Shown: positions 1 through 64,000 of the stretch, in pieces
Layout of the letters: every line of letters starts with the position of its first letter
Numbering within the stretch: position 1 is the first letter of the stretch
Assembly: GCA_949752745.1 (NCBI GenBank)
Contig: OX457028.1
Span: 28,236,645-28,300,644, forward strand
DNA length: 64,000 nucleotides
DNA from: Protula sp. h YS-2021
Taxonomy: Eukaryota > Annelida > Polychaeta > Sabellida > Serpulidae
Direction of reading: 5' to 3'
Notes under the pieces: model-generated
Databases searched by the model: none
The model's input: only the letters and a program-made list of their open reading frames with translations
What the model was told of the DNA's origin: nothing
Program-made: the position numbers and the translations under genes

Positions 1-1251
1 TTGGAGGTTTAAACAAAAACTAGGATAAATTTGGAGAGGGTGAAACTTTAGAGGAGGGGGGGGGGAGGCTATTACGTCTCGAGTTAGGATGCCCTTTCGT
101 GCCTCTCCCTTTCGGAAACCCACATCTTCTATAAATATACCGTAAAAACTCATAAATAACGCTAGAAGTAAGATATTGATACGTGTTCATTGATCAAATG
201 ACGTACAGATCGCACACGTGAATATAATTCCAGAAAATCGAAATGCGAAATTGAGGGAATTCTCAAAAAAAACTTTGGAGTTGAGGCGATTAACGATATC
301 GGGTAAAAGGAATGGGAAGGGGTGCTAACTCGAAGGGGCTGAGGGGATAACCCTATAAACTACGGTGTTTTGAATAGCTTTTGAGTAAGGTATAAATAAA
401 CAATTATGTTGAAAACGTCACTCATTCATATGTGTGGCGTCCTTATAAAGGATACTTCAAAAAGCTGAAATATAATAAGTGGTTAAAACCGTTGCCGTTA
501 TAAGTAAGTATAATTTACTTTTTTATATCATTTCTGCAAATCAGTTGATTTTCAACGAATGTATCTTTATCATGTCCAGCTTACAATCAGCGTTCAAAGA
601 ACAAGGAGGCACGGGGGTCAAGCAGTCCCCCCCCCCCCCCCCCCCCCGTTGTCACATCGGGCCCCCAACTTTTAGATTCGGCAAAACTCACTAAAACATT
701 AGCAAATGATGAGTTTATGTTTTTCTATTAATATCTTTACTTATGAGATGAATATTTTTTAAACTTGATGGTGGACTCCCTATTTTCCGTTGGACCCTCT
801 GCTATTCAAAAATGGGGGGTCCATCGGGTTTCTGTTATTCAAACGAAGATCGAACACTTCTTGCAACCGCAAGCATGCAGGTGTAATTCTCACTTCTACA
901 TCCCCTTGAATTTTGTTCAAATAAGGTTTTTTTCACGTGCTCAAATTATTTGTAATTGTTAGAATATTGCGCCGCCCAAAGCCCCCTGCTCCTCCCCCCC
1001 CAAAAAAAAACTTAGCTTGAATGAGACCATCTTCGCCAGTCCCCAAACTTGAAAAAAAAACACCTTTTCACAGGATTTTTTCTTTTTTTTTCAAATGCCC
1101 TAATGACAACTTAGCAGTCAGAAATTGTTGAGTGACTGGCTGAAAATACAGGATTGCTTTTGATCGATGTTCCATCGTAGCATTTATCAATAATTTCTGA
1201 CTGTTGTAATTAGGACATTGAAAAAAATGTGCAGGGAACGCAGAAGCGGGG
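1..1251. other. Unassigned sequence left of the SET-recombinase gene
   Basis: I see no supported gene here. Short ORFs are low-complexity or lack splice context. There is a long poly-C tract near 630-647 and a shorter C then A run near 1000-1010. If the last exon of the large minus-strand gene ends at 1252, this stretch would hold its 3' UTR and flank, but I found no convincing AATAAA on the minus strand close to 1252. Confidence 0.5.
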
Positions 1252-1406
1252 TCAGTGGAAAGTTGAGCTCGGATACGGGTCAGTAGCGCCTGTTTTTTGC
1301 GAATTCGAGAACAGGATGGTACTAAGATTGAATAGATATCCAATCAGATAAGCCCAGGACCAAAAACGTTCTTGTACATGACGGACTTTAAAAAAAAACC
1401 TTAGAC
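1252..1406 (-). CDS. Exon 20: candidate terminal exon
   Basis: An acceptor TGGCTCCTCAG precedes a phase-1 open stretch of 50 codons (starting LRFFFKVRHVQERF) ending in TGA at 1254-1252. Phase agrees, but that has a one-in-three chance of being accidental, and the aromatic-rich composition does not look like the rest of the protein. The true last exon could lie further left, beyond the window. Confidence 0.3.
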
Positions 1407-4400
1407 CTGAGGAGCCAAAGTGAAAAGCTAGACACAAGGTTCTTGTTCATTTTATTGAAACAAATGACATTTAAAATATTTATTATAAAAATAAGGTGTA
1501 TACCTTCCACGCGGATGTCGCTAACGTTTTTGTTCTTGAAATGACGCATTGCATTCAGGTCCGCCATGAGCATGAGCTTGGCCATGCTCACCCTCTCAAT
1601 GTACCCAGACATGCTTCTGTAATATATTTTATGAACATCTGCGGAATGGCCCAGATGTTTGCACAGATGCTCTACTTCGTGCGATCCCAATCCAAGTACC
1701 TGTTCAATATAAAGCCAAATCATAATGTTCATTAACAATATGCAAGACTGCAGCGCCGACAAAAATTGCACCCATTTCCCTTGAAAACCATCAGGCCATT
1801 ACGCACTAGCATCGTGAAACCTTTGGGTCAAAAGTTAAACATGTTTCGAAGAATATGGTGAAAAGAAGGTATGTTTGAATTAAATGTGCCAGCGAAAAAC
1901 AAGATATCAAAACCGACCAGTAATCACGTGGCCTTTGGTTTGAAATTAAGCAAAAGCTACAAGATGGGCTCTGCGCTGTGGAATACCTATCCGTTTTTAA
2001 TTGGCCTGGCACGGTTCCGCAAAATTTGCGAAGGCCTTTGCGTGAAATTAGCACATTGTTACTTTTCAATATATTGTCCGGAACCTATAATTTTAGGCAT
2101 GCTCTCAAGCAAAATAAGCTTTTGGCCTGGTGTGTTCTCTGCAAAAATTGTTAATCTCGAACCCTGCGAAAAAAATATCCACGCAATCACTTGTGAATCA
2201 CACTGAATTGGGCACGGGGATGGCGCGTTTATTCAAGCTTAGTTTTCCAGTATTTAGTAAAATTTATACACATAAAAATAGCTTACCTGTGACATTGTCG
2301 CAATGTATTTGCGAATATTGACACTGTTTATCCTCTCTGGGCACTTTAATCCACATCTTGCGGTTACAATGACCAACGCATCATAGGATCTTGCGTGGGA
2401 CAAACCTAATAAAAAAGTCTGGATAATAAACAGTGATCAAGTTCAAGCTTGTACATTGGAATTAATCAAAGCGCGTAACTTAGCGAAGCCGACCAATTGG
2501 TGAAGGTCAAAATCTAGTTGAATTTAATTAACATGCGCTTTTTTTAATTTAGAAGGGAGAAGCTTGTCACCTTTTGTTCCCGTTTGTTGTTAAATAAATC
2601 TAACGGAATGCATTTCACAACGACAAACGCACGACTGAAGCTAAATGTCATTATTTTAAGCCGACGAAAAAACTTTCGCTTCCCAGCGTCACCCGAGTTC
2701 ATCGGCCTCGTGTATTTGTTTATTTGCATCACACACATGCACAACTTTTTACCGGCTTACCGGGAGGGGGGGGGGGTAAGAGGAAGGCCGGTAGGGCGAC
2801 AGGTAAATATTGGATTGAACTACAAGCCTTTAAATACCTTCAAAAATATTCTCTTTGCGATGAAAAAAAAAAAGTTTGTTGAAATAGTGATACCTTTCTT
2901 TGCGAAAATGTAGGGGTTGTTCTCAGCAACACCGACAGCGCTTCTTATTTGTTTATTTGTGATGTATTCTAGTGGTGCCTCACATTCTGCTGGCACGATT
3001 ACCGGTACCTTGTGATCGACCTGAAAATTTTCTAGCGCTATCAACTCCAGCAATTGCCACGTATTTATTGTAAATGGTCTAGTTTTTGTTAATATGCAAA
3101 CGAGAAGAAAACACTGTTCGAACACTGCTGTGAATTCATCCTTCATTACATTACTGATTTGTCTTGTTTGATGTTTTATAAATATATATCCTTTATGTAT
3201 ACACAGTATTAATTCACGGGGGCAAGGCAGCGTTCAGTGGGATCAATCGGGCAATTAGCTGAGCTGGGATGTTCACTAGAATAAATACGGTGTATTCCCA
3301 GTCAGTAAAGTGACGTTGACGATCACTTCCTACCTTGCCCCTTATTTTGAACATCGACTGGTTTGCCAGCAGGGTCTTTTCCAACATAGAGAGACTGGGC
3401 ATAGAGTTCAGTTCTTCTTCATCTAACCCTTTCTGTACACCCGAGTACATCGCCAGTCTGGAAATATATCAGTAATACTCTATTAAACAAGCAAGTCCAA
3501 GGAAATGACCCATCCGAGTTACCAAACAAAGAAAGAGAAAACTCTGAAACGAAGACTGTTAGGCCAAAAAATGAAAACTTTGTTTCTGAACGTTACCTTT
3601 TCACAAAAACGAGTTTTCTCAATTGAAATCTTGGAAAAAAAAACAGAAAAAAAAAGAAAAACAAAAAACACAAGCACATCCAGGAACATGCAGAGCAGCC
3701 CACGAACGTCCACGCGTACTATTGAAAAGTAAAAAAAAACCACATCAAGAAAAAAAGAAGTAGATTGGGTTAAAAACCACTTCAAGAACTATGTAAAATG
3801 CTTTTAATTTGAATTTGAAAGCTACCCGAAAAGGGATGTTGAAGAAGTTGAGTTTGGACGATTCACGTATTTACCGACATTTACACAATTTTACAAAATT
3901 TTTAAAACTTCCACTATTTTGGCATTTTTTTTGGTTATTTGTTGTGCGGTCGGTGTTCGATAGCTCAACTTTCGATTTCTCGAACTCTTCGGAATCTCAT
4001 GTACTTTTCTCATAACCATTGTTTTTAACTGCTCTTTACTTACTGAATAGTTAGAATACCCCCCCCCCCCCCAAAAAAAAAAAAATTATGTTACCCTTCT
4101 CGTTTTCAGCAAAAACTACTGTATTACTAAAATATTTAAATACCTAGAAGTTTTCCTCGCTTCGTTTTTACTTAGAGCAAGGAAAAATTTGTGTACTTAC
4201 GTTGCTTGTTCCAACTCGCCGCTTCTTCTTTTGTTGTACAGCAGCAGCCTTGCTTGAACCAACATTGTAATGTTCTTGAACGTCGCATATTCTGGCTCCT
4301 CGGTTTGTTCTAGTTGCTCGTGAATATTTACCAATTCCGACTTCAGATATGAAGCCAATTTCTCTAAGTCTTCGCTAATTGGCAAGCGGAACTCCTTGTT

Positions 4401-7400
4401 CATCTGGCGTTCACGGACAACATTTCGGGCCAATTTGGACACCTTGGGTGTCCACTCCATTTTCATCAGTCGGATGAAGCTTTCACACTCTTTCTTCTCT
4501 CTTTGCGTTTCCACCGACTCCTCATTTTTTAAGGCAAAACCCTCTTTAATGTTGGTCATCTTCACAAGATCGAAGCCAATTTTTAGCGCTTCAGTCGGAC
4601 TTTTTAGATCTTCTTCATCGTCCACATTTCCTTTGGCAATCTGCAGTGCTGCACTGCAGCAGTGATCAAACATAGTGCCGCGGAGACATTCTTTCATCGA
4701 CAGTGATGAGTTATCAGTTAATACTCTCATCTCTTGGAGGAAGCGAGCACTTCTGCGCATCCTCTCGCTTGTGTAGTATTTCCTCCTCGTCTTATTGGCT
4801 ATATTCATGCGCAGCCATTTGTCGCCCAGTCCGACAATAATGGGATCTGACTTCGCAATCGCTGTAACATCATCCACTCGCATAATGGGAAATACTTCCT
4901 CAACAAGCATTTGTGAGGCCTGGTTGGTAATAACTCCCATCAATACATCCGATTTGATGAGCAGCTCTTTGCTCCTCTTGCTTCCACCCAAATGAATGCA
5001 TTCGTTGCCGTGGCGCTTAAGAGAGCTTGTTTTCAGCCATTCGAAGCAGAATGGGCAAGGCTGATAACTGGTGCTGTCGAAATTTTCGTTCGAAGCCCTC
5101 CTGTTAAGTATTATTTCTCCCAATTTATTTTTCATAGTGGTCATATTGTGTTGGTAATCTCCTCGCTGGCGCAACAAACGGCGTAGTTTTTTGGCCTCTT
5201 CCACTGATTCTGGATCATTTTTTTCTTCGAGACTTTTCAAGGTGACAATTTCAGTCTCATTTGTATGGACACTTAAATGTTTCGAAATGTTACTGCTCAT
5301 AAAAGCGCAAAAACAACAACAGTGAAAGTTATCATATATTCTGCTGCTTTTCGTGGCCCGTTCTTGTTCTTGTTTTTTTGTATGTTTCCGTATGAAAATG
5401 CCGGGGTTTTTCATACATCTAGTGATTTTTTCTTCGTCAAGGAGCTTGTGGGAATGCACTAAATTACTAGAAAAAGTTGGTATTGATTCCTGCAAAGTAT
5501 GGCTTGGTGTTCTCAATTTGTCTGCTTTTTGTGAGGTCGCCCTTTCTTTACTCCTCGTCTGGTTATTAGTTGATTTGTCAACGGAGTTTTTCTTTTTCTT
5601 TCCAGAAGTTGCCCCAGAATGCGTGTCAACTTTTGTTTCGTCACAATCACTGCTATCGGAACTGTTTTCGATCTCATCCGGTAAATAATCGTCGTCAAAG
5701 TCGTGAACAGACATAACTGTGGAATCAAAGTCAGCGGTTCGTTCGTCAAGCTGAAGAGGGTTCACACCTTTTGTCACCTTTGTTCTTACAGGAATTACAA
5801 AGTTGGAATCAACACTGACAATGCTGACTGTACTTGTATCAAGACACTCTTTCTCCCATGCTGTCTCTATTGGCTTTGAAGGGTGGCTCTTTACTGGAGT
5901 GCTTACAGCCAAAGGTGCTTCTATATCTAACTCAACACCACAACTGACTGCTTCCATGTTCTCCGGAAAGGCGAGCCTATTAACCTGCACTGTCATTTCT
6001 GTGCAAAAAAAACAACTGATTACCTCTAGAACACCAGATACTGAAGCTTTAAACAAGATTACATTAAAATCTAACATGTGAATTTTTTTTTCGGTTCATT
6101 TTCCACACAATTTTCTTTGGTCGCTGTGCTCGATTTTTTTAACATGTTTGCTTGAAGTAAGGTCTTCTTCCTCCCCAACCTCCCCCTTTGCCCCAGAAGT
6201 GGTTAAGAGACCCCTATTCATCGTGTTTAATAATTTCCAAATTCTATGGCCTTTGGTTAACGGTGCGTGCGTTTGTAAGGGGCACAACTGACATTATCGA
6301 ACGATTTCCAGGAATAATAAAGCCTCATTCATGACTGTATTTTACACAATTAAGTGATTCTACCTGATTTTCGAGGTCTCTTTGATTTCACTGAAGCCAT
6401 TAAATCGTCATGCTCTCGAGTTCTGTCACGAGCTGGGCCAGCTGCTATACTTCCTGGACGATATACGACATGGGTAATTTTTTATTTATATACCACTATT
6501 TTTCGAAATATTATTGGATTCAATTCTTGTTCTTTGAAAAATTAAAACATAAAAGCAAAAGAAAAATTACTAAAGAATTCTCCGGTTCCGTGCATGTCAT
6601 TATTCGTGCGGTCAACTATATTTTACTCAATTAAGTGATTCTACCTGATTTTCGCGGTCTCTTTGATTTCACTGAATCCGCCGAATCGTCACGTTCTTGA
6701 GTTCTGTCACGAGCTGGGCCAGCTTCGTCATTTCCTGTAACAAAAATAGCAAAATATCGGAGTTACGATAAACCGTGATAAGACACGCGTTAGCCTATTT
6801 AAATGCCAGCACTTTTCGAAAAATATATTTATCTTAATTCATATTCTTTTGCATACTTCAACACAAAAAACAAAACAAATTAATCAAAGAATTCTCCGGT
6901 TCTGTGTATGTCACTTTCAGCATGGTCAACTGTATTCTACTCAATTAACTGATTCTACCTGATTTTCGCGATCTCTTTGATATTACTGAGTCCGCCGAAT
7001 CGACACGTTCTTGAACATTGTTATGCTCTTGGCCAGCTTCGATACTTTCTGCAACAAAGAAATATCATATTTATCCGTACTGCGATATAACATGCAACGA
7101 CGCTCCCTTTTTTAATATTTATATTTATTTGAACTTCCGACTTTGAAATGCTCCAAATACAAAAGGCAACAATAAATAACCAAAAAAATATATAAACTGA
7201 CACACCAAATCGCCCCATTCCTACCCTAAGCCCGCTACTGAAGCCACGGGTACTTTTATTATTTGACCAGACAGCATAAAGTCATCGTTTCCATATAAAT
7301 ATATATATATATATATGATTGTTTGTATAAAAACATATACTGGGCTACTAATGGTCACTACAGTACACCTTATTTTCGCGGTACTTGAACCTATCGGGTA

Positions 7401-10400
7401 TTGCTTGCGTAATTTACTTTCATCCGACATTCCTGTTCGATTTTTTTTGCCAAAAATCGAAACTTTGCTCTCTGAAATTATAAACGGTATATTGACAATT
7501 GTTACCTGATGGTGGTATTAACTCTCTTTCTTTTCGTGAAACTGCAATTTCTTTCAGCTCTTCGACAAAAACATCATCATGTCCTAGTTAAAAAGAAAGG
7601 AAAAGTAAAAGTCTCTCATGATCTTCTGTTTTATTTTTAAAGGCACATTTTTTCCTTTACAATAGGCAAATCCTTAGCAAAAAGAATTTTAACAAACATG
7701 TCCTAGGAATTGACCCAACCGAGTTACCAAACAAGGAATGAGAGAAAAACTCTGAAACGAATACTGTTAGGCCAAAAAATGAAGTTTCTGAAATGAAGTT
7801 TGTTTCTGAACGTAATTTTCCGGTTAAAATCTAAAAAAAAACAGAGAAAAAAAAACAAAAACAACACAAGCATGTCCAGGAACACGGAGAGCAGCCCACG
7901 AACGTTCACGCGTACTATTGAAAAGATTCAATGAAAAAAAACCACATCAAGAAAAAAAGAAGTAGATTGGGTTAAAAACCACTTCAAGAACTATGTAAAA
8001 TGCATTTAATTCGAATTTGGAAGCTACCTGATTTTCGTGGTCTCTTTGATTTCACTGAATCCGCCGAATCGTCATGTTCTTTAGTTCTGTTACGAGCTGG
8101 GCCAGCTTCGTCATTTCCTGTAGCAAAATATTGGAGTTACGATAAACCGTGATAAGACACGCGTTAGTCTATTTAAATGCCAGCATTTTTCGAAAAATAT
8201 ATTTATCTTAATTCGTATTCTTTTGCATACTTCAACCCAAAAAACAAAGCAAATTAATCAAAGAATTCTCCGGGTGTTTGTATTACAGGTACCGACAATT
8301 AACTTGCGTAATTTACTTTCATCCGACATTCCTGTTCGATTTTTTTTGCCAACAATCGAAACTTTGCTCTCTGAAATTATAAACGGTATATTGACAATTG
8401 TTACCTGATGGTGGTATTAACTCTCTTTCTTTTCGTGAAACTGCAATTTCTTTCAGCTCTTCGACAAAAACATCATCATGTCCTAGTTAAAAAGAAAGGA
8501 AAAGTAAAAGTCTCTCATGATCTTCTGTTTTATTTTTAAAGGCACATTTTTTCCTTTAAAATAGGCAAATCCCTAGCAAAAAGAATTTTAACAAGCATGT
8601 CCTAGGAATTGACCCAACCGAGTTACCAAACAAGGAATGAGAGAAAAACTCTGAAACGAATACTGTTAGGCCAAAAAATGAAGTTTCTGAAATGAAGTTT
8701 GTTTCTGAACGTAATTTTCCGGGTAAAATCTAAAAAAAAAAACAGAGAAAAAAAAACAAAAACAACACAAGCATGTCCAGGAACACGGAGAGCAGCCCAC
8801 GAACGTTCACGCGTACTATTGAAAAGATTCAATGAAAAAAAAACCACATCAAGAAAAAAAGAAGTAGATTGGGTTAAAAACCACTTCAAGAACTATGTAA
8901 AATGCATTTAATTCGAATTTGGAAGCTACCTGATTTTCGTGGTCTCTTTGATTTCACTGAATCCGCCGAATCGTCATGTTCTTGAGTTCTGTCACGAGCT
9001 GGGCCAGCTTCGTCATTTCCTGTAGCAAAATATTGGAGTTACGATAAACCGTGATAAGACACGCGTTAGTCTATTTAAATGCCAGCATTTTTCGAAAAAT
9101 ATATTTATCTTAATTCGTATTCTTTTGCATACTTCAACCCAAAAAACAAAGCAAATTAATCAAAGAATTCTCCGGGTGTGTGTATTACAGGTACCGACAA
9201 TTAAAGAATTATGGAGATAACGTTTCATTGTCATTTTTGGCAATTTTTTGAAAACTTTCAAAGTCCCGTTATTTAACAATGGTGGGTTTTTCGGCGCTTC
9301 ATAAAAAATAACTAGAAAATTGTAGTGCAATATGAAGATCAAATCAAAACTACAGAAGAGGATTTATTTTGGACAAAAGGTTAAACACCGACCCTTTTAA
9401 AATAATAGTGCAGAACCACCCGACAAGGTCGGCTTGTCTAAAAAACATTAACTTTTAGCACTAAAACGTGCAGTCTGAATGTCTACAACACAAACCTTTG
9501 CAAAAATCTTCCGGCAAACTAAATGAACAAGTTTCAGCCTGCGATTCTTTGATCATTTCCGCAAAGCATTCTCGAATTCTTTGTCCCTCGTTGGTCTGAA
9601 ATGAATTCACAGTTTGAACAAAAATTTGACAAGAATATCTGCTGCGGTAGCGAAGACAAATCCTTGACTGTTCCACTTCGATACTATTTATGTCCACTTT
9701 TAAACTCACGCTTCTTTAATTTATTTTGCCAAATTGAAAGGCCGAATAATTCCGGGTTTTCAGCCAAATATCTACGACTGTTAACATTCCGACACTCGAC
9801 ATTTAAAATCAGTCGCCGAAGTACTGATTGAACTCCCATAAGCACTCCTATTTTGCGAAATTTTTTCGCCCTGCTTATAATTTAGTGCCCCTTAAGGCAC
9901 TAAAAGCCGATTGGATGAAAATCAAAGAGAAGTTACATATTACGCTTCAAGTTATCTGAAAAAATGTTTTCTATTAAAGAAGTGGACAGTTGTACGCACT
10001 TGGTGCAAATTCAGTCACTTTTACTAATATCTGCTGAAGCGGAGGAAAAAAAGCATTGACGCAGAATAATTCACACACTAGCCGACACCCACCCCACCAG
10101 CAATTCCCTCTTTCCTGCGAACGAGTCATTTTTTTAACATTTTTCTTATTATTCATTTAACACAACTCGACATATGGCACAATGATCGACAGAATCATCT
10201 TCTGGAAAAGGGGTTGTTATCTTATGCAGTGTGAGGAGCAGGAGCTTTGAATTGTCCCTGACCCAAAACATACCTTTTCCTGTTGCTCACCATCAGTATC
10301 GCCAGCACCAGGCACTGAAATTAAAGGCTTTTAATTAGAGAACAAAAAAAAAAAGGTTTTCAGTACATCCTTCAACGCCAGTATTAAAAGCTGCAGCGAA

Positions 10401-13400
10401 ACCTCTGTTAATGAACCGCCAATGGAAGTGTTATTTCAGGTCTGAATTATCATGATTCCTTGTAACTTCCATTTAAAGATCATCTTAGAATAAAGAATAG
10501 TTTTGTGGGCCCCAAAGGCGTTCTTTACATGGAGGTGTATGACATAGGGTTTACCTTAACACAAATCACTCAGGCACGGGTATTCTGGGCAATAATTCCC
10601 TCCTCCGTCGGGAATTATTTGCCACAGAATACCCGCGCCTCCGTGGTTTCTTTAATTCTTATTAAACATTATTAAATATCAGCTAATATTTTCGTTTATA
10701 ATCATCATTTATACTTGGTTCATCTCACATAGCTTGTGTATTGAAAGCTTTTAACTTCCTTTTTATCAATGTTGCAACTGAACCCTTGGGAAAAGGAGAG
10801 GTAAATACAAACAAGCATGTCCAAGGGGCTTCTAGACGTTTCGGCCCAAGACGTTTCGGCCCACATCTGAACTGCCAAGACATTTCGGCCCACTCCCCCC
10901 CCCCCCAAGACTTTTCGGCCCAGTTTGCCAAGACTTTTCGGCCCAGGTCATTTCGGCCTACTAAAAAAGTTATTCCTTAGAAAGAGTTCAAGATTGAGGC
11001 TCATGTATTCATAAGCTATTTCAAGACAGCTGTGAAATTTTATTTTTCTAACCAACTCCAGCGTCTGATGGCTTTCAACAATTACTTGCTGATCATCCTG
11101 GTGTGTGTTGGAATATTTCTCTATTGCAATCCCAAATGCATTTCTCACACCTACTCTGGTATTTAATGGTTAATTAACTGACTGACTGTCGTGTGTGATG
11201 TGCTTTTCTTTGATTACAATTTCCTTACCCTATCATCCTGGTAAATACCTCATTCCACCAAATTACATAGCAGTGCCTATTTATCAACTTAGTTATTCAA
11301 ACAGAATTCCAGGCGACACAGACTCATATATATCATTTTATAATTTGTAACAACACGGATAATTCATCGAAGTCAGAATCCAATTGATCAAATCTTCACG
11401 AGGCTGCCTATGGCGTTTCAAGTTAATTGCAATTACATATCATTGATCTAATTCCTGCATGCTTATAAAGGTTTTTCAGGTTTTCATCAGTTAAAATTAC
11501 AATCGTTAAAGAAATAGCAGTATAAGCAATCCGAGATAATACATAACATGCGATTTAAATTCAAATAGGAATAGCTACAGTTTCAATTTATATCAAACTG
11601 CACTGCCAATGGCTTTGAAATTATGCATTAACTAAATGCCTAACACAAAATCAAAACATCTGCAGAATGATAGTTTAGTGGGCCGAAACGTCCTGAGCCG
11701 AAAAGTCGTGGGGAAAAGTGGGCCGAAACGTCTTGGGCCGAATCGTCTATGGGAGTCGGCCGAAACGTCTTGCTTGCTGTCCAAGGACATGACCCAGCCG
11801 AGGTACCAAACAAGGAAAGAGAGAAAAATTCTGAAACGAATACTGTTAGGCCAAAAAATGAAGAATTTGTTTCTGAACGTAACTTTTCAGCCAAAAAAGT
11901 GAATATCAGGTAAAAAATAATGTAAATAGGGTGAAAATTGAGAAAAAAAAATAGTTAGTTCGAGAACCCAAACTAGACCCAGAAATAATTTAACGAAGCA
12001 ACTTGCAAATACTAATCATTAATACTTGGGTATGAACAACAGGGAAAAAATATCGTATGCAACAATCAACGATTTAACTACTCATTCTTGATGTGCAAAC
12101 TTCATAATGGTACGTACGAGCATACGGATTTGGATTCAATCGGCCCTGTATAAAATATTTATGATATAAAATAAAGACTTTCGCATATGGCGCATATTTT
12201 TTCCGCGTACACCAGGAAAAGTAACGCTGGTTACAAATGCGCCATGGAGAACACCAAATTATCCCTGTAAACAGGTCGTCGGAAAACAGTCGTCGGAGAA
12301 AAGTATGAAAAGATATTCCGAAAATTGGTTCAAACAGTATTTAAACACTTCAAGTTAAACGCTAAAATAGCTTAAATTTGCCCTTCACAATCCGACAAAG
12401 TTGACATGTTAAATCATGTTTGTTTTATTTCAGAAAAAAATACTTTCTTCAATTTGCTATACATAAAGAAACAAACGTAAAAATGTAAAGCACAATTTCG
12501 ATAAAATACAGAAAAACTAATTGTGTATCAGTGATGTTGAGAACCAAAAAGTGTCCGACCGGACGCCCGCCCCCCCCCCCCCTCCCCACGCTCCCGAACC
12601 CGCGGTTCGAAATACAGGACAGTTTGTACAATCGCACAACTATTAAATTATTTATTAATTCCGATTCATTTGCGAACAAATAAGAGAAAAAATATTAATA
12701 CTGGGAAAACTAGGAACGTTTGAAGGCCTGACAGATTTTCCACATACATTCCCCATACATTACTCTATCACTTATTTTAGCATCTTTGAAAAGCAAACTA
12801 TTTCTCAAACGGGCTCCTTATGAAGTTTTACTGTGATTCAATTCACAAATGGCAAATCGAAATTCAACCGAGGAAAATACCATACTCCCAACAGTGGTCT
12901 TCTGATATACACTGCAGAACTAACTATCTGAGATCTTTGCTTTGGGAATAATTTATTTGTCAGTCGAATAATAGCATACGCCAACAAACAACTGAAATGA
13001 GAATATGTAAGTGAGTGCCGAAACTTGCAAAATAAATGCTAACTAGAAATGAGTCCGTTGCAGCACGTATAGCCCGCCTGCCCCCATTTGTCATAGCCTT
13101 GAGAGAAGTTTTCAGGCACATTCTTGACAGAAGTTAATGACATAAAGCTCAATACGTGTGCATGTACTGAAAAACGTGTTTTTTAGCCTAAGTTCGGGCG
13201 ACCCTCATGGACTGACAAAAAAAAAGACAAGTTCGGTCCACAAAATAAAAACTGAGTTGACAGCCCTTCTGCCCTTAAGTTCAGAGGTCAAGGGGAAGTG
13301 CAAAACTACGACCCATACGATTTCATTCCATATAGATTTCAGGTTTATTGAGGCAAAACCCTAGGACAAGCTCAGTCCACGAAACTAAAATCTGCGCTAA

Positions 13401-16400
13401 TAGCCGTTCTGCACCTAAGTTCAGAGGACAATCACGGACCGGCGAATGGACCGACGCCGACGAAAAGTGCAGGTGTACAACTACTACCAATAAGTTTTCA
13501 ATCCATATAGGTTTCAAATTGATTGAAGCAAAACCCTAGGACAAGTTCGGTCCACAAAACTTAAAAGATGCACTGATAGCCGCTCTGTGCCTAAGTTCAG
13601 AGGTCACTCACAGACCGACGAAAAAACCGACGCCGGCCCAAAGGAGAGATGCACAACTACAACCCATAAGCTCTTAATCCATATAGGTTTCAGGTTGATT
13701 GAAGCAAAACCCTAGGACAAGTTCGGTCAACAAAACTTAAAAATTGCGCTAATAGATGTTCTGCCACTCATGTATGAAGTAACAACGGAGCCCAAATTTG
13801 TTTTCACCAAATAAGGCTTATTTCATCACATAAACACGTTTTTAGGCCTAATATGAAATTTTTGTCTTGGGTCACGCACACACGCACACACACATGCACG
13901 GACAAGTCAAAAACATAATAGCCCTTCCGACCATTTGTCAATCGTATATCGTTAAGGATGAGTTAACGCCAAAATTAGGGCTAGTTTTTACAACTTGGAA
14001 CTCTCGCTATGCCTATGCAGAATTCAGGCTTTACCATTTTTTGAAGATAAGAAAGTGTAAATTTTTGATAGGGAAACATTTTACGCATTAAATATGAATT
14101 GAAAAAGCAGGAGCCCTTTTTACAAATGCTCATAGGGATAAGTTGAAGCTGCGAAGGTAAAGGTTTACTAAAACTAAAAAGTCTACAGGCAGCAATTCCA
14201 AGCTAATAATTCCAAAACCTAAGGGAAATATGTTCTACGCCTCAAAATGAGATAATTTACGCCAAAACTGCAGACAAAATTATTGATTGAAGATAAAATT
14301 TTGCGATATCTACCTGTCTCCAAAACATGTTGTTGTCATCCTTTCCATAATCAAAGAGAAGTTCTGTGCCAGCCGGGATGTGGTTTCCAAGTGCAAAAAT
14401 GCAAAGATGCGGGGTTTTGTCAATTTGAACAACCTTCACTTTGCAGTTTGGCTTTGCGTTGTGCGAATCGTTAATACAACGACCAATGCCCTTGCTATTA
14501 GTAGCATCCACACTGAAAAAATATCCGTCAAGTTTCTCGAATCAAAAATTAACAATACTGAATTTTTATCAATCAAACAGAGGTTAATTCATATCTGATA
14601 CAGGCTGCGAAACTTTAGTTTTTTTTTTCAAGATGGATAAAGTATGTGCTCTTTAGACTTAGGTCTTGATAAATATCTATATTTATGCGAAGCCTTTTTG
14701 AAATGCTGCAATGTGTAAATAGTATTTAACAGCAGTGTTGCCACTCACTTTGCCATGAAAAAAGTATAAAAAAAGTATTTTTAAAAGTATTTCAAAAAAA
14801 AAGTATAAAAAAAGTATTTTTTAGGGCAAAATTTTTCGGCTGGCGCCTTCGGCGTTCGCATTTATTTCTGAACATTACATTGCGGTATGTAATCTGAAAT
14901 CATATAGCAGGTTAATACATTCAAATATCGTGACTAGAAAACGATAACAGTATAGGAATAAACAACACATTATACTTTGATACGCAAAAGATATGTTTCG
15001 TGCGAATAAGCAAAAAAGATAAAAAATAAAGTAAAAAAAATAAAAAAGATGTTCTTTCTTTGGCAAATAAACATATTATTGTTAACAAGTGAGCATCTGC
15101 TCGTGATCTAAAGGTCACCTTTTGATATTACTTTTAATAACCAATACCAATACATAAGTAAAAAAGTATATACTTTTATAAGGAAACAACAATGGAAACA
15201 AGGAAAATGGTAAAACGTAGTTAGTGTCGGAGAGGGAAATATTTTCCTGAAAGGAATGCAGAAATTGAAAAACAAGTACAGTAAAGTATAAAAAAAGAAT
15301 AAAGGCAAAAAAGTATAAAAATACATAAGCAAACAGCAAATACTTTTATAAGCAAAAAAAAAAATTAAACAAGGAAAATATTTTCGGAGAGAGAAACATT
15401 TTTCCTGAAAGGAATTAAGAAATAAAAAAAAAGTTTTTTTTTCGTGATTCCAAAAAAAAGTATAAAAAAGTATGAAGGCAAAAAAAAAGTATAAAAAAAA
15501 TTATAAAAGTATAAAAAAAAGTATTTAAGGCCATTTTTCAAAAAAAGTATATACTTTTAAAAAAAGTATAGTGTGGCAACACTGTTAACAGCTTGTCCAT
15601 GACAATAACCCCCACCCCCAGTTAAAAATAAAATAAATCTTAAGAAAAGTGCAGCTTTTTATTTTTTCTACTCAGAAATAATACAGCTAAATAATATGTG
15701 ACTCTGGACTAGCCATAATCAATATTTTCGTCGTGAATCCGGAATCGTTAATCTCTGAACTTGGAAAGTAGGGCTGCAAACTGGATCCATATTTTAAACC
15801 GGTTATTTGGTGAAACTTATAAAGACTGCATCTTACAAAACATCTAAGCAGGGAAAAAGCATAATTATGTCTAGCTTCTATTCTGTGATTCAGTGAAATA
15901 ATGTCGTGTTTGTTCCGTCTTTGTCATAAGATTGCAAGAAAAATTTCGTAATCTATTCGGTTCTCAAAACTGCATCTGAATATTCGATTAAAGTAATTTT
16001 AAAGAATACTCCAGATATTCGTCGCAGCTCTTATAGACAGGCAATAACTCGCAACAAATTCACCACTGGAATTATCTGTCAAATGGAAGAGCGAAACTGC
16101 ACAACAGAGACCGGAAAGTGTTTCAAGTTGGATGATAAAGGGATTTTTATCTAAAGCCTTTAACTAGACGCCACAGAAAACGACTGACGATTCTTTAACT
16201 CTCTTGTTGATCTGTATATTGAAAAAGTTCTGAACAGATTGAGTCATTGGCTTGGGGTAAAACGTCTGAAGGTATGGACTTAAGGGTATTGTGGAGGATA
16301 CGTCGGTTGGATGGGAGGCATTAACTCCTGGGATATCGTCCAAAACCCGATATTGACCTTATTTGTGGGACAGGAATATATGCATGAACAAGGGAAAAGA

Positions 16401-17310
16401 AAAAAACTCACCAATATGATGCGCCGGCATGATCGAAAAAGTAAAGATAGCTGCCAGATCCACATGCATCAGTATCGTACAGTCGACGAAAACCTTCGGA
16501 ACCTGCAAATGTATCGGATCACTTGTGCGGGACTGACACTGTGTTTAGGGAACGGGGCAATGATTATTTAAAGCCAAGACAAATAATACTAGAGTTCTTT
16601 TATCGCAAATTGTATGCCCATTTTCATTCTTTTCTCTTATTCGCTGTTGTTATTTTTTTGTTTCGAGATACTTACCAGTCAGTAATTGCCCTTGGTACGT
16701 GCAAATAAATTCCCCCGCACAAATTTCTTTCACAGCAAACGCTCCCCATCCTTTATTTGTGTCGATGAATTTTATTGCAACATCGTTGTTTTCTATCGTT
16801 CCACGTCGACATGCCTCCTCGGCATATTGCTGGGGTGTTTTGCGGCCAGGCACTGGAAACGAAAATAAAAATGAAACTCGAATATTTTCAGTTACTTAGC
16901 AAGTTCAAAACATTTAAGCTAAATTCTGGCCTTAATTTGGAAAGAATGTACCTTTCTCCCTATGTCTCATGTTGAGTGGTACAAGAACAAGTCGTGCAAG
17001 CAACAATTGTCAACACACAGCCATATTTTATGCACAAACGCATAACTAATCCAATACCACTGTATTAGCTTATTGTAAAATAAGGGTATTTCTAGCAGTG
17101 ACAATCACACAAGCAAAGACAAAATACGCGCGAAAATCAGGGCACGCGATTGTTTTTAATTGTTTTTTTTTTCTTACAGATTATTAACAGAAACGTTGAC
17201 TCACTGATTTTAACTAATTTAAGATACTCCCATTTCGACACAAAGGCGGGATTATTAGAGCTTTCAGGAAGTGATGTGTTCATTTTGGTGTATTTGCGTT
17301 TTCGCAACAT
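1252..17310 (-). CDS. SET-domain / zinc-finger / tyrosine-recombinase fusion gene (20-exon model)
   Basis: Model: join of complements 17205-17310, 16676-16852, 16412-16502, 14314-14512, 12118-12145, 10274-10314, 9496-9595, 8927-9016, 8405-8482, 8028-8117, 7506-7583, 6959-7048, 6645-6734, 6364-6453, 4201-5998, 3334-3457, 2894-3020, 2287-2405, 1504-1699 and, less surely, 1252-1406. Each intron starts GT and ends AG, all phases agree and no stop interrupts, giving 3867 nt or 1288 aa. Domain order: SET (about 60-181), acidic linker (192-247), repeated basic-tailed segments (248-450), zinc-finger-like motifs (677-694 and 764-783), and a recombinase domain with R1041, R1164, H1190 and Y1199. Family knowledge: KMT5A-type SET proteins methylate histone H4 K20, and Crypton-type tyrosine recombinases cut and rejoin DNA. 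I infer a nuclear, chromatin-linked recombinase or a domesticated derivative. I believe fish LOC proteins with related architecture exist, but this is from memory and unchecked. Confidence 0.85.
1504..1699 (-). CDS. Exon 19: recombinase box III and nucleophile tyrosine
   Basis: Acceptor TATTGAACAG and donor GAAG|GTATACAC, phase 0 in and 1 out, 65 codons. It encodes VLGLGSHEVEHLCKHLGHSA followed by DVHKIYYRSM. LGH (H1190) is box III, and Y1199, nine residues later, sits exactly where the nucleophilic tyrosine lies in this superfamily. The catalytic set R, R, H, Y is therefore complete, so the enzyme may be active. Confidence 0.85.
2287..2405 (-). CDS. Exon 18: recombinase box II
   Basis: Acceptor TTTTTTATTAG and donor CAG|GTAAGC, phase 1 in and 0 out. 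It encodes LSHARSYDALVIVTARCGLK and ends with SVNIRKYIATMSQ. R1164 in IRKYIAT aligns with the second catalytic arginine of tyrosine recombinases (classical H-x-L-R-H-x-x-A-T). The His three residues before the Arg is Val here. This exon has no long ORF and is identified by splice phase plus motif. Confidence 0.8.
2894..3020 (-). CDS. Exon 17: recombinase catalytic domain, segment 3
   Basis: Acceptor AAAATTTTCAG and donor AAAG|GTATCACT, phase 0 in and 1 out, 42 codons. It encodes VDHKVPVIVPAE, then IRSAVGVAENNPYIFAKK. The K-x-P-V-x-V strand and the N-P-Y-x-F-A motif are typical of the stretch between boxes I and II in animal Crypton-like recombinases. A Lys here (the HKVP context) may be the conserved hairpin lysine. 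Confidence 0.78.
3334..3457 (-). CDS. Exon 16: recombinase catalytic domain, segment 2
   Basis: Acceptor TATATTTCCAG and donor AAG|GTAGGAAG, phase 2 in and 0 out, 41 codons. It encodes LAMYSGVQKG, then an acidic stretch and LEKTLLANQSMFKIRGK. In the Crypton-like families I know, the segment after box I has this L-x-x-L-E-K ... IRGK layout before the beta-hairpin. Reading past the donor gives unrelated sequence. Confidence 0.78.
3488..3832 (+). repeat. Dispersed A-rich repeat, copy 1 (in intron 15)
   Basis: It shares the order AAGTCCAAGGAAATGACCC, GTTAGGCCAAAAAATGAA, GAGCAGCCCACGAACG and CACTTCAAGAACTATGTAAA with copies at about 7697-8021 and 8596-8920, and in part with 11779-11900. It has no coding capacity. 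I could not define terminal repeats. Confidence 0.7.
4057..4084. repeat. Poly-C then poly-A low-complexity tract
   Basis: A run of C followed by a run of A inside intron 15, near the donor of exon 15. Similar C-runs occur near 630-647 and 12567-12583. Confidence 0.8.
4201..5998 (-). CDS. Exon 15: zinc-finger-like region and N-terminal recombinase core
   Basis: Long exon: acceptor TTTTTTTTGCACAG, donor GTAAGTACAC, phase 1 in and 2 out, about 599 codons (residues 450-1049). First part is acidic and serine-rich (DDDYLPDEIENSSDSSDCDE), then lysine-rich. Two metal-binding motifs follow: C677-x2-C-x9-H-x3-H694 and C764-x2-C-x11-H-x3-C783. Next comes an alpha-helical stretch (DKWLRMNIANKTRRKYYTSE onward) like a recombinase core-binding domain. 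The exon ends with ARLLLYNKRRSGELEQA, a good match to tyrosine-recombinase box I (x-x-G-x-R-x-G/S-E-L) with catalytic Arg. An ATG at 5996 could serve as an alternative start, giving a shorter protein without the SET domain. Confidence 0.88.
6364..6453 (-). CDS. Exon 14: 90-nt repeat micro-exon (copy A)
   Basis: Donor AATCAG|GTAGAATC is strong. The acceptor CGTCCAG has no good pyrimidine tract, so this copy may be spliced weakly or skipped. Phase 1-1. It reads SIAAGPARDRTREHDDLMAS then VKSKRPRKSG. It is open in the expected frame. Confidence 0.5.
6645..6734 (-). CDS. Exon 13: 90-nt repeat micro-exon (copy B)
   Basis: Acceptor TGTTACAG and donor AATCAG|GTAGAATC, phase 1-1. It reads NDEAGPARDRTQERDDSADS then VKSKRPRKSG. 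Both flanks are also shared with copies A and C (same donor-side intron start and an AATTCTCCGGTT tract), so the copies arose by tandem duplication of a unit of about 280-310 bp. Confidence 0.65.
6959..7048 (-). CDS. Exon 12: 90-nt repeat micro-exon (copy C, most diverged)
   Basis: Acceptor GTTGCAG and donor AATCAG|GTAGAATC, phase 1-1. It encodes SIEAGQEHNNVQERVDSADS then VISKRSRKSG. The reading frame is kept although many bases differ from copies B, D and E, and several substitutions change residues. This suggests an older duplicate that stayed coding. Confidence 0.62.
7506..7583 (-). CDS. Exon 11: 78-nt micro-exon (first copy)
   Basis: Acceptor TTTTTAACTAG and donor CATCAG|GTAACAATT, phase 1-1. 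The translation is the same as the copy at 8405-8482. No related exon is seen next to the older micro-exon copies A-C, so only the recent 899-bp duplication doubled it. Confidence 0.62.
8028..8117 (-). CDS. Exon 10: 90-nt repeat micro-exon (copy D)
   Basis: Same structure as copy E: acceptor TGCTACAG, donor TCAG|GTAGCTTC, phase 1-1. It reads NDEAGPARNRTKEHDDSADS then VKSKRPRKSG, differing from E by only a few bases. Confidence 0.65.
8405..8482 (-). CDS. Exon 9: 78-nt micro-exon (second copy)
   Basis: Acceptor TTTTTAACTAG and donor CATCAG|GTAACAATT, phase 1-1, 25 full codons beginning HDDVFVEELKEIAVSRKERE and ending LIPPSG. It is charged and probably helical. It is an exact-position duplicate of the exon at 7506-7583, shifted by 899 bp. 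Being phase-symmetric, it can be included or skipped without changing frame. Confidence 0.62.
8927..9016 (-). CDS. Exon 8: 90-nt repeat micro-exon (copy E)
   Basis: Acceptor TGCTACAG and donor AATCAG|GTAGCTTC, phase 1-1. It encodes NDEAGPARDRTQEHDDSADS followed by VKSKRPRKSG. The basic tail looks like a nuclear localisation signal. It is nearly identical to copy D, 899 bp away, because both lie in a recent tandem duplication. Three more diverged copies (A, B, C) lie further downstream in the gene. Confidence 0.65.
9496..9595 (-). CDS. Exon 7: linker exon leading into the micro-exon array
   Basis: Acceptor TTCATTTCAG and donor CAAAG|GTTTGTG, phase 0 in and 1 out, 33 codons. It starts TNEGQRIRECFAEMIKES and ends LPEDFCK, probably helical in the middle. 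The other two reading frames of this exon contain stops, which fixes the phase. It sets the phase-1 register used by all seven following micro-exons. Confidence 0.7.
10274..10314 (-). CDS. Exon 6: short acidic linker exon
   Basis: Acceptor TTTAATTTCAG and donor AAG|GTATGTTTT, phase 1 in and 0 out. It encodes PGAGDTDGEQQEK. The composition (Gly, Asp, Glu, Gln) is typical of a flexible linker. Its phase-0 end matches the phase-0 start of exon 7. It may be a cassette exon, because skipping it together with exon 5 keeps the frame. Confidence 0.6.
10576..10636. repeat. Fold-back (inverted repeat) in intron 6 flank
   Basis: Left arm ACGGGTATTCTGGGCAATAA (to 10600) pairs with the right arm from 10610 to 10636, allowing a small bulge, around a 9-nt centre. 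It could be a tiny MITE remnant or a hairpin in the intron RNA. Confidence 0.6.
10827..11778. mobile_element. 952-bp non-autonomous DNA transposon with subterminal repeats
   Basis: Flanked by the 8-bp direct repeat GTCCAAGG (10819-10826 and 11779-11786). Left end carries repeated GACGTTTCGGCCCA-type boxes to about 10965, and the right end carries the same boxes inverted (about 11678-11770). The host sequence is the dispersed A-rich repeat, whose uninterrupted copy near 3488 has a single CAAGTCCAAGG, so the empty site is known. No transposase ORF. An 8-bp duplication with many subterminal boxes fits a hAT- or P-like superfamily. It lies in intron 5. Confidence 0.75.
11779..11900 (+). repeat. 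Dispersed A-rich repeat, split copy
   Basis: GTCCAAGGACATGACCCAGC through GTTAGGCCAAAAAATGAA to the AACTTTTCAG region matches the other copies. Its left part lies before 10826, separated by the 952-bp insertion. Confidence 0.7.
12118..12145 (-). CDS. Exon 5: 28-nt micro-exon (candidate)
   Basis: Exon 4 ends in phase 0 and exon 6 needs phase 1, so a phase 0-to-1 exon is required. An acceptor TTTTATACAG precedes GRLNPNPYA plus one base, and a donor GTACGT follows. This fits exactly and gives a proline-rich bridge between the SET domain and the acidic linker. Alternative: exon 4 joined straight to exon 7 (both phase 0). Another reading ignores this donor and runs to TAA at 12074, giving a 23-codon alternative C-terminus for a stand-alone SET protein. 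Confidence 0.45.
12567..12590. repeat. Poly-C tract
   Basis: Long C-run in intron 4 interrupted by a few T. The glycine-rich ORF on the opposite strand comes from this tract. Confidence 0.8.
13180..13765. repeat. Tandem repeat of about 140-176 bp units (3-4 copies)
   Basis: Recurring blocks: CTAAGTTCAGAGG near 13276, 13414 and 13590; AAAACCCTAGGACAAG near 13355, 13530 and 13708; ATCCATATAGGTTTCA between them. Units are diverged and unequal in length. It lies in intron 4. I see no exon in it. Confidence 0.75.
14314..14512 (-). CDS. Exon 4: C-terminal SET catalytic half
   Basis: Acceptor TATTTTTTCAG and donor CAG|GTAGATATC, phase 2 in and 0 out, 66 codons. It contains CVDAT (125-129), GRCINDSHNAKPNC (135-148), PHLCIFAL and ELLFDYG (175-181). 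These correspond to the KMT5A blocks YCVDAT, the pseudoknot NHS motif, PHL and LLYDYG with its catalytic-site tyrosine. The usual NHS is NDS here (D140 in place of His). Reading on past the donor soon reaches a stop, so splicing is needed. The exon lacks a Cys-rich post-SET domain, as in SET8. Confidence 0.88.
14733..15584. mobile_element. 852-bp hAT-like non-autonomous element
   Basis: Ends are CAGTGTTGCCAC and its inverse GTGGCAACACTG, flanked by the 7-bp direct repeat TTAACAG (14726-14732 and 15585-15591; 8 bp if one mismatch is allowed). The inside is built from many AAAAAAGTATA-type blocks in both orientations and has no transposase. CAGTG ends and a 7-8 bp duplication fit the hAT superfamily. 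It lies in intron 3, between SET exons 3 and 4. Confidence 0.7.
16412..16502 (-). CDS. Exon 3: central SET segment
   Basis: Acceptor ATTTGCAG and donor GTGAGTTT, phase 1 in and 2 out. The deduced segment runs GSEGFRRLYDTD then GSYLYFFDHAGASY, matching by position the KMT5A stretch that links the two SET halves (a hydrophobic Y-x-Y-F-F strand before the YC-V-D-A motif). It is too short to be found as an ORF, but phase and homology both place it here. Confidence 0.8.
16676..16852 (-). CDS. Exon 2: N-terminal half of the SET domain
   Basis: Acceptor TTTCCAG and donor GTAAGTATC, phase 1 in and 1 out, 58 codons. It encodes KTPQQYAEEACRRG and then the SET opening with KGWGAFA (residues 69-75, the cofactor-binding GxG-type motif) and YQGQLL (88-93), the counterpart of the Y-x-G-x-L strand of KMT5A. 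The spacing between these motifs matches SET8-class domains. This is the clearest sign that the gene begins with a lysine methyltransferase domain. Confidence 0.85.
17205..17310 (-). CDS. Exon 1: start and basic N-terminus of the SET-recombinase gene
   Basis: ATG at 17310-17308 opens 35 codons beginning MLRKRKYTKM and ends ATC A, followed by a consensus donor GTGAGT (phase 1). It joins exon 2 in frame. The next possible in-frame ATG is 9 codons later. A YY1-like GCCATCTTT (plus-strand reading, 17447-17455) lies about 140 nt upstream of the ATG and could mark a TATA-less promoter, but this is weak. No protein family is recognised in this exon itself. Its basic start is consistent with nuclear import. 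Confidence 0.6.
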
Positions 17311-17582
17311 CGAAGGGAATGAACAAACGAACACAAACGGGAGAAAAATTGCTAAAAAGGAGTGCTCACTGATTCGGACTAGAACAAAAAGGAAAACTCT
17401 TTGGAACTTCTGTCGTAATTATATGAAACTTAAATTTATAATATGGGCCATCTTTGCTATGCTACACTAGCCGTAACGGAAAGGATTTTTCTCGGCAATT
17501 TCCCACAATCCTTAGACTGTGGTTTTTGTCCCTTTAAAGGATGTTATTTTCTTACTAATCACTGATATTAATGATTCGTACC

Positions 17583-17852
17583 TTAGTCTTTTAGTTCCGA
17601 AGCGTTAGGCTCATAAGTTTTCGAGTTTTTCAGCTTTAAAACATAGATGACCTTATAACTCGTAAATGATGATGTCATAAGTACAACGTTGGCATGCCAA
17701 AAGATTCCTTGCTTAAAAGTAGTCGCATAACGTATTTGTGCCGAAGCGCTATGTTCATTAGTTTTCGAGTTATTCAGCTTTAAAACAGATGACGTCATAA
17801 CTCGTAAAGGATGACATCATAGGTAGAACGTTGGCATGCCAAAAAATTCCTT
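17583..17852. repeat. Two-copy direct repeat of about 140 bp
   Basis: Copies at about 17583-17712 and 17728-17852 share CCGAAGCG, TTTTCGAG...TTCAGCTTTAAAAC, TAACTCGTAAA, GATGATGTCATA or GATGACATCATA, and CGTTGGCATGCCAAAA. There are CRE-like TGACGTCA or TGACATCA sites within. Possibly part of a larger dispersed repeat that runs to about 18165. Confidence 0.65.
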
Positions 17853-17854
17853 AC

Positions 17855-18165
17855 TTGTGTATGTGTAATATCAAGATGATCCAACGAAAACTGTAGGAGG
17901 AGATGCATTTTTTTTTAAAAAGTGAAACAAATTTTCGAAATTCTGTCATTTCAGCAGTTTTCGGCCGATCTCGAAAAATGTGATTTTCTGGTAGAGAGCC
18001 ATTACGAGATTGTGTATGTGTAATATCAAGGTGATCCAACCAAAACTGTAGGAGGAAATGCATATTGAAAAAAATTCTAACACACATAGACACACACACA
18101 TACCGACGACGGTGAGAAGTGATGGGTAAAGCCCCTCTTCGACCAAGTCGAAGCTGGGCTAAAAA
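17855..18165. repeat. Dispersed repeat with internal duplication and CA-rich tract
   Basis: TGTATGTGTAATATCAAG and AAAACTGTAGGAGGA occur twice (about 17857-17900 and 18014-18058), followed by an ACACACATA-type tract, GACGACGGTGAGAAGTGATG and ACCAAGTCGAAGCTGGGC. I recall similar repeats from anthozoan genomes, unverified. Confidence 0.5.
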
Positions 18166-18247
18166 GGCGATTACTTTAACCTTTCTACTATATCTGATCG
18201 ACCTATAGTCGAATTCACCTAAATATATATACCGGACAAGAGAATTA

Positions 18248-18279
18248 CAATGACACCGCGCGCCAGGGCGGTGTCATTG
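18248..18279. repeat. Perfect 12-bp-stem hairpin
   Basis: CAATGACACCGC (18248-18259) and GCGGTGTCATTG (18268-18279) are perfect inverted repeats around an 8-nt loop. No coding context. It may be a terminator-like or replication structure, or a relic of a palindromic element. Confidence 0.6.
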
Positions 18280-18399
18280 AATTTTTTAATCTGATTCAAA
18301 GTACCAAAAGGCACATCCCTATATCGAGTCTTTTCCATGATTTAATAAAATCAGGCAACTCCGTTTAACAGATAACGCCAGTTAAAAAAATGACTAGCG

Positions 18400-19640
18400 G
18401 CTCCCAACCCTACCCCCTCCGTGCATCAGTGAAAAGAATTGTACCGATAGGATACGCCTACAGAGTGCTCGCCACCTAAGAAGACCCGCTACAGAAGGAG
18501 TGCTACACAGAGCTATAGCTGCACATGTAAGTGAAAAATTTGCTTTAAGGTACATTTCCCTTTTGATGATTTATCAGTTATTGATAAAAAATTGTGCATA
18601 TTGTCGGGTTTTCTAATTTTTACTAGATAAACTTTTTGGCACAGGCGGTACTGAGGTGCAGGAGGCGACAGGTACTCTGTCCTCGTAACTAATGGCACAA
18701 AAACTGGGGTCGTACGCTCAAGAAAGGGAGATGTTCCCATGCAAGGGCCGTCCACCCCGTCGCATATCAAACGTTTTTCAGGAAGAGCTAACTTGGAGCT
18801 ACAACCGATATTTGCATTTCCGCCTTGTACTAAACTGTGCATCACCGGCATTCACTGTTCAGGACAGGCGGTAATGAGGCACGGGCGATAGCAATGCAAT
18901 GTTAATATTTTTACACAATGAAATTCGGTTTGCGAGACAGGCGATAATGAGGTATATCGGGTGGTGAAAAGCACCCCGCCTCGTATGCAGATATTACACT
19001 CGGAGCGAAACAGTAACTCCAGAGGCAGGTTTCAATAACCACGTGCCTGTGGAATGAACAGCAAAAAGCCATAATCTTGCCCATTTGCGTTTAAAAATTT
19101 CTAATAACTATACAATATTAACCAAAAGTTATGCATGTGTTTGTTGTTTTTTTACCAATGTGTTTTTAAAATGCTGGTCAGATACTCACTTTTCTAATCC
19201 TGTGCTGTCCCGCCGTTTTTTACCGCGTCTTTTCAAAAATAGCCATACAAATGAGCGATAAAATGGCCATTTTATCCCAAAAAAAACTTCTTGGCACACT
19301 GCATCCTTCTTAAACAAAACTTTTTTCTTCCATCCTGAAAAGTTTTTTTTTTCATCCAAAATATAGCATTTTTCTGGAAAACATATTAATAAAGATTAAA
19401 CACATAACTTTTCTTCACCACAATTTTCAGTGGATCCTTGGAATTGAAAATCATGCCACTACAGATTTTGATTTCAGCTATTTCAGACACATGACTAAAT
19501 ATGGCTATTACATCCTTAAAAGCTGTATGAAGTGTATACTCATCTTAAAACATGTTTCAAGTGGAACATGGTTAATTAAGAACCACATAAGTCAATGGAC
19601 AGTATTTAAAAAAGCAAGTGACAGTTCGAATATAAAACCT
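18400..19640. other. Intergenic, no supported gene
   Basis: Contains three loosely repeated GACAGGCG(G/A)TAATGAGG-like motifs (about 18640-18960) and AT-rich sequence. I see no coding exon with splice context. Confidence 0.4.
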
Positions 19641-19646
19641 GACTGA

Positions 19647-19649
<3 letters not shown>

Positions 19650-19714
<65 letters not shown>
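19650..19714 (+). repeat. (ATT)n microsatellite, tail of the LINE
   Basis: About 21 ATT units. On the minus strand this is the (AAT)n tail placed directly after the 3' end of the L2/CR1-like LINE, as is usual for that clade. Confidence 0.9.
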
Positions 19715-19715
<1 letters not shown>

Positions 19716-19959
19716 TAACATGTTTATATAGCGCCTAATATATATAATCTCTAAGTACTTTACAATACTAAGAAAAGAATATCATGATAATACAGATAAA
19801 AATACCTGTAAAATTAAATAAGATAAAACAGTTAAAACTGGACTTAAAATCCATAATCAATAGACAAACCTTGTAGTAATAAATATACTGAATTAAGCAG
19901 TCAAGTATACGATTTTCCAAAAAGATATGTTTTAAGTGCTTTTTTTTGAAAGATGCTAT

Positions 19960-21684
19960 TTAGTTAATACTGCGCAAGGCTGTAGGTAAAGAGTTCCACA
20001 AACGTGGAGCATAGTTCCTAAACGCACGATCTCCAAATTTACTGCAAGTTCGGAACTCGATGAGTTGAAACTGGTAGTCCGATCGTGTAGTCCTATGAGC
20101 TGGACGCCAGGAAATGAGTTCGTTAAGGTATTCTGGTGCTCTGCCGTGGAGACAGTTATGTGTGAATACAAGAATTTTAAATTCTATCCGCTGCTCGATA
20201 GGAAGCCAATGTAAGGATTGTAACAAGGGAAAAGCGTCTTCGCACTTGGGCACACGGTAGATAAGTCTGGCTGCAGCGTTTTGGACAGATTGAAGTCGGT
20301 TCAATAAGGAACGATTTATACCAAATAACAAGCTATTTGAAAAGTCCAGTCTTGAAATAACGTATGCGTGAACGAGTGTTTTGGTAGCAAATGGCGTGAG
20401 GTATCGACGTATCCGGTTGATATTTTTTATGAAATACATACTGCTTTTAATTTTTTCTGAGATAAATCTTTCCATAGACATATGAGTGTCGAAAATGCAC
20501 CCAGGTTCTTGACGCAGTCACTTGAGTTAATCGTTGTATTGCCGATGTTAAGGGATAGGGATGGTGTTTTGCGAAAACTGTAGGAGGAGCCGAAAAGAAT
20601 AAGTTCTGTCTTATCTTCGCTTAATTTGAGCATACTGATTTTCATCCAGTTTTTTACAGCAGCTATGCATTTCTGAACACAGTTTACAGCTTTGTCTGGA
20701 CTGGTGCGAGGATCAAAGGACACGTATAATTGGCTATCATCGGCATAAAAATGGTGAAGTAAACCAAAGCGACTAGCGATATCTGCGAGAGGTGTTACGT
20801 ACATGGTAAATAGCAGCGGACCCAGGACTGACCCCTGCGGCACGCCGAAGCCAACTGTGACATCGGGCGATAGTTGACGATTGATCAAGACACATTGAGA
20901 ACGTTGATCTAGATACGATTTTATCCAATTGAGGGCGTGGCCTTTGATACCAAAACGAGTCTCAAGACGGTGAAACAGAATCGAGTGGTCAATGGTATCA
21001 AATGCAACGCTAAGATCTAACATTGCGAGGGCAACCATTTTCTTCTCATGGAGAGCAGATAGTATATCATTTTGCACGCGAAGGTGCGCACTTTCAGTAG
21101 AGTGGAACATTCTGTACGCAGACTATTTTGACACAAAACTTAGATTGGATATGGGTCGATAATTGGACATGGGTCGGTATCAGGATCAAGCGAGGCTTTT
21201 TTAAAAGAGGTGTGACTACTGCACGTTTGAGTGTGCTAGGGACCTCTGCTTTCTTAAGTGAGAGGTTGATAATCCGAGTAAGCATTGTCGAGAGCTCAGG
21301 CAAACAGGCTTTGAGTAGGCCCGTTGGTATTGGATCGAGGCCACCGCTAGACGATGGAGATTTACATATTAAAGATTCAGCTTCACTAACAGTCGCAGGT
21401 TGAAACTCAGTTAAAGACTGTCCACCGGCTGAAGAGTGATCAGGCAAAATATTTGAGCGTAGTTCATCAAAAGTAACTAGTGTTTCTTCGAGACTAATAT
21501 CATTTCGAATACGCACAATTTTATCAATAAAAAACTCGCAGAATACGGTTGGAAGTGCTTCCTGCGGTATATTTGATGGATTGTGCTTTGATTTATTCCA
21601 GCCTAGGATCTCCTTGGTGACGTTGAACAGGCGTTTTTGATCTTGGCCGCATTCTAAGGTTAGAGAGAAATTCAGCCTTTGCAT
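19960..21684 (-). pseudogene. Reverse transcriptase of the L2/CR1-like LINE, frameshifted
   Basis: Three overlapping frames cover one RT. 21684-21094 holds the linker and fingers region. 21110-20427 holds motif A (VAFDTIDHSI), motif B (GVPQGSVLGPLLF), motif C (YADDSQLY) and motif D (EDKTELILFGSS). 20481-19960 holds the C-terminal block (LQSVQNAAARLIYR, HWLPIEQRI, LWNSLPTALR). At least two frame changes (near 21100-21180 and near 20450-20480) inactivate it. The YADD catalytic pair is intact, so the decay is moderate. Confidence 0.85.
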
Positions 21685-21700
21685 CGTCTCGAAGACAGTT

Positions 21701-22424
21701 CACTATGGCACATTGTTTCTTATACGCATTGTTTCTTACACAGCTGAAATATGAAGTCTGTTTTTAAATGCTTCAGTAGATAATCAACTAACGGCCAATA
21801 AGAAACGGACAATTGAGTAGATAATGAACTGCCAAAGAAGTAAGAAACAAACAGTTGCTCTCCAGTTTTATATGAACCTTCTGAACATTAATTATGCCTT
21901 ATGTTGTAATTATATACCACAGTCGGCTGACAACATTTAAATGAATAAGAGAGTATGCATTTTTCGTAATTGACTGAATCGTTTCTTCATTTCAGCCTAT
22001 ATACTGTGAAAAAGTAAGCAAATTCCCGGAAAAAGAATGTAAACTACTGGCCATACGCCAAAGAGGGTGGGTTGGGGAATTCAAATAAAAAATTCCGTCT
22101 TCTGATTTTAGTGCAAAACACAAACTTAAAGGAAAAAGACGATAAATTTGCTCGATTTTGAAAATTACTTTTCGAAGAAAACAAATATCTATGGAACACG
22201 ATATCAAAAAAAAACTTTTATTAAGACTAACAAAAGAATTTTCAAGTCTTCCGGAGATTTTAAGCTATTTCAAACGGATAATCCAACATTGCTACTTCAT
22301 TTTCGAAGGCGGTATGTTAGGCAAGCACATTTTAAGCCATTTAAGCCTAGAAACTCGCTAAGCTAGAAGACAATTAAAAAATAATTTTCCTGAAAATGGA
22401 ATTGACAGCAGATCCAAATAAAGG
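21701..22424. other. Intergenic, no supported gene
   Basis: AT-rich sequence between the LINE and the satellite. ORFs are short and overlapping on both strands without family resemblance. Confidence 0.4.
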
Positions 22425-24059
22425 GTAAAATGTTTAACATGCAGTTCCTTATATTACTTGATCCACAGTCCTTAACATTAAGTGGTAACAAACCACATAA
22501 TGCAAAGGACCCTTTAATCTTTAAAATTCAGTTCGTGCTCTCGAAACAATATCTATTATTTCCAAAGATATACAACAAAATTCTTTGTAAAGAAATACTT
22601 TGCATATTACCTTCTGCTACCTAAATTTGCGCAGTATACGAGTCTCAAGTGATGATTTTGCTTGATCTGCAGTTCTTAACCTTATATGGTAACAAATCCC
22701 ACAATCCTAAGGATCCTATCCAATCTTTTGCATTTAATGCAACGCTTTTAGAGAATGCACCAAAAAGTTCAAAGTAGGCCATTTCAATACTAGCGCCTAA
22801 ACAAAGTGTAAAATAATGATATGACTTTTGTGCATTGGGTCACAGCCTAATACTGGAGATACGTCAAAGAACGGGTATATTTAGGTACTACTTTAGCTAA
22901 ATTATTTTAAAACATTATTAAAATACACACAATATATATCTGCAACAGAAACCCTGATACACTTACAATTCTCTATATTCTATTAATCCCAAAGGTATAT
23001 CACAAAATTACTTCTAAAGGAATAAACAATTTGAATAATAACTTCTGTCACCTAAAATCGCCCACAACCAGGAGTCTTAAGTGTTTCGACGACTGTGCAT
23101 CTTAACTAGTCTTAAAATACTTGAGTAAAAAAGCAGACTTTCGATGTACTGTCTTCAAAGGCATCATACATACTGCATTGCCTTATATCATCAGTCAGGG
23201 GTACACCTAGCCAAACAATTCAACAAAATCAAAAGGTATGTCTAAATAAATCAAATAATACCTCTTAAAAGATAATCCTCAGATATATTGAAAGTTTCAA
23301 AACCGTAAAAAAGTCTAATATGTAGTCCATGATATTACTTGATCCACAGTCCTTAGCCTTATTTGGTAACAAACCACATAGTCCAAAGGACCCTATCAAC
23401 TCTATGATATTCAGATAAAGATAAATTAAAAAATCACTTCTTAGTGAAGAAATACTTTGCATGCTAGCTTGCGCTACATAAATTTGCTCAGTACCAGGAG
23501 TCCAAGCGATAATATTACTGGATCTACAGTTCTTAACCTTATGTGATAACAAATCATATTATCAAAGGTCCATATCTAATCTTTTTTTATAATTTAGTTA
23601 TAGCTCTCTACATAATTTCGATGCAATGAAATGCCTTTAATGCAACGCCTTTAGCGAAGGCACATGAAACGTTCGAAGTATGCTACTTCAATACTGCCGC
23701 CTTAACAAAGTGCAAAATAATTATACTACTTTGGTGTATTTGGTCATTGCTTATGTAATGCTTCAGATACGTCAAAGAACGGGTAAATTTAGGTACAAGT
23801 TTGGCTAGTTTATTTCAAAACATTTATTAAAATACACATAAGATTTTTCTGCAACATAAACCCTGAGACAGTTAAGACTCTCTGTATTCTCTTAATTCCT
23901 AAGGTATATCATAAAATCAGTTCTTAAGGAGGAAACAATTTGAATGCTAGCTATTGCCACCTAAAATAGCTCAGTAACCAAGAAACTCATGTACTCGACC
24001 ATTGTGCATCTTAACTAATACTCGAGTAGAAAAGTAGATTTTGGTGTACTGTCTTCAAA

Positions 24060-24300
24060 TTGTATTGTATTGTTCTTTAGATCCCTTTCAACTGCTATGG
24101 TCATATCGGGATCCCACTGTCACATTATACTGAAATGGGGCATTCCAGCCCTCCTTCTAACCCTTACATGTGGAGTGCCTCACAGGGAAGCAAGGAGGAG
24201 TCCCAATTTTAAAGTCTTAGGTATGACCCGACCAGGGTTTGAACCCACGATCTTCCAGTCTCGAGGCGGACACTCCAACCACTTGGCCACCGAGGCCGGT
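24060..24300 (-). mobile_element. tRNA-derived SINE, independent insertion
   Basis: Minus-strand head with box A (GTGGCCAAGTGG) and box B (GGTTCAAACCC), and a tail of CAATA-type repeats. Flanked by the 13-bp direct repeat TACTGTCTTCAAA (24047-24059 and 24301-24313). Its site in the monomer differs from the other six copies, so it came from a separate retroposition event. Confidence 0.85.
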
Positions 24301-27300
24301 TACTGTCTTCAAAGGCATCATACTTCTTCCAATGCTTAATATCATCAGAAAGGGGTGCACCTAGTCAAATAATTCAATAACAGGAAACGGTGTGTCGAAA
24401 TTAATCAAATAATACCTCTAAAACATAATCTTTAAATACATTGTACGTGTCAAAACCGTAAAAATGTTTAACATGTAGTCCATGATATTACTTGATCCAC
24501 AGTCCTTAACATTATGTGGTAACAAACCACATAATGCAAAGGACCCTATCAAATCTTTAAAATTCAGTTCGAGCTCTCGAAATAACATTTGTTATTTCCA
24601 AAGATATACAATAAAATCATTTCTTAGCGTAGAAATACTATCCATGCTAGCTTCTGCTACCTAAATTTGCTGAGTACCAGGAGTCTCAAATGGTAATATT
24701 GTTTGATCTACAGCCCTTAACCTTATGTGGTAATAAACCACATAATGCAAAGGACCCTATCCAATCATTTTTTTATAATTAAGTTATAGCTCTCAAAAAA
24801 AATTCGATGCAACGAAATGCCTTTAATGCAACGCCTTTAGCGAAGGCACATGAAAAGTTCGAGGTATGCTACTTCAATACTGCCGCCTTAACAAAGTGTA
24901 AAATAATCATATTACTTTTGTGTATTGGGTCATAGTACCAGGAACTAGTACCAGCAAACTCAAGTGTTTCGACCATTGTGCATCTTAGCTAGCTTTAAAA
25001 TACTTAAGTAGAAAAGCAGATTTCGGTGTACTGTCGTCAAAGACATCATACTTATTCCAATGCCGTACATAATCAGTCAGGGGCACACCTAGTCAAACAA
25101 TTCAACAAAATCCAACGGTGTGTCTAAATAAATCAAATAATACCTCTAAAAAGATAATCTTTAAATACATTGTAAGCATCAAAACCGCAAAAATGTTTAA
25201 CTTGTAGTTCCTGATATTATTTGATCCACAGTTTTTAACATTATGTGGTAACAAACCATATAACGCAAGGACCTATCAAATCTTTAAAATTCAGTTCGAG
25301 CTGTCGAAATAATATCTATTATTTCCGAAGAATATAACAAAATTACTTATTTGTGAAGAAATACTTTGCATGCTAGCTTCTGCTACCTAAATTTGGGCAG
25401 TATAGGAGTCTCAAGTGATGATTTTGCTTGATATACAGTCCTTAACCTTATGTGGTAACAAACCACATAATGCAAAGGACCCTATCCAATCTTTTCATAA
25501 TTAAGCTATAGCTCTCTAAATAATTTCGACGCAATGAAATGTCTTTAATGCAACGCATTTAATGAAGGCACATGAAAAGTTCGAAGTATGTTACTTTAAT
25601 ACTGGCGTCTAAACAAAGTGTAAAATAATGATATCACGTTTCGAGTATTGGGTCATAGCTTAATGCTGGAGATACGTCAAAGAACGGGTATATTTAGGTA
25701 CTACTTTAGCTATCTAATTTAAGAATATTATTAAAATATGCGCAATATATATCTGCAACATAAACCCTGAGACACTTAAGACTCTCTGTATTCTATTAAA
25801 ATTCCAAAGGTATATCACAAAATAACTTCTAAAGGAACAAACAATTTGAGTGCTAGCTTCTGTTACCTATATTCGCTCAGTACCAGGAGTCTTAAGTGTT
25901 TCAACGACTGTGCATCTTAACTAGCCTCAAAATACTGTCGTCAAAGGCATCATACTTACTCCAATGCCTTATATCATCAGTCAGATGTACACCTAGTCAA
26001 ACAATTCAAAAAATCAAATTGCTTGTCTTAATAATTTAAATAATACTCTAAAAAGATAATCTTTAAATACATTGTAAGTTTCAAAACCGTAAAAATGTTT
26101 AACATGTAGTCCATGATATTACTTGATCCACAGTCCTTAACATTATATGGTAACAAAACACATAATGCAAAGGACCCTATCAAATCTTTAAAATTCAGTT
26201 CGAGCTCTCGAAATAACATTTGTTATTTCCAAAGATATACAACAAAATCATTTCTTAGCAAAGAAATACTTTCCATGCTAGCTTCTGCTACCTAAATTTG
26301 CTCAGTACCAGGAGTCTCAAATGATAATATTGTTTGATATACAACCCTTAACCTTATGTGGTAATAAACCACATAATGCAAAGGACCCTATCCAATCATT
26401 TTTTATAATTAAGTTATAGCTCTCGAAAACATTTCGATGCAACGAAATGCCTTTAATGCAACGCCTTTAGCGAAGACACATGAAAAGTTCGAAGTATGCT
26501 ACTTCAATACTGCCGCCTTAACAAAGTGTAAAATAATCATATTTCTTTTGTGTATTGGGTCATAGTACCAGGAACTAGTACCAGCAAACTCAAGTATTTC
26601 GACCATTTTGCATCTTAGCTAGCTTTAAAGTAGTTAAGTAGAAAAGCAGATTCGGTGTACTGTCGTCAAAGACATCATACTTATTCCAATGCCGTATATC
26701 ATCAGTCAGGGGCACACCTAGTCAAACAATTTAACATCCAACGGTGTGTCTAAATAAATCAAATAATACCTCTAAAAAGATAATCTTTAAATACATTGTA
26801 AGCATCAAAACCGCAAAAATGTTTAACTTGTAGTTCCTGATATTATTTGATCCACAGTTATTAACATTATGTGGTAACAAACCATATAACGCAAGGACCC
26901 TATCAAACCTTTAAAACTCAGTTCGAGCTTTCGAAATAATATCTGCTATTTCTAAAAATACATCACAAAATTACTCATTTGTGAAGAAATACTTTGCATG
27001 CTAGCTTGTGCTACCTAAATTTGGGCAGTATAGGAGTCACAAGTGATGATTTTGCTAGATCTACAGTACTTCTCCTTATGTGGTAACAAACCACATAATG
27101 CAAAGGACCCTATCCAATCTTTTTATAATTAAGTTATAGCTCTCTAAATAATTTTGACGCAATGAAATGCGTTTAATGCAACGCAACGCCTTTAATGAAG
27201 GCACATGAAAAGTTCGAAGTATGCTACTTCAATACTGGCGTCTAAACAAAGTGTAAAATAATGATATCACGTTTCGAGTATTGGGTCATGGCTTAATGCT

Positions 27301-30300
27301 GGAGATACGTCAAAGAACGGGTATATTTAGGAGCTACTTTAGCTACTAAATTTAAAAACATTATTAAAATATACGCAATATATATCTGCAACATAAACCC
27401 TGAGACACTTAAGACTCTCTGTATTCTATTAAAATTCCAAAGGCATATCACAAAATCACTTCTAAAGGAACAAACAATTTGAATGCTAGCTTCTGTTACC
27501 TATATTCGATCAGTTCCACGAGTCTTAAATGTTTCGACGACTGTGCATCTTAACTAGCCTAAAAATACTTGAGTAAAAAAGCAGACTTTCGGTGTACTGT
27601 CGTCAAAGGCATCATACTTACTCCAATGCCTTATATCATCAGTCACGGGTACACCTAGTCAAACAAAAAAAAGCAAAAGGCTTGTCTTAATAAATTAAAC
27701 AATACTCCAAAAAGATAATCTTTAAATACATTGTAAGTTTCAAAACCGTAAAAATGTTTAACATGTAGTCCATGATATTACTTGATCCACAGTCCTTAAC
27801 ATTATGTGGTAACAAAACACATAATGCAAAGGACCCTATCAAATCTTTAAAATTCAGTTCGAGCTCTCGAAATAACATTTGTTATTTCCAAAAATATACA
27901 ACAAAATCATTTCTTAGCGAAGAAAAATTTTCCATGCCAGCTTCTACTACCTAAATTTGCTCAGTACCAGTCTCAATTTGCTCAGTCTCAAATGATAATA
28001 TTGGTTGATATACATCCCTTAACCTTATGTGGTAATAAACCACATAATGCAAAGGACCCTATCCAATCATTTTTTATAATTAAGTTATAGCTCTCGAAAA
28101 CATTTCGATGCAACGAAATGCCTTTAATGCAACGCCTTTAGCGAAGACACATGAAAAGTTCGAAGTATGCTGCTTCAATACTGCCGCCTTAACATAGTGT
28201 AAAATAATCATATTACTTTTGTGTATTGGGTCATAGTACCAGGAAATTGTATCAGCAAACTCAAGTATTTCGACCATTGTGCATCTTAGCTAGCTTTAAA
28301 ATACTTAAGTAGAAAAGCAGATTTCGGTGTACTGTCGTCAAAGACATCATTCATACTTATTCCAATGCCGTATATCATCAGTCAGGGCACACCTAGTCAA
28401 ACAATTCAACAAAATTCAACGGTGTGTCTAAGTAAATCAAATAATACCTCTAAAAAGATAATCTTTAAATACATTGTAAGCATCAAAACCGCAAAAATGT
28501 TTAACTTGTAGTTCCTGATATTATTTAATCCACAGTTATTAACATTATGTGGTAACAAACCATATAACGCAAGGACCCTATCAAATCTTTAAAATTCAGT
28601 TCGAGCTGCCGAACTAATATCTGTTATTTCTGAAAACACATCACAAAATTACTCATTTGTGAAGAAATACTTTGCATGCTAGCTTCTGCTACATAAATTT
28701 GGGCAGTATAGGAGTCACAAGTGATGATTTTGCTTGATCTACAGTCCTTAACCTTATGTGGTAACAAACCACATAATGCAAAGGACCCTATCCAATCTTT
28801 TTATAATTAAGTTATAGCTCTCTAAATAATTTCGCCGCAATGAAATGCCTTTAATGCAACGCCTTTAATGAAGGCACATGAAAAGTTCGAAGTATGCTAC
28901 TTCAATACTGGCGTCCAAACAAAGTGTAAAATAATGATATCACATTTCGAGTATTGGGTCATAGCTTAATGCTGGAGATACGTCAAAGAACGGGTATATT
29001 TAGGAGCTACTTTAGCTACTAAATTTAAAAACATTAAAATATACGCAATATATATCTGCAACATAAACCCAGAGACACTTAACACTCTCTGTATTCTTTT
29101 AAAATTCCAAAGGTATATCACAAAATCACTTCTAAAGGAACAAACAATTTGAATGCTAGCTTCTGTTACCTATATTAGCTCAGTACCAGGAGTCTTAAGT
29201 GTTTCGACGACTGTGCATCTTAACTAGCCTTAAAATATTTGAGTAAAAAAGCAGACTTTCGGTGTACTGTCGTCAAAAGCATCATTCTTACTCCAATGCG
29301 TTATATCATCAGTCAGATGTACACCTAGTCAAACAAATGAAAAAATCAAAAGGCTTGTCTAAATAAGTTAATAATACTCTAAAAGGAAAATCTTTAAATA
29401 CATTGTAAGTTTCAAAACCGTAAAAATGTTTAACATGTAGTCCATGATATTACTTGATCCACAGTCCTTAACATTATATGGTAACAAAACACATAATGCA
29501 AAGGACCCTATAAAATCTTTAAAATTCAGTTCGAGCTCTCGAAATAACATTCGTTATTTCCAAAGATATACAACAAAATCATTTCTTAGCGAAGAAATAC
29601 TTTCCATGCTAGCTTCTGCTACCCAAATTTGCTCAGTACCCTGAGTCTCAAATGGTAGTATTGTTTGATATACAGCCCTTAACCTTATGTGGTAACAAAC
29701 CACATAATGCAAAGGACCCTATCCAATCATTTTTTTATAATTAAGTTAAAGCGCTCAAAAAACTTTCGATGCAACGAAATGCCTTTAATGCAACGCCTTT
29801 AGCGAAGGCACGTGAAAAGTTCGAAGTATGCTTCTTCAATACTGCCGCCTTAACAAAGTGTAAAATAATCATATTACTTATGTGTATTGGGTCATAGTAC
29901 CAGGAACTAGTACCAGCAAACTCAAGCGTTTCGACCATTGTGCATCTTAGCTAGCTTTAAAATACTTAAGTAGAAAAGCAGATTTCGGTGTACTGTCGTC
30001 AAAGACATCATACTTATTCCAATGCCGTATATCATCAGTCAGGGCACACCTAGTCAAACAATTCAACAAATCCAACGGTGTGTCTAAATAAATCAAATAA
30101 TACCTCTAAAAAGATAATCTTAAAATCAAAACCGCAAAAATGTTTAACTTGTTGATTCTGATATTATTTGATCCACAGTTTTCAACATTATGTGGTAACA
30201 AAACCATATAACGCAAAGACCCTATCAAATCTTTAAAATTCAGTTCGAGCTGCCGAAATAATATCTATTATTTCCAAAAACATATAAAAAATTACTTATT

Positions 30301-30741
30301 TGTGAAGAAATACTTTGCATGTTGTCTTCTGCTACCTAAATTTGGGCAGTATAGGAGTCTCAAGTGCTGATTTCGCTTGATCTACAGTCCTTAACCTTAT
30401 GTGGTAACAAACCACATAATGCAAAGGACCTATCCAATCTCTTTTAATTAAGTTACAGCTCTCTAAATAATTTCGACGCAATGAAATGCCTTTAATGCAA
30501 CGCCTTTAATGAAGGCACATGAAAAGTTCGAAGTATGCTACTTCCATACTGGCGTCTAAATAAAGTGTAAGATAATGATATCACGTTTCGAGTATTGGGT
30601 CATAGCCTAATGCTGGAGATACGTTAAAGAACGGGTATATTTAGGTACTACTTTAGCTACTTAATTTTAAAACACCATTAAAATATACGCAGTATATATC
30701 TACAACATAAACCCTGAGACACTAAAGACTCTCTGTATTCT

Positions 30742-30989
30742 TATTGTATTGTATTGTGTTGTTCCTTAGATCCATTTCAACTGCTATGGTCATGTCGGGA
30801 TCCCCCTGCCACATTATACTGAAATGGGGCATTCCAGCCCTCCTTCTAACCCTTACATGTGGAGTACCTCACAGGGTAGCAAGGAGGAGTCCCAATTTTA
30901 AAGTCTGAGGTATGACTCGACTGGGGTTTGAACCCATGACCTTCCAGTCTCGAGGCGGACACTCTAACCACTAGGCCACCGAAGCTGGT
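30742..30989 (-). mobile_element. tRNA-derived SINE within satellite, copy 2
   Basis: Head GGTGGCCTAGTGGTTAGAGT with box B GGTTCAAACCC and an (ACAAT)n tail. Flanked by CTCTCTGTATTCT (30729-30741 and 30990-31002). It has the same target site as copies 3-7. Confidence 0.88.
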
Positions 30990-33478
30990 CTCTCTGTATT
31001 CTATTAAATTTCCAAAGGTATATCACAAAATCACTTCTTAAGGAACAAACAATTGGAATGCTAGCTTCTGTTACCTATATTCGCTCAGTACCAGGAGTCT
31101 TAAGTGTTTCGACGACTGTGCATCTTAACTAGCCTTAAAATACTTGAGTAAAAAAGCAGACTTTCGGTGTGCTGTCGTCAAAGGCATCATACTTACTTCA
31201 ATGCCTTATATCATCAGTCAGGGGTACACCTAGTCATACAATTCAAAAAATCAAAAGGCTTGTCTAAATAAGTTAACTAATACTCTAAAAGGATAATATT
31301 TAAATACATTGTAAGTTTCAAAACCGTAAAAATGTTTAACATGTAGTCCATGATATTACCTGATCCACAGTCCTTAACATAATGTGGTAACAAACCACAT
31401 AATGCAAAGGACCCTATCCAATCATTTTTTATAATTAAGTTATAGCTCTCAACAAAATTTCGATGCAACGAAATGCCTTTAATGCAACGCATTTAATGAA
31501 GGCACATGAAAAGTTAAAAGTATGCTACTTCAATACTGGCGTCTAAATAAAGTGTAAAATAATGGTATCACGTTTCGTGTATTGATCATAGCTTAATGCT
31601 GGAGATACGTCAAAGAACGGATATATTTAGGTACTACTTTAGCTACCTCATCTAAAAACATTATAATAATATACGCAATATATATCTGCAACATAAACCC
31701 TGGGACACTTAAGACTCTCTGTATTCTATTAAAGTTCCAAAGGCATATCACAATCATTTTTTTATAATTAAGTTATAGCTCTCAACAAAATTTCGATGCA
31801 ACGAAATGCCTTTTATGCAACGCATTTAATGAAGGCACATGAAAAGTTCGAAGTATGCTACTTCAATACTGGCGTCTAAATAAAGTGTAATATAATGGTA
31901 TCACGTTTCGTGTATTTATCATAGCTTAATGCTGGAGATACGTCAAAGAACGGGTATATTTAGGTACTACTTTAGCTACCTTATCTAAAAACATTATAAT
32001 AATATACGCAATATATATCTGCAACATAAACCCAGAGACACTTAAGACTCTCTGTATTCTATTAAAGTTCCAAAGGCATATCACAAAATCACTTCTAAAG
32101 GAACAAACAATTGGAATGCTAGCTTCTGTTACCTATATGCGATCAGTACCACGAGTCTTAAATATTTCGACGACTGTGCATCTTAACTAGCCTTAAAATA
32201 CTTGAGTAAAAAAGCAGACTTTCGGTGTACTGTCGTCAAAGGCATCATACTTACTCCAATGCCTTATATCATCAGTCACGGGTACACCTAGTCAAACAAA
32301 TGAAAAAATCAAAAGGCTTGTCTAAATAAGTTAACTAATACTCTAAAAGGATAATATTTAAATACATTGTAAGTTTCAAAACCGTAAAAATGTTTAACAT
32401 GTAGTCCATGATATTACTTGATCCACAGTCCTTAACATTATGTGGTAACAAACCACATAATGCAAAGGACCCTATCCAGTCATTTATTTATAATTAAGTT
32501 AAAGCGCTCAAAAAACTTTCGATGCAACGAAATGCCCTTAATGCAACGCCTTTAGCGAAGGCAGGTGAAAAGTTCGAAGTATGCTTCTTCAATACTGCCG
32601 CCTTAACAAAGTGTAAAATAATCATATTACTTTTGTGTATTGGGTCATAGTACCAGGAACTAGAACCAGCAAACTCAAGTGTTTCGACCATTGTGCATCT
32701 TAGCTAGCTTTAAAATACTTAAGTAGAAAAGCAGATTTCGGTGTACTGTCGTCAAAGACATCATACTTATTCCAATGCCGTATATCATCAGTCAGGGCAC
32801 ACCTAGTCAAACAATTCAACAAATCCAACGGTGTGTCTAAATAAATCAAATAATACCTCTAGAAAGAGAATCTTAAAATCAAAACCGCAAAAATGTTTAA
32901 CTTGTTGATTCTGATATTATTTGATCCACAGTTTTCAACATTATGTGGTAACAAAACCATATAACGCAAAGACCCTATCAAATCTTTAAAATTCAGTTCG
33001 AGCTGCCGAAATAATATCTATTATTTCCGAAAACATATAAAAATTACTTATTTGTGAAGAAATACTTTGCATGTTACCTTCTGCTACCTAAATTTGGGCA
33101 GTATAGGAGTCTCAAGTGATGATTTCGCTTGATCTACAGTCCTTAACCTTATGTGGTAACAAACCACATAATGCAAAGGACCTATCTAATCTCTTTTAAT
33201 TAAGTTACAGCTCTCTAAATAATTTCGACGCAATGAAATGCCTTTAATGCAACGCCTTTAATGAAGGCACATGAAAAGTTCGAAGTATGCTACTTCCATA
33301 CTGGCGTCTAAACAAAGTGTAAGATAATGATATCACGTTTCGAGTATTGGGTCATAGCCTAATGCTGGAGATACGTTAAAGAACGGGTATATTTAGGTAC
33401 TACTTTAGCTACTTAATTTAAAAACATTATTAAAATATACGCAATGTATATCTACAACATAAACCCTGAGACACTTAA

Positions 33479-34072
33479 AGGGAAATGCGGGTATCTCACC
33501 TACAATTGACATCTCCTTCATACTTTCACATTTTAATGCTTTGAGCGTATACATTCAAAAATTGAATAGAAAAAAGGGGGTCACCGATGTTATAAGAGAA
33601 ATAAAGACACTGAAAGGTCGCGTACTTTTACTATAGAAACCATTGGGAAAACCCAAAAATTTCAATCAAAATGGAAAAATCACACCTAACCACAATTGAC
33701 AATTGCCTTATTTTTTCCATGTTTGAAGAACATGTCATACGAAATGTTTTAAGCAAATAAAAAATATATGTCACCGTATCAATAAGAGAATTATAAAATC
33801 TTTTTGACAAAATCCCATCGACTCAATGGGTAAATGGTGAAAACAGTGTAATATGATTTAAATGGACAATACATCAACACAGGCCCTTCTAAGAATAAAA
33901 TATCAATACAGACCATTTCTGGACGCGACCCTATTTGTCTTTGAAAAGAATTTTTCGATTTAGACGGATTTAGTAGTTATTTGTACTGTGTAAACATGGA
34001 TTCAAACTCAGCGATATTCAATGTAATGCGCATTTCGGTCGCTAGATGGCGCAGAGATACCCGCATTTCCCT
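33479..34072. mobile_element. 594-bp piggyBac-type MITE
   Basis: Perfect 19-bp terminal inverted repeats AGGGAAATGCGGGTATCTC (33479-33497, inverse at 34054-34072), flanked on both sides by TTAA (33475-33478 and 34073-34076). Neighbouring monomers show the empty site ACACTTAAGACTCTC. TTAA targeting and a terminal AGGG or similar are hallmarks of piggyBac elements. No transposase is encoded. It appears in only one array unit, so it inserted late. Confidence 0.9.
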
Positions 34073-34091
34073 TTAAGACTCTCTGTATTCT

Positions 34092-34339
34092 TATTGTATT
34101 GTATTGTGTTGTTCTTTAGATCCCTTTCAACTGCTATGGTCATGTCGGGATCCCCCTGCCACATTATACTGAATTGGGGCATTCCAGCCCTCCTTCTAAC
34201 CCTTACATGTGGAGTACCTCACAGGGTAGCAAGGAGGAGTCCCAATTTTAAAGTCTTAGGTAAAACTCGACAGGTTTTTGAACCCATGATCTTCCAGTCT
34301 CGAGGCGGACACTCTAACCACTAGGCCACCGAAGCTGGT
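34092..34339 (-). mobile_element. tRNA-derived SINE within satellite, copy 3
   Basis: Same family, orientation and CTCTCTGTATTCT target repeat as copy 2. It lies 19 bp to the right of the piggyBac-type MITE. Confidence 0.88.
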
Positions 34340-36721
34340 CTCTCTGTATTCTATTAAATTTCCAAAGGTATATCACAAAATCCTTTCTTAAGGAACCAAC
34401 AATTGGAGTGCTAGCTTCTGTTACCTATATTCGCTCAGTACCAGGAGTCTTAAGTGTTTCGACGACTGTGCATCTTAACTAGCCTTAAAATATTTGAGTA
34501 AAAAAGCAGACTTATGTGTACTGTCGTCAAAGGCATCATTCTTACTCCAATGCCTTATATCATCAGTCAGGGGTACACCTAGTCAAACAATTCAAGAAAT
34601 CAAAAGGCTTGTCTAAATAAGTTAACTAATACTCTAAAAGGATAATATTTAAATACATTGTAAGTTTCAAAACCGTAAAAATTTTTAACATGTAGTCCAT
34701 AATCTTACTTGATCCACAGTCCTTAACATAATGTGGTAACAAACCACATAATGCAAAGGACCCTATCCAATCATTTTTTTATAATTAAGTTATAGCTCTC
34801 AACAAAATTTCGATGCAACGAAATGCCTTTAATGCAACGCATTTAATGAAGGCACATGAAAAGTTCGAAGTATGCTACTTCAATACTGGCGTCTAAATAA
34901 AGTGTAAAATAATGGTATCACGTTTCGTGTATTGATCATAGCTTAATGCTGGAGATACGTCAAAGAACGGGTATATTTAGGTACTACTTTAGCTACCTCA
35001 TCTAAAAACATTATAATAATATACGCAATATATATCTGCAACATAAACCCTGAGACACTTAAGACTCTCTGTATTCTATTAAACTTCCAAAGGCATATCA
35101 CAAAATCACTTGTAAAGGAACAAACAATTGGAATGCTAGCTTCTGTTACCTATATTCGCTCAGTACCAGGAGTCTTAAGTGTTTCGACGACTGTGCATCT
35201 TAACTAGCCTTAAAATATTTGAGTAAAAAAGCAGACTTTCGGTGTACTGTCGTCAAAGGCATCATTCTTACTCCAATGCCTTATATCATCAGTCAGATGT
35301 ACACCTAGTCAAATAAATGAAAAAATCAAAAGGCTCGTCTAAATAAGTTAAATAATACTCTAAAAGGATAATATTTAAATACATTGTAAGTTTCAAAACC
35401 GTAAAAATGTTTAACATGTAGTCCATGATATTACTTGATCCACAGTCCTTAACATTATGTGGTAACAAACCACATAATGCAAAGGACCCTATAAAATCTT
35501 TAAAATTCAGTTCGAGCTCTCGAAATAACATTCGTTATTTCCAAAGATATACAACAAAATCATTTCTTAGCGAAGAAATACTTTCCATGCTAGCTTCTGC
35601 TACCCAAATTTGCTCAGTACCAGGAGTCTCAAATGGTAGTATTGTTTGATATACAGCCCTTAACCTTATGTGGTAACAAACCACATAATGCAAAGGACCC
35701 TATCCAATCATTTTAAAATAATTAAGTTAAAGCGCTCAAAAAACTTTCGATGCAACGAAATGCCTTTAATGCAACGCCTTTAGCGAAGGCACGTGAAAAG
35801 TTCGAAGTATGCTTCTTCAATACTGCCGCCTTAACAAAGTGTAAAATAATCATATTACTTTTGTGTATTGGGTCATAGTACCAGGAACTAGTACCAGCAA
35901 ACTCAAGCGTTTCGACCATTGTGCATCTTAGCTAGCTTTAAAATACTTAAGTAGAAAAGCAGATTTCGGTGTACTGTCGTCAAAGACATCATACTTATTC
36001 CAATGCCGTATATCATCAGTCAGGGCACACCTAGTCAAACAATTCAACAAATCCAACGGTGTGTCTAAATAAATCAAATAATACCTCTAAAAAGATAATC
36101 TTAAAATCAAAACCGCAGAAATGTTTAACTTGTAGTTTCTGATATTATTTGATCCACAGTTTTCAACATTATGTGGTAACAAAACCATATAACGCAAGGA
36201 CCCTATCAAATCTTTAAAATTCAGTTCGAGCTGCCGAAATAATATCTATTATTTCCGAAAACATATAAAAATTACTTATTTGTGAAGAAATACTTTGCAT
36301 GTTACCTTCTGCTACCTAAATTTGGGCAGTATAGGAGTCTCAAGTGATGATTTCGCTTGATCTACAGTCCTTAACCTTATGTGGTAACAAACCACATAAT
36401 GCAAAGGACCTATCCAATCTCTTTTAATTAAGTTATAGCTCTCTAAATAATTTCGACGCAATGAAATGCCTTTAATGCAACGCCTTTAATGAAGGCACAT
36501 GAAAAGTTCGAAGTATGCTACTTCAATACTGGCGTCCAAACAAAGTGTAAAATAATGATATCACGTTTCGAGTATTGGGTCATAGCTTAATGCTGGAGAT
36601 ACGTCAAAGAACGGGTATATTTAGGTACTACTTTAGCTACTTAATTTAAAAACATTAATAAAATATACGCAATATATATCTACAACATAAACCCTGAGAC
36701 ACTTAAGACTCTCTGTATTCT

Positions 36722-36969
36722 TATTGTGTTGTATTGTGTTGTTCCTTAGATCCCTTTCAACTGCTATGGTCATGTCGGGATCCCCCTGCCACATTATACT
36801 GAAATGGGGCATTCCAGCCCTCCTTCTAACCCTTACATGTGGAGTACCTCACAGGGTAGCAAGGAGGAGTCCCAATTTTAAAGTCTTAGGTAAGACTCGA
36901 CTGGGGTTTGAACCCATGATATTCCAGTCTCGAGGCGGACACTCTAACCACTAGGCCACCGAAGCTGGT
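36722..36969 (-). mobile_element. tRNA-derived SINE within satellite, copy 4
   Basis: Same family and target site. It is 2630 bp after copy 3, matching the local higher-order period. Confidence 0.88.
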
Positions 36970-39367
36970 CTCTCTGTATTCTATTAAATTCCAAAGGTAT
37001 ATCACAAAATCACTTCTTAAGGAACAAACAATTGGAATGCTAGCTTCTGTTACCTATATTCGCTCAGTACCAGGAGTCTTAAGTGTTTCGACGACTGTGC
37101 ATCTTAACTAGCCTTAAAATACTTGAGTAAAAAAGCAGACTTTCGGTGTGCTGTCGTCAAAGGCATCATACTTACTTCAACGCCTTATATCATCAGTCAG
37201 GGGTACACCTAGTCAAACAATTCAAGAAATCAAAAGGCTTGTCTAAATAAGTTAACTAATACTCTAAAAGGATAATATTTAAATACATTGTAAGTTTCAA
37301 AACCGTAAAAATGTTTAACATGTAGTCCATAATATTACTTGATCCACAGTCCTTAACATAATGTGGTAACAAACCACATAATGCAAAGGACCCTATCCAA
37401 TCATTTTTTTATAATTAAGTTATAGCTCTCAACAAAATTTCGATGCAACGAAATGCCTTTAATGCAACGCATTTAATGAAGGCACATGAAAAGCTCGGAA
37501 TATGCTCCTTCAATACTGGCGTCTAAATAAAGTGTAAAATAATGGTATCACGTTTCGAGTATTGATCATAGCTTAATGCTGGAGATACGTCGCAGAACGG
37601 GTATATTTAGGTACTACTTTAGCTACCTCATCTAAAAACATTATAATAATATACGCAATATATATCTGCAACATAAACCCTGAGACACTTAAGACTCTCT
37701 GTATTCTATTAAACTTCCAAAGGCATATCACAAAATCACTTCTAAAGGAACAAACAATTGGAATGCTAGCTTCTGTTACCTATATTCGCTCAGTACCAGG
37801 AGTCTTAAGTGTTTCGACGACTGTGCGTCTTAACTAGCCTTAAAATATTTGAGTAAAAAGGCAGACTTTCGGTGTACTGTCGTCAAAGGCATCATTCTTA
37901 CTCCAATGCCTTATATCATCAGTCAGATGTACACCTAGTCAAACAAATGAAAAAATCAAAAGGCTTGTCTAAATAAGTTAAATAATACTCTAAAAGGATA
38001 ATTATTCAATAGATAGTAAGTTTCAAAACCGTAAAAATGTTTAACATGTAGTCCATGATATTACTTGATCCACAGTCCTTAACATTATGTGGTAACAAAC
38101 CACATAATGCAAAGGACCCTATCAAATCTTTAAAATTCAGTTCGAGCTCTCGAAATAACATTCGTTATTTCCAAAGATATACAACAAAATCATTTCTTAG
38201 CGAAGAAATACTTTCCCTGCTAGCTTCTGCTACCCAAATTTGCTCAGTACCAGGAGTCTCAAATGGTAGTATTGTTTGATATACAGCCCTTAACCTTATG
38301 TGGTAACAAACCACATAATGCAAAGGACCCTATCCAATCATTTTCAAATAATTAAGTTAAAGCGCTCAAAAAACTTTCGATGCAACGAAATGCCTTTAAT
38401 GCAACGCCTTTAGCGAAGGCACGTGAAAAGTTCGAAGTATGCTTCTTCAATACTGCCGCCTTAACAAAGTGTAAAATAATCATATTACTTTTGTGTATTG
38501 GGTCACAGTACCAGGAACTAGTACCAGCAAACTCAAGTGTTTCGACCATTGTGCACCTTAGCTAGCTTTAAAATACTTAAGTAGAAAAGCAGATTTCGGT
38601 GTACTGTCGTCAAAGACATCATACTTATTCCAATGCCGTATATCATCAGTCAGGGCACACCTAGTCAAACAATTCAACAAATCCAATGGTATGTCTAAAT
38701 AAATCAAATAATACCTCTAAAAAGATAATCTTTAAATACATTGTAAGCATCAAAACCGTGAAAACGTTTAACTTGTAGTTCCTGATATTATTTGATCCAC
38801 AGTTTTCAACATTATGTGGTAACAAAACCATATAACGCAAGGACCCTATCAAATCTTTAAAATTCAGTTCGAGCTGCCGAAATAATATCTATTATTTCCG
38901 AAGATATATAACAAAATTACTTATTTGTGAAGAAATACTTTGCATGCTACCTTCTGCTACCTAAATTTGGGCAGTATAGGAGTCTCAAGTGATGATTTCG
39001 CTTGATCTACAGTCCTTAGCCTTATGTGGTAACAAACCACATAATGCAAAGGACCCTATCCAGTCTTTTTTAATTAAGTTATAGCTCTCTAAATAATTTC
39101 GACGCAATGAAATGCCTTTAATGCAACGCCTTTAATGAAGGCACATGAAAAGTTCGAAGTATGCTACTTCAATACTGGCGTCTAAACAAAGTGTAAAATA
39201 ATGATATCACGTTTCGAGTATTGGGTCATAGCCTAATGCTGGAGATACGCCAAAGAACGGGTATATTTAGGTACTACTTTAGCTACTTACTTTAAAAACA
39301 TTATTAAAATATACGCAATATATATCTACAACATAAACCCTGAGACACTTAAGACTCTCTGTATTCT

Positions 39368-39615
39368 TATTGTATTGTATTGTGTTGTTCCTTAGATCCC
39401 TTTCAACTGCTATGGTCATGTCGGGATCCCCCTGCCACATTATACTGAAATGGGGCATTCCAGCCCTCCTTCTAACCCTTACATGTGGAGCACCTCACAG
39501 GGTAGCAAGGAGGAGTCCCAATTTTAAAGTCTTAGGTATGACTCGACTGGGGTTTGAACCCATGATCTTCCAGTCTCGAGGCGGACACTCTAACCACTAG
39601 GCCACCGAAGCTGGT
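39368..39615 (-). mobile_element. tRNA-derived SINE within satellite, copy 5
   Basis: Same family and site. The right target repeat has one mismatch (CTCTCTGCATTCT), shared with copy 7, which makes copies 5 and 7 close relatives. Confidence 0.88.
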
Positions 39616-39963
39616 CTCTCTGCATTCTATTAAATTTCAAAGGTATATCACAAAATCACTTCTTAAGGAACAAACAATAGGAATGCTAGCTTCTGTTACC
39701 TATATTCGCTCAGTACCAGGAGTCTTAAGTGTTTCGACGACTGTGCATCTTAACTAGCCTTAAAATACTTGAGTAAAAAAGCAGACTTTCGGTGTGCTGT
39801 CGTCAAAGGCATCATACTTACTTCAACGCCTTATATCATCAGTCAGATGTACACCTAGTCAAACAATTCAAGAAATCAAAAGGCTTGTCTAAATAAGTTA
39901 ACTAATACTCTAAAAGGATAATATTTAAATACATTGTAAGTTTCAAAACCGTAAAAATTTTTA

Positions 39964-42139
39964 ACATGTAGTCCATAATATTACTTGATCCACAGTCCTT
40001 AACATAATGTGGTAACAAACCACATAATGCAAAGGACCCTATCCAATCATTTTTTTATAATTAAGTTATAGCTCTCAACAAAATTTCGATGCAACGAAAT
40101 GCCTTCAATGCAACGCATTTAATGAAGGCACATGAAAAGTTCGGAGTATGCTGCTTCAATACTGGCGTCTAAATAAAGTGTAAAATAATGGTATCACGTT
40201 TCGTGTATTGATCATAGCTTAATGCTGGAGATACGTCAAAGAACGGGTATATTTAGGTACTACTTTAGCTACCTCATCTAAAAACATTATAATAATATAC
40301 GCAATATATATCTGCAACATAAACCCTGAGACACTTAAGACTCTCTGTATTCTATTAAACTTCCAAAGGCATATCACAAAATCACTTCTAAAGGAACAAA
40401 CAATTGGAATGCTAGCTTCTGTTACCTATATTCGCTCAGTACCAGGAGTCTTAAGTGTTTCGACGACTGTGCATCTTAACTAGCCTTAAAATACTTGAGT
40501 AAAAAAGCAGACTTTCGGTGTGCTGTCGTCAAAGGCATCATACTTACTTCAACGCCTTATATCATCAGTCAGATGTACACCTAGTCAAACAATTCAAGAA
40601 ATCAAAAGGCTTGTCTAAATAAGTTAACTAATACTCTAAAAGGATAATATTTAAATACATTGTAAGTTTATAAACCGTAAAAATTTTTAACATGTAGTCC
40701 ATAATCTTACTTGATCCACAGTCCTTAACATAATGTGGTAACAAACCACATAATGCAAAGGACCCTATCCAATCATTTTTTTATAATTAAGTTATAGCTC
40801 TCAACAAAATTTCGATGCAACGAAATGCCTTTAATGCAACGCATTTAATGAAGGCACATGAAAAGTTCGGAGTATGCTGCTTCAATACTGGCGTCTAAAT
40901 AAAGTGTAAAATAATGGTATCACGTTTCGTGTATTGATCATAGCTTAATGCTGGAGATACGTCAAAGAACGGGTATATTTAGGTACTACTTTAGCTACCT
41001 CATCTAAAAACATTATAATAATATACGCAATATATATCTGCAACATAAACCCTGAGACACTTAAGACTCTCTGTATTCTATTAAACTTCCAAAGGCATAT
41101 CGCAAAATCCCTTCTAAAGGAACAAACAATTGGAATGCTAGCTTCTGTTACCTATATTCGCTCAGTACCAGGAGTCTTAAGTGTTTCGACTACTGTGCAT
41201 CTTAACTAGCCTTAAAATACTTGAGTAAAAAAGCAGACTTTCGGTGTGCTGTCGTCAAAGGCATCATACTTACTTCAACGCCTTATATCATCAGTCAGGG
41301 GTACACCTAGTCAAACAATTCAAGAAATCAAAAGGCTTGTCTAAATAAGTTAACTAATACTCTAAAAGGATAATATTTAAATACATTGTAAGTTTCAAAA
41401 CCGTAAAAATTTTTAACATGTAGTCCATAATCTTACTTGATCCACAGTCCTTAACATAATGTGGTAACAAACCACATAATGCAAAGGACCCTATCCAATC
41501 ATTTTTTTATAATTAAGTTATAGCTCTCAACAAAATTTCGATGCAACGAAATGCCTTTAATGCAACGCATTTAATGAAGGCACATGAAAAGTTCGGAGTA
41601 TGCTGCTTCAATACTGGCGTCTAAATAAAGTGTAAAATAATGGTATCACGTTTCGTGTATTGATCATAGCTTAATGCTGGAGATACGTCAAAGAACGGGT
41701 ATATTTATGTACTACTTTAGCTACCTCATCTAAAAACATTATAATAATATACGCAATATATATCTGCAACATAAACCCTGAGACACTTAAGAATCTCTGT
41801 ATTCTATTAAACTTCCAAAGGCATATCACAAAATCACTTCTTAAGGAACAAACAATTGGAATGCGAGCTTCTGTTACCTATATTCGCTCAGTACCAGGAG
41901 TCTTAAGTGTTTCGACGACTGTGCGTCTTAACTAGCCTTAAAATATTTGAGTAAAAAAGCAGACTTTCGGTGTACTGTCGTCAAAGGCATCATTCTTACT
42001 TCAATGCCTTATATCATCAGTCAGATGTGCACCTAGTCAAACAAATGAAAAAATCAAAAGGCTTGTCTAAATAAGTTAAATAATACTCTAAAAGGATAAT
42101 CTTTCAATAGATAGTAAGTTTCAAAACCGTAAAAATGTT
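39964..42139. repeat. Three consecutive short (about 725-bp) satellite monomers
   Basis: AACATGTAGT recurs at about 39964, 40688, 41417 and 42140. Each unit has one palindrome and is nearly identical to the next, marking very recent local amplification. Confidence 0.85.
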
Positions 42140-43465
42140 TAACATGTAGTACATGATATTACTTGATCCAAAGTCCTTAACATTATGTGGTAACAAACCA
42201 CATAATGCAAAGGACCCTATCAAATCTTTAAAATTCAGTTCGAGCTCTCGAAATAACATTCGTTATTTCCAAAGATATACAACAAAATCATTTCTTAGCG
42301 AAGAAATACTTTCCATGCTAGCTTCTGCTACCCAAATTTGCTCAGTACCAGGAGTCTCAAATGGTAGTATTGTTTGATATACAGCCCTTAACCTTATGTG
42401 GTAACAAACCACATAATGCAAAGGACCCTATCCAATCATTTTTTTATAATTAAGTTAAAGCGCTCAAAAAACTTTCGATGCAACGAAATGCCTTTAATGC
42501 AACGCCTTTAGCGAAGGCACGTGAAAAGTTCGAAGTATGCTTCTTCAATACTGCCGCCTTAACAAAGTGTAAAATAATCATATTACTTTTGTGTATTGGG
42601 TCATAGTACCAGGAACTAGTACCAGCAAACTCAAGTGTTTCGACCATTGTGCACCTTAGCTAGCTTTAAAATACTTAAGTAGAAAAGCAGATTTCGGTGT
42701 ACTGTCGTCAAAGACATCGCACTTATTCCAATGCCGTATATCATCAGTCAGGGCACACCTAGTCAAACAATTCAACAAATCCAATGGTATGTCTAAATAA
42801 ATCAAATAATACCTCTAAAAAGATAATCTTTAAATACATTGTAAGCATCAAAACCGTAAAAACGTTAAACTTGTAGTTCCTGATTTTATTTCATCCACAG
42901 TTTTCAACATTATGTGGTAACAACACCATATAACGCAAGGACCCTATCAAATCTTTAAAATTCAGTTCGAGCTACCGAAATAATATCTATTATTTCCGAA
43001 GATATATAACAAAATTACTTATTTGTGAAGAAATACTTTGCATGCTACCTTCTGCTACCTAAATTTGGGCAGTATAGGAGTCTCAAGTGATGATTTCGCT
43101 TGATCTACAGTCCTTAGCCTTATGTGGTAACAAACCACATAATGCATAGGACCCTATCCAATCTTTTTTATTTAAGTTATAGCTCTCTAAATAATTTCGA
43201 CGCAATGAAATGCCTTTAATGCAACGCCTTTAATGAAGGCACATGAAAAGTTCGAAGTATGCTACTTCAATAATGGCGTCTAAACAAAGTGTAAAATAAT
43301 GATATCACGTTTCGAGTATTGGGTCATAGCCTAATGCTGGAGATACGCCAAAGAACGGGTATATTTAGGTACTACTTTAGCTACTTACTTTAAAAACATT
43401 ATTAAAATATACGCAATATATATCTACAACATAAACCCTGAGACACTTAAGACTCTCTGTATTCT

Positions 43466-43713
43466 TATTGTATTGTATTGTGTTGTTCCTTAGATCCCTT
43501 TCAACTGCTATGGTCATGTCGGGATCCCCCTGCCACATTATACTGAAATGGAGCATTCCAGCCCTCCTTCTAACCCTTACATGTGGAGTACCTCACAGGG
43601 TAGCAAGGAGGAGTCCCAATTTTAAAGTCTTAGGTATGACTCGACTGGGGTTTGAACCCATGATATTCCAGTCTCGAGGCGGACACTCTAACCACTAGGC
43701 CACCGAAGCTGGT
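43466..43713 (-). mobile_element. tRNA-derived SINE within satellite, copy 6
   Basis: Same family and site. It is 4098 bp after copy 5. The box B context is GGTTTGAACCC on the plus strand. Confidence 0.88.
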
Positions 43714-44451
43714 CTCTCTGTATTCTATTAAATTCCAAAGGTATATCACAAAATCACTTCTTAAGGAACAAACAATAGGAATGCTAGCTTCTGTTACCTA
43801 TATTCGCTCAGTACCAGGAGTCTTAAGTGTTTCGACGACTGTGCATCTTAGCTAGCCTTAAAATACTTGAGTAAAAAAGCAGACTTTCGGTGTGCTGTCG
43901 TCAAAGGCATCATACTTACTTCAACGCCTTATATCATCAGTCAGATGTACACCTAGTCAAACAATTCAAGAAATCAAAAGGCTTGTCTAAATAAGTTAAC
44001 TAATACTCTAAAAGGATAATATTTAAATACATTGTAAGTTTCAAAACCGTAAAAATTTTTAACATGTAGTCCATAATATTACTTGATCCACAGTCCTTAA
44101 CATAATGTGGTAACAAACCACATAATGCAAAGGACCCTATCCAATCATTTTTTTATAATTAAGTTATAGCTCTCAACAAAATTTCGATGCAACGAAATGC
44201 CTTTAATGCAACGCATTTAATGAAGGCACATGAAAAGTTCGAAGTATGCTACTTCAATACTGGCGTCTAAATAAAGTGTAAAATAATGGTATCACGTTTC
44301 GTGTATTGATCATAGCTTAATGCTGGAGATACGTCAAAGAACGGGTATATTTAGGTACTACTTTAGCTACCTCATCTAAAAACATTATAATAATATACGC
44401 AATATATATCTACAACATAAACCCTGAGACACTTAAGACTCTCTGTATTCT

Positions 44452-44699
44452 TATTGTATTGTATTGTGTTGTTCCTTAGATCCCTTTCAACTGCTATGGT
44501 CATGTCGGGATCCCCCTGCCACATTATACTGAAATGGGGCATTCCAGCCCTCCTTCTAACCCTTACATGTGGAGTACCTCACAGGGTAGCAAGGAGGAGT
44601 CCCAATTTTAAAGTCTTAGGTATGACTCGACTGGGGTTTGAACCCATGATCTTCCAGTCTCGAGGCGGACACTCTAACCACTAGGCCACCGAAGCTGGT
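44452..44699 (-). mobile_element. tRNA-derived SINE within satellite, copy 7
   Basis: Same family and site, with the variant right target repeat seen in copy 5. It is 986 bp after copy 6, one short monomer plus one SINE. Confidence 0.88.
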
Positions 44700-46394
44700 C
44701 TCTCTGCATTCTATTAAATTTCAAAGGTATATCACAAAATCATTTCTTAAGGAACAAACAATAGGAATGCTAGCTTCTGTTACCTATATTCGCTCAGTAC
44801 CAGGAGTCTTAAGTGTTTCGACGACTGTGCATCTTAACTAGCCTTAAAATACTTGAGTAAAAAAGCAGACTTTCGGTGTGCTGTCGTCAAAGGCATCATA
44901 CTTACTTCAACGCCTTATATCATCAGTCAGGGGTACACCTAGTCAAACAATTCAAGAAATCAAAAGGCTTGTCTAAATAAGTTAACTAATACTCTAAAAG
45001 GATAATATTTAAATACATTGTAAGTTTCAAAACCGTAAAAATTTTTAACATGTAGTCCATAATATTACTTGATCCACAGTCCTTAACATAATGTGGTAAC
45101 AAACCACATAATGCAAAGGACCCTATCCAATCATTTTTTTATAATTAAGTTATAGCTCTCAACAAAATTTTGATGCAAAGAAATGCCTTTAATGCAATGC
45201 ATTTAATGAAGGCACATGAAAAGTTCGGAGTATGCTGCTTCAATACTGGCGTCTAAATAAAGTGTAAAATAATGGTATCACGTTTCGTGTATTGATCATA
45301 GCTTAATGCTGGAGATACGTCAAAGAACGGGTCTATTTAGGTCCTACTTTAGCTACCTCATCTAAAAACATTATAATAATATACGCAATATATATCTGCA
45401 ACATAAACCCTGAGACACTTAAGACTCTCTGTATTCTATTAAACTTCCAAAGGTACATCACAAAATAACTTCTAAAGGAACAAACAATTGGAATGCTAGC
45501 TTCTGTTACCTATATTCGCTCAGTACCAGAAGTCTTAAGTGTTTCGACGACTGTGCGTCTTAACTAGCCTTAAAATATTTGAGTAAAAAAGCAGACTTTC
45601 GGTGTACTGTCGTCAAAGGCATCAATCTTACTCCAATGCCTTATATCATCAGTCAGATGTACACCTAGTCAAACAAATAAAAAAATCAAAAGGCTTGTCT
45701 AAATAAGTTAAATAATACTCTAAAAGGATAATCTTTCAATAGATAGTAAGTTTCAAAACCGTAAAAATGCTTAACATGTAGTACATGATATTACTTGATC
45801 CACAGTCCTTAACATTATGTGGTAACAAAACACATCATGCAAAGGACCCTATCAAATCTTTAAAATTCAGTTCGAGCTCTCGAAATAACATTCGTTATTT
45901 CCAAAGATATACAACAAAATCATTTCTTAGCGAAGAAATACTTTCCCTGCTAGCTTCTGCTACCCAAATTTGCTCAGTACCAGGAGTCTCAAATGGTAGT
46001 ATTGTTTGATATACAGCCCTTAACCTTATGTGGTAACAAACCACATAATGCAAAGGACCCTATCCAATCATTTTTTTATAATTAAATTAAAGCGCTCAAA
46101 AAACTTTCGATGCAACGAAATGTCCTTAATGCAACGCCTTTAGCGAAGGCACGTGAAAAGTTCGAAGTATGCTTCTTCAATACTGCCGCCTTAACAAAGT
46201 GTAAAATAATCATATTACTTTTGTGTATTGGGTCATAGTACCAGGAACTAGTACCAGCAAACTCAAGTGTTTCGACCATTGTGCACCTTAGCTAGCTTTA
46301 AAATACTTAAGTAGAAAAGCAGATTTCGGTGTACTGTCGTCAAAGACATCATACTTATTCCAATGCCGTATATCATCAGTCAGGGCACACCTAG

Positions 46395-49300
46395 TCAAAC
46401 AATTCAACAAATCCAATGGTATGTCTAAGTAAATCAAATAATACCTCTAAAAAGATAATCTTTAAATATATTGTAAGCATCAAAACCGTAAAAACGTTTA
46501 ACTTGTAGTTCCTGATATTATTTCATCCACAGTTTTCAACATTATGTGGCAACAAAACCATATAACGCAAGGACCCTATCAAATCTTTAAAATTCAGTTC
46601 GAGCTGCCGAAATAATATCTATTATTTCCGAAGATATATAACAAAATTACTTATTTGTGAAGAAATACTTTGCATGCTACCTTCTGCTACCTAAATTTGG
46701 GCAGTATAGGAGTCTCAAGTGATGATTTCGCTTGATCTGCAGTCCTTAACCTTATGTGGTAACAAACCACATAATGCAAAGGACCCTATCCAATCTTTTT
46801 TAATTAAGTTATAGCTCTCTAAATAATTTCGACGCAATGAAATGCCTTTAATGCAATGCCTTTAATGAAGGCACATGAAAAGTTCGACGTATGCTACTTC
46901 AATAATGGCGTCTAAACAAAGTGTAATATAATGATATCACGTTTCGAGTATTGGGTCATAGCTTAATGCCGGAGATACGTCAAAGAACGGGTATATTTAG
47001 GTACTACTTTAGCTACTTAATTTAAAAACATTATTAAAATATACGCAATATATATCTGCAACATAAACCCTGAGACACTTAAGATTCTGTATTCTATTAA
47101 AATTCAAAAGGTATATCACAAAATCACTTCTAAAGGAATAAACAGTATGAATGCTAGCTTCTGTTACCTATATTCGCTCTGTACAAGGAGTGTTAAGTGT
47201 TTGGACGACTGTGCATCTTAACTAGCCTTAAAATACTTGAGTAAAAAAGCAGACTTTCGGTGTACTGTCGTCAAAGGCATCATACTTACTCCAGTGCCTT
47301 ATATCATCAGTCAGGGATACACTTAGTCAAACAATTCAAAAAATCAAAAGGCTTGTCTAAATAAACTAAATAATATTCTAAAAGGTAACAAACCACATAA
47401 TGCAAAGGACCCTATCCAATCTTTTTTATAATTAAGTTATAGCTCTCTTAATAATTTCGACGCAATGAAATGCCTTTAATGCAACGCCTTTAATGAAGGC
47501 ACATGAAAAGTTCGAAGTATGCTACTTCAATACTGGCGTCTAAACAAAGTGTAAAATAATGATATCACGTTTCGAGTATTGGGTCATAGCTTAATGCCAG
47601 AGATACGTCAAAGAACGGGTATATTTAGGTACTACTTTAGCTACCTAATTTAAAAACATTATTAAAATATACGCAATATATATCTGCAACATAAACCCTG
47701 AGACACTTAAGACTCTCTGTATTCTATAAAAATTCCAAAGGTACATCACAAAATCACTTCTAAAGGAACAAACAATTTGAATGCTAGGTTCTGTTACCTA
47801 TATTCGCTCAGTACTAGGAGTCTTAAGTGTTTCAACGACTGTGCATCTTAACTAGCCTTAAAATACTTGGGTAAAAAAGCAGACTTTCGGTGTACTGTCG
47901 TCAAAGGCATCATACTTACTCCAATGCCTTATATCATCAGTCAGGGGTACATCGAGCCAAACAAATCAAAAAATCAAAAGGCTTGTCTAAATAAGTTAAA
48001 TAATACTCGAAAAGGATAATCTTTAAAAACATTATAAGTTTCAAAACCGTAAAAATGCTTAACATGTAGTACATGATATTACTTGATCCACAGTCCTCAA
48101 CATAATGTGGTAACAAACCACATAATGCAAAGGACCCTATCCAATCATTTTTTTATAATTAAGTTATAGCTCTCAACAAAATTTCGATGCAACGAAATGC
48201 CTTTAATGCAACGCATTTAATGAAGGCACATGAAAAGTTCGAAGTATGCTACTTCAATAATGGCGTCTAAATAAAGTGTAAAATAATGGTATCACGTTTC
48301 GTGTATTGATCATAGCTTAATGCTGGAGATACGTCAAAGAACGGGTATATTTAGGTACTACTTTAGCTACCTCATCTAAAAACATTATAATAATATACGC
48401 AATATATATCTGCAACATAAACCCTGAGACACTTAAGACTCTCTGTATTCTATTAAACTTCCAAAGGCATATCACTAATCACTTCTAAAGGAACAAACAA
48501 TTGGAATGCGAGCTTCTGTTACCTATATTCGCTCAGTACCAGGAGTTTTAAGTGTTTCGAAGACTGTGCCTCTTAACTAGCCTTAAAATATTTGAGTAAA
48601 AAAGCAGACTTTCGGTGTACTGTCGTCAAAGGCATCATTCTTACTCCAATGCCTTATATCATCAGTCAGATGTACACCTAGTCAAACAAATGAAAAAATC
48701 AAAAGGCTTGTCTAAATAAGTTAAATAATACTCTAAAAGGATAATCTTTCAATAGATAGTAAGTTTCAAAACCGTAAAAATGCTTAACATGTAGTACATG
48801 ATATTACTTGATCCACAGTCCTTAACACTATGTCGTAACAAACCACATAATGCAAAGGACGCTATCAAATCTTTAAAATTCAGTTCAAGCTCTCGAAAGA
48901 ACATTCGTTATTTCCAAAGATATACAACAAAATCATTTCTTAGCGAAGAAATACTTTCCATGCTAGCTTCTGCTACCCAAATTTGCTGAGTACCAGGAGT
49001 CTCAAATGGTAGTATTTTTTTATATACAGCCCTTAATCTTATGTGGTAACAAACCACATAATGCAAAGGACCTATCCAATCATTTTTTTTATAATTAAAT
49101 TAAAGCGCTCAAAAAACTTTCGATGCAACGAAATGCCTTTAATGCAACGCCTTTAGCGAAGGCACGTGAAAAGTTCGAAGTATGCATCTTCAATACTGCC
49201 GCCTTAACAAAGTGTAAAATAATCATATTACTTTTGTGTATTGGGACATAGTACCAGGAACTAGTACCAGCAAACTCAAGTGTTTCAACCATTGTGCATC

Positions 49301-51085
49301 TTAGCTAGCTTTAAAATACTTAAGTAGAAAAGCAGATTTCGGTGTACTGTCGTCAAAGACATCATACTTATTCCAATGCCGTATATCATCAGTCAGGGCA
49401 CACCTAGTCAAACAATTCAACAAATCCAACGGTGTGTCTAAATAAATCAAATAATACCTCTAAAAAGATAATCTTTAAATACATTGTAAGCATCAAAACC
49501 GTGAAAACGTTTAACTTGTAGTTCCTGATATTATTTCATCCACAGTTTTCAACATTATGTGGTAACAAAACAATATAACGCAAGGACCCTATCAAATCTT
49601 TAAAATTCAGTTCGAGCTGCCGAAATAATATCTATTATTTCCGAAGATATATAACAAAATTACTTATTTGTGAAGAAATACTTTGCATGCTACCTTCTGC
49701 TACCTAAATTTGGGCAGTATAGGAGTCTCACGTGATGATTTCGCTTGATCTGCAGTCCTTAACCTTATGTGGTAACAAACCACATAATGCAAAGGACCCT
49801 ATCCAATCTTTTTTAATTAAGTTATAGCTCTCTAAATAATTTCGACGCAATGAAATGCCTTTAATGCAATGCCTTTAATGAAGGCACATGAAAAGTTCGA
49901 CGTATGCTACTTCAATAATGGCGTCTAAACAAAGTGTAATATAATGATATCACGTTTCGAGTATTGGGTCATAGCTTAATGCCGGAGATACGTCAAAGAA
50001 CGGGTATATTTAGGTACTACTTTAGCTACTTAATTTAAAAACATTATTAAAATATACGCAATATATATCTGCAACATAAACCCTGAGACACTTAAGATTC
50101 TGTATTCTATTAAAATTCAAAAGGTATATCACAAAATCACTTCTAAAGGAATAAACAGTATGAATGCTAGCTTCTGTTACCTATATTCGCTCTGTACAAG
50201 GAGTGTTAAGTGTTTGGACGACTGTGCATCTTAACTAGCCTTAAAATACTTGAGTAAAAAAGCAGACTTTCGGTGTACTGTCGTCAAAGGCATCATACTT
50301 ACTCCAGTGCCTTATATCATCAGTCAGGGATACACTTAGTCAAACAATTCAAAAAATCAAAAGGCTTGTCTAAATAAATTAAATAATATTCTAAAAGGTA
50401 ACAAACCACATAATGCAAAGGACCCTATCCAATCTTTTTTATAATTAAGTTATAGCTCTCTTAATAATTTCGACGCAATGAAATGCCTTTAATGCAACGC
50501 CTTTAATGAAGGCACATGAAAAGTTCGAAGTATGCTACTTCAATACTGGCGTCTAAACAAAGTGTAAAATAATGATATCACGTTTCGAGTATTGGGTCAT
50601 AGCTTAATGCCAGAGATACGTCAAAGAACGGGTATATTTAGGTACTACTTTAGCTACCTAATTTAAAAACATTATTAAAATATACGCAATATATATCTGC
50701 AACATAAACCCTGAGACACTTAAGACTCTCTGTATTCTATAAAAATTCCAAAGGTACATCACAAAATCACTTCTAAAGGAACAAACAATTTGAATGCTAG
50801 GTTCTGTTACCTATATTCGCTCAGTACTAGGAGTCTTAAGTGTTTCAACGACTGTGCATCTTAACTAGCCTTAAAATACTTGGGTAAAAAAGCAGACTTT
50901 CGGTGTACTGTCGTCAAAGGCATCATACTTACTCCAATGCCTTATATCATCAGTCAGGGGTACATCGAGCCAAACAAATCAAAAAATCAAAAGGCTTGTC
51001 TAAATAAGTTAAATAATACTCGAAAAGGATAATCTTTAAAAACATTATAAGTTTCAAAACCGTAAAAATGCTTAACATGTAGTAC
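46395..51085. repeat. Duplicated 3.01-kb higher-order satellite block
   Basis: The sequence from about 46.4 to 48.1 kb recurs at about 49.4 to 51.1 kb with a constant offset of 3013 bp. It includes the unusual fused junction CTAAAAGGTAACAAACCACA at about 47390 and 50396. The match ends at the palindrome near 48110/51120. Confidence 0.85.
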
Positions 51086-52239
51086 ATGATATTACTTGAT
51101 CCACAGTCCTTAACACTATGTCGTAACAAACCACATAATGCAAAGGACCCTATCAAATCTTTAAAATTCAGTTCGAGCTCTCGAAATAACATTTGTTATT
51201 TCCAAAGATATACAACAAAATCATTTCTTAGCGAAGAAATACTTTCCATGCTAGCTTCTGCTACCCAAATTTGCTCAGTACCAGGAGTCTCAAATGGTAG
51301 TATTGTTTGATATACAGCCCTTAACCTTATGTGGTAACAAACCACATAATGCAAAGGACCCTATCCAATCTTTTTTATAATTAAGTTATAGCTCTCTAAA
51401 TAATTTCGACGCAATGAAATGCCTTTAATGCAACGCCTTTAATGAAGGCACATGAAAAGTTCGAAGTATGCTACTTCAATACTGGCGTCTAAACAAAGTG
51501 TAAAATAATGATATCACGTTTCGAGTATTGGGTCATAGCTTAATGCCGGAGATACGTCAAAGAACGGGTATATTTAGGTACTACTTTAGCTACCTAATTT
51601 AAAAGCATTATTAAAATATACGCAATATATATCTGCAACATAAACCCTGAGACACTTAAGACTCTCTATATTCTATAAAAATTCCAAAGGTACATCACAA
51701 ATCACTTCTAAAGGAACAAACAATTTGAATGCTAGCTTCTGTTACCTATATTCGCTCTGTACCAGGAGTCTTAAGTGTTTCGACGACTGTGCATCTTAAC
51801 TAGCCTTAAAATACTTGGGTAAAAAAGCAGACTTTCGGTGTACTGTCGTCAAAGGCATCATACTTACTCCAATGCCTTATATCATCAGTCAAGGGTACAC
51901 CTAGCCAAACAAATCAAAAAATCAAAAGGCTTGTCTAAATAAGTTAAATAATACTCGAAAAGGATAATCTTTTAAAACATTATAAGTTTCAAAACCGTAA
52001 AAATGTTTAACATGTAGTACATGATATTACTTGATCCACAGTCCTTAACACTATGTCGTAACAAACCACATAATGCAAAGGACCCTATCAAATCTTTAAA
52101 ATTCAGTTCGAGCTCTCGAAATAACATTTATTATTTCCAAAGATATACAACAAAATCATTTCTTAGCGAAGAAATACTTTCCATGCTAGCTTCTGCTACC
52201 CAAATTTGCTCAGTACCAGGAGTCTCAAATGGTAGTATT

Positions 52240-52640
52240 GTTTGATATACAGCCCTTAACCTTATGTGGTAACAAACCACATAATGCAAAGGACCCTATC
52301 CAATCATTTTGACCCTATCAAATCTTTAAAATTAAGTTCGAGCTCTCGAAATAACATTTGTTATTTCCAAAGATATACAGCCCTTAACCTTATGCGGTAA
52401 CAAACCACATAATGCAAAGGACCCTATCCAATCATTTTGACCCTATCAAATCTTTAAAATTCAGTTCGAGCTCTCGAAATAACATTTGTTATTTCCAAAG
52501 ATATACAACAAAATCATTTCTTAGCGAAGAAATACTTTCCATGCTAGCTTCTGCTACCCAAATTTGCTCAGTACCAGGAGTCTCAAATGGTAGTATTGTT
52601 TGATATACAGCCCTTAACCTTATGTGGCAACAAACCACAT
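52240..52640. repeat. Rearranged satellite junction with a 120-bp micro-duplication
   Basis: CCAATCATTTTGACCCTATC occurs twice (about 52299 and 52429), joining post-palindrome sequence back to an earlier point. The intervening block is duplicated imperfectly. Confidence 0.75.
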
Positions 52641-55600
52641 AATGCAAAGGACCCTATCCAATCATTTTTTTATAATTAAATTAAAGCGCTCAAAAAACTT
52701 TCGATGCAACGAAATGCCTTTAATGCAACGCCTTTAGCGAAGGCACGTGAAAAGTTCGAAGTATTCTACTTCAATACTGCCGCCTTAACAAAGTGTAAAA
52801 TAATCATATTACTTTTGTGTATTGGGTCATAGTACCAGGAACTAGTACCAGCAAACTCAAGCGTTTCGACCATTGTGCATCTTAGCTAGCTTTAAAATAC
52901 TTAAGTAGAAAAGCAGATTTCGGTCTACTGTCGTGACATCATACTTATTCCAATGCCGTATGTCATCAGTCACGGTTACACCTAGTCAAACAATTCAACA
53001 AAATCCAACGGTGTGTCTGCATAAATCAAATAATACCTCTAAAAAGATAATCTTTAAATACATTGTAAGTATCAAAACCGCAAAAATGCTTAACTTGTAG
53101 TTCCTGATATTATTTCATCCAGTTCTCAACATTATGTGGTAACAAAACCATATAACGCAAGGACCCTATCAAATCTTTAAAATTCAGTTCGAGCTGCCGA
53201 AATAATATCTATTATTTCCGAAGATATATAACAAAATTACTTATTTGTGAAGAAATACTTTGCATGCTACCATCTGCTACCTAAATTTGGGCAGTATAGG
53301 AGTCTGAAGTGATGATTTCGCTTGATCTACAGTCCTTAACCTTATGTGGTAACAAACCACATAATGCAAAGGACCCTATCCAATCTTTCTAATAATAAAG
53401 TTATAGCTCTCTAAATAATTTCGACGCAATGAAATGCCTTTAATGCAACGCCTTTAATGAAGGCACATGAAAAGTTCGAAGTATGCTACTTCAATACTGG
53501 CGTCTAAACAAAGTGTAAAATAATGATATCACGTTTCGAGTATTGGGTCATAGCTTAATGCCGGAGATACGTCAAAGAACGGGTATATTTAGGTACTACT
53601 TTAGCTACCTAATTTAAAAACATTTTTATAATATACACAATATGTATCTGCAACATAAACCCTGAGACACTTAAGACTCTCTGTATTCTGTAAAAATTCC
53701 AAAGGCATATCACAAAATCACTTCTAAAGGAACAAACAATTTGAATGCTAGCTTCTGTTACCTATATTCGCTCTGTACCAGGAGTCTTAACTGTGTGCAT
53801 CTTAACTAGCCTTAAAATACTTGGGTAAAAAAGCAGACTTTCGGTGTACTGTCGTCAAAGGCATCATACTTACTCCAATGCCTTATATCATCAGTCAGGG
53901 GTACACCTAGTCAAACAATTCAAAAAATCAAAAGGCTTGTCTAAATAAATTAAATAATACTCTAAAAAGAAAATGTTTAAATACATTGTAAGTTTCAAAA
54001 CAGTAAAAATGTTCAACATGTAGTCCATGATATTACTTGATCCACAGTCCTTAACATTATGTGGTAGCAAAACACATAATGCAAAGGACCCTATCAATTC
54101 TCAACAAGCTTTAAAATACTAAGTAGAAAAGCAGATTTCGGTCTACTGTCGTCAAAGACATCATACTTATTCCAATGCCGTATATCATCAGTCAGGGCAC
54201 ACCTAGACAAACAATTCAACAAATCCAACGATGTGTCTAAATAAATCAAATAATACCTCTAAAAAGATAATCTTTAAATACATTGTAAGCATCAAAACCG
54301 CAAAAATGTTCAACTTGTAGTTCCTGATATTATTTCATCCACAGTTATTAGCATTATGTGGTAACAAAACCATATAACGCAAAGACCCTATCAAATCTTT
54401 AAAATTCAGTTCGAGCTGCCGAAATAATATTTGTTATTTCCGAAAATATATAACAAAATTACTCATTTGTGAAGAAATAGTTTGCATACTATCTTCTGCT
54501 ACCTAAATTTGGGCAGTATAGGAGTCTCAAGTGATGATTTTGCTTGATCCACAGTCCTTAACATTATGTGGTAGCAAACCACATAACGCAAAGGAACCTA
54601 TCAGATCTTTAAAATTCAGTTGAGCTCTCGAAATAACATTTGTTATTTCCACAGATATACAACAAAATCATTTCCTAGCGAAGAAATACTTTCCATGCTA
54701 GCTTATGCTACCTAAACTTGCTCAGTACCAGGAGTCACAAACGGTAATATTGTTTGATGTACAGCCCTTAACCTTATGTGGTAACAAACCACATAATGCA
54801 AAGGACCCTAACCAATCATTTTTTAATAATTAAGTTATAGCTCTCAAAACAATTTCAATGCAACGAATTGCTTTAAATGCAAAGCCTTTAGCGAAGGCAC
54901 ATGAAAAGTTCAAAGTATACTATTTTACTATTATACCCTGAGACACTTAAGACTCTCTGTATTCTATAATAATTCCAAAGGTACATCACAAAATCACTTC
55001 TAAAGGAACAAACAATTTGAATGCTAGCTTCTGTTACCTATATTCGCTCAGTACCAGGAGTCGTAAGTGTTTCGACGACTGTGCATCTTAACTAGCCTTA
55101 AAATACTTGAGTAAAAAAGCAGACTTTCGGTGTACTGTCGTCAAAGGCATCATACTTACTCCAATGCCTTATATCATCAGTCAGGGGTACACCTAGTCAA
55201 ACAATTCAAAAAATCAAAACGCTTGTCTAAATAAGTTAAATAATACTCTAAAAGGATAATCTTTAAATACATTGTAAGTTTCAAAACCGTAAAAATGTTT
55301 AACATGTAGTCCATGATATTACTTGATCCACAGTCCTTAACATTATGTGGTAGCAAACCACATAACGCAAAGGAACCTATCAGATCTTTAAAATTCAGTT
55401 GAGCGTTCGAAATAACATTTGTTATTTCCACAGCTATACAACAAAATCATTTCCTAGCGAAGAAATACTTTCCATGCTAGCTTTTGCTACCTAAACTTGC
55501 TCAGTACCAGGAGTCACAAACGGTAATATTGTTTGATGTACAGCCCTTAACCTTATGTGGTAACAAACCACTTATGCAAAGGACCCTAACCAATCATTTT

Positions 55601-57503
55601 TTAATAATTAAGTTATAGCTCTCAAAACAATTTCAATGCAACGAAAAGGCTTAAATGCAACGCCTTTAGCGAAGGCACATGAAGAGTTCATAGTATGCTA
55701 CTTCAATGCTGGCGTCTAAACAAAGTGTAAAAATAATGATATCACGTTTCGAGTATTGGGTCATAGCTTAATGCTGGAGATACGTCAAAGAACGGGTATA
55801 TTTAGGTACTACTTTAGCTACATAATTTATAAACATTATTAAAATATACGCAATATATATCTGCAACATAAACCCTGAGACACTTAAGACTCTCTGTATT
55901 CTATAAAAATTCCAAAGGTATATCACAAAATCACTTCTAAAGGAACAAACAATTTGAATGCTAGCTTCTGTTACCTATATTCGCTCAGTACCAGGAGTCT
56001 TAAGTGTTTCGACGACTGTGCATCTTAACTAGCCTTAAAATACTTGAGTAAAAAAGCAGACTTTCGGTGTACTGTCGTCAAAGGCATCATACTTACTACA
56101 ATGCCTTATATCATCAGTCAGGGGTACACCTAGTCAAACAAATAAAAAAATCAAAAGGCTTGTCGAAATAAATTAAATAATACTCTAAAAAGAAAATCTT
56201 TAAATACATTGTAAGTTTCAAAACAGTAAAAATGTTCAACATGTAATCGATGATATTACTTGATCCACAGTCCTTTACATTATGTGGTAACAAAACACAT
56301 AATGCAAAGAACCCTATCAATTCTTAACTAGCTTTAAAATACTTAATTAGAAAAGCAGATTTCGGTCTACTGTCGTCAAAGACATCATACTTATTCCAAT
56401 GCCGTATATCATCAGTCAGGGCACACCTAGTCAAACAGTTCAACAAAATCCAACGGTGTGTCTAAATAAATCAAATAATGCCTGTAAAAAGATAATTTTT
56501 AAATACATTGTAAGCATCAAAACCGCAAAAATGCTTAACTTGTAGTTCCTGATATTATTTCATCCGCAGTTTTCAACATTATGTGGCAACAAAACCATAT
56601 AACGCAAGGACCCTATCAAATCTTTAAAATTCAGTTCGAGCTGCCGAAATAATATCTATTATTTCCGAAGATATATAACAAAATTACTTATTTGTGAAGA
56701 AATACTTTGCATGCTACATTCTGCTACCTAAATTTGGGCAGTATAGGAGTCTCAAGTGATGATTTTGCTTGATCTACAGTCCTTAACATTATGTGGTAAC
56801 AAACCACATAAAGCAAAGGACCCTATCCAATCTTTTTTATAATTAAGTTATAGCTCTCTAAATAATTTCGACGCAATGAAATGCCTTTAATGCAACGCCT
56901 TTAATGAAGGCACATGAAAAGTTCGAAGTATGCTACTTCAATACTGGCGTCTAAACAAAGTGTAATATAATGATATCACGTTTCGAGTATTGGGTCATAG
57001 CTTAATGCCGGAGATACGTCAAAGAACGGGTATATTTAGGTACTACTTTAGCTACCTAATTTAAAAACATTTTAAAATATACGCAATATATATCTGCAAC
57101 ATAAACCCTGAGACACTTAAGACTGTATTCTATTAAAATTCCAAAGGTTTATCACAAAATCACTTCTAAATGAACAAACAATTTGAATGCTAGCTTCTGT
57201 TACCTATATTCGCTCAGTACCAGGAGTCTTAAGTGTTTCGACGACTGTGCATCTTAACTAGCCTTAAAATACTTGATTAAAAAAGCAGACTTTCGGTGTA
57301 CTTACTCCAATGCCTTATATCATCAGTCAGGGGTACACCTAGTCAAACAATTCAAAAAATCAAAAGGCTTGTCTAAATAAGTTAATAATATTCTTAAAGG
57401 ATAACCTTTAAATACATTGTAAGTTTCAAAACCGTAAAAATGTTTAACATGTAGTCCATGACATTGCTTGATCCACAGTCCTTAACATTATGTGGTAACA
57501 AAC

Positions 57504-57718
57504 AGCTCGAAACGCTATTCAAGGCCAAAATTAACGGGAATTTGAGCTGAAAAATTTGCCAAATATTCACTGTATTAACGATGACAATTTAACCTTAAAA
57601 ATTGAAAAACCCCTCAAATTGAAAAATTCTTACTTTACCTTAATGTTGCCTTGATTGCCTCTGCCAAGTGAACTGCGTGGTGTTGTCCCTCGCCAAAAAG
57701 TCAACATTTACAAAACAT
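57504..57718. other. Spacer between satellite and bZIP pseudogene
   Basis: Single-copy-looking AT-rich sequence beginning right after the satellite breaks off inside a palindrome loop. It could include the 5' UTR of the retrocopy. Confidence 0.4.
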
Positions 57719-58430
57719 ATGGAAAGTGAACTCGCGGTCCCCCGGATTCCAAATTGGGGAAGCTCCAAGTGCAACCCTTAGCTTCGAAGACCAGTACCGG
57801 ACTTGAAAAGTTAGATTCTTCCACGGAAATATTGCGGAATGTTGCATCACAAGTGAAAGGCGAAGTTAGGCCAAATTTGCCCGCTGTAGAGAATGAAGCA
57901 AGTGACAGCATGAGTCAAGTTTGGCTGGCGCAAACGATTAGCATCTGCGATGCTAAGATGACAGCCGAACAATCAGTCCAAATTCTCGCTGCTGATTCTA
58001 CTGGCACTAACGTTTATTACCAATTCCTGAAAGCAGCGACCAAGCTGTTGGTGCAGACAGCTCATCTGAAAGAGTGACCGATGAAGAATTGCTGTCTCTC
58101 AGCGTGAAGGAATTAAAAAACCCGTCTCCAAGGAATACTGCTCGACGAAGCAAAACGCCTTAAGCAGCGTCGTCGTAAGCTGAAAATCAGGAGCTATGCT
58201 GAAAATTGCCGGGTAAAAAGAACCGTTGCTAGAGAGGAGCTGGAGAAGGAGAACACGGCTTTGCAGACACAGCTTCAGTTGATGAAAAGGGCACACACCC
58301 AAGAACGCAGTGAGAAAAACAAGCTTCAAAATGACAAAGGGAAGCTTGAGAATACCTGCCAGTATCTGCAGAATGCACTGGCACAACTGCAGCGCGAGAA
58401 CTCGCACCTGCGAAGTCAGACCACCAAATA
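57719..58430 (+). pseudogene. Maf-family bZIP transcription factor, intronless and frameshifted
   Basis: Coding pieces in changing frames: an ATG at 57719 (MESELAVPRIPN), a 107-codon stretch from 57754, then DEELLSLSVKEL, then from about 58137 LDEAKRLKQRRRKLKIRSYA with ENCRVKRTVAREELEKEN and a leucine-zipper coiled coil to TAA at 58428-58430. The extended homology region plus YAxxCRxKR basic motif is the Maf signature. Frame changes lie near 57752, 58030 and in the A6 run at about 58114. The invariant basic-region Asn is Ile (KIR for KNR). No introns, with AATAAA at 58636-58641, suggests a retrocopy, although no A-tail is visible. Sequencing error at the A-run is an alternative for one break only. 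Confidence 0.75.
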
Positions 58431-58649
58431 AGACACACCCCACTGCCCAGTGAATCTTGACTCATTTTTTGTTATTACAAACACTTTGCACAGGTATTGT
58501 GGAACAAAAACTGGCACGTGAAATTGAAGTTTTAATATTATTTGAGACCTATGGATTGATGTTGGGGATACTGGATAATCATTTCAAGGGTCTCTGATTT
58601 TGTAAAAGTAATTTTGACGTTGTGTAAATGTTATCAATAAAAATGTTAC

Positions 58650-59220
58650 TGTTATTAAAGTATATGTTGTGAGTGGTTACGCCAGACGGGCGTTGATTGG
58701 AGAATTCATTTGCTATGTCGATATTAAAAAGCTGTGCTTCGAATAAAGTAGATACTCGTTAATTAATTACTGTAACCGATTTAAGATTTATCTTTATTTG
58801 CATGTCTAATACTGACTTCACTTATTGTTAAAAATTATGCAAATTTTCAAATTTTGCTAGCGTTTACATATAAATTTGTTGGAGTATGATTTTTGTAAAT
58901 ATGATTTGTTACATATTTTGTTGTTATATATAACTTGTACATAGCTTTGTTATGTATATAGCAGTTACGTATTTTAGTCAACTCCCGTGCACTGTAAAAA
59001 AGACAAGAAGTCACACATGTAGTTATGATGCGAAGAACAAAATTAGATGTAGTAGACTATGACAACGATCTTAAGGCGTGGTGTACAATCGCTTTTTGGC
59101 TTCTCATGAATAAAAATGTATTTAACCAGAGTGAGCTGAGTGTGTAGGTATCTGTGAATTGCGAATGCTTCCACTTATTCATCCTTTCACTACATATTCA
59201 AAACATAAAAGCTCGATTGG
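58650..59220. other. Intergenic, no supported gene
   Basis: AT-rich. It contains TATATA-like and CAATAAA-like words but no ORF with family resemblance. Confidence 0.4.
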
Positions 59221-59227
59221 TTGGTTG

Positions 59228-59990
59228 GTTATTTGATTTGTTTAACGGCACCGCCAACCTGTTGCAGGTCATATTGTGTCATTCCTGATAACTTTGTCGA
59301 ATTTATACTTTATTGATTAAAAGTCATTATAAGATAAAATCTTAAATGTACTAAACCTAGACTTAATGGTGGTCTACACACAGGAATACATGTTACTCTC
59401 TTTTAAAAATTCTAGGACCTTGTTGGGATTTACTTTTTCAAAGAGCTCTCTCGTGGAATCAACTCTATAATAACGGGGACGAATGTGATTGAAGTCTATA
59501 CAATATATCAAGATGTGTTTCACTCTATACCGTTCCTGACAACTTATACATTCGGGTTGTGGTTCACCTCTTAAGAGGTGTATGTGAGTAGTGTAGAGTG
59601 CCCTATTCTTAATCTGTGAATTACCATATCGTCGCGAAGGCCTTTTAGGGAGGGCAATTTGCGCCCTACCACAGAGTTTGTTCATCCCAATGTTGTTGCC
59701 ATAGAGTTTTGACATATCTAGAAATATGGCACTTAAAATCTGATGACGGTATAAGGAAATTTGAGCAATCTTGGTTTAACGCTTCTTTGGCGCGTTTGTC
59801 CGCTGCCTCGTTGCCCGGGATTCCAACGTGGCTCGGTACCCAACAAAAATTATCTCTTTGCCAGCTTTTACCACTTTGTCGTGTTTTCTATCAAGTCCAA
59901 AATTATTGGGTTGGATACCTGCACGTTTTCTAATGACTCAAGCCCTGACATGGAGTCCACGCAAAATATGACAGACTATGACAGATCGAG
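59228..59990 (-). mobile_element. 3' part of a non-LTR retrotransposon with RNase H domain
   Basis: On the minus strand: FCVDSMSGLESLEN (RNase H active-site Asp region), then WVPSHVGIPGNEAADKRAKE (the conserved RNase H C-terminal motif), then a frame change near 59650 into an ORF (59715-59374) with HLLRGEPQPECISCQERYRV and KHILIYCIDF, the Cys-His end typical of Jockey/I-group ORF2 proteins. The 3' UTR ends with TGACCTGCAACAGGTTGGCG and an (AACC)n-like tail near 59220-59235. It is 5'-truncated and frameshifted. Confidence 0.8.
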
Positions 59991-60449
59991 TAACAAACAT
60001 TATGTTCGTTACATACACAAGCACCAAATAAATGGTGTCAGCAACCAGATATAAGCATTTTGCGTACATAAGAATATTGATGCATGTTGACTTTATTATT
60101 ACATATTAATTGTCTGTTGTGTCTATATTAATAAAAAGTCTTCAACTTCTGCTGTCGACAGACGAGTTCTAAAGATTTATCTTTGGTGAAAAACTAAATT
60201 TTGGTCAATAGCTGAAAAAAAATTATCTCTGCTGAATGAATCGTCAAGATGTTTTACAAAACATACAGGCGTAGTTTGTTTTATTTCAGTATCTTTTGGA
60301 AGATGCAAGATGAACTTGCGGTTCTTGACTGTATACTTATTATTTCCGCGGGCGAAGGAATATCGCTGACATAGTGCACAGCCCTTTCACAGGTCGTGCT
60401 TTGAGCTCAGAATAGGTGTTGGAGGACCCAATGCTCGGTGTAAATGACC
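59991..60449. other. Intergenic, no supported gene
   Basis: No ORF or repeat family recognised. It may include more decayed LINE sequence at the left edge. Confidence 0.35.
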
Positions 60450-60462
60450 GTAGCATACTTAG

Positions 60463-60545
60463 TTAGTTAGTTAGTTAGTTAGTTATTTGATTGGTTTAAC
60501 GACACCGCCAACCTGTTGCAGGTCATATTGTGTCATTCCTGGTAA
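60463..60545 (-). mobile_element. 83-bp LINE 3'-end fragment with target-site duplication
   Basis: A (TAAC)n tail plus ACCTGCAACAGGTTGGCGGT, the same 3' end as the LINE at 59228. Flanked by the 13-bp direct repeat GTAGCATACTTAG (60450-60462 and 60546-60558). It is an extremely 5'-truncated retroposition. Confidence 0.88.
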
Positions 60546-60558
60546 GTAGCATACTTAG

Positions 60559-61084
60559 AAAATAGGAGGTAAATGTATTGGTTGAAATTCAAAGTGGACG
60601 GCACTTTATTGACCCAAAGTGGTATTGTTTCTCATAGCTGACTTGTTGAAGCGCGGAAATTAGACCACGGGCCACTTCTATAAAAAGGAAGTTTAACGAA
60701 AATGTGCGAATGACGCACTTCAAGAGTATTCATCCCTTGCCATCGTTCGTTGCGATTTAGTGCTTATTAGAGATCCCACCGCTGCCACCAATATGAAATA
60801 TAAGTGCAGTTCAACTCCGGATTTTAAAACCTAAGTTTTCAACTTAAGTTTCTGAAACACGTCTAAACACCATGAAGTCGAGAGCTGAACTGTTTATTCT
60901 TTCGAAAATATGTGTGCGCAAAAACGTGGCGAACTTCATCGTCGCGCGTACACAGCTACGCGACAGAATGACGTTCGCACGCAGATGCATCAGTGCATTG
61001 CGATAGTCCGCAGATCACATGATCTCCGAACCAAACCAAAACACTGTACGAGGTACAGCGATGAAACAGGTTAAAAGTTTGCAA
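60559..61084. other. Intergenic, no supported gene
   Basis: Slightly more GC-rich than the satellite. No coding or repeat signal that I can support. Confidence 0.35.
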
Positions 61085-61443
61085 TAAATTCGATATTTTC
61101 ACATTACTTTTGTGTATTGGATCATAGTACCAGGAAATAGTACCAGCAAACTCAAGTGTTTTGACCACTGTGCATCTTAACTAGCCTTAAAACACTTAAG
61201 TAGAAAAGCAGATTTCCGAGTACTCTCATCAAAGGCATCATACTTATTTCAATGCCGTATATCATCAGTCAGGGGCACAATTCAAACAATTCAACAAAAT
61301 CCAACGGTGTGTCTAAATAAATCAAATAATAAGGTAATCTTTAAATACATTGTATATTAAATACATTGTAAGTATCGAAACTGCAAAAACTTGTAGTTCC
61401 TGATATTATTTGATCCACAGTCCTTAATATTATGTGGTAACAA
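61085..61443. repeat. Detached satellite fragment
   Basis: Matches the monomer from TTACTTTTGTGTATTGG through ACCAGCAAACTCAAGTGTTT and GATCCACAGTCCTTAA, and stops right after TATGTGGTAACAA, inside the palindrome loop. It is more diverged than the array core, with small deletions. Confidence 0.88.
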
Positions 61444-61625
61444 TCAAAATACATATATACGGACAGACCAAAAGCAATATATGTTTCCTCGGGTGGGTGG
61501 GGGGAGACATGTATTTTTCATACATATATAAACATAAATGCACATACATTCACACACACATACATGAATACACACATCCATATAATAAAACCACACAGAT
61601 CAACGGATTCAGTTTGTCCGAGGGG

Positions 61626-61819
61626 TTATGTGGTATTGTCCTTCCGTGAGAGTCCGTCGCTAGGCGGCGCCACCTTATGGCACAGTCCGTGGAATCGTCC
61701 ATCGGTATTGTGTGGTACCTGTACGCCCAGGAGGTACTTAAGTGGTTAACCACATAAGTCTACCACATAAGTCACAATGACCACATAACTACCCTCTGGG
61801 CGTACAATTTACCACATAA
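61626..61819. repeat. Cluster of the satellite palindrome arm (ACCACATAA)
   Basis: TTATGTGGT at 61626-61634 and direct copies of ACCACATAA at 61749-61757, 61762-61770, 61780-61788 and 61811-61819. Also an inverted pair GTACGCCCAGGAGG / CTCTGGGCGTAC. It is not part of a monomer. Confidence 0.75.
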
Positions 61820-61832
61820 CCTACCGGAAGTA

Positions 61833-61861
61833 CGGACGGACGGACGGACGGACGGACGGAC
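61833..61861. repeat. (CGGA)n microsatellite
   Basis: About seven CGGA units, followed by a CCCTCCGTTTCACGGGGG short inverted motif, a frequent invertebrate repeat end. Confidence 0.85.
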
Positions 61862-61879
61862 AATCTCAAACCTATATCC

Positions 61880-62440
61880 CTCCGTTTCACGGGGGATAAA
61901 AACTGGCCGATTTATGCCCCATTTGAAAAAAATAACATGACGCTACAAATCTATTCCAATATATATATATTTACAGCACCTTATTTCAGAGCTTAACGCC
62001 CGACAGATTTTGAGAATTTTCCGACAAATATGGTGTACATTTTACAGTCCAACGTCCGAATTTTGTTCGTGGAGGGGAATAGAAAAATATAAGGGGCGTG
62101 AGCCTAAACATTGAACACCAGTAATTACTAAAATAAAACAAGAAATTAAACATGAGGTAAAACAAAGTTCGGTAATTGGCTAAAAGGTGAATCTGCCGAC
62201 TTACCAATACGTGGTTTTAATAATAAGAGCAGCGTCATTTATCCTTTCTTTCAGCCTCTCCGTTCCTAAGCCCGTTCCTGCGTTTATAACTTCCGGTGGA
62301 TAATCTTAAAAGAAATCAAAACCATCACACCAGACAGCCTATCCTCAAGAAGAATTTACGCCTTTTGCCGTTCGTTAATTAGTTAATTAGTTGGTTTGTT
62401 GGTAAGTTAGTTAGTTGAAACTTGAATAAGGCCAAAAAAA
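61880..62440. other. Intergenic, no supported gene
   Basis: Nothing recognised beyond GTTAGTTAGTT-type words near 62380-62415, which may be another eroded LINE tail. Confidence 0.35.
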
Positions 62441-62442
62441 AA

Positions 62443-62445
<3 letters not shown>

Positions 62446-62513
<68 letters not shown>
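62446..62513. repeat. (GA)n microsatellite
   Basis: About 34 GA units. The Ser-Leu repeat ORF on the other strand is its translation. Confidence 0.95.
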
Positions 62514-62516
<3 letters not shown>

Positions 62517-62519
62517 CTC

Positions 62520-63350
62520 CACTTAAGTCAAAAACTTGTGAACTGTTTCGGCGCCAATTAGAAAAGTTCATCTTAACAAGAATGCCCAGGGACATTGTGA
62601 CCAGCCGGGATCTTTTAAACGGCCGCCATCTCTAGTAGATCTCAGAAAACCAATTGTTACAGAAACTCTAACGTTGAACTACGCCTGAAAAAATGAAAGT
62701 AATGTAAAATTACTTGCAGAAGAACTGCTTTAAAAATTGATCCCCAAAATTTTCAAACGGCGGCATGAGGTGCGGCCAAAAAAAGAAATTTTAAAAGAAA
62801 CTACAGCAGTGTGCACAGCCCACATATTCCCCACAGCCCCCTCCCCCTCTCATCTGTAAACACGGCCATCAATAGTCAATAAAGAGCTAAAATCTTCAAA
62901 GTCCAGCTGATCCATTTTCCTTGGGCCAACCTGGCCCATTTACAATACCGATCTGTGTTTGTTCCCATAGAAGCTACATACCAAGTTTCATTAAAATCCT
63001 TGCAGCAGTTTTTAAGTTATCGTGTTAACAAGCTCTTGATGACAGACCGACACGCGGTCGATCGCATATATTCAAAACAAAAAAAAAAGTAAAATGCTAC
63101 TAATTGGACAATTTTTGAACTGCCACTTAGTCAAGTTTGGTGGAGAGTATACTACCTGCAAATATTCATATAAAATTGTAAAGGAATCCATCAACACAGG
63201 CGGAGAAGAAACATTTCCAAAACCGGCCACCAAATCTTGTTTTTTTTTCAATGCCACCACCCCAAAAATTAGCCAATTTTCGGCAGTTGGGAAATTTGGA
63301 TTTAATTTCAGATGCAGATACTGTAACCCTGAAGTGAAGGGGTGACGATT
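62520..63350. other. Intergenic, no supported gene
   Basis: Includes a motif often seen at ends of invertebrate dispersed repeats (AAGTTTCATTAAAATCCTTG ... GACAGACCGACACGCGGTCG, about 62980-63060). No exon is supportable. Confidence 0.35.
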
Positions 63351-63363
63351 AGCTCAGGGGTAA

Positions 63364-63540
63364 GGATTAGCTCAGTTGGTTACAGCGGCGGACTGGTAAT
63401 CCATAGGTCCCGAGTTCGATTCCAGCTCGAGGTGACGTTCCCTTCAATTGCCTTTGCTTAGCGAATGAAATGGGTTAGACTACCTATCACGGAATTCAAA
63501 ATTAACGCATACTGTGGTTTTCGACCATACCTTTAAAAAA
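63364..63540 (+). mobile_element. tRNA-derived SINE (Thr-like head)
   Basis: GGATTAGCTCAGTTGGTTAC contains box A, and GAGTTCGATTCC (63412-63423) is box B. The presumed anticodon loop CTGGTAA would read GGT (Thr). Acceptor-stem ends do not pair, so this is not a functional tRNA gene. A partial second head, GATTAGCTCAGGGG, lies just upstream. It belongs to a different family from the satellite SINEs. Confidence 0.75.
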
Positions 63541-64000
63541 ATTTAAGCTTAAGGGGACATGCTGATCTGATCTGCAAAAGTAAGCTGCGCTTTAAAAAAA
63601 ATAGCTGACTTCGTTTGTATAATGATCCGTGGAGTTATAAAATAAGCTACATAAAAGTCTTGTACACTTCACTGGTAACGTAATTTCTTTAATATTTAAA
63701 TTATTTCAAGGTCATATCAGTCAAATTTAATTTTTCCTATATCCAAAATTTCAGATGTGAATACTTCGACCTTGAAGGTGAATTTAAAAAGAAGGGGACA
63801 TACTTACCTTATCTGCAAATAGAAAGTTATGATTTAAAACTAGTTACAGGTTGTGATTCTATTTCACACTTAAAAGTGAAGGGATATGAGTAACGGCTTT
63901 TGCAATTTGCATTTCATAAGGATATCACTTGTGTATATCTGTCTAGAAGTTGAACTTGAATACAATTTCCCTTTGTGGGCATTTAGACTTTGAAGTAAGT
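63541..64000. other. Intergenic, no supported gene
   Basis: AT-rich sequence with a repeated AAGGGGACATxCT(G/T)A word (about 63551 and 63793). No coding signal. Confidence 0.35.

Follow-up and report, generated by a model that had tools for sequence, protein, structure and literature searches.

The window, the whole 64,000-nt stretch of DNA analyzed here, carries on its minus strand (17310-1252) a gene in which a KMT5A-like SET domain is joined to a tyrosine recombinase (YR). Confirmed as real by sequence comparison, the fusion is both widespread and conserved, and it is most likely part of a lineage of mobile elements. We put at about 0.65 the probability that the locus is a member of a widespread animal SET-YR family, most likely as the recombinase gene of DNA transposons that bear introns and once captured a KMT5A-type SET domain.

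A protein search with window residues 450-1249 returned 8 relatives (two from Pecten, one from Saccostrea, P0008 and four others). P0008, from the cichlid Archocentrus centrarchus, has a SET domain, a repeated spacer, zinc fingers and a recombinase ordered as in the window protein, to which it is 31% identical over 178 residues in the SET domain and 25% over 581 in the recombinase part (BLASTP). A second search with P0008 as query gave 469 matches, of which the best 120 (119 new) were used, and SET and YR were assigned in the resulting 128 proteins, window included, by profiles seeded from the window and its relatives. Within this set (best 120 of 469) both domains occur in 110 of 128 proteins, always with SET first, a proportion biased by the fact that most relatives were found with a SET-containing query; when the window YR part was the query, SET was present in only 1 of 8 relatives. 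The preliminary description had united two domains, a KMT5A-like SET and a tyrosine recombinase, in a single protein, and this is borne out by the same order in 109 of the 127 relatives (the first 8 and the best 120 of 469). These 109 represent 42 named species, namely 41 fish species plus one frog, Ranitomeya variabilis, and none is annotated as a recombinase among the matches listed. The SET match is short in 4 of the 110 proteins and full-length in 106. A recombinase without SET is found in 18 of the 128, including the three molluscs and several fragments; three of the first 8, P0001, P0006 and P0007, may be incomplete, since each ends close to the exon 15 border, 12 residues away from where box I starts.

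The two domains have diverged together. SET and YR distances are correlated with r 0.865 over 50 distinct proteins, the highest of 2000 permutations being 0.32, and with the window left out r is 0.824 (highest permutation 0.24). In the recombinase tree, which has 41 rows and long branches and from which no claim of horizontal transfer is drawn, the window groups with the mollusc and unnamed rows that lack a SET match, apart from the vertebrate clade. Either SET was lost or is unannotated in these rows, or it was gained twice; the latter is disfavored by the SET signature common to the window and fishes. The only frog member among the matches listed, P0064 from Ranitomeya variabilis, branches within the fish clade, weakly supported (82/55), where horizontal transfer and lineage loss are indistinguishable. 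A much diverged fish pair, P0055 (2057 aa) and P0061 (1664 aa), has a joint branch of 1.76, a length that is unsure because these rows were trimmed too far upstream.

In the gene model, 20 exons with GT-AG introns and agreeing phases join into 1249 aa with 0 internal stops. The open frame, phases and borders of the intact split gene proposed earlier stand; the counts given there were 19 exons and 1288 aa. Homology backs the SET exons 2-4 and the recombinase exons 15-19. Exon 1 (17205..17310; like all exons, on the minus strand) encodes 35 aa of basic N-terminus, with an ATG and a GTGAGT donor in phase 1; it is tentative, lacking homology support, and the aligned fish proteins begin around the equivalent of exon 2. 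The SET domain starts in exon 2 (16676..16852, KGWGAFA), continues through exon 3 (16412..16502) and reaches its active-site end in exon 4 (14314..14512; CVDAT, IND, PNCK, LLFDYG). Exon 5 (12118..12145, 28 nt), exon 6 (10274..10314, 41 nt) and the spacer exon 7 (9496..9595) were placed by phase and splice sites, have no homology support and are also tentative. Exon 15 (4201..5998) encodes an acidic region, two zinc-finger-like motifs (CCFC..H..H and CPFC..H..C), a helical part and YR box I (NKRRSGE). Alignment places the YR up to its beta-hairpin (IRGK) in exon 16 (3334..3457), VPVIVP in exon 17 (2894..3020) and box II (NIRKYIAT) in exon 18 (2287..2405); LGH and the catalytic Tyr (HKIYYR) follow in exon 19 (1504..1699). 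Exons 15-19 are 43% identical to Pecten P0002, with 0 pairwise gaps at their four splice junctions, and exon 15 is 55% identical to P0001 and 43% to P0002. The final exon of the preliminary description, exon 20 (1252..1289), is doubtful, having neither homology support nor a counterpart in the aligned relatives, which extend further. There are 306-338 residues after box I in P0002, P0003, P0004 and P0008, and 267 in P0005, compared with some 200 up to where exon 19 ends in the window model, which makes it probable that the gene's true 3' end is outside the window, beyond its start.

The SET and YR exons are linked by phase-1 spacer exons, and the link rests on these and on the order seen in the 109 of 127 relatives. 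Unit A of the spacer (90 nt, phase 1-1) forms exon 8 (8930..9019), which is 97.8% identical to exons 10 (8028..8117) and 13 (6645..6734); exon 14 (6364..6453) is a further A unit, and exon 12 (6959..7048) a diverged one with 71-80% exon identity to the others. Unit B (78 nt, phase 1-1) forms exons 9 (8405..8482) and 11 (7506..7583). A 902-nt tandem duplication (7404..9204, 98.8% identity) carries exons 8-11 and keeps the frame. Exon identity exceeds that of both flanks in 9 of 10 pairs of spacer exons. Most codon changes are non-synonymous, with 2-3 of 9-18 synonymous in the seven diverged pairs, and for this reason no claim of purifying selection is made. Several introns share a dispersed repeat, about 82-88% identical (3483-3829, 7688-8031, 8587-8933 and 11778-11897), and a 15-nt unit, AGACGTTTCGGCCCA, recurs in introns at 10833-10864 and 11678-11753 as inverted and tandem copies.

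Exons 2-4 match Pfam SET at 2.3e-16 and, among PDB sequences, KMT5A at 2.3e-21. KMT5A (SET8, PR-Set7), the H4K20 methyltransferase, is the closest SET domain in sequence and fold, as seen with the window and with the relative P0064; the 50 matches listed from a structure search with the P0064 model are all SET proteins. A protein search with the SET part only (residues 36-200) gave 70 candidates, 0 of them at E<=1e-6. In human SET8 numbering, and over the 106 full-length SETs of the best 120 of 469 set, window included, N298 and Y336 are kept in 106 each, Y245 in 105 and Y334 in 104. Unlike in KMT5A, the SET of the family is N-terminal in a long protein, and the N298-H299 motif is N-D in 106 of 106 (H299D). 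The window SET has Phe at the Y334 position and also departs at two otherwise conserved positions (R228 to W and E244 to T). Because a Y334F SET8 crystal contains dimethyl-lysine (3F9X; the accessible part of PMC3529403), a switch from mono- to dimethylation is a reasonable prediction for the window SET. The window shares N-D and P-N-C-K with the fish fusions, and both are absent from human KMT5A, which takes the fusion beyond chance; this common signature argues that the fusion arose once.

The recombinase is recognized by its catalytic residues and by the fold predicted for relatives. In alignment columns of 128 proteins (the window, the best 120 of 469 and the first search), the catalytic positions are R in 123, K in 121, R in 121, H in 123 and Y in 125. 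The window keeps all five in order, in agreement with the box I Arg, box II Arg, LGH and Tyr noted earlier. A YR/topoisomerase IB fold is predicted for a relative, and Foldseek ranked XerH first at E 8.4e-3, with nothing below 1e-3. Sequence profiles gave no significant match: Pfam recognized neither window residues 450-1249, nor the YR of 8 relatives, nor the first part of exon 15; and among PDB sequences a search with profile A1 found no YR, its three matches, at E 0.15 or worse, being other kinds of protein. With hhalign the YR profile aligned its motifs with XerD in order but at E 0.11, which is not proof, and gave no meaningful match to lambda Int. The recombinase of the preliminary description is upheld by catalytic order and predicted fold, but not by profile searches. 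Its designation as Crypton-like is not borne out in the strict sense. The first residue of box II is T in 117, V in 4, A in 3 and I in 1 of the 128 (gap in 3) and never H, so that the R-H-R-Y tetrad of Cryptons is absent; in profile comparison, DUF3504, the Crypton-derived Pfam family, had no match at E up to 1 for the window or 5 for 8 relatives.

Copies of the gene in some fishes are numerous and close. Misgurnus anguillicaudatus has at least 9 LOC-named genes that are 98.8-100% identical in YR and 98.6-100% in SET (36 pairs), and four further rows, on contigs of four different lengths, that may be the same genes under another annotation. At least 3 genes of Alosa sapidissima agree fully in YR and SET and lie on separate contigs (38.6, 36.8 and 30.8 Mb), and the YR of a fourth is 64% identical; at least 2 with identical YR and SET domains occur in Festucalex, and at least 2 with identical domains in Brienomyrus, the latter on short contigs and possibly allelic. 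Whole proteins of near-identical pairs are 90-93% identical with gaps counted (4 pairs). Goldfish and gibel carp have several coexisting lineages that are about 50-70% identical. Such a combination, recent copies at more than one locus and old lineages side by side, is a transposon pattern, and segmental or whole-genome duplication is a possible source of the fish copies. The many introns had been taken as the mark of a maintained gene rather than a transposon, an argument that finds no support here: several near-identical copies have many predicted isoforms, and a DNA-based element can spread with its introns in place.

Several known systems resemble the family in part. SETMAR (Metnase) also fuses a SET methyltransferase domain to a transposon recombinase; it is one host gene of primates, made of a SET domain and a mariner (DDE-type) transposase. 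The window family differs in its KMT5A-type SET, its YR enzyme and its many species and copies; the Pfam scan of the window protein found no transposase family, and a relative has a predicted YR fold. HarbingerS and MuDR lineages use DDE transposases. In oomycetes, members of both took up SET histone methyltransferase genes (PMC12730594 in its available part, citing Kojima and Jurka 2014), whereas the window family is YR-based, animal and encoded as one polypeptide. Cryptons, the YR-only DNA transposons (CryptonA in animals), share the YR as sole recombinase seen, presumed spread at the DNA level and presence in animals; the window family has in addition SET and zinc-finger-like motifs, and also a C-terminal domain, a part that animal Cryptons do not have according to the accessible part of PMC3212892. 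SET-carrying and YR-only DNA transposons are already known kinds, and the window family is without proven Crypton status. A DIRS or Ngaro retrotransposon would carry a reverse transcriptase in the same element; the Pfam scan found none inside the window gene, and an RVT_1 ORF lies upstream of it. Searches of the open-access literature listed no report of a SET-YR fusion; in the parts seen of PMC9406493 and PMC10380595, 'Crypton', 'SET domain' and 'tyrosine recombinase' occur in separate contexts only.

Domestication offers an alternative, in which an old recombinase and SET were adopted together and multiplied as developmental chromatin regulators, for example in zygotic genome activation. KMT5A-like genes with a SETD8-type SET are expanded in Hydractinia (65 genes), Hydra (24) and sea urchin (61), and the available part of PMC10368294 describes them as predicted host methyltransferases; in Hydractinia and sea urchin SET is mostly N-terminal, some genes are expressed in the embryo, and the C-termini are similar between the two. 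Constraint on both active sites also fits a host role. Against it, the known domesticated DUF3504 genes, described alongside Cryptons in the part of PMC3212892 consulted, have lost their catalytic site, which is here almost always kept, and near-identical copies at several loci, and several deep lineages within a species, fit a transposon better. 'Recombinase' and 'integrase' have 0 occurrences in the main text of PMC10368294, as far as it is accessible; we infer that the C-termini of the Hydractinia and urchin proteins are the YR of the window family, an identification that is ours. On balance, a host gene family seems unlikely.

That a reading frame wrongly joined a KMT5A-like gene to an adjacent, separate YR gene is very improbable: homology support is lacking for exons 5-14, which connect the two parts, and SET-less mollusc YR proteins exist, but the domain order of the relatives, the correlated divergence and the SET signature common to the window and fishes all speak for one gene. 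Also unlikely is the proposal, compatible with a transposon origin, that this member no longer moves or methylates, its frame being intact and its SET a pseudo-enzyme that tethers nucleosomes. H299D in all 106 full-length SETs and the window-specific changes at R228 and E244 would suit it, as would the single copy of the gene in the window (self-comparison). Retention of Y245, N298, Y336 and the five YR residues, with no stop in 20 exons, argues the other way. Three pairs of inverted repeats surround the gene, and none resembles element ends.

If the gene is part of a transposon, as we prefer, a DNA transposon lineage would once have captured a KMT5A-type SET domain. Binding to the element ends or the target may be the task of the zinc-finger motifs, joined in relatives by a helix-turn-helix-like domain at the C-terminus, and recombinase monomers would assemble on paired short sites, where the Arg-Lys-Arg-His-Tyr center would cut and rejoin DNA, probably via a circular intermediate. 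The SET domain would bind nucleosomes at the donor or target site and methylate lysine 20 of histone H4, or a related lysine, there; this mark may coordinate recombination with replication, make chromatin accessible or select it, or counteract silencing. The preliminary description suggested that such a writer might direct integration, silence its own copies or serve as a domesticated regulator.

Other features were noted in and beyond the window. A broken reverse transcriptase, which we take from its motifs to be LINE-like, lies at 19960-21699 on the minus strand, about 3 kb upstream of the SET-YR gene; its RVT_1 match (1.2e-22) is in the ORF 20427-21122. From 27000 to 57000 there is a large array of diverged tandem units with a recurring 14-nt motif, AATGAAACGCCTTT, as read over 27000-32200. 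Four tRNA-like matches barely over the Rfam cut-off (30913-30985, 39539-39611, 43637-43709 and 44623-44695, minus strand) probably represent a SINE of tRNA origin that inserted into the array. Among the weaker BFVD structure matches to the P0064 model, a fish adomavirus contributes a SET protein (E 0.011) and ranid herpesvirus 4 an uncharacterized one (E 0.027). Searches of viral contigs (queries P0008, P0002, A2 and A1) and prokaryote genome contigs (query A2) gave pattern matches with no relative confirmed, and weak PHROGs matches (best 3.6e-4, in P0008 over the SET end and spacer, to a family of unassigned function) were left unused.

The odds seem to us about even that these proteins define an unrecognized animal superfamily of YR DNA transposons with a built-in H4K20-type methyltransferase that marks recombination sites, and that the embryonic 'KMT5A-like host methyltransferases' of cnidarians and sea urchins are such transposons, expressed at genome activation. 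If so, animal mobile DNA would carry a histone-mark writer physically tied to its own recombinase, a natural counterpart of the engineered Cas9-methyltransferase fusions described in the accessible part of PMC9894255. The expansion of H4K20 methyltransferases for embryonic chromatin reprogramming in hydrozoans and sea urchins would become a testable transposon question, and the fishes would provide a family, possibly still mobile, for testing whether a transposon chooses or edits chromatin.
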